DNA of 50,237 bases from Bacteroidota bacterium. Its GTDB lineage: Bacteria > Bacteroidota > Ignavibacteria > Ignavibacteriales > Ignavibacteriaceae. The stretch lies in the NCBI GenBank assembly GCA_021815365.1, contig JAKAGZ010000014.1:1-50237 (forward strand), read 5' to 3'. Positions 1 through 50,237 of this stretch are shown here, one piece after another (the stretch's first letter is position 1; each line of letters begins with the position of its first letter). The position numbers and the translations under genes were made by a program. Below the pieces are notes generated by a model. It did not search any database. It worked only from the letters and a program-made list of their open reading frames with translations, and was not told where the DNA came from.

Positions 1-556
1 CTTCAATTTTTTTAATTGCTTTGCTTGTGCTGTCCGCTTTGGCTTCAGGTGTGGCTGCGCTGTTAGCAGCATCCTGTATTTCTTCCGTTACATCTTTGAT
101 AAGCACTAATTGGTCAACAAATAAACCGGGGACAGGTCTTTCATCTGCAAGAGTTTGTGCAACGAAGCCGTTGTCCATTAAATCTTCGCCGGGCTTTGTT
201 ACCTGTGTAATGCTTCGCCTTCCGCAGTGGTGGTTTGTCATTACCAGCCCGTCAGCAGAAACAAATGATGCTGAACAGTAAGTTGCAAAACGCAGGGCAG
301 ACATTCTTACGTTTTCAAGCCATTCTTCTGAAGGTTTGAAGCCGTATTGCTTTTCAAAATAATTAACAGGCGGATAATCGAACGTCCACATTTTTCCCGT
401 ATCAAATTTACCGGCTTTAACTGTGTCGAGATTCAGCCAGCTATAATTTTCTCCGGCTGATTTATTCTGAGCAGAGATTAAAATATTCCCTGCAGTGAAG
501 AAGAGAGAAACTATCAGCAATAACTTTAATGATAATAGTTTTGTATTGTTTTTCAT
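1..556 (-). CDS. S46 family dipeptidyl peptidase (DPP7/DPP11-like), 3' end cut off by the window edge
   Basis: Reading the minus strand from an ATG at 556 gives 185 codons with no stop before the window edge, so only the N-terminal part is present. Residues 1-29 form a signal peptide. About 75 residues later comes the S46 hallmark: Ser-Ala-Asp-Gly-Leu-Val-Met-Thr-Asn-His-His-Cys-Gly, with the catalytic-site histidines at 109-110. In this family the His pairs with an Asp and a Ser much further along, which lie outside the window. Family members are exported exopeptidases that release dipeptides from the N-terminus of peptides and help amino-acid-using Bacteroidota feed. A GAGGA ribosome site lies 5 nt before the ATG. 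Family assignment is firm; DPP7 versus DPP11 specificity cannot be read from this part. Confidence 0.88.
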   Translation of the reverse strand, partial: MKNNTKLLSLKLLLIVSLFFTAGNILISAQNKSAGENYSWLNLDTVKAGKFDTGKMWTFDYPPVNYFEKQYGFKPSEEWLENVRMSALRFATYCSASFVSADGLVMTNHHCGRRSITQVTKPGEDLMDNGFVAQTLADERPVPGLFVDQLVLIKDVTEEIQDAANSAATPEAKADSTSKAIKKIE

Positions 557-711
557 TTTATCCTCATTGAAGATTTGTATTGATTAAGTTCAGGTTATTT
601 ACGGATTTAAATCCTGCTATTATGGATTGAAAATATTTTATCGAATTGCTTTAGGGGTAAAATAACTTCTTTTGAATTCAGCATCAAATTTTTTGTGATA
701 TGCGGAAGATT

Positions 712-739
712 AAAAATAAAAACCCCGACTCGTCGGGGT
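712..739 (-). terminator. Rho-independent terminator of the zinc-ribbon gene
   Basis: A perfect 7-bp stem (ACCCCGA / TCGGGGT, 722-728 with 733-739) closes a 4-nt CTCG loop. Read on the minus strand it is followed directly by a run of T with one A interruption. It lies about 75 nt past the stop of the minus-strand gene at 815-1159 and points the same way, so it most likely ends that transcript. Confidence 0.8.
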
Positions 740-814
740 AAAATTTCATCGCCGGATATTTTGAATGAATTCCGGTCAGCTAAATTTGTAACAGAGCAGG
801 AAAATCAGCCTGGA

Positions 815-1159
815 TCAGATATACGAATCAGGGTGATATAAAGGTTCTATTTCCCACTCATCTTCAATTGTTCCGTAACAATGTGAGCACTTTGGAACAT
901 TGAAAACCACTTTTTCTTCGCTCGGTGTAGCGCGGACAAAATTTAAGATTGTCTTACAGCTTGAACACTGAATGATGTGAGAAGTAGTGGTTTTGGTACT
1001 GCATTCAGGGCAAATGAAACCCAATTCCCCTGGTTTTTCTTCAGGATTAACGAGGAAAATTGAATTGCATTTGGAATTATTGCATTTTGTGAAGTGCCAC
1101 TTAACAGTATCTTTAGTGTCGATATCAGTCACCACTTGATTATTTTGATTGCCAAACAT
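815..1159 (-). CDS. Small cytoplasmic multi-CxxC zinc-ribbon protein, function unknown
   Basis: A 114-residue protein with no signal peptide or membrane segment. It carries cysteine pairs spaced like zinc knuckles: CNNSKC near residue 26-31, CPEC near 50-53, CSSC near 65-68 and CSHC near 91-94, which would build two zinc ribbons. The C-terminus is acidic and aromatic. I do not recognise a named family. Such double zinc ribbons often bind nucleic acid or act as adaptors, but that is not shown here. It is a single-gene unit: a terminator hairpin follows it and the divergent phosphomannomutase gene starts about 190 nt upstream, so the 1160-1345 gap must hold promoters for both. Confidence 0.7.
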   Translation of the reverse strand: MFGNQNNQVVTDIDTKDTVKWHFTKCNNSKCNSIFLVNPEEKPGELGFICPECSTKTTTSHIIQCSSCKTILNFVRATPSEEKVVFNVPKCSHCYGTIEDEWEIEPLYHPDSYI

Positions 1160-1345
1160 AAAAAGATAAAAATAAAAAGTCTATTGAAAAAAAAATCTCT
1201 TTAATTGACTTTTCTGTCATGATTGATAGAATTGCCAATATTCTTAAATTAACCGCTTCAAATATATTTATTTATTTTTTGTCTTTTGGTTCAAAATAAA
1301 TTCTACGAAAAATTTTTCAATTATTAAAATCCCGGAGACCAGCAA

Positions 1346-2692
1346 ATGGATAGAATTAAATCATTTAAAGCCTACGATATCCGCGGCAAAGCACCTTCAG
1401 AATTAAATACGGACCTGGCTTATAAGATCGGCAGAGCTTATGCTAGTTACCTCGGAGCGAAAAAAATAGTGATCGGACACGATGTGAGGAAATCATCTGG
1501 AGAATTGTCTGAGGCGCTTGCAAAAGGATTAACAGACAGCGGCACGGATGTAATTGATATAGGTCTCTGCGGAACAGAAATGATATACTTTGGTACGCCG
1601 CATCTGAATGCAGACGGCGGAATAATGATAACGGCAAGCCATAACCCGCCCGAATATAACGGGATGAAATTTGTTAAAAGAGCTTCAGTGCCGGTCGGGT
1701 ATGATTCCGGTCTGAACGAGATAGAGAAAATGATATTAAAAAACGATGTGGGTGTAAAAAGTAAAAACCCGGGGAAAGTTTTTACAGCAGATATAATGGA
1801 AGATTTTATAAGTAATCTCAGGCAATTTTATGACGCAGGAAAAATAAAACCGCTTAAAGTTGTAGTTAATGCAGGCAACGGCTGTGCTGGTCTTTCATTG
1901 AACGCAATTGAGGGTGATCTTCCTGTAAAGATGATAAAAATCTTTAATGAACCCGATCCTGATTTTCCCAACGGCGTGCCGAACCCTCTTCTTCCTGAAA
2001 ACAGGCAGACAACTATTGATGCTGTTAAGAAAAATAATGCAGACCTCGGCGTAGCGTGGGACGGGGATTATGACCGATGCTTTTTCTTCGATGAAAAAGG
2101 AAATTTTATAGAAGGATATTATATAGTTGGATTGCTCGCAAAATCAATTCTGAAAAAATACCCTGGCGAAAAGATTGTCCACGATCCGCGCCTTACCTGG
2201 AACACACTTGAAGTTGTGGGGAAAGCGGGAGGTGAAGCTGTTCAATCTGTAAGCGGACACGCATTTATCAAACAGAAGATGAGGGAAGTCAATGCAGTTT
2301 ACGGCGGCGAAATGTCTGCTCATCATTACTTCAGGGAAAATTCTTACTCTGACAGCGGGATGATACCATTTTTATTAATTATGCAGCTTATGTCTGAAGA
2401 AAATAAAAAATTATCAGAGCTTGTTGGTGCAATGATAGAGGCTTATCCCTGTTCGGGAGAAATAAACTCCACTATTGATAACCCGCAGGAAAAATTAAGA
2501 GAGATTGATAAAAAATATCCCGGCGGAAAAAGGGATCACTCCGACGGCTTAAGCGTGGAATACGATAGATGGCGATTTAACCTGAGGATTTCCAATACTG
2601 AGCCGATAATCAGGCTAAACGTTGAAAGCCGTGCGGATAAAAAACTAATGGAAGAAAAAACGGAAGAGCTGCTAAAAACTATAAGGAGTTGA
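1346..2692 (+). CDS. manB: Phosphomannomutase/phosphoglucomutase
   Basis: This 448-residue enzyme of the alpha-D-phosphohexomutase family interconverts hexose 1- and 6-phosphates and supplies mannose-1-P or glucose-1-P for sugar-nucleotide synthesis. The phosphoserine loop TASHNPPEYNG puts the active Ser at 98. The Mg-binding loop DGDYDR is at 239-244. A sugar-recognition GEMSAHHYF segment follows near residue 320. The C-terminal phosphate-binding loop reads SNTEPIIRLNVES. Length is normal for the bacterial family (about 450). A GGAG site precedes the ATG by about 8 nt. Whether mannose or glucose is preferred cannot be settled from motifs, so the symbol is tentative. Confidence 0.92.
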   Translation: MDRIKSFKAYDIRGKAPSELNTDLAYKIGRAYASYLGAKKIVIGHDVRKSSGELSEALAKGLTDSGTDVIDIGLCGTEMIYFGTPHLNADGGIMITASHNPPEYNGMKFVKRASVPVGYDSGLNEIEKMILKNDVGVKSKNPGKVFTADIMEDFISNLRQFYDAGKIKPLKVVVNAGNGCAGLSLNAIEGDLPVKMIKIFNEPDPDFPNGVPNPLLPENRQTTIDAVKKNNADLGVAWDGDYDRCFFFDEKGNFIEGYYIVGLLAKSILKKYPGEKIVHDPRLTWNTLEVVGKAGGEAVQSVSGHAFIKQKMREVNAVYGGEMSAHHYFRENSYSDSGMIPFLLIMQLMSEENKKLSELVGAMIEAYPCSGEINSTIDNPQEKLREIDKKYPGGKRDHSDGLSVEYDRWRFNLRISNTEPIIRLNVESRADKKLMEEKTEELLKTIRS

Positions 2693-2747
2693 ATTTTTCT
2701 AAAAAATTCTATAAGAAAAGTTAAAAATAATTTGCTTATTTTTTAAT

Positions 2748-3020
2748 ATGCCTACGATATTATTTGTCAGCGGATGGAGATTTTTCTTTTACTCAAATGA
2801 AGGTAATGATCCAATTCATATTCATTGTAAGAAAGTAGAGAAGGAATGTAAATACTGGATGAATACCGAATTATTCGATCTGGAGGAAGCATATTCATAC
2901 AATATGAAACCCAAAGATAAAAGAGAAGTTAAAGAGATAATCTATAAGCATTTTGATGTAATTGAAAAAGAATGGAATAAATTAAAAAAACAGAGGCTAA
3001 AGGATGAAAAAATATCATGA
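2748..3020 (+). CDS. DUF4160 family protein
   Basis: A 90-residue protein starting MPTILFVSGWRFFFYSNE and followed by a DPIHIHC segment. This matches the DUF4160 pattern of a Pro-Thr-Ile start, an RF-F-S-E strand and a P-H-H-V histidine motif. It overlaps the next gene, a DUF2442 protein, by 17 nt. The two families are commonly found side by side and have been suggested to form a toxin-antitoxin-like pair. No experimental role follows from this sequence. The upstream spacer (2693-2747) contains only an AT-rich hairpin at about 2723-2744. Confidence 0.82.
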   Translation: MPTILFVSGWRFFFYSNEGNDPIHIHCKKVEKECKYWMNTELFDLEEAYSYNMKPKDKREVKEIIYKHFDVIEKEWNKLKKQRLKDEKIS

Positions 3021-3267
3021 TATTAAAAACGTCGGTATAAATGAAAATCATCTGCAGATTAAAATAGATGGGAAAAAATATATCTTCGAGCTAGGAAAGA
3101 TTTCCAAAAGATTAAGTGGAGCTAATAAGACAGATAGAAATATTTTCATAATATCTCCCTCCGGTTATGGGATTAGCTGGCCGAATATTGACGAGGATAT
3201 ATCAATTGACGGATTATTAGGAATTAAACATCAGCCTAAATTCAAAAGGACTAAAAAAGCTTCCTGA
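3004..3267 (+). CDS. DUF2442 family protein, partner of the DUF4160 protein
   Basis: An 87-residue protein whose C-terminal half carries the DUF2442 signature Ile-Ser-Trp-Pro followed by an IDEDISIDGLLG block. The start at 3004 lies inside the DUF4160 gene in another frame, and an AGAGG site 5-10 nt upstream supports it. The overlap implies translational coupling, as in toxin-antitoxin operons. Genomic pairing is established for these families; the toxin or antitoxin role of each is inferred only. It converges on the DUF2911 gene. Confidence 0.82.
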   Translation: MKKYHDIKNVGINENHLQIKIDGKKYIFELGKISKRLSGANKTDRNIFIISPSGYGISWPNIDEDISIDGLLGIKHQPKFKRTKKAS

Positions 3268-3309
3268 TGTTAACGGAGAGAGAAGACAGTTATTGGTAAT
3301 TTATCATTT

Positions 3310-3900
3310 TCATTTAGCTGATGTCTCCGCTGCAACTGTAAACGGCACGCGTAATTTTTCCCAAACAAGATTTATCACAGCAGAATTTTTCATCCCTGCT
3401 TTTTGTACTTTCATATCGCTGAAAGTGTATTCCAGCCATTCGTGAAAGTTATTGGCGACAGGTTTAACTTTTATTCTCAGAGCATCCTGCGTTTCATTAT
3501 AAGTAAAAGCTCCCCATTGGTCTGAGACTTTATTAAAAATTAAAGTCCATTCCTGCGGGGTAGGTATCGCGAAGAAGGCATAAGAACCAGCAGGTAATTT
3601 TTTCCCGTCAATAGTTACATCTTTGCTGAAGGTGATTTTTGTTGCTTCATTAGCACCAGTGCGCCAGATTTTATCGTATGGTACAAGTCCTCCCCAGATC
3701 TTTCTGTTCTTAACGCCGGGTCTGCTGTAACTTATCGTTACCTCAGTAAAGCCTATAATCTGGGAAACAGAAGCCTTCGGGCTGATGCGTACTTCGGGTT
3801 TTTTCTCGTTTCCGTTCTGTGCTTTTATGCCGGAAACAAATAAAAAAAACAACACCACTGTAGAAAAAAATAAAACGGGGTTGAAAATTTTTTTTGACAT
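3310..3900 (-). CDS. Exported DUF2911 family protein
   Basis: A 196-residue secreted protein with a signal peptide ending around residue 27 (..SGIKAQ). The body shows the DUF2911 pattern: SPKASVSQ, ISYSRPGVKNRKIWGGLVPYD, WRTGANEAT, IDGKKLPAGSYAFFAIP and WTLIFN. The family is frequent in Bacteroidota and its biochemical role is unknown. Length is typical. It is transcribed alone and diverges from the thioredoxin-like gene at 4033. The 130-nt spacer between them is AT-rich and holds both promoters. Confidence 0.88.
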   Translation of the reverse strand: MSKKIFNPVLFFSTVVLFFLFVSGIKAQNGNEKKPEVRISPKASVSQIIGFTEVTISYSRPGVKNRKIWGGLVPYDKIWRTGANEATKITFSKDVTIDGKKLPAGSYAFFAIPTPQEWTLIFNKVSDQWGAFTYNETQDALRIKVKPVANNFHEWLEYTFSDMKVQKAGMKNSAVINLVWEKLRVPFTVAAETSAK

Positions 3901-4032
3901 TAAGAACTCCTTAAATATTTTTTAAAAACTGAACTAACAATTTTTTGTTATGTTTAATTTAAGCATTATCCAATAAATTATTATATTTTGTGCTTTGTTT
4001 AGGCACTATAAAATTAAATATCTCTAAGCAGA

Positions 4033-5109
4033 ATGACAAGAATTAAATGTTTACTTCTAATAACTTTACTAACCGGCAGTACGTTTTCACAGTCTGCTTT
4101 AACAAAAGAAGACAGGGAAATATCTGCACACATAAAAGAAGTCTGGGCTAAAGTAAATAAAAATAATTACGAAAAACTCTTTGCCGGATTGATTACTGAA
4201 TGCCGCAGATATTTAAAAGAATTCCCCAACACGGCAATAAAACCGGGCATACTTGGTTACGTCTTTGAGATGACTGCGGCAATTTCGCGGGACTCTGCCG
4301 AAGTTACAAAAGCTGCAGAAGACCTCCTGCAAAATGACAACTCGCACAAGGTGCATCTCCGTGTTGCACAGGTATTGATTGAAAAAAAGATTAACGATAA
4401 AAAAGGTATTGAAATACTCAAAGATATTTTACCTAAAGCAGCAGGTATCAGTGAATTTTATGATATCAATCTTTTACTTGCCGCAGGGGAGCTGCATTTA
4501 AAAAATTATAGCAGTGCAATTAATTATTTAAACGATGCTGTTAAAAGTGATTCATCACGGATTGATGGCTACAAAGGACTTCGCGAAATACTGAATCTTA
4601 TCCCGAAGGGATCAATTCTGACCGGTCAAAAAGAGCAAGCCGCAAATATCGAAAAGAAAATAAAATTACTTGAGAAAGACCCCAATATAAATGTCGATCT
4701 TTCAAGGTTATCTCTTTTTGATATTAATAATAACAAAATCAATTTTGAAAGTTATAAAGGCTCAATTGTTACAATGATATTTTTCAGGTTTGAGTGCCCA
4801 TACTGCAAGAAAGATATGCCTGTGCTGAAAGAGTTAATTAAAAAATACGCGGGTATAAAATTTATTTTTGTTAATCTTGATGAAAGCACTGCTGATATTA
4901 AAAACAAGTATTTAAAAGAAAACGAATTTTCTTTTCTGCAGCAGGAGTCCATTATAAAGTTTGAGGATATTTTTGACAAAATTCTTGACATCACGATCAC
5001 ACCTCAGGTTCTGCTGGTTGATAAAAATTCAATCGTAAGATTTGATTACCGTGGTTACCATGAAGATTTTGCAGAAAAGTTTGAGCACGACATAAAAGCT
5101 CTGGAATGA
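4033..5109 (+). CDS. Exported TPR / thioredoxin-fold (TlpA-like) protein
   Basis: A 358-residue protein with a signal peptide (about residues 1-19, ..TGSTFSQ). Residues about 20-210 are helical and TPR-like. They are followed by a thioredoxin/AhpC-type domain with the redox pair C255-Pro-Tyr-C258 in an FFRFECPYCKKDMP context and a cis-Pro region near ITPQVLLVD. This arrangement fits a periplasmic thiol-disulfide reductase in the TlpA/ResA group, where CPYC-type sites reduce disulfides, for instance before haem attachment to apocytochromes. That role would suit a cytochrome-rich genome but is inference; the TPR part may bind the client. It converges on the aminotransferase gene with only 21 nt between stops. 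Confidence 0.8.
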   Translation: MTRIKCLLLITLLTGSTFSQSALTKEDREISAHIKEVWAKVNKNNYEKLFAGLITECRRYLKEFPNTAIKPGILGYVFEMTAAISRDSAEVTKAAEDLLQNDNSHKVHLRVAQVLIEKKINDKKGIEILKDILPKAAGISEFYDINLLLAAGELHLKNYSSAINYLNDAVKSDSSRIDGYKGLREILNLIPKGSILTGQKEQAANIEKKIKLLEKDPNINVDLSRLSLFDINNNKINFESYKGSIVTMIFFRFECPYCKKDMPVLKELIKKYAGIKFIFVNLDESTADIKNKYLKENEFSFLQQESIIKFEDIFDKILDITITPQVLLVDKNSIVRFDYRGYHEDFAEKFEHDIKALE

Positions 5110-5130
5110 AAACCTAGTCCTGCTTCGCCG

Positions 5131-6258
5131 TTAATATTTTTTTAACATATCTGCAACCTGGTCACATTCTTCAAATGTATTATAGAAATGAGGTGAGAGT
5201 CTTATCATTCCTTCCCGGACGGCACAATTCACCTGGTTGCTTGCAAGATACTCAAAAACTTTCTGCGCTTCTCTGTGTTTGAAAGTTACTATCCCAGAAG
5301 TATTTTCTCTTGGGCAGTCGTTAAGCAGAGTTTTAATTCCTATGTTACTTAGTTGTGACGACAAGTAAGAAGAATTTTCAATTGTCTGCTTTTCAATTTC
5401 TTCCCATCCGAATTGGTGAAAGAAATCAAGTGCGCCGCGAAGTGCAAAAACACCGATGTGTGAAATGGTTCCGTACTGGTATCTTTCAGCCGAGCTGCGG
5501 GGTTTAAGTTCGTAGTGTAAAATATTCCACGCATCTTCTACCGATAACCAGCCGGCGTATTTCGGGTCCAGCTTATTCTGCAGTTTTTCGGTTAAATAAA
5601 TGAAAGCAAGCCCCTGCAAGCCGAGCAGCCATTTTTGAGTTCCGCAAGAGAGGAAATCAATATTGCATTTTTTAACATCGAGCCTAAGTGCACCTAATCC
5701 CTGTATTGCATCAACACAAAAAATTATTCCCCTTTCATTGCAATACTTCCCGATCTTTTCCAAATCAGCTTTATAGCCAGTGAGGAACTGCACAAAACTG
5801 ATTGAAACCAGCCGTGTTGCCGGTTTTATATTCTGAATAATATCTTCGGCTGAAACAATTCCATCGTGAGATTTTACAAAATCAATAATCACTCCCTGCT
5901 TCTGCAGATTTAAGAATGGGTAAACATTCGCCGGGAATTCGATGTCGTTCAGCAAAATCCTGTCGCTTTTGTTCCACTTAATTCCCGAAGCCAGAATATT
6001 TATGCCGTTTGTTGTATTGTCTGTAAATGCAATTCTTTCAGGATGGCAATTAATTAATTTACCGAGGTCAGCTTTTGTCGAGTCTGCAAATTTACTGACC
6101 TTCGGGAAGTTATCAATTTTTTCAAAACTTCTTTCAGTTATGTATTCATTTATTTTATCTTTCACTATGCTGGAAATTGGTCCTGTTGCAGCGTGGTTAA
6201 AATAGATGATTCCTTTGCTGGTATGTGGGAAAAAATTCCTTGCCCGCGTTAAATCCAT
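5131..6258 (-). CDS. Class V aminotransferase (cysteine desulfurase / isopenicillin-N epimerase-like)
   Basis: A 375-residue fold-type I PLP enzyme. It shows the N-terminal FNHAATGP motif, the PLP-ring Asp at 183 in CVDAIQ, and the Schiff-base Lys209 in SCGTQKWLLG. The C-terminal domain has IVTFKH and a final substrate-contact RLSPHFYNT segment. There is no SufS-type catalytic cysteine loop that I can identify, so it is more likely an epimerase- or selenocysteine-lyase-like relative than the Fe-S cluster desulfurase. The substrate is unknown. The gene is monocistronic and diverges from the histidine kinase gene across a 261-nt spacer. Confidence 0.85.
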   Translation of the reverse strand: MDLTRARNFFPHTSKGIIYFNHAATGPISSIVKDKINEYITERSFEKIDNFPKVSKFADSTKADLGKLINCHPERIAFTDNTTNGINILASGIKWNKSDRILLNDIEFPANVYPFLNLQKQGVIIDFVKSHDGIVSAEDIIQNIKPATRLVSISFVQFLTGYKADLEKIGKYCNERGIIFCVDAIQGLGALRLDVKKCNIDFLSCGTQKWLLGLQGLAFIYLTEKLQNKLDPKYAGWLSVEDAWNILHYELKPRSSAERYQYGTISHIGVFALRGALDFFHQFGWEEIEKQTIENSSYLSSQLSNIGIKTLLNDCPRENTSGIVTFKHREAQKVFEYLASNQVNCAVREGMIRLSPHFYNTFEECDQVADMLKKY

Positions 6259-6519
6259 TAATGTACCTGTATAATTTAGTTTAATACATCTGAAAATATA
6301 ATTACGAAAATATAGTAAAAACTTTCTTAAATCTATTTTTTAAAAAATGTTATTGACTGTTGTAATAATTCAGCCTGATAAGGAATTTTACATCGTCAAT
6401 TCAAAAGATCATAAGAACAATCTGTCATTTATTTTTTGTATTTGTAATTTGATTATTCGATTTATAGATTTCACCGGAGAGATCGAGCATTATTCCCGGA
6501 TTAAAGGGTTGGGTTTTGT

Positions 6520-9033
6520 ATGATAGAACTGAATAAATTATTTCCCTGGCTTTCGATTAGAAGCAAACTTATAATTGCTTTTGTGGGGTTGTCTATTTTA
6601 CCAATTATTCTTGTAGGAATTTACGGGATAATCTCAAACACAAAGTCGATGAAAGCAAATGCCGTCCAAAAATTAAACCACGACCTTTCATTAATACAAG
6701 AAAATACAGCAAACCTGATGATTAATATTGAACGTGATTTAATGTTAATTCAGAAATCATATTTAAACAGCCGCATCCGCTCTGATATAAACAGCGGGGT
6801 CTATTCATCGGATAAAAAAAACATACAAATTCTGGCTGAAGAGCTTTTATCTTTTGCTGAAACCAGGGATATATATTATCAGCTAAGGATTGTTGACAAT
6901 AAAGGGAATGAAGTTGCACGAGTTCAGTCTGCTGCGTCATACGATTTAAAAAAAAGATATAGCATTGTACCTGCAAATAATCTTAGGCATATCCCTCAAG
7001 TCTATTATTTGTTGATGATAAAAGATTTGACGAAGAATCAGATTGCGCTTGCACCGGCGGAGCTGCTGAGTCCTGATAACAAACCAGTACCGGTTATAAG
7101 CTTTGCCATGCCGATTTATTTAGATGATAAGGTCATCGGAATTTTAATTGCCGACGTTTTCGTAAAAAATTTCTTTAAGACACTGCAGACATATAAGAGC
7201 CTGAATCCTGATGAGAAAGTAATCCTTGTCAGCGGCGATGGTCACTATCTTTATCATTCACAAAAGAAGAAAAACTGGAATAAGCTGCTTGCTGCAAGAG
7301 ACGAATTCAACTTGCAGCATGACTATCCCGAAGAGATTGCCAAACAGATTTTATCCGGCAAAGATTCTGTAATTACCCAGGGCAGTGAAGATATTATTTC
7401 TCACTCACCGCTTTTTCAGGGGTACTCATCAATTTATCGTACCGGCGTTGAACAAAATCTTGCAATTCAACTTTATCTTTTGGTTGCTGTTCCGAAAACT
7501 GCTATTCTGCAGCCGGTATATTTATATATATATACGTTTGCAGGTATTCTTGCGCTTTTCCTGATCATCTCAATCGTCCTGAGTCTATTGGCTACGAGGC
7601 ATTTTACAACTTCAATCGGAAAACTTACAGTAGGTGCTGAAACCATAACTAAAGGGAATTACAATCACCGCGTAAAAGTTGAAACACGGGATGAACTCGA
7701 GAAGCTTGCCGAACAGTTTAACCTGATGGCGCAGTCGCTTCACGAACATGAAGAAGAAATTCAGCGGTACAAAACTCATCTGGAAGAAATGGTTGAGTCA
7801 AGAACGGAAGAGCTTTTTGCCGAAAAGTCAAAGCTACAGGCAATACTCGACAATGTTCCTAGTGCTTTTCTGCTGCTTGATAAAGATTTGCGGATTCAGA
7901 CTGCAAGTGCGGCGTTCAAAACTATTACCGGATATAATATCGATGACGTGAAAGGTGAAAACTGCAGTAAAATTTTTGGTGATAACGGATTCTGCCAGGA
8001 ATGTATTTGCTTACAGGCAATTTCAAAAAATAAAATTAAAAGCTGCATATACTGCACAGACGATGACAGGCAGCACCAGCGCTACATTGAACGCGTTGCC
8101 ATTCCGATGAAAGCAAACGGAGAAGTAGTTGCCGTGTTAGCTGTTATTACGGATATAACAAAGCGAAAGCAGCTTGAAAATGTTTTGTTAAAAACTGAAA
8201 AGCTTGCCGCAACAGGAGAAATTGCGGCTTTTGTCGCTCACGAATTCCGCAACTCACTCACTTCAATTAAAATGATCCTTCAGCTTCTTGCTGAATCAAA
8301 TCATCTTGCTAAATCTGAAAAAAAATCTGTAACTGTTGCTCTAAAATCTACCAGCGAAATGGAAGATACGGTGACAAAACTTCTCAATTATGCTTACCCG
8401 GTTCCGATGAATTTCCAAACTGCGAGCATTGAAGATATTCTAAACGAAAGTCTCACGTTCGTTCAGCTTCGCGCCAATGAATCAAAAATTTCGATTAAGA
8501 AAGAAATTGAACGTTCAACCCCTTCAATTTTACTGGATGCATCGCGGCTAAAGGAAGCAATTATCAACATCTTATTAAATGCTGTTCAGGCGATAGATGA
8601 AAAAAGAAATTCGTTTGAGAGCATAGGACCTGATGAAGCTAGAGACACTGAAATTTTTATCTCCATCCGTAAAATGATTCTTCGAAGAACACTTCACGAT
8701 TTCAAACTGGAAGAAGCAGCGGGGTACACAAATACAGAAGATGTTGGCAGGAACAGGTATGAAATAATTTTACCTAAAGGAACTGAGTGCATCGTTTTAC
8801 AAATAACTGATTCGGGTATGGGCATTGACAGCTCAAATATTTCACGAATTTTTGACCCGTTTTTTACAACAAAAACCAACGGCACAGGACTGGGCTTGCC
8901 TATGGTTAAGAGAACAATTAATGCTCACCGCGGCATCATAACAGTAGAAAGCAAAAAAGGAACCGGCACTACTTTCAGTATATACCTTCCTTTATTGAAG
9001 GAAGGGCATCCGGCGCAGGAACAACTAATTTAA
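6520..9033 (+). CDS. Membrane-bound sensor histidine kinase (dCache-HAMP-PAS-HisKA-HATPase)
   Basis: An 837-residue kinase. TM1 is near 16-36 and TM2 near 334-357, enclosing a roughly 300-residue periplasmic sensor resembling a double Cache domain. HAMP follows to about 412, then a coiled coil and a PAS domain at about 440-555. The HisKA box has His574 in AHEFRNS. The ATPase domain shows an ILLNAVQAI N-box, DSGMGI and TNGTGLGLP. The PAS domain is unusually rich in cysteine (C482, C492, C495, C497, C509, C512), suggesting metal or redox sensing. The NtrC-type regulator starts 15 nt after the stop, so the two form one two-component system, probably controlling the downstream respiratory genes. 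The spacer 6259-6519 has no recognisable gene. Confidence 0.93.
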   Translation: MIELNKLFPWLSIRSKLIIAFVGLSILPIILVGIYGIISNTKSMKANAVQKLNHDLSLIQENTANLMINIERDLMLIQKSYLNSRIRSDINSGVYSSDKKNIQILAEELLSFAETRDIYYQLRIVDNKGNEVARVQSAASYDLKKRYSIVPANNLRHIPQVYYLLMIKDLTKNQIALAPAELLSPDNKPVPVISFAMPIYLDDKVIGILIADVFVKNFFKTLQTYKSLNPDEKVILVSGDGHYLYHSQKKKNWNKLLAARDEFNLQHDYPEEIAKQILSGKDSVITQGSEDIISHSPLFQGYSSIYRTGVEQNLAIQLYLLVAVPKTAILQPVYLYIYTFAGILALFLIISIVLSLLATRHFTTSIGKLTVGAETITKGNYNHRVKVETRDELEKLAEQFNLMAQSLHEHEEEIQRYKTHLEEMVESRTEELFAEKSKLQAILDNVPSAFLLLDKDLRIQTASAAFKTITGYNIDDVKGENCSKIFGDNGFCQECICLQAISKNKIKSCIYCTDDDRQHQRYIERVAIPMKANGEVVAVLAVITDITKRKQLENVLLKTEKLAATGEIAAFVAHEFRNSLTSIKMILQLLAESNHLAKSEKKSVTVALKSTSEMEDTVTKLLNYAYPVPMNFQTASIEDILNESLTFVQLRANESKISIKKEIERSTPSILLDASRLKEAIINILLNAVQAIDEKRNSFESIGPDEARDTEIFISIRKMILRRTLHDFKLEEAAGYTNTEDVGRNRYEIILPKGTECIVLQITDSGMGIDSSNISRIFDPFFTTKTNGTGLGLPMVKRTINAHRGIITVESKKGTGTTFSIYLPLLKEGHPAQEQLI

Positions 9034-9047
9034 ATTTGAGGACTAAA

Positions 9048-10457
9048 TTGAACGACCAAGCAAAGCATAAAGAAAAAATTCTTGTGGTAGATGATGACGC
9101 GAAAATAATTTTCGCCTTTCTCGAAGTACTTAAAAAGGACGGGTATTCTGCAATCACTGCAAGTGATGGTGAAGAAGCCATAAAGATTGCAAGTACTGAA
9201 AAAGTTGATTTAATTTTTATGGACATTTCTCTTCCGAAAATTACCGGGCTGGAAGTAATTAAAAAATTTAAGGAACAGGGGATAAATATTCCAACAATAA
9301 TTATTACAGGCTATGGCATTATGCAGAATGCTATTAAAGCAATGCAGCTCGGTGCCTTCGACTATTTGACGAAGCCGCTTGATATAAATAAAATCCGCGA
9401 ACTGACGAAGAAAGCTTTATTAAAATTAACGCCCCCGGGAAGTGACAAAGGTATTTCTTTTAATGCGAATATTGTAGACCGGTATGAAATAATCGGCAGA
9501 AGCCAGAAGATGCAGGAGATTTATAAACTGATAGGTATGGTTTCGACAACTCCCAATACAGTTTCAGTTCTAATTACTGGTGAGAGCGGCACAGGCAAGG
9601 AACTGGCTGCAAGAGCAATTCATGTCAGTACAAAGGGCAATGGTCATCCATTTATCGGGCTGAACTGCTCGACAGTGCCGGATAATCTTCTTGAATCCGA
9701 GTTGTTTGGTCATGAGAAAGGAGCCTTTACTGGTGCATCGGAACGCAAGCTTGGCAAGTTTGAACTTGCACAGGATGGAACAATTTTTCTTGACGAAATC
9801 GGAAATCTTTTACCAAGCCTTCAGCAAAAATTATTAAGAGTACTTCAGGAAAGGGAGTTTGAAAGGCTTGGCGGCGATATGCCGATAAAAGTTGGCGCAA
9901 GATTTATTGCAGCAACAAACCGCAACCTCGAGTCAGAAATAAAGAATGGAAATTTCAGGGAGGATTTATTCTTTCGTCTGAATGTTATTGAGATTAAACT
10001 TCCTCCTCTACGGGAGCGGGTTGAAGATATCCCGCTTCTGGCAAATTATTTTTTAACAAAATACAACGAGCACCTTAATAAAAATGTTAAGGGATTTTCT
10101 TCAGAAGCTGTTTTGCTTTTAAATTCTTACCAATTTCCAGGCAACGTTAGAGAGCTTGAAAACATAATTGAAAGAGCGATTATGCTGACAAGAGGTGAGG
10201 AAATTACAAGTGACCTTCTTGAAAAGATGCTCAATATAAATATTGCTGTTAAAGCACCTGTGCTTCCCATTAATGGTACTACATTCAGGCAGTCCCGCGA
10301 TTATATTCTGAACCTGTTTGAAAAGCAATTCGTTGAAGACAAACTTAAGACGCTGCATGGAAACGTTACCTCTGCTGCAAAGGCATCCGGTATGACACGG
10401 CAAAACTTCCAGCGCATGATGAAGAAGTATAATATCAAGGCGGAAGATTATAGGTAA
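9048..10457 (+). CDS. NtrC-family sigma-54-dependent response regulator
   Basis: A 469-residue regulator in three parts: a receiver with phospho-acceptor Asp59 (FMDISLP) and a KPL switch lysine, a sigma-54 AAA+ domain, and a C-terminal Fis-type helix-turn-helix (GNVTSAAKASGMTRQNFQRM). The AAA+ domain has Walker A GESGTGKE at 178-185, the sigma-54 contact loop GAFTGA at 225-230 and Walker B FLDEIGN. The GAFTGA loop is intact, so it should activate sigma-54 promoters. I chose the TTG at 9048 because a GAGGA site ends 5 nt before it; an in-frame TTG at 9036 would put that site inside the gene. It is the partner of the preceding kinase. Confidence 0.92.
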   Translation: MNDQAKHKEKILVVDDDAKIIFAFLEVLKKDGYSAITASDGEEAIKIASTEKVDLIFMDISLPKITGLEVIKKFKEQGINIPTIIITGYGIMQNAIKAMQLGAFDYLTKPLDINKIRELTKKALLKLTPPGSDKGISFNANIVDRYEIIGRSQKMQEIYKLIGMVSTTPNTVSVLITGESGTGKELAARAIHVSTKGNGHPFIGLNCSTVPDNLLESELFGHEKGAFTGASERKLGKFELAQDGTIFLDEIGNLLPSLQQKLLRVLQEREFERLGGDMPIKVGARFIAATNRNLESEIKNGNFREDLFFRLNVIEIKLPPLRERVEDIPLLANYFLTKYNEHLNKNVKGFSSEAVLLLNSYQFPGNVRELENIIERAIMLTRGEEITSDLLEKMLNINIAVKAPVLPINGTTFRQSRDYILNLFEKQFVEDKLKTLHGNVTSAAKASGMTRQNFQRMMKKYNIKAEDYR

Positions 10458-10505
10458 AGGGTGTAAGGGTATAAGGTATATGGACTGCTTTTATACCTTT
10501 TATCC
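10450..10505. repeat. TATA-rich imperfect inverted repeat, copy 1
   Basis: G-rich GGGTGTAAGGGTATAAGG-type sequence is followed after a short spacer by its C-rich complement (TTTATACCTTTTATCC). The same vocabulary, GGTATAGGG and its complement, returns at 19508-19620 and 25362-25456. It starts at the end of the response regulator gene and may act as a terminator or an RNA-level structure. The remainder of the spacer up to 10635 shows nothing further. Confidence 0.6.
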
Positions 10506-10635
10506 AAGGAGTGTCAAATAATCCTTGGCATCTGTAAAATGCTGCTTTGCAGTTTTACTCTTTTCTAAAATTCACTTCACTTAAAAATCTTTTCTTTTCG
10601 AGTTAATTCACACTTTTGTGCTTAATCCAATCGAA

Positions 10636-10652
10636 CGGCACGTTAGTTGGCT
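10636..10652 (+). promoter_or_regulatory. Candidate sigma-54 promoter upstream of the receiver/cytochrome genes
   Basis: The sequence CGGCACGTTAGTTGGCT fits the sigma-54 consensus TGGCACG-N4-TTGCW. The -24 block GGCACG is exact, the spacing is correct and TTG of the -12 block is present, but the near-invariant C of TTGC is G. It lies about 32 nt before the ATG at 10684, and the preceding gene encodes a sigma-54 activator. The -12 mismatch keeps confidence moderate. Confidence 0.4.
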
Positions 10653-10683
10653 TTAATATCAAAAAATTATTGGTTTATAATAA

Positions 10684-11067
10684 ATGACTAATAGACCAAA
10701 GATATTAGTTGTAGATAAGGATGAGAAAATTCTTTCTGCTTTCGGGGATTATTTGAGAAAGAAAAATTATTTGATGACAGGCGTTAATAGTGTTAAGACA
10801 GGGCTGAAAGCAATTCGTAAGCAGAGGTTTAATCTTCTGATAACAGATGTAAGAGTTAATTCCGAGTTTGGTGCAGGCTTTATCTCGCAGGCAAAAAAGA
10901 TTCATGTTAATCTGCCGGTAATTGCAATTACAAGCTTTCCGGATAAGATAACTGAATCCGATTTGAAAATGCATGGAGCAGACTACCTGTTTATAAAGCC
11001 TCTTGAATTGAACAAGCTTGATAAAGCTATCAACATCTGTCTGAAATCAAATTATAAAACATTTTGA
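10684..11067 (+). CDS. Stand-alone receiver-domain protein
   Basis: At 127 residues it is a CheY-like receiver with no output domain. Acidic residues sit at D11 and D13 (VDKDEK), the phospho-acceptor is Asp55 in LLITDVRVN, the switch Thr is T83 and the conserved Lys is K105 in FIKPLE. All phosphorylation residues are present. It lies between the sigma-54 regulator and the outer-membrane haem barrel gene, 36 nt from the latter, so it is probably co-expressed with the respiratory genes. It may be a phosphate sink or a second target of the upstream kinase. Confidence 0.85.
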   Translation: MTNRPKILVVDKDEKILSAFGDYLRKKNYLMTGVNSVKTGLKAIRKQRFNLLITDVRVNSEFGAGFISQAKKIHVNLPVIAITSFPDKITESDLKMHGADYLFIKPLELNKLDKAINICLKSNYKTF

Positions 11068-11102
11068 TGAGAAGTCTTTTAACACAATAAAGGAGTTATA
11101 AA

Positions 11103-12482
11103 ATGGAATCAAATTCATTTACAAATTTTGTTCGTGTAATTTCAGAAAGAAAAAGTAAATTATCCTTTTTACTTTCTACAGTTGCAGTATTCATATTACT
11201 AACGGCTCCTTCCAGTTACGCAATTCCAAACTTTGCACGGCAGACTAATTTATCATGCAATTACTGCCATTACACTTTTCCCCAACTGACGAGCTTCGGC
11301 AGAATGTTTAAGCTTAACGGCTACACAACAACTTACATAGCAAATCTTGAAGCGGTATCACCCGACAGCCAGCGGGCTACACTAAAGATTCCGCAAAATT
11401 TTGCTTTTGGCGCTTTTGTAACATCATCTTTTACTTCGGTCAGCAAGCCCATACCCGGAACGGACGACAGGTTCGTTCTGTCCCCCGAAGAGATAAGCGT
11501 ATTTTTGTCCGGAGAGATTTCTCCTAAAATTGGAGGTTATGTTCAATTGTCTTACGCACAAAGTGATGGTGCAATTGGCCTCGACATGCTTGATATCAGG
11601 TATGCAAATCATACAAATCTTGGCGGCAAAGATCTTCTTTACGGGTTAACACTAAACAATATGCCTACTACGGAAGACCCGTGGAACACAACCCCAGTGT
11701 GGGGTTTTCCATATTTTTCATCTGAACCTGCTCCTGTACCAGCCGCATCCACATATCTTCAGATGGCTATGGGCGGTGTTGCAGGGTTAGGTGCTTATGC
11801 TTTATATAATAAATTAATTTATGCTAATGTAGCTGTTTATCATTCCTCACCGGCAGGAGTGTCTTATCCGCCAGACTCGACCTGGATGAGAAGCATAAAA
11901 GGGCTTGCGCCTTACTGGAGATTGGCAGTGCAACACCAATGGGGCAGTCAATATCTTGAAGTTGGTACCTTCGGAATTTTTTCAAGCATTTACCCTATGG
12001 GAATTTCCGGCACAACGAATAAATATACCGATGTAGGATTTGATGCTCAGTTTGAAAGTACAAACGACAACGGCGGATCCTGGATTTTCCATGCTGCTTA
12101 CATAACCGAAAAACAGAACCTGGACGCAACTTATAAAGCCGGCGGCTCTGTAAATACCAGCAACACGTTAAATTCTTTAAAGATGGACTTGTCGTATAAT
12201 TTTCCTGAATGGGCTTCACTTACTGCTGGCTACTTTAACGTCAGTGGTTCGGGCGATTCTGGTCTTTATGCACCCGGAGCTGTTACCGGAAGTTTAAGTG
12301 GTAAACCGAACAGCAGTGGAGAAATATTTCAGCTTACTTTCTTACCCTGGATGAACACTCAATTTGCTGTCCAATATACAGTGTACAATACTTTCAACGG
12401 CAGCGGCAGCAACTATGATGGCTCAGGAAGAAATGCTTCCGATAATAATACTTTATACATTAAGGGCTGGCTGGCTTTCTAG
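11103..12482 (+). CDS. Outer-membrane beta-barrel protein with one N-terminal c-type haem motif
   Basis: A 459-residue exported protein with a hydrophobic segment at about 22-36 and likely cleavage after SSYA (residue 40). Directly after it comes the haem-attachment motif CNYCH (52-56) in the context FARQTNLS...TFPQLTSFGRMFKLNGYT. The remainder is rich in alternating aromatic/polar strands and ends in phenylalanine (KGWLAF), typical of barrels inserted by the BAM complex. A protein with haem next to a barrel could be an electron conduit or a porin that docks periplasmic cytochromes. An AAGGAG site precedes the ATG. It heads a run of cytochrome genes. The exact function is unknown. Confidence 0.8.
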   Translation: MESNSFTNFVRVISERKSKLSFLLSTVAVFILLTAPSSYAIPNFARQTNLSCNYCHYTFPQLTSFGRMFKLNGYTTTYIANLEAVSPDSQRATLKIPQNFAFGAFVTSSFTSVSKPIPGTDDRFVLSPEEISVFLSGEISPKIGGYVQLSYAQSDGAIGLDMLDIRYANHTNLGGKDLLYGLTLNNMPTTEDPWNTTPVWGFPYFSSEPAPVPAASTYLQMAMGGVAGLGAYALYNKLIYANVAVYHSSPAGVSYPPDSTWMRSIKGLAPYWRLAVQHQWGSQYLEVGTFGIFSSIYPMGISGTTNKYTDVGFDAQFESTNDNGGSWIFHAAYITEKQNLDATYKAGGSVNTSNTLNSLKMDLSYNFPEWASLTAGYFNVSGSGDSGLYAPGAVTGSLSGKPNSSGEIFQLTFLPWMNTQFAVQYTVYNTFNGSGSNYDGSGRNASDNNTLYIKGWLAF

Positions 12483-12529
12483 TAGAAAAGGATTTGAAAT
12501 CAGTTACGAATAAAATTAAGGAGTGAAAA

Positions 12530-12985
12530 ATGAAAATTAAATCAATAATTCAATCATTACTATTTTTAGCTTTTATTCTTTCCTTTGGATTTAAGCTTGA
12601 TAATCTTTCAAGGTTCAATATAACTATTCAACAGAATAAAAATTCACAAAAGGCTAATAATGGCATTGGTCCCATCAAAGAAGTAAAGCTCGGAAGCATT
12701 GACAAGCGGCTTGTCGAAAAAGGCAGCGATATTTTTAACGATAAATGCTCTGCTTGTCATGATATTGATGATGTAAACCTGGCGCCCGCACTAAGGGGTG
12801 TTACAAAGGTTCTCTCTCCTGTTTTCATCATGAACTATTTGATGAACACTACAGAAATGCAGCAGAAAGATCCCTATGTCAAAAGTCTGATGCAGCAATG
12901 GAAAAAGGTGCCGGTTATGAAGGATCAGCATTTGAAAAAAGACGAAGCCAGGGCTGTGCTTGAATTTCTAAGGACAAAAAATTAG
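12530..12985 (+). CDS. Monohaem cytochrome c
   Basis: A 151-residue exported cytochrome with an N-terminal hydrophobic segment (about 5-22) that could be a signal peptide or an anchor. It has one CSACH haem site at 73-77. The downstream part (LAPALRGV, a Met-rich MNTTEMQQ stretch, then PVMKDQHLKKDEARAVLEFL) fits a class I cytochrome c fold with a Met as distal ligand. An AAGGAG site is 6-7 nt upstream of the ATG. Its position between the haem barrel and the multisubunit complex suggests that it carries electrons in the periplasm. Confidence 0.85.
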   Translation: MKIKSIIQSLLFLAFILSFGFKLDNLSRFNITIQQNKNSQKANNGIGPIKEVKLGSIDKRLVEKGSDIFNDKCSACHDIDDVNLAPALRGVTKVLSPVFIMNYLMNTTEMQQKDPYVKSLMQQWKKVPVMKDQHLKKDEARAVLEFLRTKN

Positions 12986-13145
12986 CAGTGTTAACCCTAT
13001 ATCCTTACGCAGGAAATTTGGACATCGGCAGATAAACAAGATTCGTTCAAAAATAATTCGGGAGTGAATTTAGGATCTGTCTTTGTCTGCCCGCTTCGCA
13101 GCGAGGCGAGCCGCCTGTGCGGTTTGAATCAGAGAATTAACCAGT
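12986..13145. other. Intergenic spacer with two tandem GC-rich mini-hairpins
   Basis: The 160-nt gap breaks the cytochrome operon. Most of it is AT-rich, but 13089-13123 is strikingly GC-rich and holds two small perfect hairpins, CGCT-TCGC-AGCG (13092-13103) and CCGC-CTGT-GCGG (13111-13122). They end about 24 nt before the pentahaem gene. They could slow or regulate translation or mark an inserted repeat; no promoter is recognisable with certainty. Confidence 0.4.
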
Positions 13146-13658
13146 ATGAAAAATAAACTATTAGTTTTTATTCTTATCCTGATCGGAGCAGTTGCCGGGT
13201 TCTTTATTTTGAGCTTTCATTCAAAAAGCAGTGCTGATAATTATCCGGTTCCTTTCAGCCATTATGTTCACACTACCGTGCACAAGATAAAATGCGTCAA
13301 CTGCCACCGCGGAGTTGAAACGCGGGAGCTTGCCGGAATTCCTAACATAGATTACTGCAGTATGTGCCATTCAACTTTGATAAACTCAAAATCAGAGAGA
13401 GAAAAAATAATTTACCAATTAGTGAAAGAGAATAAACCGATTCAGTGGAAAGTCTATTATCAGGTTCCCGATTACGTTTTCTTCTCTCACAGAAGACACG
13501 TTAAGCTCGGCAAGCTTGAATGCACAGATTGCCATGTTGATATGACGAAGCAGGATTCACCAGATCTGAAAGGCTTCAGCCAGATAATTATGCCGCTTTG
13601 TTTTAACTGTCATCAGCGGAAAAATATAACAACTGACTGCGGCGACTGCCATCACTGA
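13146..13658 (+). CDS. Pentahaem cytochrome c subunit (ActA/QrcA-like)
   Basis: A 170-residue protein with an N-terminal membrane anchor or signal (about 4-23) and five CxxCH haem sites at 50-54, 71-75, 126-130, 152-156 and 165-169. HYVHTTVH and FFSHRRH supply likely distal histidines. This cytochrome c7/c3-like layout resembles the haem subunits of alternative complex III (ActA, five haems) and of the Qrc complex (QrcA). It starts the six-gene complex operon and is followed 53 nt later by the molybdopterin-type subunit. No clear SD is seen; the GC-rich hairpins lie just upstream. Confidence 0.88.
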   Translation: MKNKLLVFILILIGAVAGFFILSFHSKSSADNYPVPFSHYVHTTVHKIKCVNCHRGVETRELAGIPNIDYCSMCHSTLINSKSEREKIIYQLVKENKPIQWKVYYQVPDYVFFSHRRHVKLGKLECTDCHVDMTKQDSPDLKGFSQIIMPLCFNCHQRKNITTDCGDCHH

Positions 13659-13711
13659 TGAGAAACCGGGAGATGAAAAATTTTAAAATGATTACCAGGA
13701 GATTATACTGA

Positions 13712-15958
13712 ATGGATATTAACAGGCGAGACTTTGTAAAGCTGGTTGGCGGATCCTTATTCGGATTAGCGATCGGAAGTGCTGCAGACGCAGTTCTTAA
13801 ACTTCCTAAAAGCGCCGAGCCTGTTCTTTACAACGGACCGAGGATTGAATCCTGGAAACTTACTGCGTGCACTAAATGCCCGGGGGGATGCAGTCTTAGG
13901 ATTAGACTGATTGACGGGCTGCCGGTTCAGGCATTCGGCAATCCGAAATCTCCAATAAATGAAGGCGGAATTTGTCCGCTCGGACTTGCATCGGTAGCTG
14001 ATTTGTATCATCCTTCACGTCTTACAAGTCCGGTTAAAAAAGTGAACGGAGAATTTAAACCAATTTCCTATGACGAGGCTTTCAAAATTCTTTCTGATAA
14101 TCTGAAGAGAATTATTTCTGAAAAAAAAGAAAATGAAGTTTTTATAGTCGCACAAACCGAATCAAAACTTCGCTCGGATTTGTTTAAGAAATTTTCCAGT
14201 GTGTCTAACTTTAAGAATTTAATTGTAGATGGATTTAAAGAAACAAGTGCATATCCTTTTAAGAAAGTCACCGGTGAAGTTCCCGATTTCATTGATTGGG
14301 ATAAATGCGATTACCTTTTGAACTTCGGTTCGCAAATGACAGAGATTTCTCAGAACCCTCTTTACTTCACTCGTAAGATAAATGAATACAGAGCAAAAGG
14401 ATTCAGAATCACTGCCGTTCAGCCAAGGCTTACGCCAGGCGTCTCAAAGCTTGATGACTGGATTCCGCTTCAGCCTGATCAGTTTGGAATTTTTGCTTTG
14501 GGAATTGCTTACGTTCTTCTTAAAGATGAACGGTACGACAAAAATTTTGTCGAGAAGAATTTCACAGGCTTCAATGAATTCAAAGATTATGTTCTTGAAA
14601 ATTATATCCCGGAAAAGGTAGAAATGCTGACGGGAATTTCTTCAGATAAAATTTTAGAGACAGGAAGGAAATTTGAAAGAGCTTCAGTACCGGCAGCTTA
14701 TTTTGATGCATCTGTTCTCTATAACTCAAACGGCACAACAAATGCTGCTGCGATAATTGCCCTGAATGCGTTGAAGAGTTTCAAAGGCTTCGGAAAAATA
14801 AAAGACAATCCCTTTTCTTCAGGGGTTAAGAATGAAACAAAGCAAATTGAGGGGGTCACTTTTGCAAGCTTGAATGAGAAGCTTTCAGGCTATAACGGAA
14901 TACAGGTGCTTATAATTGCCGGCAGTAATTTCGTTTTCAATAATCCTAACGCTGAATCTTTGAAGAAGCAGCTTGGCTCAGTTCCTTTCATAGCAAGCTT
15001 CTCATCTTTTGTTGATGAGACTTCAGAGTTTGCTCATCTGATTATTCCCGACCACAGTTTCCTCGAAAGGCTGGATTTGCTGACTGATGAATCAATGGGG
15101 GCTCCTTCAGCAACAGTTCTTCAGCCTGTCGTTAACAAGCCTTTTTTCAAAACAGAAGACACCGGTGATGTAATTATTTCTTTGATGAAAGAAATAAAAC
15201 CGGATATCAAACTTTCTTACGAAAATTACTCCGATTATGTGAAGCTGTGGGCAAAGAAAATTTACTCCGGCAAAGAAGGAATTCTGATAAATCAAAACAA
15301 GCCGACTGTAATTGAGCAGGGCTTGAGAAAAATCGGCTGGTCAACAGAGCAGATTGGAAGCTTTGACGATTACTGGGACAGTTTAATGGACGCAGGCGGC
15401 TGGTGGAATCCGTTTGGGGAAAAAGTATCATTCAATCCGGAGATTAAATTTAAAAATGTTTTTAACTATAAATCATTCCCTATGATTAGCAGTTCACCTC
15501 AGCCGAAAAATAAACTGCGTCTGAATATCTTCAGAAGAAATTTAGACTACAAAGGAAATATGAGCATCTATCAGGTCCTTGTTGAGCAATTCGGAAATAA
15601 CTGGAAAGTCTTTTACAAATTGTACGCGGAGATAAATCCGCAAACTGCACGAAGCTTATCATTGACGGATAGAAGCGAAATAATTTTGAAGACAAGCAAA
15701 GGAAAATTTCCTGTAGTTTTAGTTTTCAACCCCACTGTAAAGCCAGACAGCATTGATGTTCCCTTCGGGTTGGGACATACAGTCCTGGGTGACACAAGCG
15801 GCGTCAATCCTCTTTATTTTGCAGAGAACAAATTTGATCCAGAGACTGGCTTGCCTTCATTTACAGAAACTTTAGTCGAGATTCAGGGAGCGCAATTAAG
15901 AAGTGGTTTGCTGTCACAGTTGAGTATTTCAGAGAAAAAACAAGTTGCAGAGAATTAA
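13712..15958 (+). CDS. Molybdopterin-oxidoreductase-type subunit with Tat signal (ActB/QrcB-like)
   Basis: A 748-residue protein of the complex iron-sulfur molybdoenzyme superfamily. A twin-arginine signal (NRRDFVKLVGG) begins at residue 4, so it is exported folded. The N-terminal [4Fe-4S] site is intact: C53, C56, C60 and C88. I see no Cys, SeCys or Ser in the usual metal-ligand position around residues 160-200, which reads GFKETSAYPFKKV. In ActB and QrcB the molybdenum site is likewise lost and the subunit is structural or electron-transferring. Unlike canonical ActB (about 1000 residues) the ferredoxin part is not fused but encoded by the next gene, 14 nt downstream. Loss of the cofactor is inferred from motifs. 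Confidence 0.85.
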   Translation: MDINRRDFVKLVGGSLFGLAIGSAADAVLKLPKSAEPVLYNGPRIESWKLTACTKCPGGCSLRIRLIDGLPVQAFGNPKSPINEGGICPLGLASVADLYHPSRLTSPVKKVNGEFKPISYDEAFKILSDNLKRIISEKKENEVFIVAQTESKLRSDLFKKFSSVSNFKNLIVDGFKETSAYPFKKVTGEVPDFIDWDKCDYLLNFGSQMTEISQNPLYFTRKINEYRAKGFRITAVQPRLTPGVSKLDDWIPLQPDQFGIFALGIAYVLLKDERYDKNFVEKNFTGFNEFKDYVLENYIPEKVEMLTGISSDKILETGRKFERASVPAAYFDASVLYNSNGTTNAAAIIALNALKSFKGFGKIKDNPFSSGVKNETKQIEGVTFASLNEKLSGYNGIQVLIIAGSNFVFNNPNAESLKKQLGSVPFIASFSSFVDETSEFAHLIIPDHSFLERLDLLTDESMGAPSATVLQPVVNKPFFKTEDTGDVIISLMKEIKPDIKLSYENYSDYVKLWAKKIYSGKEGILINQNKPTVIEQGLRKIGWSTEQIGSFDDYWDSLMDAGGWWNPFGEKVSFNPEIKFKNVFNYKSFPMISSSPQPKNKLRLNIFRRNLDYKGNMSIYQVLVEQFGNNWKVFYKLYAEINPQTARSLSLTDRSEIILKTSKGKFPVVLVFNPTVKPDSIDVPFGLGHTVLGDTSGVNPLYFAENKFDPETGLPSFTETLVEIQGAQLRSGLLSQLSISEKKQVAEN

Positions 15959-15971
15959 GTAAGGAGAATTT

Positions 15972-16661
15972 ATGCCAAGATATGGAATGATAATAGACCT
16001 GAACAAATGCAATCAATGCGAAGCATGTATTACTGCTTGCAAGCTTGAAAATAATGTTCAGATAGTTTCAAAAGAAAATGCAGATATGGGGAGGGCAATG
16101 TTCTGGATGAATATGCTGACAATAAGCTATACCAGAAATTATCCTGATATCCGTTCTGAAAGCCTGCCTATGCTCTGTATGCAATGCGATGAACCTCCCT
16201 GCATAAAAGTTTGTCCTGTTAGAGCAACTTACAAAAGAGATGACGGCATAGTTGCGCAGATTTATCCGCAGTGCATCGGATGCCGCTACTGCATGGCGAA
16301 CTGCCCTTACACAGTTAAAGTTTTTAATTGGTTTAAAGATGAACAGCCGGTTGAAAATGAAAAAACCTGCAACCCTGACGTCTCGGTTCGTCCAAAGGGT
16401 GTGGTTGAGAAATGCACTTTCTGCATTCATCGGTTACAGAAAGCAAAAGAACAAGCGAAAGCAGAGCATAGAAAACTCCGCGAGGAAGATTATGTGCCCG
16501 CCTGTGCGGAAGTCTGTGCAGCACAAGCAATTCACTTTGGAGATCTGGATGATCCAAACAGCAATGTATCCAAAGCTATGCACGATTACAGGAAATTCAC
16601 TTTGCAGGAAGAACTCGGCACAAAACCTAAAGTTTATTACTTAAGTGCTAAGACTGAGTAA
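15972..16661 (+). CDS. Four-cluster [4Fe-4S] ferredoxin subunit
   Basis: A 229-residue subunit of the DmsB/PsrB/QrcC type. The first cluster motif has C13, C16, C19 and C23. Further sets are CMQCDEPPCIKVCP, CIGCRYCMANCP and CTFC...PACAEVC, giving the usual 16 ligands for four cubane clusters. It has no signal peptide and would be exported with the Tat-bearing partner. It would pass electrons between the membrane quinone subunit, the catalytic-type subunit and the haems. An AAGGAG site precedes the ATG, and the next gene starts 2 nt after the stop. Confidence 0.92.
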   Translation: MPRYGMIIDLNKCNQCEACITACKLENNVQIVSKENADMGRAMFWMNMLTISYTRNYPDIRSESLPMLCMQCDEPPCIKVCPVRATYKRDDGIVAQIYPQCIGCRYCMANCPYTVKVFNWFKDEQPVENEKTCNPDVSVRPKGVVEKCTFCIHRLQKAKEQAKAEHRKLREEDYVPACAEVCAAQAIHFGDLDDPNSNVSKAMHDYRKFTLQEELGTKPKVYYLSAKTE

Positions 16662-16663
16662 AG

Positions 16664-18049
16664 ATGTTCAAAGATGTTAATAATAAAAAGGTTTTCAAGA
16701 TGAAGAATCATCACTATCCGGATGAAGATGAAATATTACTTAGACCGATATACAAAACCGGCAAAGGATTCTACGCACTTGCGGCTGCTTTGTCTGCAAT
16801 CTTTTTGTTTGGGATTTACAGGTACATCCGGCAGCTTATTTTTGGGCTCGGTGAGACGGGAATGAATGAACCGGTTAGCTGGGGATTTTATATTATCAGC
16901 TTTGTTTTTTTCATTGGTATTTCTCATGCAGGAACTCTCATCTCAGCTATACTTCGTTTATCGAAAGCTGAATGGCGAAGGCCAATAACAAGAATGGCTG
17001 AGGTTATTACCGGCATTGTGTTGTTAATAGGCGGGATTCATCCAATCATAGATTTAGGAAGACCGGATAGAATTCTTCACATCTTTGAACGGGGGCGCCT
17101 TCAGTCGCCTCTCCTCTGGGATGTAACAAGTATTACCGCTTATTTTACTGCTTCAACAATTTACCTTTACCTCCCTTTGATACCGGATATTGCTTTGCTG
17201 CGCGACAGGGGTAATAAGCTTCACAAGCTTTATAAAATTTTGGCATGGGGCTACCAGGGAACCGAAAAGCAAAAGCACATACTTGAAAGAGCAATCAGCA
17301 TTTTAATGGTGATGGTAATCCCGATCGCAGTCTCGGTTCATACTGTTATTTCGTGGATTTTTTCGATGACACTTCAGCCAGGATGGCACAGCACAATCTT
17401 TGGTCCTTACTTTGTTGTCGGAGCTATCTTCTCCGGAATTGCTGCACTGGTAATTGTAATGATTGCTTTCAGAAAAGCATATCATTTTGAAGATTATCTT
17501 AAAGAAATTCATTTCAGGTATCTCGGAACGCTGCTGCTTGTAATGTCGCTCCTTTGGTTCTATTTTACTTTTGCGGAATACCTGACGACATTTTACGGAC
17601 ATGAGCCGCCGGAGATGAGAGTGTTCCTCTACAAATTTGCAGATGGTTACGCTCCATATTTTTGGCTGATGGTAGTTTGTAATTTTATTATCCCCGTTGT
17701 TTTCCTAAGCAACAAAAAGCTGAAGACAATCGGCGGAGTTTTAATTTCGTCCATCGCTGTTGTTATCGGGATGTGGCTGGAAAGATTAATCATCATTGTC
17801 CCTTCGATGGCGAATCCAAGACTTCCTTATCCAACGGGAATTTATGTCCCGTCACTTACTGAAATTTCACTTTTTGCCGCAGCGGTTTCAGCTTTTGTTT
17901 TAGGCTTTATGGGATTCTCGAAATTGTTCCCTTTAATTTCTGTTTGGGAAATTAAAGAAGGACGGAAAGAAAGTGTCAGCATCGTTACCGAAAGATTGAA
18001 CGAATATCTTCCATCAACCCGATCAACTGAAGCATTAAAAGAAATTTGA
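16664..18049 (+). CDS. NrfD/ActC-type quinone-interacting membrane subunit
   Basis: A 461-residue protein with about ten hydrophobic helices. GISHAGTLISAILRL in an early helix, and a block with a VHTVISWIF element followed by PGWHSTIFGPYFVVGAIFSG, match the ActC/ActF and PsrC group, where such residues line the quinone pocket or a proton path. It would exchange electrons with menaquinone. There is one NrfD-type gene here, whereas alternative complex III normally has two (ActC and ActF). A second possible start is the ATG at 16700 with an AAGG upstream; the first start lies 2 nt from the ferredoxin stop and suggests coupling. Confidence 0.9.
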   Translation: MFKDVNNKKVFKMKNHHYPDEDEILLRPIYKTGKGFYALAAALSAIFLFGIYRYIRQLIFGLGETGMNEPVSWGFYIISFVFFIGISHAGTLISAILRLSKAEWRRPITRMAEVITGIVLLIGGIHPIIDLGRPDRILHIFERGRLQSPLLWDVTSITAYFTASTIYLYLPLIPDIALLRDRGNKLHKLYKILAWGYQGTEKQKHILERAISILMVMVIPIAVSVHTVISWIFSMTLQPGWHSTIFGPYFVVGAIFSGIAALVIVMIAFRKAYHFEDYLKEIHFRYLGTLLLVMSLLWFYFTFAEYLTTFYGHEPPEMRVFLYKFADGYAPYFWLMVVCNFIIPVVFLSNKKLKTIGGVLISSIAVVIGMWLERLIIIVPSMANPRLPYPTGIYVPSLTEISLFAAAVSAFVLGFMGFSKLFPLISVWEIKEGRKESVSIVTERLNEYLPSTRSTEALKEI

Positions 18050-18056
18050 GGAGATT

Positions 18057-18314
18057 ATGTTTAAAAAAAATAACAAAGACCGGAATATAAATTTTATACA
18101 AGGGCTGACACTCATTTTAATCTGGTTTCTTGCCTCCGGCATGACTGCGTTGTTTATAAATTTAGTTAATGTATCCTACCAGGTGGATGACCATCAATCT
18201 GCATCAGTCGCAATCAGCATAATTGCTGTTGTAATTTTCTGGGTTTTAGCCGGCATATTAACTTATGTTTTTGTTGGTCTTCATCGCGGCATCAAAAAGG
18301 AAGGAAAGCAATGA
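18057..18314 (+). CDS. Small two-helix membrane protein of the respiratory complex
   Basis: An 85-residue protein with two hydrophobic helices (about 15-37 and 50-74) and charged ends. A GAGGAG site lies 4 nt before the ATG, and the gene overlaps the tetrahaem gene by 4 nt (ATGA). I do not recognise a family. Its place equals that of the small membrane subunits of alternative complex III (ActD region), but it is much shorter than ActD and shows no DUF3341 sequence. It is probably an accessory subunit stabilising the NrfD subunit. Confidence 0.7.
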   Translation: MFKKNNKDRNINFIQGLTLILIWFLASGMTALFINLVNVSYQVDDHQSASVAISIIAVVIFWVLAGILTYVFVGLHRGIKKEGKQ

Positions 18315-19507
18315 AAACAAAAATTTTATTAGTATTCTCGTCATTAATTTTTCTGGCTGTGTTTTGTTTTCTTAATGGAAAAACTATTGTTGTGAAGAAT
18401 ATTCAAAGCAGACAAAATGATCAGCAAACCTTACCGCAAAATCCATTAAACGGCAGAGTTGTATTTGAGCAGAAGGGCTGCATCAACTGCCACGCAATAA
18501 ACGGCTACGGCGGAAAGACTGCCCCGGATTTTGGCGAGCATAATTTTTTCGGCGGCGATTATGATTTGATCTCCGCTATGTGGAATCATTCACCCGAAAT
18601 GTTTAAGCAGATGAATGCAAAGAATATTAAGAAGCAGGAAATCAGCGCTGAAGATTTTCGAAGTCTCAGATACTTTCTGAATTTTTTGCGATACCTTGGC
18701 GGCAGCGGGAATATTATTAATGGACAAAAACTATTTTCCAAAATGAAATGTAACGAATGCCATTCGGTGGGAAAAGTCAGCTCAAATAAAATCAGCCTGA
18801 ACAAAATGGGAGTTTACGCTTCGCCGCTGTTCCTTGCACAGATTATGTGGAACCACGCTGTGAAGATGCAGAAGATGCAAAAACAATCCGGGATAAAAGT
18901 TCCCTTGTTTAAAGATGATGAGTTTGCAGATTTATTTTCTTATATCGAATCAGTAGGCATTAATAGCAAAAGAGAAAAAGTTTACATGCTGCCAGGCAAC
19001 CCTGTGAAAGGAGAAAAATTATTCAAGTCCAAGAAATGTTTTTACTGCCACGAACAGAATCATATCGGTCCCGATTTAACAAAATATAATTTCAACCAAA
19101 GCGTAACTAAAATTGCCGGAATGATGTGGAACCATGCATCCAATATGCAGTTGGCAATGATAGAAAGTAAAATTTCCTATCCTGTATTTAAGGATGATGA
19201 GATGGCAAATCTCATTTCCTACCTTTACTTCAAAAATCAGAATCCGGTTGACGGTTCCGCTGAAAAAGGCAAGAAGCTGATATCTGAAAAAGGCTGCATT
19301 AACTGCCACAGCAAAGGCAATTCCTATAATATTCCGGCTGTAAGTGTAATCGGACCATTCCATAGCGCTGATACTTTCTTCAGCGAACTTTGGAATCATC
19401 TGCCGTTAATGCAAAAAAAATTATATGTGAAAGGTAAAGCACTTCCCAGGCTGTTGCCTTCGGATGTAAAATCGTTGTATCTTTACTTCAACAGAAAAGA
19501 ACGGTAG
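18311..19507 (+). CDS. Tetrahaem cytochrome c made of four tandem monohaem units
   Basis: A 398-residue exported protein with an N-terminal hydrophobic segment (about 4-21). Four haem sites CxxCH lie at 57-61, 147-151, 243-247 and 329-333, spaced 86-96 residues. Each is followed about 30 residues on by a WNH...M motif (91, 180, 273, 361) that likely provides the distal Met. A PxFKDDE[FM]A segment recurs in units 2 and 3. The protein thus arose by repeated duplication of one class I cytochrome domain. It is the last subunit of the complex operon and would pass electrons to or from soluble carriers, like ActE. Confidence 0.88.
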   Translation: MKTKILLVFSSLIFLAVFCFLNGKTIVVKNIQSRQNDQQTLPQNPLNGRVVFEQKGCINCHAINGYGGKTAPDFGEHNFFGGDYDLISAMWNHSPEMFKQMNAKNIKKQEISAEDFRSLRYFLNFLRYLGGSGNIINGQKLFSKMKCNECHSVGKVSSNKISLNKMGVYASPLFLAQIMWNHAVKMQKMQKQSGIKVPLFKDDEFADLFSYIESVGINSKREKVYMLPGNPVKGEKLFKSKKCFYCHEQNHIGPDLTKYNFNQSVTKIAGMMWNHASNMQLAMIESKISYPVFKDDEMANLISYLYFKNQNPVDGSAEKGKKLISEKGCINCHSKGNSYNIPAVSVIGPFHSADTFFSELWNHLPLMQKKLYVKGKALPRLLPSDVKSLYLYFNRKER

Positions 19508-19620
19508 GGAAGGAAGGTGTAAAGGAGTAAAGGTATAGGGTATAAGGGTATAAGGTTGAATAACTGAACCATATACCCTATACCTCTATACCATATACCC
19601 TATACCCCCTATACCTCAAT
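19508..19620. repeat. TATA-rich imperfect inverted repeat, copy 2 (largest)
   Basis: The G-rich left arm (about 19515-19555) contains GGTATAGGGTATAAGGG and GTATAAGG. After a 14-nt A/T-rich loop, the C-rich right arm (about 19569-19614) holds CCATATACCCTATACC twice and CCCCCTATACC. The arms pair imperfectly over roughly 40-50 bp. It fills the gap between the tetrahaem and cupredoxin genes. Related copies are at 10450-10505 and 25362-25456. Confidence 0.7.
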
Positions 19621-19651
19621 CCCAAATATTTTTTGTTGAAGAAAAGAAAAA

Positions 19652-20248
19652 ATGAATTACAAATTAGTTACAGCGTTTTCATTTACTCTGATTGCACTAG
19701 CGATGAACGCTGCACTGGCGGGCGATATCAAAGGCAAAGTTCATCTTGAAGGAAGTTCAAACAGTGCTGGTATTCTCGTATACATTGAACACGTAGACAG
19801 TTCATTTGCACCTCCTCAGAAGCATGCTATAATGGATCAGAAAGATTTAATGTTTGTTCCTGAAATTCTGCCGGTTTTAGCAGGTACAACAGTAGATTTT
19901 CTTAACAGCGACGATGTACTCCATAATGTTTTTACGCCTTCAGGGTGTGCCGGAAGGTTTAATCTCGGCACTTGGCCTAAAGATAAAATACGTTCACACA
20001 CCTTTACAAAAGCTGACTGCTTTGCAATTCTATTGTGCGATGTTCATCCGGATATGCAAGCATGGATTGCAGTTCTTCAAAATCCTTACTTTACTTTTAC
20101 AGATAAAAGCGGGGAATATGAAATCAAGAATATTCCTCCAGGAAGTTATGTTTTAAAAGTGTGGTGCCCCTTTTATGAAGTTAGGTCGTCTTCGGTTTAT
20201 GTTAAGGACGCAGGCATAATTCAAAAAGATTTTAACCTGAAACGATGA
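19652..20248 (+). CDS. Exported cupredoxin-domain (plastocyanin-like) protein
   Basis: A 198-residue protein with a signal peptide cleaved after ALA (residue 23). The middle part is a cupredoxin with type-1 copper ligands H91 (in DDVLHNVF), then C129, H132 and M135 in LLCDVHPDMQAW, the plastocyanin order His...Cys-His-Met. Residues about 145-195 (SGEYEIKNIPPGSYVLKVW) form a carboxypeptidase-regulatory-like beta-sandwich. A blue-copper electron carrier after the cytochrome complex would be a logical redox partner. It is separated from the operon by a repeat, so it may have its own transcript. After it, 20249-20394 shows only AT-rich spacer. Confidence 0.87.
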   Translation: MNYKLVTAFSFTLIALAMNAALAGDIKGKVHLEGSSNSAGILVYIEHVDSSFAPPQKHAIMDQKDLMFVPEILPVLAGTTVDFLNSDDVLHNVFTPSGCAGRFNLGTWPKDKIRSHTFTKADCFAILLCDVHPDMQAWIAVLQNPYFTFTDKSGEYEIKNIPPGSYVLKVWCPFYEVRSSSVYVKDAGIIQKDFNLKR

Positions 20249-20394
20249 ACTAATTTATTCAAGTTGGCTTCTTTCTTTCAATACCCATATAAGATGTAGT
20301 CATTTGGATCTCTATTAAAATTTCAAATATCTTTGATTAAATTTTAATAAGTTAATTTGAATATAGTTTTTCTTTTTAAAAATCTGACGGGATA

Positions 20395-22881
20395 ATGATG
20401 AAACACAAAAAGGCTCCAAAACATAAGGAACTCAAAGCCGATGATCTGAGATGGAAATGCGATCCAAATGTTTTTGAATTTAAGACGACTGATGAACTTG
20501 AACCGATAGAAGGAATCCTTGGGCAGGAAAGAGCACTCAATGCACTCAGGGTTGGAATGGAGTTGAGAAGCCCTGGCTATAACATTTACATTGCCGGGCT
20601 TTCAGGCACAGGTAAAGCTACGACAGTAAAAAAAATTCTTGAAAAGGTCGGTTCGCAATGCCCGCTTATGTATGATTACGCCTACGTAAATAATTTTAAG
20701 GATGAGGACCGCCCCATCTTGCTGAAATTCATGAAAGGCAAAGCAAAATTATTTAAGCAGGATATGTGTTCGTCAATAGATATTTTGAAAACGAAAATTC
20801 CGCAATGCCTTGAAAGCCAGCATTATATAAATCAAAAGGGCAAACTGATCGAACAGTATACCGAAAAAGAGCAAAAGCTGATGGTCAGCTTCCAGGAGAA
20901 GCTTAAAAAAGAAAATTTCCAGCTCGGACAGATAAAGCAGGGCGAAACTGCCAGGCCCGATATTTTCCCTGTAATTAACGATAGCGCTGTTCCGATTTAT
21001 CAGCTTGAAGAGTTTGTTCAGCAGAAAAAAATCACACAGGAAGAAGCTGAAAAAATAATTGAACGTTACAGGAAGCATCAGCCTGAGCTTCAGTCGCTTT
21101 TTAAGAAAGGGTTGCAGGTGAGCCAGGAATTCCAGAGCAGGCTTCTTGAGCTTGAAAAGAAAGCAGCCGAAGAAGTAGTGAAAGGCGTAATTGAAAACCT
21201 GAAAGAAAAATACACGGACATTAAAGTAACAAACTACCTCGATCAGGTTGAGGCAAGCATTCTAGATAATCTTCAGATATTTAAAGGACTGAAACCGCAG
21301 GGAGAAACATCCCCCGAAGGATTCTTTATAGATTATTTCAAAGTTTACGACGTGAATATAATTCTTGATAACACGGACTCTAATTACTGCCCCGTAATAA
21401 TCGAAACCTCGCCGACTTTCGTAAATCTTTTTGGAACTATCGAAAAAATAAATGACGGACGCGGCGGATGGTACAGTGATTTTACAAAAATAAAAGCAGG
21501 ATCAATTCTGCGGGCAAACGGCGGCTATCTTGTGCTGAATGTTAATCACTTATTTGAAGAACCCGGCGTGTGGAAAACCCTGAAAAGAGTTTTGACTTAC
21601 AATAAGCTTGAAATCCAGGATATGCAGAATGTATTTCAGCTTTCAACTTTTATTCTTCAGCCCGAACCGATTGAGGTAGATACAAAAGTAATTTTGATCG
21701 GAAGCCAGAGAGTTTACGGGATACTTTCCGAGTTTGAAGATGACTTCAAAAAAATATTTAAGATAAAAGCCGACTTTGATTATGAAATAAAACGCACCGA
21801 GAGCGTCCTTGTTGAATATGCACGCGTAATTAAAAAGTTAATTAAAGAAGAAGGTCTGCGGGAGTTTGATAAAACTGCAATTGCACAGTTGATAGAAATT
21901 GGTGCAAGGTATGCAGGTCAGAAAAATAAATTAACGACAAGATTCTCTGTAATTGCCGATATGGCGCGTGAGGCAAACTTCTGGGCTAACCAGGCGGGCG
22001 ACAATCAAGTAACTACAAAACACGTTCAGCGCGCTTATGATGCTCTGAGAGAAAGACACGGGCTGATGGAATCAAAAGTAGATGATATGATAAAAGATGA
22101 AATGATAATGATTGATACGGATGGTGAAAGAGTCGGACAGATAAACGGGCTGGCTGTTTACGGGAGCGAGCTGTATTCTTTCGGAAGACCTACAAGGATT
22201 ACCTCCACTATTTCCCTTGGCAGCGGAAATATTATAAATGTTGAACGTGAATCAGAAATGGGCGGTAAAACTTATAATAAAGGCGTACTGATAATAACCG
22301 GATATTTTAAAGAAACTTTCGGTAAAGATCATCCGCTTGCCTTTAATGCTAACCTGGTTTTTGAACAATCCTACGGAGGAGTAGATGGTGACAGTGCTTC
22401 CTGCGCAGAAATTTTTTCTCTGCTCTCTACTTTATCCGAGATTCCTTTAAAGCAATCAATTGGTGTAACCGGTTCGTTAAATCAGAAAGGAGATGTGCAG
22501 CCTATCGGTGGAGTGAATGAAAAAATTGAAGGCTTCTTTGATGTGTGCAGCGCAAAAGGTCTGACAGGAAAGCAAGGAGTCATTATTCCTGTTCAGAATG
22601 TAAAAGACCTGATGCTTCGTGATGATGTTGTAAAAGCTGTTGAGCAAGGGGAATTCCATATCTGGGCTATTGAAAGAGTTGAAGAGGGAATAGAAATTCT
22701 TACAGGAATTAAATCAGGCAAGTATGATGGAAAAGGCTTTGAAGCTAATACTGTCTTCGGACTGGTAGGAAAAAAGATAAAAGAGCTTTATGCAAAATCC
22801 AAACAGAGACCGGAACGTACACCTAAAAAAAATACAAGATTGGAAAAAAGAAAATCAACAACTTCTAAAAAGAGAAAATGA
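20395..22881 (+). CDS. LonB-like ATP-dependent protease (AAA_32/Lon C-terminal)
   Basis: An 828-residue protease of the Lon family with an unusual AAA module. Walker A is GLSGTGKA at 68-75. Then come a long coiled-coil insertion (about 130-290), the rest of the ATPase module and the Lon peptidase domain. The catalytic dyad is Ser667 (in DGDSAS) and Lys710 (in GGVNEK), 43 residues apart as in E. coli Lon. There are no membrane helices, so it is the soluble bacterial form that degrades misfolded or regulatory proteins. A short basic tail (Lys/Arg-rich) ends the protein. It overlaps pyruvate kinase by 4 nt, so the two are coupled. Two adjacent ATGs (20395, 20398) are equivalent candidates. Confidence 0.92.
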   Translation: MMKHKKAPKHKELKADDLRWKCDPNVFEFKTTDELEPIEGILGQERALNALRVGMELRSPGYNIYIAGLSGTGKATTVKKILEKVGSQCPLMYDYAYVNNFKDEDRPILLKFMKGKAKLFKQDMCSSIDILKTKIPQCLESQHYINQKGKLIEQYTEKEQKLMVSFQEKLKKENFQLGQIKQGETARPDIFPVINDSAVPIYQLEEFVQQKKITQEEAEKIIERYRKHQPELQSLFKKGLQVSQEFQSRLLELEKKAAEEVVKGVIENLKEKYTDIKVTNYLDQVEASILDNLQIFKGLKPQGETSPEGFFIDYFKVYDVNIILDNTDSNYCPVIIETSPTFVNLFGTIEKINDGRGGWYSDFTKIKAGSILRANGGYLVLNVNHLFEEPGVWKTLKRVLTYNKLEIQDMQNVFQLSTFILQPEPIEVDTKVILIGSQRVYGILSEFEDDFKKIFKIKADFDYEIKRTESVLVEYARVIKKLIKEEGLREFDKTAIAQLIEIGARYAGQKNKLTTRFSVIADMAREANFWANQAGDNQVTTKHVQRAYDALRERHGLMESKVDDMIKDEMIMIDTDGERVGQINGLAVYGSELYSFGRPTRITSTISLGSGNIINVERESEMGGKTYNKGVLIITGYFKETFGKDHPLAFNANLVFEQSYGGVDGDSASCAEIFSLLSTLSEIPLKQSIGVTGSLNQKGDVQPIGGVNEKIEGFFDVCSAKGLTGKQGVIIPVQNVKDLMLRDDVVKAVEQGEFHIWAIERVEEGIEILTGIKSGKYDGKGFEANTVFGLVGKKIKELYAKSKQRPERTPKKNTRLEKRKSTTSKKRK

Positions 22882-24317
22882 GCTCATTACTGATTGAAAA
22901 TTTTGCAAAAACAAAAATCCTTTGCACACTGGGACCAGTTACCGGCACTTCGGAGACAATTAAAAAATTAATTCTTTCCGGCATGGATGGAGTCCGGCTG
23001 AATTTTTCACACGGCGATTACGGCTTCTATAAAAATATTTTTGATGAAATTCACAAAGCCTGTGTTGATGAAAAAACACCCCTTTCAATTTTAGTTGATC
23101 TGCAGGGTCCGAAGATCAGGATTGGCGATCTGACCAAACCCGAAATTGAAATCTCCAAAGGAAACAAAATAGAAATTACCACTGAAGATGTAAAAGGCAC
23201 TGCTAAATTAATTTCTACTTCCTATAAATTTCTTGCAGAAGATGCGCAGGTTGGTGATCCGGTGCTGATAGATGACGGACTTCTCCGGCTGAGGATCATT
23301 GAAAGGAAAGAAAAGTCTGTTGTATGTATTATCGAGAACGGCGGAATTTTAAAACCGAAGAAAGGTATGAACCTTCCGGGAATGAAACTATCAACTCCAT
23401 CAGTCACTGAAAAAGATTACAGGGATCTCGAATTTGCTCTTCGACACAGAGTTGATTACGTTGCTTTATCTTTTGTAAGAAGCGCCAACGATATAATTCT
23501 TCTGCGTGAATGGATGAGAAGTAAAAACTCGCTCCGTCCCATAATTGCAAAGATAGAGAAAAAAGAAGCCTGCGATAATTTTGACGAAATTGTTGAAACA
23601 GCAGACGGCATTATGATTGCGCGCGGTGATCTCGGTGTTGAACTGCCGCCGCAGGATGTTCCGATAATTCAGAAAGAGATCATCAGGAAGTGCAATTCAA
23701 AAGGCAAGCTGGTAATTACTGCGACGCAGATGCTTGATTCGATGATACACAACCCTATCCCGACAAGGGCTGAAGCATCCGATGTCGCTAATGCTGTCCT
23801 CGACGGGACTGACGCTGTTATGCTCAGCGGTGAAACTTCGGTGGGAAATTTTCCGCTTGAAACTGTACGGATTATGAATGACATCGTTAAAAATGCCGAA
23901 CAATATTTTCTTCCGTTAAAAGATGATGAATTTGAAACACCTAAATCTACCGAAGAAAATCTTTTCGATTCGGCAGGCAGAGCTATTGCTGCAATGAGCA
24001 GGCAAATAAATGCTGCTGCAATTGTTGTGTTCACATACCAGGGCAGAACCGCTATGAATCTTGCAAAGTACAGACCAAAAGCAAAAATTATTGCTGTCAC
24101 TAACAGCTTTGAAACGATGAACAATCTTTGTCTTAGGTGGGGAGTTGCTTCAATGTTCTATGACGATATAGTTAAAGAGCATTTAATGATAGATGAAGTT
24201 AAAAAAATGATCACAGAAGGGGGACACGTGAAAGCAGGCGACATAGTGATTTTCACAGCAGGTGCGCCGTACTCCGAAAAAAGCAGGGCAAACTGGCTCA
24301 GGTTTGAAGTGATATGA
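22878..24317 (+). CDS. pyk: Pyruvate kinase
   Basis: A 479-residue glycolytic enzyme converting phosphoenolpyruvate and ADP to pyruvate and ATP. Motifs: TKILCTLGP and GVRLNFSHG at the N-terminus, DLQGPKIRIG, the catalytic IAKIEKKEACDN segment and the substrate block ITATQMLDSMI with PTRAEASDVANAVLDG. It ends with the allosteric-type C-terminal domain (FTYQGRTA). Length is normal for the bacterial form. It overlaps the upstream protease and the downstream zeta-like gene by 4 nt each, an unusual three-gene coupling. Confidence 0.96.
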   Translation: MSSLLIENFAKTKILCTLGPVTGTSETIKKLILSGMDGVRLNFSHGDYGFYKNIFDEIHKACVDEKTPLSILVDLQGPKIRIGDLTKPEIEISKGNKIEITTEDVKGTAKLISTSYKFLAEDAQVGDPVLIDDGLLRLRIIERKEKSVVCIIENGGILKPKKGMNLPGMKLSTPSVTEKDYRDLEFALRHRVDYVALSFVRSANDIILLREWMRSKNSLRPIIAKIEKKEACDNFDEIVETADGIMIARGDLGVELPPQDVPIIQKEIIRKCNSKGKLVITATQMLDSMIHNPIPTRAEASDVANAVLDGTDAVMLSGETSVGNFPLETVRIMNDIVKNAEQYFLPLKDDEFETPKSTEENLFDSAGRAIAAMSRQINAAAIVVFTYQGRTAMNLAKYRPKAKIIAVTNSFETMNNLCLRWGVASMFYDDIVKEHLMIDEVKKMITEGGHVKAGDIVIFTAGAPYSEKSRANWLRFEVI

Positions 24318-25093
24318 ACAACACTTATAAACCGGTTGTTTATTTAATTGCAGGTCCTAACGGTGCAGGAAAAACAACCTCAGCTTTCAAATTGCTGCCT
24401 GAAAATATTGGTATACAGGAATTCGTTAATGCAGATACAATTGCAGCAGGTTTATCCGCTTTTAATTCCAGTTCCGTTGCATTTCAGGCGGGCAGAATAT
24501 TATTGAACAGAATCAAAGAGCTTGCAGCAAAAAATAAAAATTTTGCTTTTGAATCTACTTTATCATCTAAATCTTTTTACCCTTTTTTAAAGAACTTAAA
24601 GAACAAGGGGTATGTAATAAATTTAATTTATATATGGCTAAGAAATGAAACGATAGCTGTTGAAAGAGTAAAACAACGTTATGCGTCAGGCGGACAACAT
24701 TTTATTCCTGATGATATTGTTAAAAGAAGATATTTCAGAAGCATAAATAATTTAGTAAGCTTATATATCCCAATCTCAGATAATTGGAAAATTTATGATA
24801 ATTCTTATATTTCAATTGAACTTATTGCTGAAAAGGGAAACGATGATAGAATTAAAATTTATTCAGCCAACAGGTTTAATAAAGTTATGAATCAAAATGT
24901 AAAAGAACCGGAAGTAAAATATTCTGCCGATAAAATCACACAGGCAATGAAGGAAGCAATTGACGAGGAGCTTGAGAAAAGGAAAAAATTAGGATTGCCA
25001 ATTGTCGTCTGGAAGGATGGAAAAGTAGTGCACCTGACAGGCGAACAATATGATGCCCTGAAAAAGATCGAGCGGGAAAAAGAAAACCGGTAA
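24314..25093 (+). CDS. Zeta-toxin-like P-loop kinase
   Basis: A 259-residue protein with the zeta-toxin fold signature. Walker A GPNGAGKT is at 14-21, then VNADTIAAGLS, FAFESTLSS in the substrate-binding strand and a late Arg pair (KRRYFRS). Zeta toxins phosphorylate UDP-N-acetylglucosamine and stop cell-wall synthesis. Related chromosomal kinases exist without an epsilon antitoxin, and none is visible next to this gene. Residues about 210-259 form a charged tail containing LGLPIVVWKDGKVVHL, which recurs in this subfamily. The start overlaps pyk by 4 nt. Its substrate and toxicity are unproven. Confidence 0.82.
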   Translation: MNNTYKPVVYLIAGPNGAGKTTSAFKLLPENIGIQEFVNADTIAAGLSAFNSSSVAFQAGRILLNRIKELAAKNKNFAFESTLSSKSFYPFLKNLKNKGYVINLIYIWLRNETIAVERVKQRYASGGQHFIPDDIVKRRYFRSINNLVSLYIPISDNWKIYDNSYISIELIAEKGNDDRIKIYSANRFNKVMNQNVKEPEVKYSADKITQAMKEAIDEELEKRKKLGLPIVVWKDGKVVHLTGEQYDALKKIEREKENR

Positions 25094-25459
25094 ACCGTTC
25101 ATTTCAAGTAATCTCAGGTGCTGACTCTTTCAATTAAAAAAGAGTTCAAGCGCAAAATTCTGCTGATAAAAATTTTTTATTCGACTGACAACCTGTAACT
25201 CAATTATTCCCTGTAATTTATCCATCAGAAAAATATTTATACAGCAATGGTTATTAAAATGTTACTTTCATCTTTGCAGTTGAGATTATAATTTTCTGAC
25301 TTGTAAACTAACATAGTAATTTTATTTTATCATATCTTATTGATTGTGTTAAGAATCATGGAATAGGGTATAGTGGTATAGGGTATAAAGGTGTTAGTTT
25401 GTAAATATGTTTTCTTACTTTATACCCCCTATACCTTTATTCCCTTATACCTTTTTAAA
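25094..25459. other. 366-nt intergenic region; no gene seen
   Basis: No credible reading frame on either strand. The first 270 nt are AT-rich spacer with a weak 7-bp hairpin (25124-25145) not followed by T residues. The last 100 nt are the TATA-rich repeat described separately. Any promoter of the radical SAM gene must lie here. Confidence 0.6.
25362..25456. repeat. TATA-rich imperfect inverted repeat, copy 3
   Basis: The left arm carries GAATAGGGTATAGTGG and TATAGGGTATAAAGG; after a roughly 25-nt spacer the right arm carries CTTTATACCCCCTATACC and CCCTTATACC. The element ends 4 nt before the ATG of the radical SAM gene, so its right arm could sequester the start region. It explains the spurious GTG-started extension of that gene at 25391. 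Confidence 0.68.
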
Positions 25460-26491
25460 ATGATGATCACTCAAACAGAAAATATGGTTGAAGCCAAATG
25501 GTGGGAGCCAGCAGAGAGCGGAAAAATTTTGTGCACTCTGTGCCCGCGTTATTGTAAGATTGGCGATGGACAGCCGGGCTTTTGCTACATCAGACAAAAC
25601 CACGGAGGCAGACTTTATACAACCGGCTATGGTCATCCTACCGGCTTTGCAATTGACCCTATCGAAAAGAAACCCCTGAATCATTTTCTGCCCGGCACGA
25701 CCGTACTTAGTTTTGGAACGGCCGGCTGTAATCTCGGCTGCAGGTTCTGCCAGAACTGGTCCATCAGCAAAGCAAAGCTTGATGAATTAAATTCTGTCAC
25801 AGCCTCGCCCGAAGATGTTGTGATGCTTGCGAAAAAATATAATACACCTTCGATAGCCTACACCTATAATGATCCTACAATTTTTGGCGAGTACGTGATT
25901 GATATTTCAAGAATCGCCCGTGAAGAAAATATAAAATCAGTGATGGTAACAGCAGGCTACATTGATAAAGAGGCGCGGAAAGAAATTTACAAATATATTG
26001 ATGCAGCAAATGTTGACCTGAAAGGATTCACAGAAAAATTTTATTTTAAGCAGACATTCTCTCATCTCGAAAACGTGCTTGATACATTGGTCTGGCTGAA
26101 AAATGAAACTGATGTCTGGCTTGAAATCACCACGCTTTTAATTCCTGATGAGAATGATTCACCTGAAGAAGTCAAGAACGAGTGCGAATGGATATTAAAA
26201 AATTTAGGGGACACAGTGCCGCTTCACTTTACCGCCTTCCATCCTGATTTCAGAATGCTGGATAAAGAAAGAACTCCTGCCGAAACGCTGACCCGTTCGA
26301 GAAAGATCGCACAGTCGCTGGGGATAAAATATTGTTACGTGGGCAACATACACAACACCGAAGGACAAACGACCTACTGCCCTGAATGCAAACAACCTCT
26401 TATCAAACGCGACTGGCACGACGTGTATATGAATAAAATAAAAGAAGGGAAATGCTTTAAGTGCGGAGTTGCAATACACGGTGTGTTCTGA
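25460..26491 (+). CDS. amrS: AmmeMemoRadiSam-system radical SAM enzyme (AmrS-like)
   Basis: A 343-residue radical SAM protein. An N-terminal zinc-type motif CTLCPRYCKIG and a PGFC segment precede the cluster motif GCNLGCRFCQNW (CxxxCxxC binds the SAM-coordinating [4Fe-4S]). The middle contains YNDPTIFGEY, VMVTAGYI and NVDLKGF, typical of AmrS relatives of pyruvate formate-lyase-activating enzyme. The C-terminus has a zinc ribbon (CPEC...CFKC). Its usual partners AmrA and Memo (AmrB) are not in this window. I took the ATG at 25460 (a second ATG follows at 25463); the longer GTG frame translates the repeat. No clear SD is present. Confidence 0.85.
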   Translation: MMITQTENMVEAKWWEPAESGKILCTLCPRYCKIGDGQPGFCYIRQNHGGRLYTTGYGHPTGFAIDPIEKKPLNHFLPGTTVLSFGTAGCNLGCRFCQNWSISKAKLDELNSVTASPEDVVMLAKKYNTPSIAYTYNDPTIFGEYVIDISRIAREENIKSVMVTAGYIDKEARKEIYKYIDAANVDLKGFTEKFYFKQTFSHLENVLDTLVWLKNETDVWLEITTLLIPDENDSPEEVKNECEWILKNLGDTVPLHFTAFHPDFRMLDKERTPAETLTRSRKIAQSLGIKYCYVGNIHNTEGQTTYCPECKQPLIKRDWHDVYMNKIKEGKCFKCGVAIHGVF

Positions 26492-26589
26492 ACTAAATCT
26501 GTTATTATCCTTAACTCTTTTCAAAATTATACTTAAATTCAATCCACAATAAAATTCTTATTTTATTTTTATTTTCAACAGGAGAAAAA

Positions 26590-26720
26590 ATGAAACAAAA
26601 GCTCCCGATAAATAAAGACATATTAGTTTGGAAAGAACCTCTATAGGTTTATCTGTTGAAGATGTGGTACAAAAGTTTAGGAAAACTCCAAAAGACAATG
26701 AAGAAATAAATTATCTTTAG
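26590..26720 (+). pseudogene. Remnant of an ImmA/IrrE-type (XRE-like HTH) protein N-terminus
   Basis: An ATG with a GGAG site 6 nt upstream encodes MKQKLPINKDILVW and then stops early (..KEPL*). Shifting frame by one base after the Trp restores ERTSIGLSVEDVVQKFRKTP, ending at a second stop (26718-26720). The joined product resembles the N-terminal HTH of ImmA/IrrE-family proteins, which begin with an Ile-x-x-x-Leu-x-Trp-Ala-Arg and Gly-Leu-Ser-x-Glu-x-x-Ala pattern. The zinc-peptidase part is absent, so the gene is both frameshifted and truncated. Confidence 0.6.
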
Positions 26721-26737
26721 ATTAGAAATACTATATA

Positions 26738-27257
26738 ATGTCAAAATCATTAATTCCAGCGGAATCAATTATAAGCAGGATACTTGTTATCCGTAATCAA
26801 AGGGTTATTTTGGATAAGGATTTGGCTCTTCTTTATGGTGTTGAAACACGTGCACTTAAACAAGCTGTAAAAAGAAATATAAAACGATTTCCATCTGACT
26901 TTATGTTTGTTCTTAAATAAGGAAGTTAATAGTATGGTATCACAAAATGTGATACCATCTAAAAGCTATCTCGGTGGTGCAGAACCTTATGTTTTTACAG
27001 AGCAAGGTGTTGCAATGCTTTCATCTGTATTAAACAGTGATAGAGCGATTGAAATAAATATATTGATTATGCGTGCTTTTGTAAAGCTAAGAGAAATAAT
27101 CTCATCTGATAAAAAAGTTGGGCAAAAATTAAGAGATATAGAAAAGAAGCTGCAAGATCACGAGGAACAAATAGTGCAGATAATACAAGTAATAAATGAA
27201 CTGGTTACACCACAACCAGCAGTAAAAAAGAAAATAGGTTTTGTTGTCCCGCTATAA
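26738..27257 (+). pseudogene. ORF6N-domain protein interrupted by a one-base frameshift
   Basis: Two frames together make one ORF6N (KilA-N-associated) protein. The first (26738-26920) encodes the N-terminus with [19 protein letters not shown] and FPSDFMFVL. The second continues with [37 protein letters not shown], a helix and a C-terminal coiled coil. Removing one A from the AAA at the end of CTTAAATAAGG joins them without loss (..FVLNKEV..). ORF6N proteins are phage- or mobile-element-related DNA-binding factors. A one-base homopolymer change may be decay, phase variation or an assembly error. Confidence 0.82.
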
Positions 27258-27294
27258 AATTTTTATTTTATCTTATCTCTGAAAGGAGTAAAAA

Positions 27295-27819
27295 TTGAAA
27301 AAATATTTGTTTGTCGCTTTATCAATTTTAGCTGGACTGATCACCGTGCTTTACATTAATGAATTTGTGCAGGGAATTGTTGCTTCAGCAATTCTTCAGA
27401 CGGGCGTCAGTTTTTCATTCAGAGGAATAATTCTTACAGCATTTATCCCTTTTATCGGCACCAACAGTTTTTTTACCTACTGTTTTCTTTTACTGCTGCC
27501 GCTTTTGCTGTCAGGAATATTCATTGAATTATCGGCGGTTTCGCTGAAGAAAATTATCAATCTTAACTTACGGACCGGAGTAATTATTTTTCAACTGATC
27601 AATATGGGTTATATTGTAGTAAATATTTTCGCAGCGATATTGTCTGTCCTGCTGAAAAATTCATCTGAAAGCGGGTGGTCGCGGTTGTTTGTGTTCAGCA
27701 GCATTGCTTATGAGAAGCAGCTTATCATAATGTTCCTGCTGCTGCTTTTATCGCTGGCTTATATTAATTATTCAACAAAACGTCTGAAGAATTACATCAC
27801 TATTATAAAAGAAAAATAA
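27295..27819 (+). CDS. Integral membrane protein of unknown function
   Basis: A 174-residue protein with four to five hydrophobic segments (about 5-20, 40-56, 58-76, 92-118 and 143-160) and a basic C-terminal tail. I recognise no family. It starts with TTG: a strong AAAGGAG site lies 7 nt before the codon and no ATG is better placed. It sits between the ORF6N remnant and an SDR dehydrogenase gene and may be co-transcribed with the latter (31-nt gap). Confidence 0.65.
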   Translation: MKKYLFVALSILAGLITVLYINEFVQGIVASAILQTGVSFSFRGIILTAFIPFIGTNSFFTYCFLLLLPLLLSGIFIELSAVSLKKIINLNLRTGVIIFQLINMGYIVVNIFAAILSVLLKNSSESGWSRLFVFSSIAYEKQLIIMFLLLLLSLAYINYSTKRLKNYITIIKEK

Positions 27820-27850
27820 ATTCGTATTCTAAATTAAACGGAGCAGAAGA

Positions 27851-28624
27851 ATGGGAATGTTAAATAACAAGATTGTTTTTATAACTGGTGCAACTGCAGG
27901 TATCGGCAGAGCCTGTGCAGTTGATTTTGCGCGCGAAGGAGCCAACCTGATTTTATGCGCACGACGAATTGAAAGACTAAAAAAGCTTGCTGAAACAATT
28001 AAAAAAGATTTCGGAGTTAAAGTTTATTTTTTTCAGCTTGATGTGAGGGATAAGAATGCAGTTAAAAAAGCTGTGTCGTCTTTCCCGGATGAATGGAAAA
28101 ATATTGATATACTTGTAAATAATGCCGGGCTTGCAAAAGGTCTCAGCAAGATGGATAACGGAGATATTGATGCGTGGGAAGAAATGATAGATACGAATGT
28201 TAAAGGATTGTTATACGTTTCGCGCGAAGTCCTGCCGTTTATGGTTAAAAGAAATCAGGGACACGTAATTAATATTGGTTCGCTCGCAGGACACGAGGTT
28301 TATCCAAATGGGAATGTTTACTGTGCAACTAAATTTGCTGTCCACGCAATAAGCAAAGGTATCCGCTTCGATTTGCTGGATAAAAAAATAAAAGTAACCA
28401 CAATCGCTCCCGGTCTTGTTGAGACAGAGTTCAGCGAGGTGAGATTTTCAGGGGATAAGGAAAGGGCAAAGAAAGTCTATGAAGGAATTCAGCCTTTAAC
28501 GGCTGAGGATATTTCTAATCTTGTTTTGTTTGCAGCAACAAGACCTCAGCACGTGAATATAAATGAGATACTTGTTACTCCAACAGCACAGGCTTCAACA
28601 ACGCAGGTAATTAGGGAGGGCTAA
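27851..28624 (+). CDS. Short-chain dehydrogenase/reductase (YdfG-like)
   Basis: A 257-residue Rossmann-fold oxidoreductase. The cofactor loop is TGATAGIG near residues 13-20, followed by CARRIERL, whose Arg residues suit NADP. The NNAG motif is near 93, the catalytic Ser is in INIGSLAG and the YxxxK pair is in YCATK. The C-terminal PGLVETEFSEVRFSGD segment resembles YdfG and serine/3-hydroxyacid dehydrogenases. Reaction: oxidation of a 3-hydroxy acid or serine-type substrate with NADP, by similarity. A GGAG site precedes the ATG. Confidence 0.88.
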   Translation: MGMLNNKIVFITGATAGIGRACAVDFAREGANLILCARRIERLKKLAETIKKDFGVKVYFFQLDVRDKNAVKKAVSSFPDEWKNIDILVNNAGLAKGLSKMDNGDIDAWEEMIDTNVKGLLYVSREVLPFMVKRNQGHVINIGSLAGHEVYPNGNVYCATKFAVHAISKGIRFDLLDKKIKVTTIAPGLVETEFSEVRFSGDKERAKKVYEGIQPLTAEDISNLVLFAATRPQHVNINEILVTPTAQASTTQVIREG

Positions 28625-28670
28625 TTTATATTACCTGGAATGGGGGACCTTTTTTTTATAAAAATATTCG

Positions 28671-28760
28671 CAGGGGAGGGTCTCATTGAAATAATATAAA
28701 TTAAAATTGTAAGGGAGGGTCTTATCACAAAGTGACCACTGTGTGGGACCCTCCCCCTAC
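28671..28760. repeat. GGGAGGGTC inverted-repeat element overlapping a gene end
   Basis: The motif GGGAGGGTC appears at about 28674-28682 and again at 28713-28721. The second copy pairs with GACCCTCCCCCTAC (28747-28760) as a stem of about 12 bp with one bulge. The loop holds a smaller hairpin CCAC-TGT-GTGG. The right arm provides the last codons of the glycosyltransferase gene (..GGGSHTVVTL), so the element appears to have landed on and replaced the gene's 3' end. It may also terminate the two convergent transcripts. Confidence 0.6.
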
Positions 28761-30044
28761 AGAACTCCTCTGCAGATTCGATAAAATTTCTGCTAACATA
28801 CCTGCAATATTTTTCCGATCAAAATTTTTGACTACAGAGAAATCAGTTTTTAGCTGACCAGCTTTTTCAAAAAACTCCTTCCCGCTTTCATTATAGCTGA
28901 AGATCATTCCGGCGTTAGTCATCTTCAGGATTCTTTTTACCTCTTCATTATCGTCTCCGAAAGCGATGATGGGTTTTCCGGTCCGTAAATATTCAAAAAG
29001 CTTCCCGGGAACATGTCTCTTTTCTGTTGCGCAGACTAAAAGGTAATCTGCATTCATTAATTCCCTGAGCAGTTTATCATAAGGCAGAAAGCCTGCGTAT
29101 TCAGTGAAAGGCATTAAACCATTTTGTTCGATTTCATTTTTGATTCCGGGGCTTACTGTACCGATAAACTTTATTTTGATTTTCCTTCCTTCTTCAATTT
29201 CTTTTTTAACCTGCTTCCAGAAATTTTTTGGATTCTGGAAGTCAAAGATGTTCCCGGCGTGCAAAAGAACTTCCCCGGCTTCTTTGCTTCCATATTCCAT
29301 ATTCCGTATTCCATCTTCCATAAGAAACTCTTCTTCATTATATCCCCAGTAAAGAACGCGGCACTTTCCATTTATGAAATCGTATTTTTTTTCATAATCG
29401 TTCTTCATTGTTTCAGTAACGAAGACAAGTGCTTTTGCGTTTTTCATTACAGATTTTTCAAGAAAGTTATCTACAGCTAATGTTAACCTGCTTCTTTTAA
29501 ATTCCCGGTAATACGCTATGTCAACCCACGGGTCAATGAAAACAGGAATGTGAGGAATTTTATTTCTTTTACTCAGGCTCATTCCGATCAGGTGTGTTGT
29601 ATGAGGCGGACCGATTGAAACTATTGCATCAAATTTTTCTTTTTGCTGAAATTTATTTCCGGCAGGTACAGCAGAAAAAAACCAGCCAACCCTCGCATCG
29701 GGAATAAATAAATTCATCCTTAACCAGATTGAAATGCGGTGAGTTAAGCTTTTGTTTGTTCTCGAAATTGTTTCGGATGCAATTAATTGTTCATCTTTGG
29801 TTTTACCCGTAAATTTTCTGTATAAGCCGAAAGGTTCAAAAGATTTTGTTTTTATTACCTGTAATTGCGGGTTGATTTCTTTCAGGAGGCTTTCATCTTT
29901 CTGCGAAAAAGTATCTTCATTAACAGTAAGTACAAAGGGCTGCCATCCGTAGCCCGGTAAATGTTTTATTATTTGTAAGGGCCAGTGAAGAGAGGCTTTT
30001 CCCGAAGGCGGCCAGTAATATGTTATGAACAAAACTTTTTTCAT
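28725..30044 (-). CDS. GT4-type glycosyltransferase
   Basis: A 439-residue GT-B enzyme. The N-terminal domain begins MKKVLFITYYWPPSGKASLH, a frequent start of cell-surface glycosyltransferases, and contains a SIGPPHTTHLIG acceptor region. The C-terminal domain has LLHAGNIFDFQNPKNF, a VCATEKRHVPGKLFEYLRTGKPIIAF donor-binding motif with the conserved E-x-G-like glutamate region, and a Rossmann end. It likely transfers a sugar in capsule, LPS or glycan assembly. Two oddities: an in-frame insertion (MEDGIRNMEYGS) from a heptanucleotide repeat, and a C-terminus supplied by the GGGAGGGTC repeat. A methyltransferase gene lies 5 nt upstream. Confidence 0.87.
   Translation of the reverse strand: MKKVLFITYYWPPSGKASLHWPLQIIKHLPGYGWQPFVLTVNEDTFSQKDESLLKEINPQLQVIKTKSFEPFGLYRKFTGKTKDEQLIASETISRTNKSLTHRISIWLRMNLFIPDARVGWFFSAVPAGNKFQQKEKFDAIVSIGPPHTTHLIGMSLSKRNKIPHIPVFIDPWVDIAYYREFKRSRLTLAVDNFLEKSVMKNAKALVFVTETMKNDYEKKYDFINGKCRVLYWGYNEEEFLMEDGIRNMEYGSKEAGEVLLHAGNIFDFQNPKNFWKQVKKEIEEGRKIKIKFIGTVSPGIKNEIEQNGLMPFTEYAGFLPYDKLLRELMNADYLLVCATEKRHVPGKLFEYLRTGKPIIAFGDDNEEVKRILKMTNAGMIFSYNESGKEFFEKAGQLKTDFSVVKNFDRKNIAGMLAEILSNLQRSSVGGGSHTVVTL
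29291..29321. repeat. Heptanucleotide tandem repeat inside the glycosyltransferase gene
   Basis: About 4.4 copies of CATATTC (CATATTC, CATATTC, CGTATTC, CATCTTC, CAT) lie in tandem. The 7-nt unit is not a multiple of three, so gain or loss of one copy would shift the reading frame of the glycosyltransferase near its middle. The copies are slightly diverged, which lowers slippage rates. Confidence 0.75.
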
Positions 30045-30049
30045 TAAAA

Positions 30050-30655
30050 TTATTTTTCTCCAACAAACCTTATTACAGAAGCTTCTCCATAGTGGAATCT
30101 GCTTTCAGTTAGATAAATTATTTCCTGTTTGAGCAGTTTAAGTTTCAATCCTCCAAAAATATTTTTAATCCCTTCGATTGAATAGAGCATTTCTGGGTCT
30201 TGCGGTCCTCCGGAACTCCTGCCTAATTGTTCCTTTGAATATACTTCCATTATTATAATTCCGCTGGGTCTTAGGGAGCCGATTACCCTTTTATAAATAT
30301 TTTCTCTTGTATTTTCGTTCAGATGAAGAAAGATCAGCCCTGCCGCATCATAATGATTTTTCTTCGGTTCATAGTTCAGGAGATCTTTTACGGTATAGTT
30401 AAATTTCACTTTTTCAAATTCTGCAAGCTTTAAGGCTTTCTCCCTGGCTTTTTCACTAAAGTCTACTGCATCAACTTCCCAGCCTTTTTTTGCGGCATAA
30501 ACTCCGTTTCTTCCTTCACCTTCACCAAGCATTAATAGCTTGCCAGGCTTTAATTTATCAATTTGTTCCTTGAAAAAAATATTTGGCTCAGTTCCGTAAA
30601 CAAACTCTTCGCCCGCATATCTTTCATTCCAGAATGATCCGCCGTGATTTTCCAT
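30050..30655 (-). CDS. Class I SAM-dependent methyltransferase (TehB-like)
   Basis: A 201-residue enzyme with the SAM-binding motif I LLMLGEGEGRNGVYAA near 40-55, acidic ribose contact VDAVDFS near 64 and a later HYDAAGLIFLHL motif. The start, FWNERYAGEEFVYGTEPN, is typical of the tellurite-resistance/thiopurine-like group of small-molecule methyltransferases. The substrate is unknown. It is the first gene of a two-gene unit with the glycosyltransferase. The 265-nt region upstream of it (30656-30920) has no gene; a GC-richer stretch from about 30750 on leads into the foreign-looking TA region. Confidence 0.85.
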   Translation of the reverse strand: MENHGGSFWNERYAGEEFVYGTEPNIFFKEQIDKLKPGKLLMLGEGEGRNGVYAAKKGWEVDAVDFSEKAREKALKLAEFEKVKFNYTVKDLLNYEPKKNHYDAAGLIFLHLNENTRENIYKRVIGSLRPSGIIIMEVYSKEQLGRSSGGPQDPEMLYSIEGIKNIFGGLKLKLLKQEIIYLTESRFHYGEASVIRFVGEK

Positions 30656-30920
30656 TGCTTCTAAGTATAAATTAAAAAATTACTTCCTGTTCAAAATAAT
30701 AAATTCATTTCAAAATAATCACTGAAGAAAGATTTTTAAAACTAAAAATAAAAAACAGCCTGCGGGGAAAAATGGAAGCGGGCTGAGCATTTCTTCACAC
30801 TGTTTTAAAGAAGCCATAGCAAATGGGGTAACGCCCGTTGTAAGTGTGCCGCAAATGAAAGTTTAATTTTATCAGAATTTGGTGTTAATTTGTTCACAGA
30901 CTTTTGGGAAGGAACATCTA

Positions 30921-31190
30921 TTGCCAATAATCAAATCAATCTCAAGTTTACGCAACCGAACCAGAGAAATTGCTGCCATCTGTCATAATGAAGACCAGCC
31001 CGTGTATCTGACGACCAATGGTGAGGGCGATCTGGTCGTAATGAGCACAGACCATTATGAGCGTCTTAAGGCTCAGGTTGAGCTTTTTGAAAAGCTTGGT
31101 GCTGCTCAAGCTCAGTCGGCAGCGGGGGAGAAGAGCATCACACACCGACAGATGATGACAAAACTTCGTCGTCGGGCGCATGCCCGGTAA
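30921..31190 (+). CDS. Phd/YefM-type antitoxin
   Basis: An 89-residue protein: MPIIKSISSLRNRTREIAAI, then QPVYLTTNGEGDLVVMSTDHYERL, the classic Phd/YefM DNA-binding fold (start, helix, then G-x-x-x-x-V-x-x-x-x-x-Y). The C-terminal tail is basic and would bind a ParE/RelE toxin. I chose the TTG at 30921 because AAGGAA ends 6 nt upstream; a longer frame from 30879 adds residues without family support. Base composition is clearly more GC-rich than the neighbours, suggesting acquisition from elsewhere. It overlaps the broken toxin gene by 11 nt. The gene itself looks intact. Confidence 0.8.
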   Translation: MPIIKSISSLRNRTREIAAICHNEDQPVYLTTNGEGDLVVMSTDHYERLKAQVELFEKLGAAQAQSAAGEKSITHRQMMTKLRRRAHAR

Positions 31191-31351
31191 CTATACCTTC
31201 CGTTATCTTCCGATCGCGCAATCTGATCTCATCGGGATCTTTGATTACATCGCTCAGGACAGCTTACAACGTCTTCTACATTGTCCGTGGACAAACAATT
31301 GAAATACATCGGGTGGTACACGGTTCACGCAACCTGGACCACCTTATATAG
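31180..31351 (+). pseudogene. ParE-type toxin gene with an internal deletion and frameshift
   Basis: The ATG at 31180 overlaps the antitoxin end and encodes MPGNYTFRYLPIAQSDLIGI, then FDYIAQDS, a ParE/RelE N-terminus. After this the frame changes; in another frame lies YNVFYIVRGQTIEIHRVVHG and SRNLDHLI with a stop, the typical ParE C-terminus. About 35-40 residues between the halves are missing. The toxin is therefore dead while its antitoxin remains. Confidence 0.82.
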
Positions 31352-31467
31352 TTAAGTTCAGCGCGCATTTCCGCATGATGCATGCAGCTTGCCGTAGTTG
31401 TATAATTTTTTTCATTAACTGCCGGCAAGTCGTTTGTTATGCCCAGTGCTTTTCTTTTTGTCGAAAT

Positions 31468-31597
31468 TTACTGCGGTATTTTTTTCCGGATTTCTTCTAA
31501 TTGTTTCCAGAATTCGGTTGGGTTAGAATTATACAATTCACCTAGCTCTCCCCGTCTTTCTCTTTGAAACTCAACGGCTCTGAATTGTTGTTTTCAT
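31468..31597 (-). pseudogene. Remnant of the small partner gene of a PIN-domain toxin
   Basis: The minus strand has an ATG overlapping the PIN gene's stop (ATGA). Its own frame ends after 8 codons. One base off, the frame reads FRAVEFQRERRGELGELYNS and then NPTEFWKQLEEIRKKIPQ with a stop, which resembles the short helical proteins that accompany this PIN subfamily. A one-base indel near the start is the simplest explanation. Confidence 0.6.
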
Positions 31598-31940
31598 ACC
31601 TCTACTATTTCCATGGGACTACGAATTTCAATCAATGGGTAACCATATTTCAAATTTACGGAATTATATTGTCTTATTCGATTAAGGTTTACAAAGTGTT
31701 TAAAATTCCAGCTTACCAAAACGTCTACTTTGTTTATTGTTGCAATTGCAATATGCAAGGCATCCGATCGGAATTTTTTTGTTACTACCTTTTCTTTCAG
31801 CAAGATCATTATCAGGCTGACCAGAAGTTACAAACTCTGCATTTTCAGAAATAATTTTGTTTGCCAGGTCACGCACATAATTCGGTGCAGTTTCAAGTTC
31901 AGTCCCGCTTTCGGCGGAAAGTGTAAGTTTAAGTAATTCG
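31594..31940 (-). pseudogene. PIN-domain (VapC-like) toxin, N-terminally truncated and frameshifted
   Basis: The C-terminal half is an open frame: VVTKKFRSDALHIAIATINK then VDVLVSWNFKHFVN and YPLIEIRSPMEI, a strong match to PIN proteins annotated as type II toxins (the DALHIA Asp is catalytic). In another frame upstream lies IELLKLTLSAESGTELETAP and YVRDLANKIISENAEFVTS, the middle of the same family. A small deletion separates them, and the first 40-50 residues with the first catalytic Asp are missing, cut off near the end of the ABC transporter gene. Confidence 0.75.
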
Positions 31941-31971
31941 ATCTTAAACTTTAACTTACACTTAAACTTAC
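31923..31971. repeat. Inverted repeat at the end of the ABC transporter gene
   Basis: GTAAGTTTAAGT (31923-31934) is repeated exactly as its reverse complement at 31960-31971, across a 25-nt loop. A third related stretch (CTTAAACTTTAACTTAC) sits between. The right arm covers the stop codon of the transporter gene. It may stabilise the 3' end of the long operon or mark a deletion or insertion junction next to the truncated PIN gene. Confidence 0.55.
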
Positions 31972-33716
31972 TTCAATTCTTCCAATTCTTTCTCAAGCAG
32001 TTGTTTATAATGCAGATCAGCATAGATACCATTGAGAGCCACAAGTTCATCGTGAGTGCCTTGCTCTGCGATCAGTCCGTCTGCCAGAACAATGATATTA
32101 TCAGCATCTTTTACTGTCGAAACTCTATGACTGATAATTATTCTGGTTCGTTCTTTCATAAATTCTTTCAGGTTTTTTAATATCTGTTCTTCTGTGTTCG
32201 TATCTACAGCAGAAAAGGAATCATCGAGTATTAAAATTTTCGGGTCAATGGCAAGAGCTCTTGCAAGACTAGCGCGCTGTTTCTGTCCGCCGGATAAGGT
32301 TATGCCTCTTTCGCCCATGATTGTCTCATAACCTTTGGGAAAAGATTCAACATCCCCATCGAAATGTGCAATCCTGGATACTTCGCGCACTCTTTTCTCA
32401 TCAACACTTCTTAACCCGTAAGAAATATTATTCATTATTGTATCAGAAAATAAAAATGCTTCCTGCTGTACCAGTCCGATATTGGTTCTTAAAACCTGAA
32501 GCGGAATTTTTTTAACATTTATTCCATCAATTAAAACTTCACCTTCAGTACAGTCATAAAGTCTGGGTATGAGATTTATAAAGCTCGTTTTGCCTGAACC
32601 TGTGTAACCCATAATTGCAGTGGTTGAACCGCGGGGAATTTTCAGGTTTATATTCTTTAAAATGAAAGGCAGGTTTGTGTTATATTGAAACGAAACATTT
32701 CTGAATTCAATATCGCCTTTAATTTGTTTGACTGAGTGATCCGTAACTTCGTTATCTTCGATCTCAAAAGGCTCGGCAAAAATTTTATTCAGCCTTTTCA
32801 TGCTTGCCTCACCCTGCTGAATAATATTTATCACCCAGCCGAAGGCTATCATAGGCCAGATCAGCATTCCCAGGTAAGCAATGAAAGCAACTATTTCACC
32901 AAGGTTCATTTGCCTTTGAATTACTTTTATGCCGCCCAGCCATATAACAATAATTATTGAAATACCTGTGATTAAAAATAATAATGGTTGAAATAGCGCT
33001 TGGATTCTAACCATATCCATATTTCTGTTCAGATAATCGCGGCTGAGTTTTTTAAATCTTTTTATCTCATTCTCTTCACGGACATAAGATTTAATTACCC
33101 GTATGCCTGAAAAATTTTCCTGTGCTTTCGTTGTTATCTCAGAAAATTTTTCCTGGATCAATGTAAACTTCTGATGAATTTTTTTGCTGACTTTATAGAC
33201 CATATATGATAACAAAGGCAGAGGTATTAATGAATAAAGAGTCAGCGAAGAATTCAGCGAGATCATTATTGTAATTACGATCACAAGCGTGGTGGCTGTA
33301 TCGAGCGAATACATAACTGCGGGCCCGAGAAAAGACCGGACTGCATTAATATCATTTGTTGCATGAGCCATAATGTTGCCGGTCGAGTTATTCTGAAAAT
33401 AACGCAAAGGTAATTGTTGAATATGTTCCCAGAAGTCCTGCCGAAGATCGAATTCAATTTCCCGTGAGACAACGATTATAGTTTGCCGGATCAAAAATGT
33501 GAAAATTCCTGCAAACAATGCTGAACCTACTACTAAAAGTGCATAATGAAAAAGCTGAGACACAGTGGCGTGGTGTGAGAGGTCGTTTATCGCATTTTTT
33601 ACAACCAGCGGAATGTAAACTGAACCCGCATTCGAGAGCAGAATAAAAATCATTCCGAGGATCAGCTTCTTTTTATATCTAATAAAATATTTTTTAAGCG
33701 TGAATAAGTTTTGCAT
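31968..33716 (-). CDS. ABC exporter, fused membrane and ATPase domains (MsbA/multidrug type)
   Basis: A 582-residue half-transporter. Residues about 1-310 hold six transmembrane helices; the coupling region contains FDLRQDFWEHIQQLP. The ATPase has Walker A GYTGSGKTS at 370-378, the signature LSGGQKQR near 480, Walker B ILILDDSFSAVDT and the H-loop IIISHR. It would work as a homodimer or with a partner and export lipid or drug-like substrates. The gene starts 1 nt after the serS stop and is the last of the leuS operon. Confidence 0.92.
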   Translation of the reverse strand: MQNLFTLKKYFIRYKKKLILGMIFILLSNAGSVYIPLVVKNAINDLSHHATVSQLFHYALLVVGSALFAGIFTFLIRQTIIVVSREIEFDLRQDFWEHIQQLPLRYFQNNSTGNIMAHATNDINAVRSFLGPAVMYSLDTATTLVIVITIMISLNSSLTLYSLIPLPLLSYMVYKVSKKIHQKFTLIQEKFSEITTKAQENFSGIRVIKSYVREENEIKRFKKLSRDYLNRNMDMVRIQALFQPLLFLITGISIIIVIWLGGIKVIQRQMNLGEIVAFIAYLGMLIWPMIAFGWVINIIQQGEASMKRLNKIFAEPFEIEDNEVTDHSVKQIKGDIEFRNVSFQYNTNLPFILKNINLKIPRGSTTAIMGYTGSGKTSFINLIPRLYDCTEGEVLIDGINVKKIPLQVLRTNIGLVQQEAFLFSDTIMNNISYGLRSVDEKRVREVSRIAHFDGDVESFPKGYETIMGERGITLSGGQKQRASLARALAIDPKILILDDSFSAVDTNTEEQILKNLKEFMKERTRIIISHRVSTVKDADNIIVLADGLIAEQGTHDELVALNGIYADLHYKQLLEKELEELK

Positions 33717-33717
33717 T

Positions 33718-34995
33718 CTAATCTATTATTTCGAAACCTGTATATTTCTGAAGAACTTTCGGAACAATTACTTTTCCTTCAGGCGTCTGGTAATTTTCAA
33801 GTAGTGAAACCATCAGCCTGCTTGTTGCAAGCCCCGATCCGTTCAGCGTATGTACGAACTCCGGCTTCTTTGTTTTTTCATTTCTGAAACGGATGTTCGC
33901 TCGTCTTGCCTGGAAGTTTTCAAAATTACTGCAGGAGGATGACTCAAGCCACCTGTTTTCAGCCGGCGACCATGTTTCAATGTCATAACATTTTGCGGCT
34001 GAAAAACTTAGGTCACCTGTGCACAGCATTAAAATCCTGTAAGGTATCTGTAGTGCTTTTAAAATGTCCTCAGCATCATTGACAAGCTTTTCGAGTTCAT
34101 CATAAGAAGTTTCAGGCTTAACAAATTTTACCATTTCAACTTTATTGAACTGATGAACACGTAAAAATCCTTTCGACTCTTTTCCATAAGACCCTGCTTC
34201 TCTTCGAAAGCACGAAGAGTATCCTACGTATTTAACAGGCAGATCTTTTTCGTTTAATATTTCGTTCCTGTGAATATTTGTGATCGGCACTTCGGCAGTC
34301 GGGATAGGGAAAAGCCCGTCCTTTTCGATATAGTACATGTCTTCTTCCATTTTTGGAATTTGCCCCGTGCCTTTCATGGAATCCCTGTTCACCAGGAACG
34401 GCGGAAAAATTTCGCTGTAGCCGTGATACTCAAGGTGGTAATCGAGCATAAAATTAATCAGTGATCTTTCAAGAGTTGCGCCTTTTCCAAGGTAAAGCGG
34501 GAAGCCTGAACCTGATAATTTAGCGCCGCGTTCGAAGTCAAGAATTTTTAATTTCTTTCCGATCTCAATGTGATCTGAAAATTTATCTTCCTTCCTAAAA
34601 GAAAATCCTTCCGGCAGCCACTGCCTTATCTCTACATTGTCCTCTGATGATTTACCAACAGGCACGGAATGGTGAGGAATGTTGGGGACGAACATTAATA
34701 TATCCTCCAGTTTTTCCTCAACTTCATTTAACTGTGAATCTAAAAGAGCTATCTGGTCCGAAACATTTTTCATTTCAGCAATTATCTGGGAAGCATCCTG
34801 CCCTGATTTTTTCATTTGTCCCACCTGCTGGGAGACAGTATTTCGTTTTGCTTTTAATTCATCTGTCTGCAGAATTAGGTCTCTGCGTTTTTCATCGAGA
34901 GCCAGAATTTCATCAACCCGGTCTTTCTCGTTTTTGTTTTTGATCCCCTGTTTTACCAGTTCAGGATTTTCACGAATGAATTTTAAGTCGAGCAT
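33718..34995 (-). CDS. serS: Seryl-tRNA synthetase
   Basis: A 425-residue class II synthetase charging tRNA-Ser. The N-terminal long coiled coil (about 30-105) grips the long variable arm of the tRNA. Motif 2 is [20 protein letters not shown] and motif 3 is [26 protein letters not shown] forms the serine-binding loop. Length matches the bacterial enzyme. Its ATG overlaps the HEPN gene's stop by 1 nt (TAATG), so translation is coupled to a toxin-antitoxin-type gene. Confidence 0.97.
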
Positions 34996-35396
34996 TAATT
35001 TTCCAGGTACTTTGATAAATAATTTTTTGTCATTTGAAGAAATTTTTCCGCATTTTGAATTTGTTTTTCTGCATCTTGTAATGAAGCTACGTAGAAATCA
35101 TGATAATCAGATTGCAATCGGGTGTTGAACGAAGTACTGAGAAAGGTGTAAAATTCTTTATGTATTTCACCTGAGTGAATAAAATTTATATTAAACAATT
35201 TAAGTACACCTGAGTGTTTTTTACTATCTAATTTTTTTATACCTAATAATGCACGCGCTGCATAAAACATAGCGTAATATGAACAATTCAAAGATTTGCT
35301 AAAATATTTTTGTTCTATGAGATTTTTTGAAAGACTCAACTCTTCATTTGCCTTATCCATTCTGTACCCAATAAGGCTTTTTATAGAATTATCCAT
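34995..35396 (-). CDS. HEPN-domain protein, partner of the MNT nucleotidyltransferase
   Basis: A 133-residue helical protein. The pattern [20 protein letters not shown] followed by [11 protein letters not shown] is that of the HEPN family (PF05168-type). The RNase motif R-x4-6-H found in active HEPN toxins is not evident: the Arg of ARALLG and the His of KKHSG are 13 residues apart. It may therefore be a non-catalytic or differently acting member. It overlaps the MNT gene by 8 nt upstream and serS by 1 nt downstream. MNT/HEPN pairs act as toxin-antitoxin systems in which MNT modifies HEPN; the function of this pair is inferred. Confidence 0.85.
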
Positions 35397-35760
35397 AAAT
35401 TACTTTTCCCTCTTCAATCAAGTTCATATAAAACGGCAAAACATCTTTATATTCATTAAATGTTTCGGTGCTGATAATCATTAATGATATAACAACTCCG
35501 TATTTAATAGAGAGTTCACTTGAAATCTCTCCTAATTTCTCATTATATAAATTAATGCTTTTATTTGCGATTGTTGATAACAAAGCAAAATCAATATCCG
35601 ATTCACTGTCAAAATCTCCGCGGGCATAAGAACCGAATAAAACAACCCTGGATAGCTTTTTACCAAGTAATTTTTTGGCGGCGTTTTCTACATCTTTTTT
35701 TAGTCTTTCTAAGGCGTCGCTGTTCTTATCATTATGTAGTTCCGAAAATAAATCTTCCAT
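35389..35760 (-). CDS. Minimal nucleotidyltransferase (MNT) antitoxin-type protein
   Basis: A 123-residue nucleotidyltransferase of the polymerase-beta fold. G43-S44 begin the motif LFGSYARGDFDSESDID; the metal-binding acids are D55 and D57. The third acidic position in the following strand seems to be Ser (VVISLMIIS) where many members have Asp, so activity is not certain. The ATG overlaps the leuS stop by 1 nt (TAATG). Active relatives transfer AMP to the partner HEPN toxin. Confidence 0.87.
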   Translation of the reverse strand: MEDLFSELHNDKNSDALERLKKDVENAAKKLLGKKLSRVVLFGSYARGDFDSESDIDFALLSTIANKSINLYNEKLGEISSELSIKYGVVISLMIISTETFNEYKDVLPFYMNLIEEGKVIYG

Positions 35761-38213
35761 TACTTCACCACAATATTGTAGATTTTATTTTTAACAAAAA
35801 TTTCTTTTACAACTGTTCTGTCTTTTAGGTATCTTGATACTTTTTCATCTGCCAGTACAGATTGTTTTACTGCAGTCTCTTCACTGTCAGCAGGAATTAC
35901 TAACGTAGTTCGTAATTTGCCGTTTACCTGAACAGCAATATTTACCGAATCCTTAATAAGAGCTTTTGGATCTGCATCAAACCAAACAGGCTCTTCCATC
36001 AAAGATTTTTTATTCCCGATTAAGTTCCAGCATTCTTCAGCAAGATGAGGGGCGACCGGTCCGAGAAGAACAGCAAATCTTTTTAAAGTGTACGCCTTAA
36101 TCTCATCCGAACATTTATCAAGATTTTTCAGTTCATTCAATAACTCCATCAAAGCGGCAATTGCAGTATTGAACCTGAAATTGTTAATCTCCTGATCATA
36201 TTTTTTTAATGTTTGATTTATTTTTTTATAAATTAATTTTTCTTCTTCATTCAACGAAGTAATTTTATAGTTCTCATTGGGCAGACATTTTGAAAGAATG
36301 CCTTTGAACTTTTCAAACAGGTCATAACTTCGCTGAACGAACCTGTCTGTTCCTGCAATTCCTTTATCACTCCAATCACCACCAAGCTCATACGGTCCCA
36401 TGAACATTAAATAAAGCCTGAAAACATCAGAGCCAAACTGGCTTGTAAACTCATCTGGGTTAACAACATTGCCCTTTGATTTTGACATTTTAGCACCGTT
36501 GTTTGTTATGGTACCTTGGTGGATCAAATTTGCAAAAGGTTCGTCTGAATTTACAAGTCCAATATCTCTTAAAAACTTATGGATGAATCTTGCATAAAGC
36601 AGATGCATTGTAGCATGTTCAGCTCCGCCGACATACATATCAACAGGTGTCCATTTTTCAGCAAGGTCTTTATTAAATATTTGTCCGCTTATTTTTGGAT
36701 CAAGGTACCTGAGATAATACCACGATGAATCAACGAATGTATCCATCGTATCGGCTTCCCGTTTTGCAGCGCCTCCGCATTTCGGGCATTTTACATTCAT
36801 AAATTCTTCGTTTGAAAGAAGGGGAGAAGTTCCTTCTGATTTAAATTTTACGTTATAAGGCAATTCAACAGGAAGGTCTTTTTCATCTACAGGAACCTCA
36901 CCGCAGACAGGGCAATATATGATGGGGATCGGTGTGCCCCAATAACGCTGACGCGAGATCAGCCAGTCACGCAGCCGGTAATTTATTTTTCTTTTTCCGT
37001 AGTTATTTTTTTCAAGCCACTCAATGATTTTTTCTTTTGCCTCTTCAACATTCAGCCCGTTCAGAAAACCGCTGTTTATTGCAATGCCATCTCCTGTATA
37101 AGCTTTATCCTCAAAGCCTTCGGGAGGCTGGACTGTCCTGATAACCGGCAAATTATATTTTGAAGCAAATTCCCAATCACGTTCATCCTGACCGGGAACA
37201 GCCATCACGCAGCCGGTACCGTATGTTAACAAAGCATAGTCTGCAATCCAGATCGGGACTCTCTTTCCATTAACAGGATTTATTGCAAAGCTGCCGATTG
37301 GTACGCCGGTTTTTTCTTTTAAAGTAGAAGTGCGTTCAATTTCAGTTAATGATTTTATCGAGTCGCGGTAATCTTCAACATCTTTTTTGAAAACATAAGT
37401 AGTCAATTTGTCAACAAGCGGATGTTCGGGTGCAAGTACAAGATACGTTACTCCGAAAACAGTATCGGGTCTCGTAGTAAAAACAGTAATTTTTTCGTCG
37501 CTTCCGTCAACATCAAAATTGATTTCAGCACCTATACTTTTCCCGATCCAGTTTCGCTGCATTAACTTTGTTTTTTCGGGCCAATTTATTTTATCGAGAC
37601 CGCTTAAAAGCTCTTCAGCATATTCAGTAATTTTGAAAAACCATTGTGTTAAATTTTTCTGAATAACAACTGCACCGCATCGTTCGCATGTACCATCCGG
37701 CTGAACCTGCTCGTTTGCAAGAACAGTCTGATCGTTCGGGCACCAGTTTACAGGCGCATTTTTTCTGTATGCAAGTCCTTTCTTATAGAGCTGAAGAAAT
37801 ATCCACTGATTCCATTTATAATATTCGGGCGAACAGGTCATCAGTTCTGAATCCCAATCGTACATTCCTCCCATTTTTTTAAGCTGCTGTCGGATGTCTT
37901 TAATATTCTGCATCGTGCTGTCATAAGGGTGAATGCCTGTTTTGATAGCATAGTTTTCAGCAGGCAGACCGAAAGCATCATAGCCCATAGGTTCAAAGAC
38001 ATTAAAGCCTTTTAATTTTTTGTAGCGCGCCCAGCTATCGGTTGGTGCGTAATTGTACCAATGCCCGCAGTGAAGTTTTGCACCCGAAGGATAAATGAAC
38101 ATAACAAGGCAGTATAGTTTGTTATGGGTTTTATCCAGGTCGGTCTTAAAAACTTTTTTTTCTTCCCAGTACCTTTGCCATTTATTTTCTATTTCAGAAA
38201 AGGGATATCGCAT
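35760..38213 (-). CDS. leuS: Leucyl-tRNA synthetase
   Basis: A 817-residue class I synthetase charging tRNA-Leu. The HIGH-type motif reads HCGH in YPSGAKLHCGHWYNY, the KMSKS motif is KMSKSKGN, and a CP1 editing domain (about 220-430, TTRPDTVFGVTYLVLAPEHP) is present. A zinc-type insertion has CPVCGEVP...CPKCGG. The open frame extends 31 codons upstream to 38306, but that stretch is unlike the family; MRYPFSEIENKWQRYWEE is the canonical start, so I place it at 38213. No strong SD is seen. It is the first gene of the operon. Confidence 0.95.
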   Translation of the reverse strand: MRYPFSEIENKWQRYWEEKKVFKTDLDKTHNKLYCLVMFIYPSGAKLHCGHWYNYAPTDSWARYKKLKGFNVFEPMGYDAFGLPAENYAIKTGIHPYDSTMQNIKDIRQQLKKMGGMYDWDSELMTCSPEYYKWNQWIFLQLYKKGLAYRKNAPVNWCPNDQTVLANEQVQPDGTCERCGAVVIQKNLTQWFFKITEYAEELLSGLDKINWPEKTKLMQRNWIGKSIGAEINFDVDGSDEKITVFTTRPDTVFGVTYLVLAPEHPLVDKLTTYVFKKDVEDYRDSIKSLTEIERTSTLKEKTGVPIGSFAINPVNGKRVPIWIADYALLTYGTGCVMAVPGQDERDWEFASKYNLPVIRTVQPPEGFEDKAYTGDGIAINSGFLNGLNVEEAKEKIIEWLEKNNYGKRKINYRLRDWLISRQRYWGTPIPIIYCPVCGEVPVDEKDLPVELPYNVKFKSEGTSPLLSNEEFMNVKCPKCGGAAKREADTMDTFVDSSWYYLRYLDPKISGQIFNKDLAEKWTPVDMYVGGAEHATMHLLYARFIHKFLRDIGLVNSDEPFANLIHQGTITNNGAKMSKSKGNVVNPDEFTSQFGSDVFRLYLMFMGPYELGGDWSDKGIAGTDRFVQRSYDLFEKFKGILSKCLPNENYKITSLNEEEKLIYKKINQTLKKYDQEINNFRFNTAIAALMELLNELKNLDKCSDEIKAYTLKRFAVLLGPVAPHLAEECWNLIGNKKSLMEEPVWFDADPKALIKDSVNIAVQVNGKLRTTLVIPADSEETAVKQSVLADEKVSRYLKDRTVVKEIFVKNKIYNIVVK

Positions 38214-38344
38214 ATTTTTTGCTTTTGTATTAAAGGAATTTTTTGTACAGTAATCAATTCTGATAAAAAATGAAAATAAATTTACCGAAAATGGAGAGGA
38301 ATTCAAATGAGTTGTGAGTATTTAAAGTACAGTATTTAGAATAT

Positions 38345-38373
38345 GTGCGACTCACCTCTGGGGTAAGTTGCAC
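38345..38373. repeat. Imperfect palindrome upstream of leuS
   Basis: GTGCGACTCACC (38345-38356) pairs with GGTAAGTTGCAC (38362-38373) with two mismatches, around a short CTCTGG-like loop. It lies between the divergent leuS and DUF2905 genes, about 130 nt upstream of leuS. It is too short to be a gene and could be an operator or a dispersed repeat. Confidence 0.55.
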
Positions 38374-38436
38374 TTGTTAAGAATGATATATCTTAAACAG
38401 AATTGATTAGTTACTGAAAAACTTATAAAATGCAGT

Positions 38437-38640
38437 ATGCAAAAAATCCTTTTAGCTGCAGGAGTAATTTTAATAGCGGCGGGACTTTTCTGGCCCCTGC
38501 TCAGCAAATTACCTTTTGGGCATTTGCCGGGGGATATTGTAATTGATAAGCCCGGTTTTAAATTATTCTTCCCCATCACAACAATGCTTCTTATCAGCGC
38601 ATTGCTGTCACTGATCCTTTGGCTGATAAGGAAATTTTAA
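38437..38640 (+). CDS. DUF2905 family small membrane protein
   Basis: A 67-residue protein with two hydrophobic helices (about 3-22 and 45-65) joined by the family's signature PFGHLPGDIVIDKPGFKLFF. Function unknown. DUF2905 proteins are common in Bacteroidota and Firmicutes. The gene is followed 39 nt later by the decarboxylase. It diverges from leuS. Confidence 0.85.
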   Translation: MQKILLAAGVILIAAGLFWPLLSKLPFGHLPGDIVIDKPGFKLFFPITTMLLISALLSLILWLIRKF

Positions 38641-38679
38641 ATATTTATTTTATCAGCATCATCATTTTACTTTGTTACA

Positions 38680-39966
38680 ATGAACAGGATAAATATAGAA
38701 AAAATAAGCTCAATATTTCAGTCAGCACTGAAGACTGAAAACTTAATCGGGAGAGAAGATACAGCCCTGATTTTTTATGATATGACTTTTGTTGAAGGAA
38801 GAATCGGCGAGTTAAAGACATTGTTTCCAAAAGGAGCTTTGCATGCTGTAGCAATAAAGGCAAATCCTTTAATTTCAAATTTAAAGTTCATAAAAAAGTT
38901 TGGTGTCGGCGCAGAGGCTGCATCACTGCCCGAGATCCACCTGGCTCTGGAAGCGGGATTTAAACCTGCAAGAATAATGTTTGATTCGCCGGCAAAAACT
39001 AAAGAAGAAATAATTTTTGCACTTAAGAAAGGAATAAATATTAATGCAGATTCACTGGCAGAGCTTGAATTGATTAAAGAATTTTTAACAAGGCAGCAAA
39101 GCAAAAGCAAAATAGGTATCAGGATAAACCCGCAGATCGGAACTGGTGATATTCCTGAGACAAGCGTTGCAGGAGAATATTCAAAATTTGGAGTTCCGAT
39201 TAAAGAATACCGCAAAGAACTGCAGAAATATTTTTTTGAAAACGACTGGCTGCGTGCGGTTCATCTTCATATCGGATCGCAGGGAATAAGTTTAGAAATG
39301 CTTTTAAGCGGCGCAAAAGTAATTTATGATTTTGTCTCTGAAACTAACGGTATACTTTTAAAGAATTCAAAGAAACGCATCGAACAAATTGATATTGGCG
39401 GAGGATTACCTGTTTCATATTTCGCAGGTGACAAAGCTGTAAGCCTGAAAGAATATTGCGGCAGGCTCAGGAAAAATTTCCCCGATTTGTTTACAAGCAA
39501 ATTCAAACTGGTTACAGAATTCGGCAGATATGTTTATGCAAATTCCGCCTGGGCAGTGAGCAGAGTAGAATATGTTAAAACGAATGGTCAATACAAAACA
39601 GCAGTGATTCATTTAGGTGCAGATATGTTTCTCAGGAAAGCATATATGCCGGATAAGTGGCATCACGAAATATTTGTGCTCGATAAAAAAGGCAGAATCA
39701 AAAATAACGGTAAAAGAGAAAATTATATTATTGCAGGACCTCTTTGTTTTGCCGGTGACTTAATTGACAGAAAAGTCCTTCTAACCGAAATTGACTCGGG
39801 CGATTTTATAGTTATTAAAGATGTCGGTGCATATACTTTGAGCATGTGGTCGAGATATAACAGCAGGCAGATCCCTTCAGTGATAGGCTATAGTAATAAA
39901 AGTAAGAAATTCCAGATACTCAAAAAGCGCGAAGAGATAAATAAAATAGTTGAATTCTGGAGTTGA
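38680..39966 (+). CDS. Fold-III PLP-dependent decarboxylase (Orn/DAP/Arg group 2), not canonical lysA
   Basis: A 428-residue alanine-racemase-fold enzyme. The PLP lysine is in AVAIKANP (about 70), then HIGSQG, the phosphate loop GGGLP, EFGRYVYA and the catalytic Cys in GPLCFAGD with the DVGAYTLSMWSRYNSRQIP tail. The motifs place it in the group-2 decarboxylase family, but the sequence departs from the lysA at 44377 (HIGSQG versus HIGSL, PLCFAGD versus PVCESGD). The substrate is unknown; arginine, ornithine or carboxynorspermidine-type compounds are possible. It has no obvious operon partner except DUF2905. Confidence 0.82.
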   Translation: MNRINIEKISSIFQSALKTENLIGREDTALIFYDMTFVEGRIGELKTLFPKGALHAVAIKANPLISNLKFIKKFGVGAEAASLPEIHLALEAGFKPARIMFDSPAKTKEEIIFALKKGININADSLAELELIKEFLTRQQSKSKIGIRINPQIGTGDIPETSVAGEYSKFGVPIKEYRKELQKYFFENDWLRAVHLHIGSQGISLEMLLSGAKVIYDFVSETNGILLKNSKKRIEQIDIGGGLPVSYFAGDKAVSLKEYCGRLRKNFPDLFTSKFKLVTEFGRYVYANSAWAVSRVEYVKTNGQYKTAVIHLGADMFLRKAYMPDKWHHEIFVLDKKGRIKNNGKRENYIIAGPLCFAGDLIDRKVLLTEIDSGDFIVIKDVGAYTLSMWSRYNSRQIPSVIGYSNKSKKFQILKKREEINKIVEFWS

Positions 39967-40034
39967 AGAAGTTGATTGGCTTTATACTTCCGAAGGCAGT
40001 AGTATCTTCGCTTTTAATTTGTAAGATGAAATGG

Positions 40035-41102
40035 TTAAGGATTAGCACCTGTTGTGTAAGCATAATTCCTGATATCTGCTGATAAAAAAACTTCCGGCGA
40101 TAAAGCAGACCTGCTGCTGTAAATCTGGCTGTAAGCAATATTACTTATTCCAAACTTTAAGGACTTAGCATCGTATCCGAGGAGCCTCAGGTAAGCTGTA
40201 ACAAAAGCGCTGACAATACCGGAGGCGCTGTAAACAACAATTCTTTTATTCGAAGGCAGTGTTTGAAGAGCTGTTGTGCTCAGCAGACTTGTGCCGGGTC
40301 TGTAGAGCACAGCATCTTTAAAGTGTCCTGAGCCAGTAGAACCTAATCTATCGGCGATGTAAAGTGAGTCTTTACCGTAGCAAGCTATATAAAATTTTGA
40401 TATGTCTTCAAAGTTGAAAAGCAGTTCGGGCAGAGAAGTTTCTACGTAGCTCCCGCCGCTTTTGAAACCAGCAGTAATCATTTCAGAAATTCTTTGTTTT
40501 ACTTTTGATTGAATGTCTGCACCAGCGTTGCTGAAAGTTATCTGCGGAAGGCTTGTCAAAGTATCGTTAAGATAAATAACATTATTAAGAGCGCTCATTA
40601 TAAGCGGAACGTTTTTTGTATTGTTTAACCAGACACTTGCAAAAGCATTGTTCCACTGCGCCATTCCAAAGTCAAGCGAATAAACATTTCTGAAACCGTA
40701 AAGCCTGAGCAGAGAAGTATAATAAGCAGATGCCTGCCCGCTCTCGCTGACTATCACGATCTTGCTGTAAGATTTATTTTGTGTGTTGTTTATATAGTTC
40801 AGAAGTGTTCCGTTTGTAAGATTTACAGCGCCGGGTATGTGCCCTGCAATATATTTGTCACTTGTTCTTAAATCTAAAATGAGATAACTGCCCAGGTGAG
40901 CCTGTACGTCATCAACATTAACGAGTGAAGGCATATCTGGTGAATTTATGTAATTGCCCTGTTCTTCGAGATAAGACAGCAATTGTATGGTGTCCGGTAT
41001 TTCAAAATTTAACACGGAAGAAATTGTGTCTTTCAAACAACTCTGGAAAGTAAGTGAAGTGAATAGGATAAAAATGATATAAGTTAAATTTTTAATTTTC
41101 AT
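40035..41102 (-). CDS. Lipoprotein with two catalytically inactive rhodanese domains
   Basis: A 355-residue lipoprotein: signal peptide with lipobox LTFQSC, lipidated Cys22. Two rhodanese-like domains follow. Domain one (about 60-160) has LILDLRTSDKYIAGHIPGA, but its active-site loop is VIVSESGQAS with Ser119 where Cys should be. Domain two (about 225-345) has VVYSASGIVSA with Ser292 in the same place. Neither can carry a persulfide, so the protein may bind a ligand or partner rather than transfer sulfur. It is the third gene of an operon with a DUF4249 lipoprotein and a TonB receptor (25 nt from the former). Confidence 0.85.
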   Translation of the reverse strand: MKIKNLTYIIFILFTSLTFQSCLKDTISSVLNFEIPDTIQLLSYLEEQGNYINSPDMPSLVNVDDVQAHLGSYLILDLRTSDKYIAGHIPGAVNLTNGTLLNYINNTQNKSYSKIVIVSESGQASAYYTSLLRLYGFRNVYSLDFGMAQWNNAFASVWLNNTKNVPLIMSALNNVIYLNDTLTSLPQITFSNAGADIQSKVKQRISEMITAGFKSGGSYVETSLPELLFNFEDISKFYIACYGKDSLYIADRLGSTGSGHFKDAVLYRPGTSLLSTTALQTLPSNKRIVVYSASGIVSAFVTAYLRLLGYDAKSLKFGISNIAYSQIYSSRSALSPEVFLSADIRNYAYTTGANP

Positions 41103-41127
41103 ATAACTATAAATTTACATCCTGATT

Positions 41128-41928
41128 TTATTTTGCTTTGACATAATCGCCCGGCGCAACCCCGATAAATAAACCAATTGTATTTTCTCCCTGCACATTC
41201 CAGATCACCTGGTCGCCGCCCTGTGAAAAAACATCCGAGACAGGCTGGTTGTTGTTTCTCGTCTTAAAAAATTTCAGGTAAGGCGAATCGAAAGCATAAA
41301 CTCTGATATATCTCATATTATCATAGCTGCCCGATCTATAAGCTACAGGCAAGTCTAAAGTTCTGACTGATATTGAAGTGGTGAATCTATCCGGCTGCTC
41401 AACAACCTGGTGAAAATCCGGCGCCTCGTCTATTACTCTGTCTAAAGTGTAAATATCCCACGTTGCACCATAAACTTCATTTTGCCTTGTAGTAATATTT
41501 GCTGTGAGATAAGTATTATTAAAAAATACAGCGGAAGTTACTTTTGGTTTCTCAGGGACTTTCGTCATGCTGTATATAGAAGTATTATTCACTTTAGCAA
41601 ACAGTTCATACGTTGAGTCAGGATAAATGTAAAGCCTGCCTAATGGCATATAAACTCCTTTAGAGGTATAGTGCAGCGGTACAATTCGCACTCCGATCTT
41701 TAAATAAGCCGTTACATTTTTAAGTTCAGCTTTGGTAATATCATATTTTTCATTGACAGGTAAAGTTTTGGTAAATGTCACGCCATCAAAATATGTGTCT
41801 GCTGTCAGCTTGGCGCGAACTACGGTGTATTCCTTATAACTTAACTGCGGATCAATAACTGAAACCTTCTCGCACCCCGAAGCTAACATAAATGCTAAAA
41901 GAAAAAATATGTAAGTGAGTTTTTTCAT
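41128..41928 (-). CDS. DUF4249 lipoprotein, companion of the TonB-dependent receptor
   Basis: A 266-residue lipoprotein with signal peptide and lipobox ending ASGC (Cys19). The beta-rich body matches DUF4249-type proteins. These are usually encoded directly next to TonB-dependent receptors, as here: the receptor gene ends 2 nt before this one starts. It probably sits on the outer membrane and helps in ligand capture by the receptor. The ligand is unknown. Confidence 0.8.
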   Translation of the reverse strand: MKKLTYIFFLLAFMLASGCEKVSVIDPQLSYKEYTVVRAKLTADTYFDGVTFTKTLPVNEKYDITKAELKNVTAYLKIGVRIVPLHYTSKGVYMPLGRLYIYPDSTYELFAKVNNTSIYSMTKVPEKPKVTSAVFFNNTYLTANITTRQNEVYGATWDIYTLDRVIDEAPDFHQVVEQPDRFTTSISVRTLDLPVAYRSGSYDNMRYIRVYAFDSPYLKFFKTRNNNQPVSDVFSQGGDQVIWNVQGENTIGLFIGVAPGDYVKAK

Positions 41929-41930
41929 TT

Positions 41931-44255
41931 TTAAAATTTAATATTAACACCAAATGATGGAATAAACGGAAACAACGTTATCTGATTAATTTTTGGTATT
42001 GGCAGTGATCCCGCAGGAACGTTTGAATCGTAAGTGGTATAATATGCAAAAGGATTATGCCGGTTATAAACATTATAGAAACTTAAATAAGTAGTAATTT
42101 CGTGACCTGACCAATCGAATTGGTATGATATGCTGAGATCAAGCTTGTGGTAAGCAGGCAGCCTGAAAGCATTTCTTTCGCTGTAGTTGAATTGCAGAAC
42201 GGGCTTATCAGAAGGTCCTATAGTTTGAAAACTGTATTGACCGGTTGGCAAAGTATATCCCTGCCCTGTGGCATACATCCAGGTTAAGCCAAGATTCCAG
42301 TGACTGTTTAAACTGTAAGCCAGCACAAGAGAAAAATCGTGCCGCCTGTCATATTTCGGGTAATAAACTTTTCCTGAGTTCAGGTAATCAAATTTTCTTT
42401 TTGTCCAGGAGAGTGTGTAACCAATCCAGCCTGTGAGATTGCCCAATCTTTTATTTGCAAAAAATTCTATTCCATAAGCTTCACCTTCCCCTTTTGTAAA
42501 AAGATCTGCAATTGATTCGCCGATTTTGACAGCGGGTGCGCTTTCAAATTCATAAAGATTTTTCATATCCCTGTAGTAGCCTTCTAATGAAAATAAATAC
42601 TCTCTGTTCGTTGTGGTGTAATCAATTCCTGCAACGAACTGATTTGATTTGCTCGGGTCTATATTTTCTGTGGAAGGATACCATAAATCTGTTGGCAGTG
42701 CAATATCATTCCTGATCACAAGGTGAAGGAACTGGTGTGTAAGTGCGTAAGCAGCATTAAAGGATAAATTTTCGTTCATCAGAACCTGTAGTGAGATGTG
42801 CGGCTCAGCACTGAAATATTTTTTTGCATTAAAATAATATCCTCTGACTCCAATATTTGTCCGCAGCCAGTTTGTTAATTTCCCTTCATCTTCTAAAAAG
42901 AGTGAGATCTCATTTGAGACGACATCAGGGTATTCTCTCAGAGTATTGTCAAGCCTTGGATCATAGAAGTTGCTGTATAACAATGAATATGAATGAAGCG
43001 TGAAATTAAATCCTAATTTAAAAGTATGATCATTAAGCCAGTGCATCTCAGCGTTTATTTTAGCGTCCAGGTCCTTTAGTCTTGAAAAAGAATAATAACT
43101 GTTTGCAGTGGATTTTGGAGAGTTATCCTGGAGAATAGATTTAAATTCATAATCAACAAAACTGAATGAAGTAGTAATAAATAATGAGCGGGAATTAATA
43201 TGAAGCCAGGTAATATTTGCAAGTGCATTCTTCCAGCCTATGTCGTAAGAAGAAATATTTTCAGGCGGGCTGTTGAGGTTGTCATTGCTCAACAAACTGC
43301 TGAATGTGAAAATATTTGACTCGGAAGAGATGACGGTGATTTTACCGTTCACATCATAGTAATTATATCTTGGTGAGCTGCTGCTCTTAAAGATATTTTT
43401 TTGCAGAAGATCATAATACATTTTTCTGCCGGAAAGCAAGTAGGTAGTTTTTTTACCGAGGGGTCCTTCGAGCATAAGATTTGAAGTGATCAAACCCAGC
43501 CCCAGCGATCCTTTTTCTTTTTCCTTAGTTCCCGAACGCAATTTAATATCGAGAATACTTGAGAGCCTCCCGCCATATTCTGCCGGGTAGGCGCCCTTTA
43601 TTAATTTAATGCTTTGTATTGCATTAGAATTGAATGAAGAAGTAAAATTTCCCATGTGCGTGGGATTATAAACAATGGTGCCATCTATCAAAGTTAAGTT
43701 TTGGTCTGGTGAACCGCCGCGCACGTACAGCCCGTTTGAAATATCGCTTTCAACTTTTACGCCGGGGAGTAATTGCAGCGCTTTAAAAAGATCAGCTTCG
43801 CCGCTGAGCGTTGGCAGCTTTTTCAGAATTTCCGGGTTCAGATCTATAGTGCTGTTAATATTTGTTTCTTCTTTTTTGCTTTTGATCACGACTTCCTTTA
43901 GTTCGATATTTTCGCTCACAGCCTTAAAATCAATCTGAATGTTCTTCTCACCGGGCTTTATATTTATTTTGTTTATTATCGGAGTATAACCGATATTTCG
44001 AATAATTATAAAGTAAATTCCTGCGGATAATTTTGGTATAGCATAAAAGCCATAAGAATTTGTGGAAGAAACTCTGAATGGCGGGTTCTCTGTGTTTATA
44101 GAATCTTTGTAGACTAATATGTTGGTTCCTATCAGTGCCTCGCCGCTGGTTGAATCGCGCACGAAACCCGATATTATTGTTTCACCTGTTTGTGAAAATA
44201 ATTCTTGTGCAAGTATCAGGAAAAGAAGAAATAAAATTTTGTTTATTCTTAACAT
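41931..44255 (-). CDS. TonB-dependent outer-membrane receptor with CarboxypepD-regulatory N-terminus
   Basis: A receptor of about 774 residues. The signal peptide MLRINKILFLLFLILAQELF is followed by a carboxypeptidase-regulatory-like domain (about 25-110), a plug domain with LPGVKVESDISNGLYVRGG and YPAEYGGRLSS, and a 22-strand-type barrel ending in Phe (NIKF). The start is uncertain: ATGs at 44297, 44267 and 44255 are in frame; I used 44255 because the signal peptide begins there. It imports an unknown ligand through TonB energy. The operon continues with the DUF4249 and rhodanese lipoproteins. It diverges from lysA across a 120-nt spacer that carries both promoters. Confidence 0.9.
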   Translation of the reverse strand: MLRINKILFLLFLILAQELFSQTGETIISGFVRDSTSGEALIGTNILVYKDSINTENPPFRVSSTNSYGFYAIPKLSAGIYFIIIRNIGYTPIINKINIKPGEKNIQIDFKAVSENIELKEVVIKSKKEETNINSTIDLNPEILKKLPTLSGEADLFKALQLLPGVKVESDISNGLYVRGGSPDQNLTLIDGTIVYNPTHMGNFTSSFNSNAIQSIKLIKGAYPAEYGGRLSSILDIKLRSGTKEKEKGSLGLGLITSNLMLEGPLGKKTTYLLSGRKMYYDLLQKNIFKSSSSPRYNYYDVNGKITVISSESNIFTFSSLLSNDNLNSPPENISSYDIGWKNALANITWLHINSRSLFITTSFSFVDYEFKSILQDNSPKSTANSYYSFSRLKDLDAKINAEMHWLNDHTFKLGFNFTLHSYSLLYSNFYDPRLDNTLREYPDVVSNEISLFLEDEGKLTNWLRTNIGVRGYYFNAKKYFSAEPHISLQVLMNENLSFNAAYALTHQFLHLVIRNDIALPTDLWYPSTENIDPSKSNQFVAGIDYTTTNREYLFSLEGYYRDMKNLYEFESAPAVKIGESIADLFTKGEGEAYGIEFFANKRLGNLTGWIGYTLSWTKRKFDYLNSGKVYYPKYDRRHDFSLVLAYSLNSHWNLGLTWMYATGQGYTLPTGQYSFQTIGPSDKPVLQFNYSERNAFRLPAYHKLDLSISYQFDWSGHEITTYLSFYNVYNRHNPFAYYTTYDSNVPAGSLPIPKINQITLFPFIPSFGVNIKF

Positions 44256-44376
44256 CCGGAATAGCATCGTTATATAGTGATCAATATAGCAAAACAAAAT
44301 TGCTTGTCAAAATTACCCGGGTAAATTTTTACAGCATAAATTTTTATCAGATCAGATAACTATTAGCCTTACATCA

Positions 44377-45657
44377 ATGAACTTTTTTAACACAGAATAT
44401 TTTACATATAAAGGTAATAAACTTTTTTGTGATAATGTTCCGCTTGAGCTTATTGCCAGGTCTGCCGGCACGCCGGTTTATGTTTACAGCAAAAAATTTT
44501 TTATTGACAGGTATAATGAATTTAATGAAGCCTTTAAGAGTGTAAATCATAAAATATTTTTTTCTGCAAAGTCGAATTATAATATTAATGTGATCAGGAT
44601 TTTTTCGGACTGCGGGGGCGGCATAGATGTTAACTCCGCAGGTGAACTTTACCGTGCTTTGTGCGCAGGGGTTGATCCCAAAAATATTATCCAGACTGGC
44701 GTAGGAAAAACTGAGGAGGAAATTGAAGCTGGTATTAATGCCCGCGTCAGGCTGATAAAAGCCGAATCATTAGATGAAATTTACCTGATTGATAAAATTG
44801 CAGGAAAGCTGAATAAGAAAATAGAAACGGCATTCAGAATTAATCCTGATGTTGATGCAAAAACTCATCCGTACATTTCAACCGGGCTTTCCGAAAATAA
44901 ATTCGGAATAAGTTCAAAAGATGCTGTAAAAAGTTTTGAAGAGGCTTCAAAGCTAAAAAATATTTCCCTGACCGGCATTGATATGCACATCGGCTCGCTT
45001 GTATCAGGGGCTTCTCCTTATGTTGAGGCTGTAGATAAACTTGCAGAAATTTTCTTTGAATTAAAATCGAAAGGAATTGTGCTGAAACATTTTGACATAG
45101 GCGGCGGGATGGGGGTGAAATATAATAATGAAGAACCTTTCGACATAAAAAATTTTTCCGAACTGCTTGTTCCCAAATTTGAAAGGCTGAACTGTGAGAT
45201 CTGGTTTGAACCCGGAAGATTTTTAACTGCCAACGGCGGCGTGCTGCTCTCAAAGATTCTTTACATAAAAAAGAACGGGGATAAAAATTTTATTATTACA
45301 GACGCTGCAATGAATGACCTTTTGAGACCAAGCATTTATGGCGCCTATCACCACATTCAGCCTGTTGAGAAAGAGGATAACAGGAAAGAGATTATTGCTG
45401 ACATCGTTGGTCCTGTTTGTGAAAGCGGAGATTTTCTTGCTAAGAACAGGGAGATTACTGAAATGAAAGCTGGTGATTTTATTGCTGTAATGTCGGCGGG
45501 AGCTTATGGAATGACAATGTCTTCCAATTACAATGCAAGAAGAAGAGCGCCCGAAGTTATTGTTGACGGAGACAAATTTTTTATAACAAGGGGAAGAGAA
45601 AGTTTCGAACATCTTCTCTATGATGAAAAAATTATTGATGATTTACACAAAAAATAA
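44377..45657 (+). CDS. lysA: Diaminopimelate decarboxylase
   Basis: A 426-residue fold-III PLP enzyme catalysing the last step of lysine synthesis, meso-diaminopimelate to lysine. Signatures: PVYVYSKKFF, the PLP lysine in FFSAKSNYN, GGGIDVNSAGE, DMHIGSLV, the phosphate loop GGGMGV, EPGRFL, and the catalytic Cys in GPVCESGDFLA with the AGAYGMTMSSNYNAR tail. All match canonical LysA. It is a single gene followed 67 nt later by a lipoprotein gene. Confidence 0.95.
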   Translation: MNFFNTEYFTYKGNKLFCDNVPLELIARSAGTPVYVYSKKFFIDRYNEFNEAFKSVNHKIFFSAKSNYNINVIRIFSDCGGGIDVNSAGELYRALCAGVDPKNIIQTGVGKTEEEIEAGINARVRLIKAESLDEIYLIDKIAGKLNKKIETAFRINPDVDAKTHPYISTGLSENKFGISSKDAVKSFEEASKLKNISLTGIDMHIGSLVSGASPYVEAVDKLAEIFFELKSKGIVLKHFDIGGGMGVKYNNEEPFDIKNFSELLVPKFERLNCEIWFEPGRFLTANGGVLLSKILYIKKNGDKNFIITDAAMNDLLRPSIYGAYHHIQPVEKEDNRKEIIADIVGPVCESGDFLAKNREITEMKAGDFIAVMSAGAYGMTMSSNYNARRRAPEVIVDGDKFFITRGRESFEHLLYDEKIIDDLHKK

Positions 45658-45724
45658 ATTGAGTTTGTTTTACAGAATATTTTCAATCATATTTACTTAA
45701 AAAAATCAGCGGGGTATAAATTTT

Positions 45725-46270
45725 ATGAAAAATATATCTTTAATTGTTGTTTCAATTATTATGGCAGCCTTATTTGCTGGCTGTCTTGTACCGGAAAAAA
45801 TATTTTATACTGTAAAGCTTGACGATCAGAACAAGGGGATCGTCACGATGCAGTTTTATAATATTAAATCCAATGCAGAAAGTGATAAAGAGTTTCAGGA
45901 AGATAAAGAAAACCTTTTCGATTATATTTTAAAAAGCAGCAAGCTGATTGTTCAGCTAAAAGGGGAAGGTAAGGATGTTATCTCACGTGAGCTTTATGTT
46001 GACGGTGACAGGTTAAACGGTAAAGCCGAATACCGGTTTACAGATATTAATAAAGTTGAAGGCATCAGGTTTGAAGACGGGTTTTATTATCTTACTTTAG
46101 CTCTTGATGATAGTGTTATTTCAACAAACGGTCAGATAATTAAATCAAAAGAATATAAAAGAATATTGTGGGATAAAAGTTTCAAGACATTAAAGTTTGA
46201 AATGTACAGCTCGGGATTCGATGAGCAGAAATTCAAAGCTTTGGCTTCATTTTATAAATCAAAAAAATAA
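45725..46270 (+). CDS. Lipoprotein of unknown function coupled to priA
   Basis: A 181-residue protein with a signal peptide and lipobox LFAGC (Cys20). The body is rich in charged beta strands (YTVKLDDQNKGIVTMQFYNI...). No family recognised. Its stop overlaps the start of priA by 1 nt (TAATG), so the two are translated together. A functional link to replication restart is unlikely; the arrangement seems a positional accident. Confidence 0.75.
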   Translation: MKNISLIVVSIIMAALFAGCLVPEKIFYTVKLDDQNKGIVTMQFYNIKSNAESDKEFQEDKENLFDYILKSSKLIVQLKGEGKDVISRELYVDGDRLNGKAEYRFTDINKVEGIRFEDGFYYLTLALDDSVISTNGQIIKSKEYKRILWDKSFKTLKFEMYSSGFDEQKFKALASFYKSKK

Positions 46271-48735
46271 TGTTTGCTGAAATAGTTTTTCCGCTTCCGT
46301 TCAGAAAAGCTTTCACTTATTCAATCCCCGGGGAACTGGAAGCCTTTGCACAGACAGGCGTCAGGGCTGTAGCTCCGTTTGGCAAAAGGACCCTTACAGG
46401 TTTCATTATCAATATCACGGCTGTTACAAGCGTCAAAGAAAAAATCAAACCAATCTCGGATATACTTGATTACAAACCAATTTTTACTGAGAGACAGCTA
46501 AAATTTTATAAGTGGCTCTCTGATTATTATTTATCGTCACTTGGCGAAGCATTAAAGTTAGGCGTTCCCTATGGTTCTGAAGTAGAAACAAAAAGAAAAA
46601 TAATTATAGATAAAAATTTATGTGCTGAGCTTTTGAAAAATGAAAAGAGCAAAAATTCTGTAAAAAGAAAAATGCTGGAAGTGCTAAGCGTGAGGGAAGA
46701 AATAAATTTTTCATTTCTTCAGAAGGCTGTAAAGAAGAAAAATATTTATTCACAGGTAAGAAGCCTTGAGAAAGCAGGTGCAATCAGCGTGCTCGATGAA
46801 ATTGCCGATGCAAAAGCCAAACCTAAAATGGCAAAGTTTATTCAGCTTAAGAAGCCTGCTGCAGAAATCTATGCTTCTTTCCCTGAAGTTGAAAGGCGTT
46901 CACCAAAACAAGTTAAAATACTTCTTGAACTAATTTCTAAAAAGGATAAACAAATTCTTCTTTCAGATATACTTAAAAAAACTGATTCGTCTGCATCTTC
47001 TGTGAAAGGACTGGAGGAAAAAGGGTTTGTAAATATTTTTGAGAAAGAAGTTGAACGAAAATATCTGGAAGAATATAAAGAAGAGCATGTTACTTTTGAG
47101 CTTTCCGAAAAGCAGAAAGAAATAATCGAAGAAGTTTCGAAAAATTTAAAGCCGGCAAAATTTCAGGCGTACTTATTACACGGAGTGACTGGCAGCGGCA
47201 AGACACAGGTGTATATCGAAATAATTAAAAAAGTACTAGAGCTTAAAAAGACAGCGCTGATTCTTGTTCCTGAAATTTCTCTCACACCGCAGATAACTTC
47301 ACGGCTGTTCAACAATTTCGGAGAGACTGTAACTGTTATCCACAGCAGGATGTCAGTTGGTGAAAGATATGATTCTTGGCAAAAAATTTTAAGAGGAAAG
47401 TGCAGAGTTGTTATCGGGGCAAGGTCTGCGCTTTTTGTGCCGTTAAAAAATTTAGGAATTATTGTTGTTGATGAAGAACACGATCAGAGCTACAAGCAGT
47501 TTGAATCCGTCCCCAAATATCATGCAAGAGATTCTGCTGTGATCCTGGCACAAAATCATAACTGTCCGGTTGTTCTTGGATCTGCAACCCCATCAATAGA
47601 AAGTATGCACAATGCCCTGACGGGGAAATTTAAATTGCTCGAAATGCCTGAGAGAATTGATAATGCAAAATTACCAGTGATCGATTTGATTAACGTCGCC
47701 GTTGAAAAAAAGAAGAAAAGGATGGAGAATATTTTTTCAAAATTTCTTCTTGATAAAATCGAAGACCGCCTGAAGAAAAAAGAGGGAATAATTATTCTTC
47801 AGAACAGGCGGGGATTTTCAACACAGGTATTTTGCGAGGATTGCTCTGAAATCGAAACGTGTGTTAACTGTTCAGTGCCGCTGATCTATCATATCAATAA
47901 AAATATTCTTCAATGTCATTACTGCGGGTTTGCGAAAGGAGTCCCTCACGCCTGCACTAATTGCGGCTCGCTTTCAATAAAATATTTTGGCACAGGTACC
48001 GAAAGAGTCGAAGATGAAGTCGAGTATTATTTTCCGAATGTTAGAGTCAGAAGGGTTGATTCGGATTCTGTTTCTAAAAAAAATTCACTCAGCAAAATTC
48101 TTCTATCGTTCAGCAGGGGTGATGTGGACATTCTTGTCGGCACACAAATGGTTTCGAAAGGGTTGGATTTTTCAAGGGTGACTTTAGTAGGGGTTATTTC
48201 GGCAGAGACAACTTTGTGGCTTCCTGATTTCCGTGCTAATGAAAGGACATTCCAATTGCTTACACAGGTTGCCGGCAGATCGGGAAGAAGCAAGGTCAAA
48301 GGCGAGGTGATTATACAGACACAGAATGAAAAAAATTTTACTCTGCAGAAAGTAGTTCAAAATGATTATAAAGGATTTTATCAGAAGGAAATTATTGACA
48401 GGCAGAAAATGGGTTATCCTCCGTTTACCAGGCTTGCACTGATCGAAACAAAGGACCTTGATGATAATAAAGCCAAAGGAGCGATTAATGATTTTTATAA
48501 AGAGCTGTCAGCTTATAAAAAATGGCTGAAGGTTCACGAGCCTTCAACTGCAATAATAGCCAGACTGAAAGGTTATTACCGCTATCATATTTTGATTAAA
48601 AGTTCAAAAGAAGTTGACCCGGGAGGAGCGATTTTAAGAAAAGCAATCCTTAATTCATTTGCAGAATTCAACAGGAAGTCCCGCTTCCGTGATGTAAAAC
48701 TAATCTACGATGTAGATCCGCAGAGTGTTATGTGA
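46270..48735 (+). CDS. priA: Primosomal protein N' (PriA helicase)
   Basis: An 821-residue superfamily-2 DNA helicase that restarts stalled forks. The N-terminal 3'-DNA-binding domain starts FAEIVFPLPFRKAFTYSIP. Walker A is GVTGSGKTQ, and DEEHD is the helicase II box. Zinc-binding cysteines cluster in CEDCSEIETCVNCS and CHYCGF...CTNCG. Helicase motif VI is near VAGRSGRS. Length is within the normal range (about 730-830). Confidence 0.96.
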   Translation: MFAEIVFPLPFRKAFTYSIPGELEAFAQTGVRAVAPFGKRTLTGFIINITAVTSVKEKIKPISDILDYKPIFTERQLKFYKWLSDYYLSSLGEALKLGVPYGSEVETKRKIIIDKNLCAELLKNEKSKNSVKRKMLEVLSVREEINFSFLQKAVKKKNIYSQVRSLEKAGAISVLDEIADAKAKPKMAKFIQLKKPAAEIYASFPEVERRSPKQVKILLELISKKDKQILLSDILKKTDSSASSVKGLEEKGFVNIFEKEVERKYLEEYKEEHVTFELSEKQKEIIEEVSKNLKPAKFQAYLLHGVTGSGKTQVYIEIIKKVLELKKTALILVPEISLTPQITSRLFNNFGETVTVIHSRMSVGERYDSWQKILRGKCRVVIGARSALFVPLKNLGIIVVDEEHDQSYKQFESVPKYHARDSAVILAQNHNCPVVLGSATPSIESMHNALTGKFKLLEMPERIDNAKLPVIDLINVAVEKKKKRMENIFSKFLLDKIEDRLKKKEGIIILQNRRGFSTQVFCEDCSEIETCVNCSVPLIYHINKNILQCHYCGFAKGVPHACTNCGSLSIKYFGTGTERVEDEVEYYFPNVRVRRVDSDSVSKKNSLSKILLSFSRGDVDILVGTQMVSKGLDFSRVTLVGVISAETTLWLPDFRANERTFQLLTQVAGRSGRSKVKGEVIIQTQNEKNFTLQKVVQNDYKGFYQKEIIDRQKMGYPPFTRLALIETKDLDDNKAKGAINDFYKELSAYKKWLKVHEPSTAIIARLKGYYRYHILIKSSKEVDPGGAILRKAILNSFAEFNRKSRFRDVKLIYDVDPQSVM

Positions 48736-48747
48736 GTGAAGTTGAAG

Positions 48748-48867
48748 TGAGGCTGACCAAAAAGTAGCATTTTATTGTCATTCCCCTGTAAACGGGAATT
48801 TAAAAGAACTGGATTCCGCTTTCGCGGGAATGACATTCAGAAAAAAATTACTTTTTGGTCAGCCTCA
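48748..48867. repeat. MITE-like 120-bp element with perfect 19-bp terminal inverted repeats
   Basis: TGAGGCTGACCAAAAAGTA (48748-48766) and its exact reverse complement (48849-48867) bound the element. Inside is a second pair, TGTCATTCCC (48777-48786) and GGGAATGACA (48827-48836), with a further CGGGAAT/ATTCCGC core. No open frame is present. The nested palindromes give a long cruciform. No direct target duplication is obvious. A non-autonomous mobile element or REP/BIME-like sequence fits best; it also separates priA from the NRDE gene. The flanking spacer 48868-48949 is AT-rich and empty. Confidence 0.8.
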
Positions 48868-48949
48868 TGCAGTAATTAAATACTATATTTGAATTTAAAG
48901 TTGAATCCGCTGAATGTATTCATAATATTAATTATTTTTCTTTAACATT

Positions 48950-49729
48950 ATGTGTTTACTTTTAATTGCAAACAAAATACACCCTGACTATACATTAATC
49001 GTTGCAGCAAACCGCGATGAATTTTATTCAAGACCGGCACAGCCGGCAGCGTTTTGGGAAGAGCATCCTGAATTATTAGCAGGAAAAGACCTTGAAGCAG
49101 GAGGAACCTGGCTTGGAATTACAGAGTCAGGGAGGTTTTCCGCTGTTACCAATTACAGAGATTTTCATAAGCCGGTAAAAACAAATTCCCCCACAAGAGG
49201 AAAATTAACAACCGGTTTTCTGCTTGAAGGTGACAGCCCATCTTCATATACAAAAAAATTACAGGGCAATTCTTCCGATTATAACGGATTTAATTTAGTT
49301 TACGGTATAAAAAATGATCTTTATTATTTTTCAAACCAGTTGAATACCTGCACAAAGCTGGGAGAAGGTATTTATGGTCTGAGTAACGCTTTGCTCGATA
49401 CCCCCTGGCCTAAGGTGGAAAAAAGTAAAAAAAGATTCACAGAAATTTTGACACAGGGAAAAGATATTTTTAAAAACATTTTTGATCTTTTGAACAGCGA
49501 GGAAACTGCCGAAGATAAATTACTCCCCGATACGGGGATTGGTCGCGAAAAAGAAAAGGCACTCTCTGCCGTATTTATTAAAACACCCGAGTACGGCACA
49601 AGATGTTCGACAGTGCTCTTGGTTAATAAGGATGATTCTGCAATTTTTATCGAAAAGACTTTTCATCCTTTGAAGAACAGCTTTTCTGAAGTGAAATATG
49701 AGTTTAAAATTTCAGCAGGAAAATTTTGA
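48950..49729 (+). CDS. NRDE / TANGO2 family protein
   Basis: A 259-residue protein starting MCLLLIANKIHPDYTLIVAA and carrying NRDEFYSRPA, the family hallmark (N-R-D-E), followed by LLAGKDLEAGGTWLGITESG and a late GTRCSTVLLV. Family members occur in bacteria and eukaryotes (TANGO2), with an Ntn-hydrolase-like fold proposed; the biochemical role is debated, including haem handling. A Cys2 after the initiator Met could be the N-terminal nucleophile. The next gene begins 25 nt after the stop. Confidence 0.9.
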   Translation: MCLLLIANKIHPDYTLIVAANRDEFYSRPAQPAAFWEEHPELLAGKDLEAGGTWLGITESGRFSAVTNYRDFHKPVKTNSPTRGKLTTGFLLEGDSPSSYTKKLQGNSSDYNGFNLVYGIKNDLYYFSNQLNTCTKLGEGIYGLSNALLDTPWPKVEKSKKRFTEILTQGKDIFKNIFDLLNSEETAEDKLLPDTGIGREKEKALSAVFIKTPEYGTRCSTVLLVNKDDSAIFIEKTFHPLKNSFSEVKYEFKISAGKF

Positions 49730-49754
49730 GTATAAAATTTATGGAGAAACAAAA

Positions 49755-50033
49755 ATGGATTTTGTGGTCAGGCACGATAAAGGTAATCAGCTTTTTGTAA
49801 CTGCTGCAGATGGGAAAGAAGCTTATTTGCGATATTCCCTGAAAGGTAATGACACGATTGATTTCATATATACTTATGTCCCGAATGAGCTGCGCGGTAA
49901 AGGGCTGGCAGCGGTCGTTGTGAAAGAAGGATTTAAATATGCTGAAGAAAATAATTTAAAAGTTATTCCTACTTGTCCTTATGTGCGTACATTTCTTGAA
50001 AGGCATCCGGAATATCAAAAATTTATTAAATGA
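49755..50033 (+). CDS. Small GNAT-type acetyltransferase (YjdJ-like)
   Basis: A 92-residue GCN5-related acetyltransferase of the short, YjdJ type. It contains the acetyl-CoA-binding motif VPNELRGKGLAAVVVKEGF (R/Q-x-x-G-x-G/A pattern) and the conserved tail CPYVRTFLERHPEY. The start at 49755 has a GGAG site 8 nt upstream; a longer frame from 49698 would overlap the NRDE gene and lacks support. The substrate is unknown. Confidence 0.85.
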   Translation: MDFVVRHDKGNQLFVTAADGKEAYLRYSLKGNDTIDFIYTYVPNELRGKGLAAVVVKEGFKYAEENNLKVIPTCPYVRTFLERHPEYQKFIK

Positions 50034-50061
50034 CAGAAGTTGCGCAAGCAATAACAAAGCA

Positions 50062-50122
50062 AGAGATGACATCTTTAGAAGCAAAAGATGTCATCTCTGA
50101 GTTTCATTTATTAATATTTTTT
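50062..50122 (+). terminator. Strong hairpin after the acetyltransferase gene
   Basis: A perfect 15-bp stem, AGAGATGACATCTTT (50062-50076) with AAAGATGTCATCTCT (50084-50098), around a 7-nt loop. T-rich sequence follows but is not immediate (GAGTTTCATTTATT then seven T). It is a likely terminator, though the delayed T-run leaves another RNA role open. Confidence 0.65.
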
Positions 50123-50191
50123 TATCACTTTTCTGTTGCCTGAAGAACGACAATCTATTATTATAGTATAATCAATTAAAAAGAGGAAAAA

Positions 50192-50237
50192 ATGAAAGCA
50201 AAATTCTTTGCAGTCTCTGCACTTTTTCTGTTCGTTA
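50192..50237 (+). CDS. Start of a secreted or membrane protein gene, cut off by the window edge
   Basis: The ATG at 50192 has an AGAGGA site 4-5 nt upstream and begins MKAKFFAVSALFLFV, a signal-peptide-like start, running off the window. The family cannot be told. TATAGTATAATC about 25 nt upstream may be part of its promoter. Confidence 0.6.
   Translation, partial: MKAKFFAVSALFLFV

Follow-up and report, generated by a model that had tools for sequence, protein, structure and literature searches.

Two characterised complexes, alternative complex III (ACIII) and Qrc, combine a cofactor-less subunit of the molybdopterin (MopB) fold with an NrfD-type membrane subunit, and according to the relevant passages of PMC6303296 they work in opposite directions. 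In ACIII of the Rhodothermus, Flavobacterium and Roseiflexus type (ActABCDEF) the ferredoxin part is fused within ActB, ActE is a monohaem cytochrome, and ActD and ActF are present. Iron oxidisers possess a seven-gene form, actAB1B2CDEF, which includes actD and actF and is described with a split ActB carrying CX2CX3CX27C; it occurs in the same organisms as Cyc2, and in Ferriphaselus the cyc2 and act locus tags are separated from each other (passages of PMC4643136 and PMC8788666). In one iron oxidiser, ACIII expression rises on Fe(II), and the complex has been assigned to reverse electron transport, as stated in a section of PMC8788666. The Qrc complex of sulfate reducers is encoded in the order QrcABCD.

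We analysed a window of 50,237 nucleotides from a member of the Ignavibacteriaceae (contig JAKAGZ010000014.1). A sequence-only reading had recognised six genes of a respiratory complex at 13146-19507. All six ORFs were confirmed on one strand at these positions, and Pfam and NCBIfam are concordant on the types of their products, here designated QA to QF. The cassette extends past the six genes, however, with those at 11103-12482, 12530-12985 and 19652-20248 also belonging to it. The features are as follows.

6520..9033, + strand: sensor histidine kinase with Cache, HAMP, PAS and HisKA domains (Pfam)
9036..10457, + strand: sigma-54 dependent, NtrC-type response regulator (Pfam PF00158, 222.7 bits; PF00072, 100.5 bits)
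10684..11067, + strand: single-domain response regulator (Pfam PF00072, 54 bits)
11103..12482, + strand: Cyc2-type fused monohaem cytochrome-porin, putative outer-membrane conduit for Fe(II) or extracellular electrons (Cyc2 motif, conserved place)
12530..12985, + strand: class I monohaem cytochrome c, putative periplasmic carrier (PF00034, 35.1 bits, cut-off 21.3)
13146..13658, + strand: QA, pentahaem cytochrome c, QrcA/ActA-like, 170 aa (five CxxCH; NCBIfam QrcA)
13712..15958, + strand: QB, MopB-fold subunit with a Tat signal, 748 aa, twin-arginine start RRDFVK (NCBIfam QrcB)
15972..16661, + strand: QC, ferredoxin-type subunit, 229 aa, four [4Fe-4S] sites (NCBIfam QrcC; 16 cluster cysteines)
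16664..18049, + strand: QD, NrfD-type quinone-reactive membrane subunit, 461 aa (6lod_C, E 2.4e-68; tree; residues)
18057..18314, + strand: QE, two-helix membrane protein, 85 aa (conserved columns among relatives)
18311..19507, + strand: QF, tetrahaem cytochrome, 398 aa, four class I-like haem-domain repeats (four CxxCH)
19652..20248, + strand: cupredoxin-like protein with a carboxypeptidase-regulatory-like domain (weak Pfam matches below cut-off; copper-ligand pattern)

The flanking genes recur to differing extents. The position of the monohaem cytochrome is kept in family contigs L019-L024, and a homologue of the cupredoxin-like protein, whose copper-ligand pattern as read from the sequence is LHN plus CxxHxxM, lies close to the Q genes in 9 of 80 loci. 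A protein of 125-127 residues, with a start similar to that of the single-domain response regulator, adjoins the Cyc2-type gene in five of six family contigs (L019 and L021-L024; L020 is without it). The sensor histidine kinase is a possible regulator of the cassette; ORFs similar to it in size and start lie upstream in L024 and in L023, where the ORF is cut by the contig end. Because one regulator is of the NtrC type, the window was scanned for -24/-12 (sigma-54) sites, with 13 matches against 23.8 expected and hence no signal. Promoter and terminator scans gave results at chance level.

The six genes constitute a conserved, recurrent module that is found in many uncultured phyla. From 240 relatives 80 were kept, all of them MAG records. 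The A-B-C-D order, which is also that of Qrc, is present in 51 of the 52 with enough flank, and QE and QF accompany it in 38 of these 52; the queries for QE and QF were drawn in part from those very loci, so that their recovery gives no independent evidence of homology. Of 80 family genomes, our own counted, 8 have a close form (at least 60% identity) and five more a distant form, so the arrangement is not due to chance.

Inspection of the membrane subunit places it beside ACIII. In a careful tree of 59 rows chosen from 117 NrfD rows, QD forms one clade (support 99/98), ActC a separate one (100/100), and the two are sisters at 95/85; the ten QrcD rows form a clade of their own (100/100), with QD placed elsewhere. 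QD is 36% identical to the ActC of its own genome. The equivalents of Ser164, Asp169 and Arg395, which have been tied to quinone binding and gating in NrfD proteins, are each kept in 48 of 48 QD rows (QD rows were drawn from 47 of the 80 loci). Of the ActC quinone-site residues as defined in PMC8076601 (His139, Asp169 and Asp253), Asp169 is common to the 48 QD and 16 ActC sequences. The position of His139 is Asp in 48/48 QD and His in the 16 ActC, and that of Asp253 is Ile or Val in 48/48 QD and Asp in the 16 ActC. An Asp at the His139 position is known in quinone reductases and quinol oxidisers alike (PMC8076601) and therefore says nothing about direction. The absence of ActD and ActF noted earlier was borne out by tblastn of the fetched flanks, queried with ActF and the ActD part from this genome: neither was found in 80 QD loci, while all 15 of the 15 canonical act loci gave both in the same search.

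The sister relationship of QD and ActC, together with this identity, would be expected of a divergent ACIII that had shed ActD and ActF and acquired haems, and a similar cluster has been published as ACIII-like in the portion of PMC9386147 concerned with it. We consider this unlikely in view of the substitutions in QD just described and of QB and QC, which fall on the Qrc side. In careful trees of 48 of 89 MopB rows (the 89-row tree excluded L090, L095 and L104) and 48 of 90 ferredoxin rows, QB groups with QrcB and QC with QrcC against ActB, both at 100/100. Here QB rows are ORFs with QC or QD next on the + strand, 10 other QB-like ORFs being excluded, and those taken as QC rows have an identity of 50% or more to QC or QC2. 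Further, Cys104 of QC is present in 64 of 64 QC, and Thr occupies its place in 15 of 15 ActB and in the one split ActB2; this Thr presumably marks the 3Fe-4S site of the ActB ferredoxin part. QC has 16 cluster cysteines, as does QrcC, plus one Cys that is not conserved. QE also argues against this possibility, since it could not be aligned to ActD (hhalign E 0.076, probability 0.7%), and its interpretation as a reduced ActD was rejected.

QrcB and QrcC are nested among QB and QC in these trees, and QrcA, QrcB and QrcC are the best NCBIfam matches of QA, QB and QC. Might the locus then encode Qrc proper, a menaquinone reductase of the sulfate-reducer type? This is still less likely, as all four subunits score below the Qrc cut-offs (QA-QrcA 97.4 against 180 bits, QB-QrcB 245 against 440, QC-QrcC 269 against 400 and QD-QrcD just 43 against 570), QD and QrcD are in separate clades, and the Q system has the extra QE and QF and other genomic partners. 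The proposed mixture of ACIII and Psr/Qrc features thus survives for ACIII and Qrc, QD being nearest to ActC and QB and QC being on the Qrc side; with Psr the system shares only a general fold. The label "early-branching" is not the most apt for these trees, with the QD clade sister to ActC and QrcB and QrcC nested inside the QB/QC radiation.

The remaining question for QB is whether it could be catalytic in its own right, as a genuine Psr/Arr-type molybdoenzyme acting on an unnamed substrate. Its predicted model (pLDDT 86.1) superposes on ArrA with a TMq of 0.74 and also on Nap, Fdh and PsrA (listed Z 31.2 to 23.7), and the [4Fe-4S] motif CX2CX3CX27C, shared with the split ActB described for iron oxidisers, is present in the window's protein and kept in 60 of 62 QB. 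However, ActB of ACIII, a protein that binds no Mo, gives superpositions of a quality similar to those of the molybdoenzymes (Z 24.4 to 28.1), and no residue is conserved at the aligned Mo-ligand columns (Cys, Sec, Ser or Asp in molybdoenzymes) of 45 QB, in line with what the sequence-only reading had suspected. Ser179 of the window's QB aligns with a Cys of 7bkb_D in a phmmer alignment, at a place where its relatives vary. A molybdoenzyme is accordingly the least probable of the readings considered here. The [4Fe-4S] motif was dropped as a distinguishing mark of QB and is not diagnostic, because CxxCxxxC is also found in 11 of 13 QrcB, 7 of 15 ActB and 2 of 2 split ActB1, the ActB of the window's own genome being negative for it.

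Two cytochromes frame the module. QA shares its five CxxCH with ACIII; the QrcA-type rows of L222-L235 likewise carry five, and haem number was rejected as a discriminator. QF has four haems where ACIII has the monohaem ActE. Its origin by duplication of four units stands up to comparison: in each of the six pairings of units, 82 to 86 residues align and 20 to 34 of them are identical, with z scores of 8.6 to 15.6 relative to 200 shuffles per pair. The motif WNHxxxM recurs in every unit. A Foldseek search with QF gave no PDB match at E < 0.001, the better rows being single cytochrome c-type folds. Between QD and QF lies QE, with five invariant columns in an alignment of 30 sequences (the window's and 29 relatives). 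A weak Pfam match of QE to NrfD (20 bits, cut-off 25.8) was rejected as helix composition.

The best clue to the function of the complex is a gene that the sequence-only reading passed over, the Cyc2-type gene lying second upstream of QA. Cyc2, known as an Fe(II) oxidase, is characterised by AXPXFAR[Q/K][T/Y] ahead of CXXCH and PXL behind it, as given in the pertinent passages of PMC8406198. The gene at 11103-12482 matches this motif (AIPNFARQT NLS CNYCH YTF PQL), and its product is 459 aa long and may carry a fused beta-barrel, as do Cyc2 proteins, for which the criterion is at least 365 aa and such a barrel; we take it to encode a Cyc2-family cytochrome-porin and putative Fe(II) oxidase. Against PDB sequences the product had no match under E 0.1. 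A Cyc2-type gene is in the cassette in all six fetched family contigs that reach that side. It is in the fetched flanks of 9 of 80 QD loci and 0 of 20 control NrfD loci, two sets unequal in length and phylum, and three of the nine (L034-L036) belong to genomes that also supplied three of the six family contigs. Six of the nine are outside the window's close Q clade. Within the family, an operon-type Cyc2 (at least 60% identity) and the close Q form occur in exactly the same 8 of 80 genomes. The window's own genome has a Cyc2-type paralogue that adjoins a monohaem cytochrome, and in L266 a further paralogue adjoins a monohaem cytochrome together with Rieske and cytochrome b genes, indicating that Cyc2-cytochrome modules do adjoin quinone-reactive complexes. 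Given the 9 of 80 loci, and since many other QD loci have multihaem cytochromes or Rieske/cytochrome b in place of Cyc2, it is not a general partner of the Q genes.

From gene content, conservation, clades, cofactor-ligand patterns and linkage, all observed directly, we conclude that the Q complex is probably a membrane-bound menaquinone/periplasmic-cytochrome c oxidoreductase, a role presumed also for ACIII, and that it represents a third lineage alongside ACIII and Qrc, serving Cyc2 here. QA to QF would assemble into one complex, with quinone chemistry at the periplasmic face of QD. Electrons would pass by way of the four [4Fe-4S] sites of QC, and perhaps the QB cluster, reaching the QA haems and the four-haem QF arm, and onward to the monohaem cytochrome at 12530 or the cupredoxin; protons may be translocated. 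In the window's lineage the complex would fill the place of "complex III" for the Cyc2-type outer-membrane cytochrome-porin.

As to direction, we lean slightly toward electron uptake, from Cyc2 through cytochrome c to menaquinone, by analogy with the role proposed for ACIII in iron oxidisers. The genome has no RuBisCO, and this weakens a reading as reverse electron transport for the CBB cycle. A route outward, in which menaquinol is oxidised by the complex and its electrons leave through periplasmic cytochromes, either for oxidases or, with Cyc2 or multihaem cytochromes as the way out, for extracellular acceptors such as Fe(III) or humics, is a serious possibility that we place somewhat short of even. 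ActC, to which QD is closest, is a quinol-oxidising subunit; second-clade loci adjoin NapC/NirT-type, 9- to 11-haem and tetrahaem cytochromes; the genome has two clear heme-copper oxidases; and MBNT15 ACIII-like clusters were placed by their authors under possible mechanisms of iron reduction, in the part of PMC9386147 devoted to them. On the other hand, the known activity of Cyc2 is Fe(II) oxidation, and on contig 104 the genome already carries an operon of canonical ACIII linked with an oxidase cluster, which the sequence-only reading did not include.

The MBNT15 report bears on novelty as well. In its relevant section, cluster 4 of bacterium SHF-111 consists of ActABCD and an ActE-like protein with four haems, and by description it resembles the Q loci in its counter-oriented ferredoxin and NrfD-like operons, as near L066, L068 and L069; that section gives the ACIII-like label with no phylogeny and no mention of Cyc2 (PMC9386147). 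The Q complex may therefore be regarded as a variant of a kind already described. It is easily misfiled under another complex, as the libraries used here name its subunits only through sub-threshold matches to QrcA, QrcB, QrcC, DsrP and QrcD.

More speculatively, the Q family could be the parent radiation of the Qrc of sulfate reducers, which would have kept B and C and exchanged the membrane subunit, whereas the Q family kept an NrfD protein sister to ActC. If so, it would link ACIII and Qrc, and would be a third "complex III equivalent" and, in several phyla, the quinone end of a Cyc2 uptake chain. The combination of a Qrc-like arm with an ActC-like membrane subunit makes it possible to ask which subunit determines direction and proton coupling, and the Q complex is a concrete candidate for the link between a Cyc2 chain and the quinone pool outside Proteobacteria.

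Six open reading frames lie head to tail on the forward strand of the window, from 13146 to 19507. We name their products QA to QF:

QA, forward strand: pentahaem cytochrome
QB, forward strand: molybdopterin-fold protein with a twin-arginine start
QC, forward strand: ferredoxin
QD, forward strand: NrfD protein
QE, forward strand: two-helix protein of 85 residues
QF, forward strand: tetrahaem cytochrome

Matches to Pfam and NCBIfam profiles agree with these part types, and the order and parts proposed in the sequence-only reading hold. The proposed fourfold duplication in the terminal cytochrome also holds: QF consists of four copies of a class I-like haem domain, each with WNHxxxM, and any two repeats have 20 to 34 identical residues in 82 to 86 positions, with z between 8.6 and 15.6. 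The structure of QF is confidently predicted (pLDDT 89.2). The extent first assigned, 13146-19507, proved too small. In related family genomes the cassette runs from a response regulator through a Cyc2-type cytochrome-porin and a monohaem cytochrome to QA-QF and a cupredoxin-like protein. All six fetched contigs that extend this far (L019-L024) have the Cyc2-type gene, the monohaem cytochrome and QA next to QB, and all of these except L020 also have the response regulator; G016 and G020 each carry the cassette on two contigs. In the window, the product of 11103-12482 carries AIPNFARQT, CNYCH and PQL, the Cyc2 family motif as defined in the sections consulted of PMC8406198, and a sensor kinase and an NtrC-type regulator lie upstream of the cassette. 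Elsewhere in the window, a zeta-toxin/AAA kinase-like domain protein (24314-25093) adjoins pyruvate kinase.

A QB match at E 1e-40 or better was found in 13 of 80 family genomes. Eight, including the window's own, have the close form (at least 60% identity) and five a distant form, with identities of about 30% for QB and about 70% for QD over full length. Of 296 sampled genomes of the phylum, 218 encode a protein resembling ActC/QD (E 1e-60 or better), but only the own genome and G078 reach at least 70% identity, the next listed match being 41%. Scanning named genome contigs with a QD alignment yielded 240 relatives; the 80 best (L032-L111) were retained. By title all 80 are MAGs, and their labels, which can be wrong for MAGs, cover 15 phyla or more, including Ignavibacteriota, Acidobacteriota, Myxococcota, Calditrichota, Nitrospirota, Fidelibacterota, Eiseniibacteriota, Krumholzibacteriota, Methylomirabilota, Binatota, Lentisphaerota, Planctomycetota, Poribacteria and also KSB1. 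Fifty-two loci had at least 4 kb before and at least 2.5 kb after QD, and in 51 of these A-B-C-D stand in order. QE and QF are both present in 38 (32 ABCDEF, 6 EFABCD); five have QE only, five QF only, three neither, and one shows A-C-D-E. In four KSB1 loci (L038, L040, L045, L056) a second four-haem QF-type gene follows a three-haem cytochrome. ActF and the ActD part of alternative complex III (ACIII), which had been reported missing, were found in none of the 80 QD loci by a search that recovers both from each of 15 canonical act loci. Near 8 of the 80 QD loci there is a monohaem protein with a match to the ActE part. The Q family is real and widespread.

Phylogenies of the NrfD and molybdopterin-fold subunits, to which the sequence-only reading had pointed, and of the ferredoxin subunit were rooted by choice on ActB or QrcD and unevenly sampled. 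In a careful NrfD tree of 59 rows, QD forms one clade of 27 rows (99/98), ActC one of 16 (100/100) and QrcD one of 10 on a very long branch (100/100), with six other NrfD rows apart from these; rooted on QrcD, QD and ActC are sisters (95/85). A quick tree of 117 rows also kept QD distinct from ActC and QrcD and did not settle its nearest group. A further NrfD clade in the phylum (L213-L218), not within an act operon, comprises genes for a ferredoxin (304-327 aa), an NrfD protein (about 436 aa) and a small monohaem cytochrome, in two tandem copies in L218. In the QB tree (48 rows), QB and QrcB separate from ActB and split ActB1 with 100/100 support. QrcB forms a single clade (100/100), in none of 200 bootstrap trees (0%) do the QB rows alone make up one side, and the fork joining QrcB to particular QB rows is weak (58/52). 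The QC tree (48 rows) likewise separates QC and QrcC from ActB at 100/100, and QC excluding QrcC is one side in 0%. Thus B and C lie on the Qrc side, with Qrc nested among them, and D lies on the ActC side. The claimed mixture of ACIII and Qrc features is supported, as periplasmic subunits grouping with Qrc and a membrane subunit sister to ActC. On the simplest reading of these trees, Qrc would have taken its B and C arm from the Q family and its membrane subunit from elsewhere; the sections consulted of PMC6303296 place QrcD with HybB and HmcC, apart from ActC. QrcD may instead merely have diverged.

The 16 cluster cysteines of the window's QC are kept across 64 QC rows, apart from a single Ser at C77 and two truncated rows. 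C104, in the third motif, is Cys in 64/64 QC and 10/10 QrcC, and Thr in 15/15 ActB and the one split ActB2. At quinone-site positions, whose roles we take from the part of PMC8076601 consulted, ActC His139 (16/16 ActC) is Asp in 48/48 QD and 9/10 QrcD, ActC Asp253 (16/16) is Ile or Val in 48/48 QD, and the equivalents of Asp169, Ser164 and Arg395 are each kept in 48/48. CX2CX3CX27C, also reported in iron-oxidiser ActB1 (PMC4643136), is kept in 60 of 62 QB. CxxCxxxC is still found in 11/13 QrcB (L223-L235), a protein called cofactor-less in the consulted part of PMC6303296, and in 7/15 ActB (L202-L221). At the Mo-ligand columns, no residue is conserved among 45 aligned QB, in keeping with the ligand residue first noted as seemingly absent. 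The QB model has the molybdopterin fold (pLDDT 86.1, pTM 0.87); ArrA, PsrA, Nap, Fdh and ActB can each be superposed on it, so that the fold does not decide function.

On the features tested, the Q complex belongs to neither ACIII nor Qrc. The own genome also has, on contig 104, a canonical ACIII operon (fused ActB, ActC, ActDE, ActF, SCO and oxidase genes), so that the Q cluster of the window is a second, different complex. That genome has two clear heme-copper oxidases; a 698-aa open frame on its contig 98 (179271-181148), with several weak COX1 matches, is unlike both. In the partly covered literature, we found neither treatment of the Q cluster as a separate family nor its pairing with Cyc2. 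The part of PMC9386147 consulted labels as ACIII-like an MBNT15 cluster of ActABCD and a four-haem ActE-like protein, and PMC10732223 (KSB1 genomes) mentions ACIII, NrfD and Cyc2 and may report the Q family or this pairing.

A Cyc2-type gene lies in the fetched flanks of 9 of the best 80 of 240 QD relatives, with the motif complete in seven (L034, L035, L036, L039, L042, L062, L073) and FSR in place of FAR in L061 and L094. L034-L036 come from genomes that the family contigs already represent; six of the nine fall outside the window's close Q clade, L062 of these within its family. No Cyc2-type gene was found in 20 control loci that carry a different kind of NrfD gene (14 act-type, 6 others), a modest control of 0.39 Mb vs 1.23 Mb, drawn from the window's phylum only. 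Some Cyc2-like match occurs in 43 of 80 family genomes, and the operon type (at least 60% identity) in exactly the eight with the close Q form. The own genome has two further Cyc2-type genes, on contig 11 (L265:8815-10152, adjoining a monohaem cytochrome) and contig 46 (L273:9430-10683). In G017, within L266:5849-10679, a Cyc2 paralogue lies next to genes for a monohaem cytochrome, a Rieske protein and a cytochrome b to which two haem motifs are fused, a parallel case in which Cyc2 is paired with a bc-type complex.

The Q complex very likely works like ACIII and Qrc. Its parts, their conservation, the ligand patterns and the gene linkage are established. Near the periplasmic face, QC-QD would exchange two electrons with menaquinone. 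The clusters of QC and the haems of QA and QF would carry electrons, in one direction or the other, between this site and a soluble cytochrome or cupredoxin, and QD may move protons. Electron uptake is slightly favoured by the Cyc2 link and by the finding that Sideroxydans ES-1 up-regulates ACIII on Fe(II) (PMC8788666, in the part consulted). Some evidence favours export: the kinship of QD with ActC, the multihaem cytochrome neighbours, and the absence of RuBisCO from a search of the own genome. Second-clade Ignavibacteria Q loci often carry Rieske, cytochrome b, NapC/NirT-type and 9- to 11-haem cytochrome genes. In eight Ignavibacteria loci (L043, L047, L053, L055, L057, L059, L060, L093) Q genes adjoin cytochrome b and 11- or 12-haem cytochrome genes, mostly with Rieske and NapC/NirT-type genes as well, placing two quinone-reactive systems within one cluster. 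Since Q loci differ in their partners, be these Cyc2, Rieske/cytochrome b or multihaem cytochromes, the Q complex is a general quinone/cytochrome unit whose partners change.
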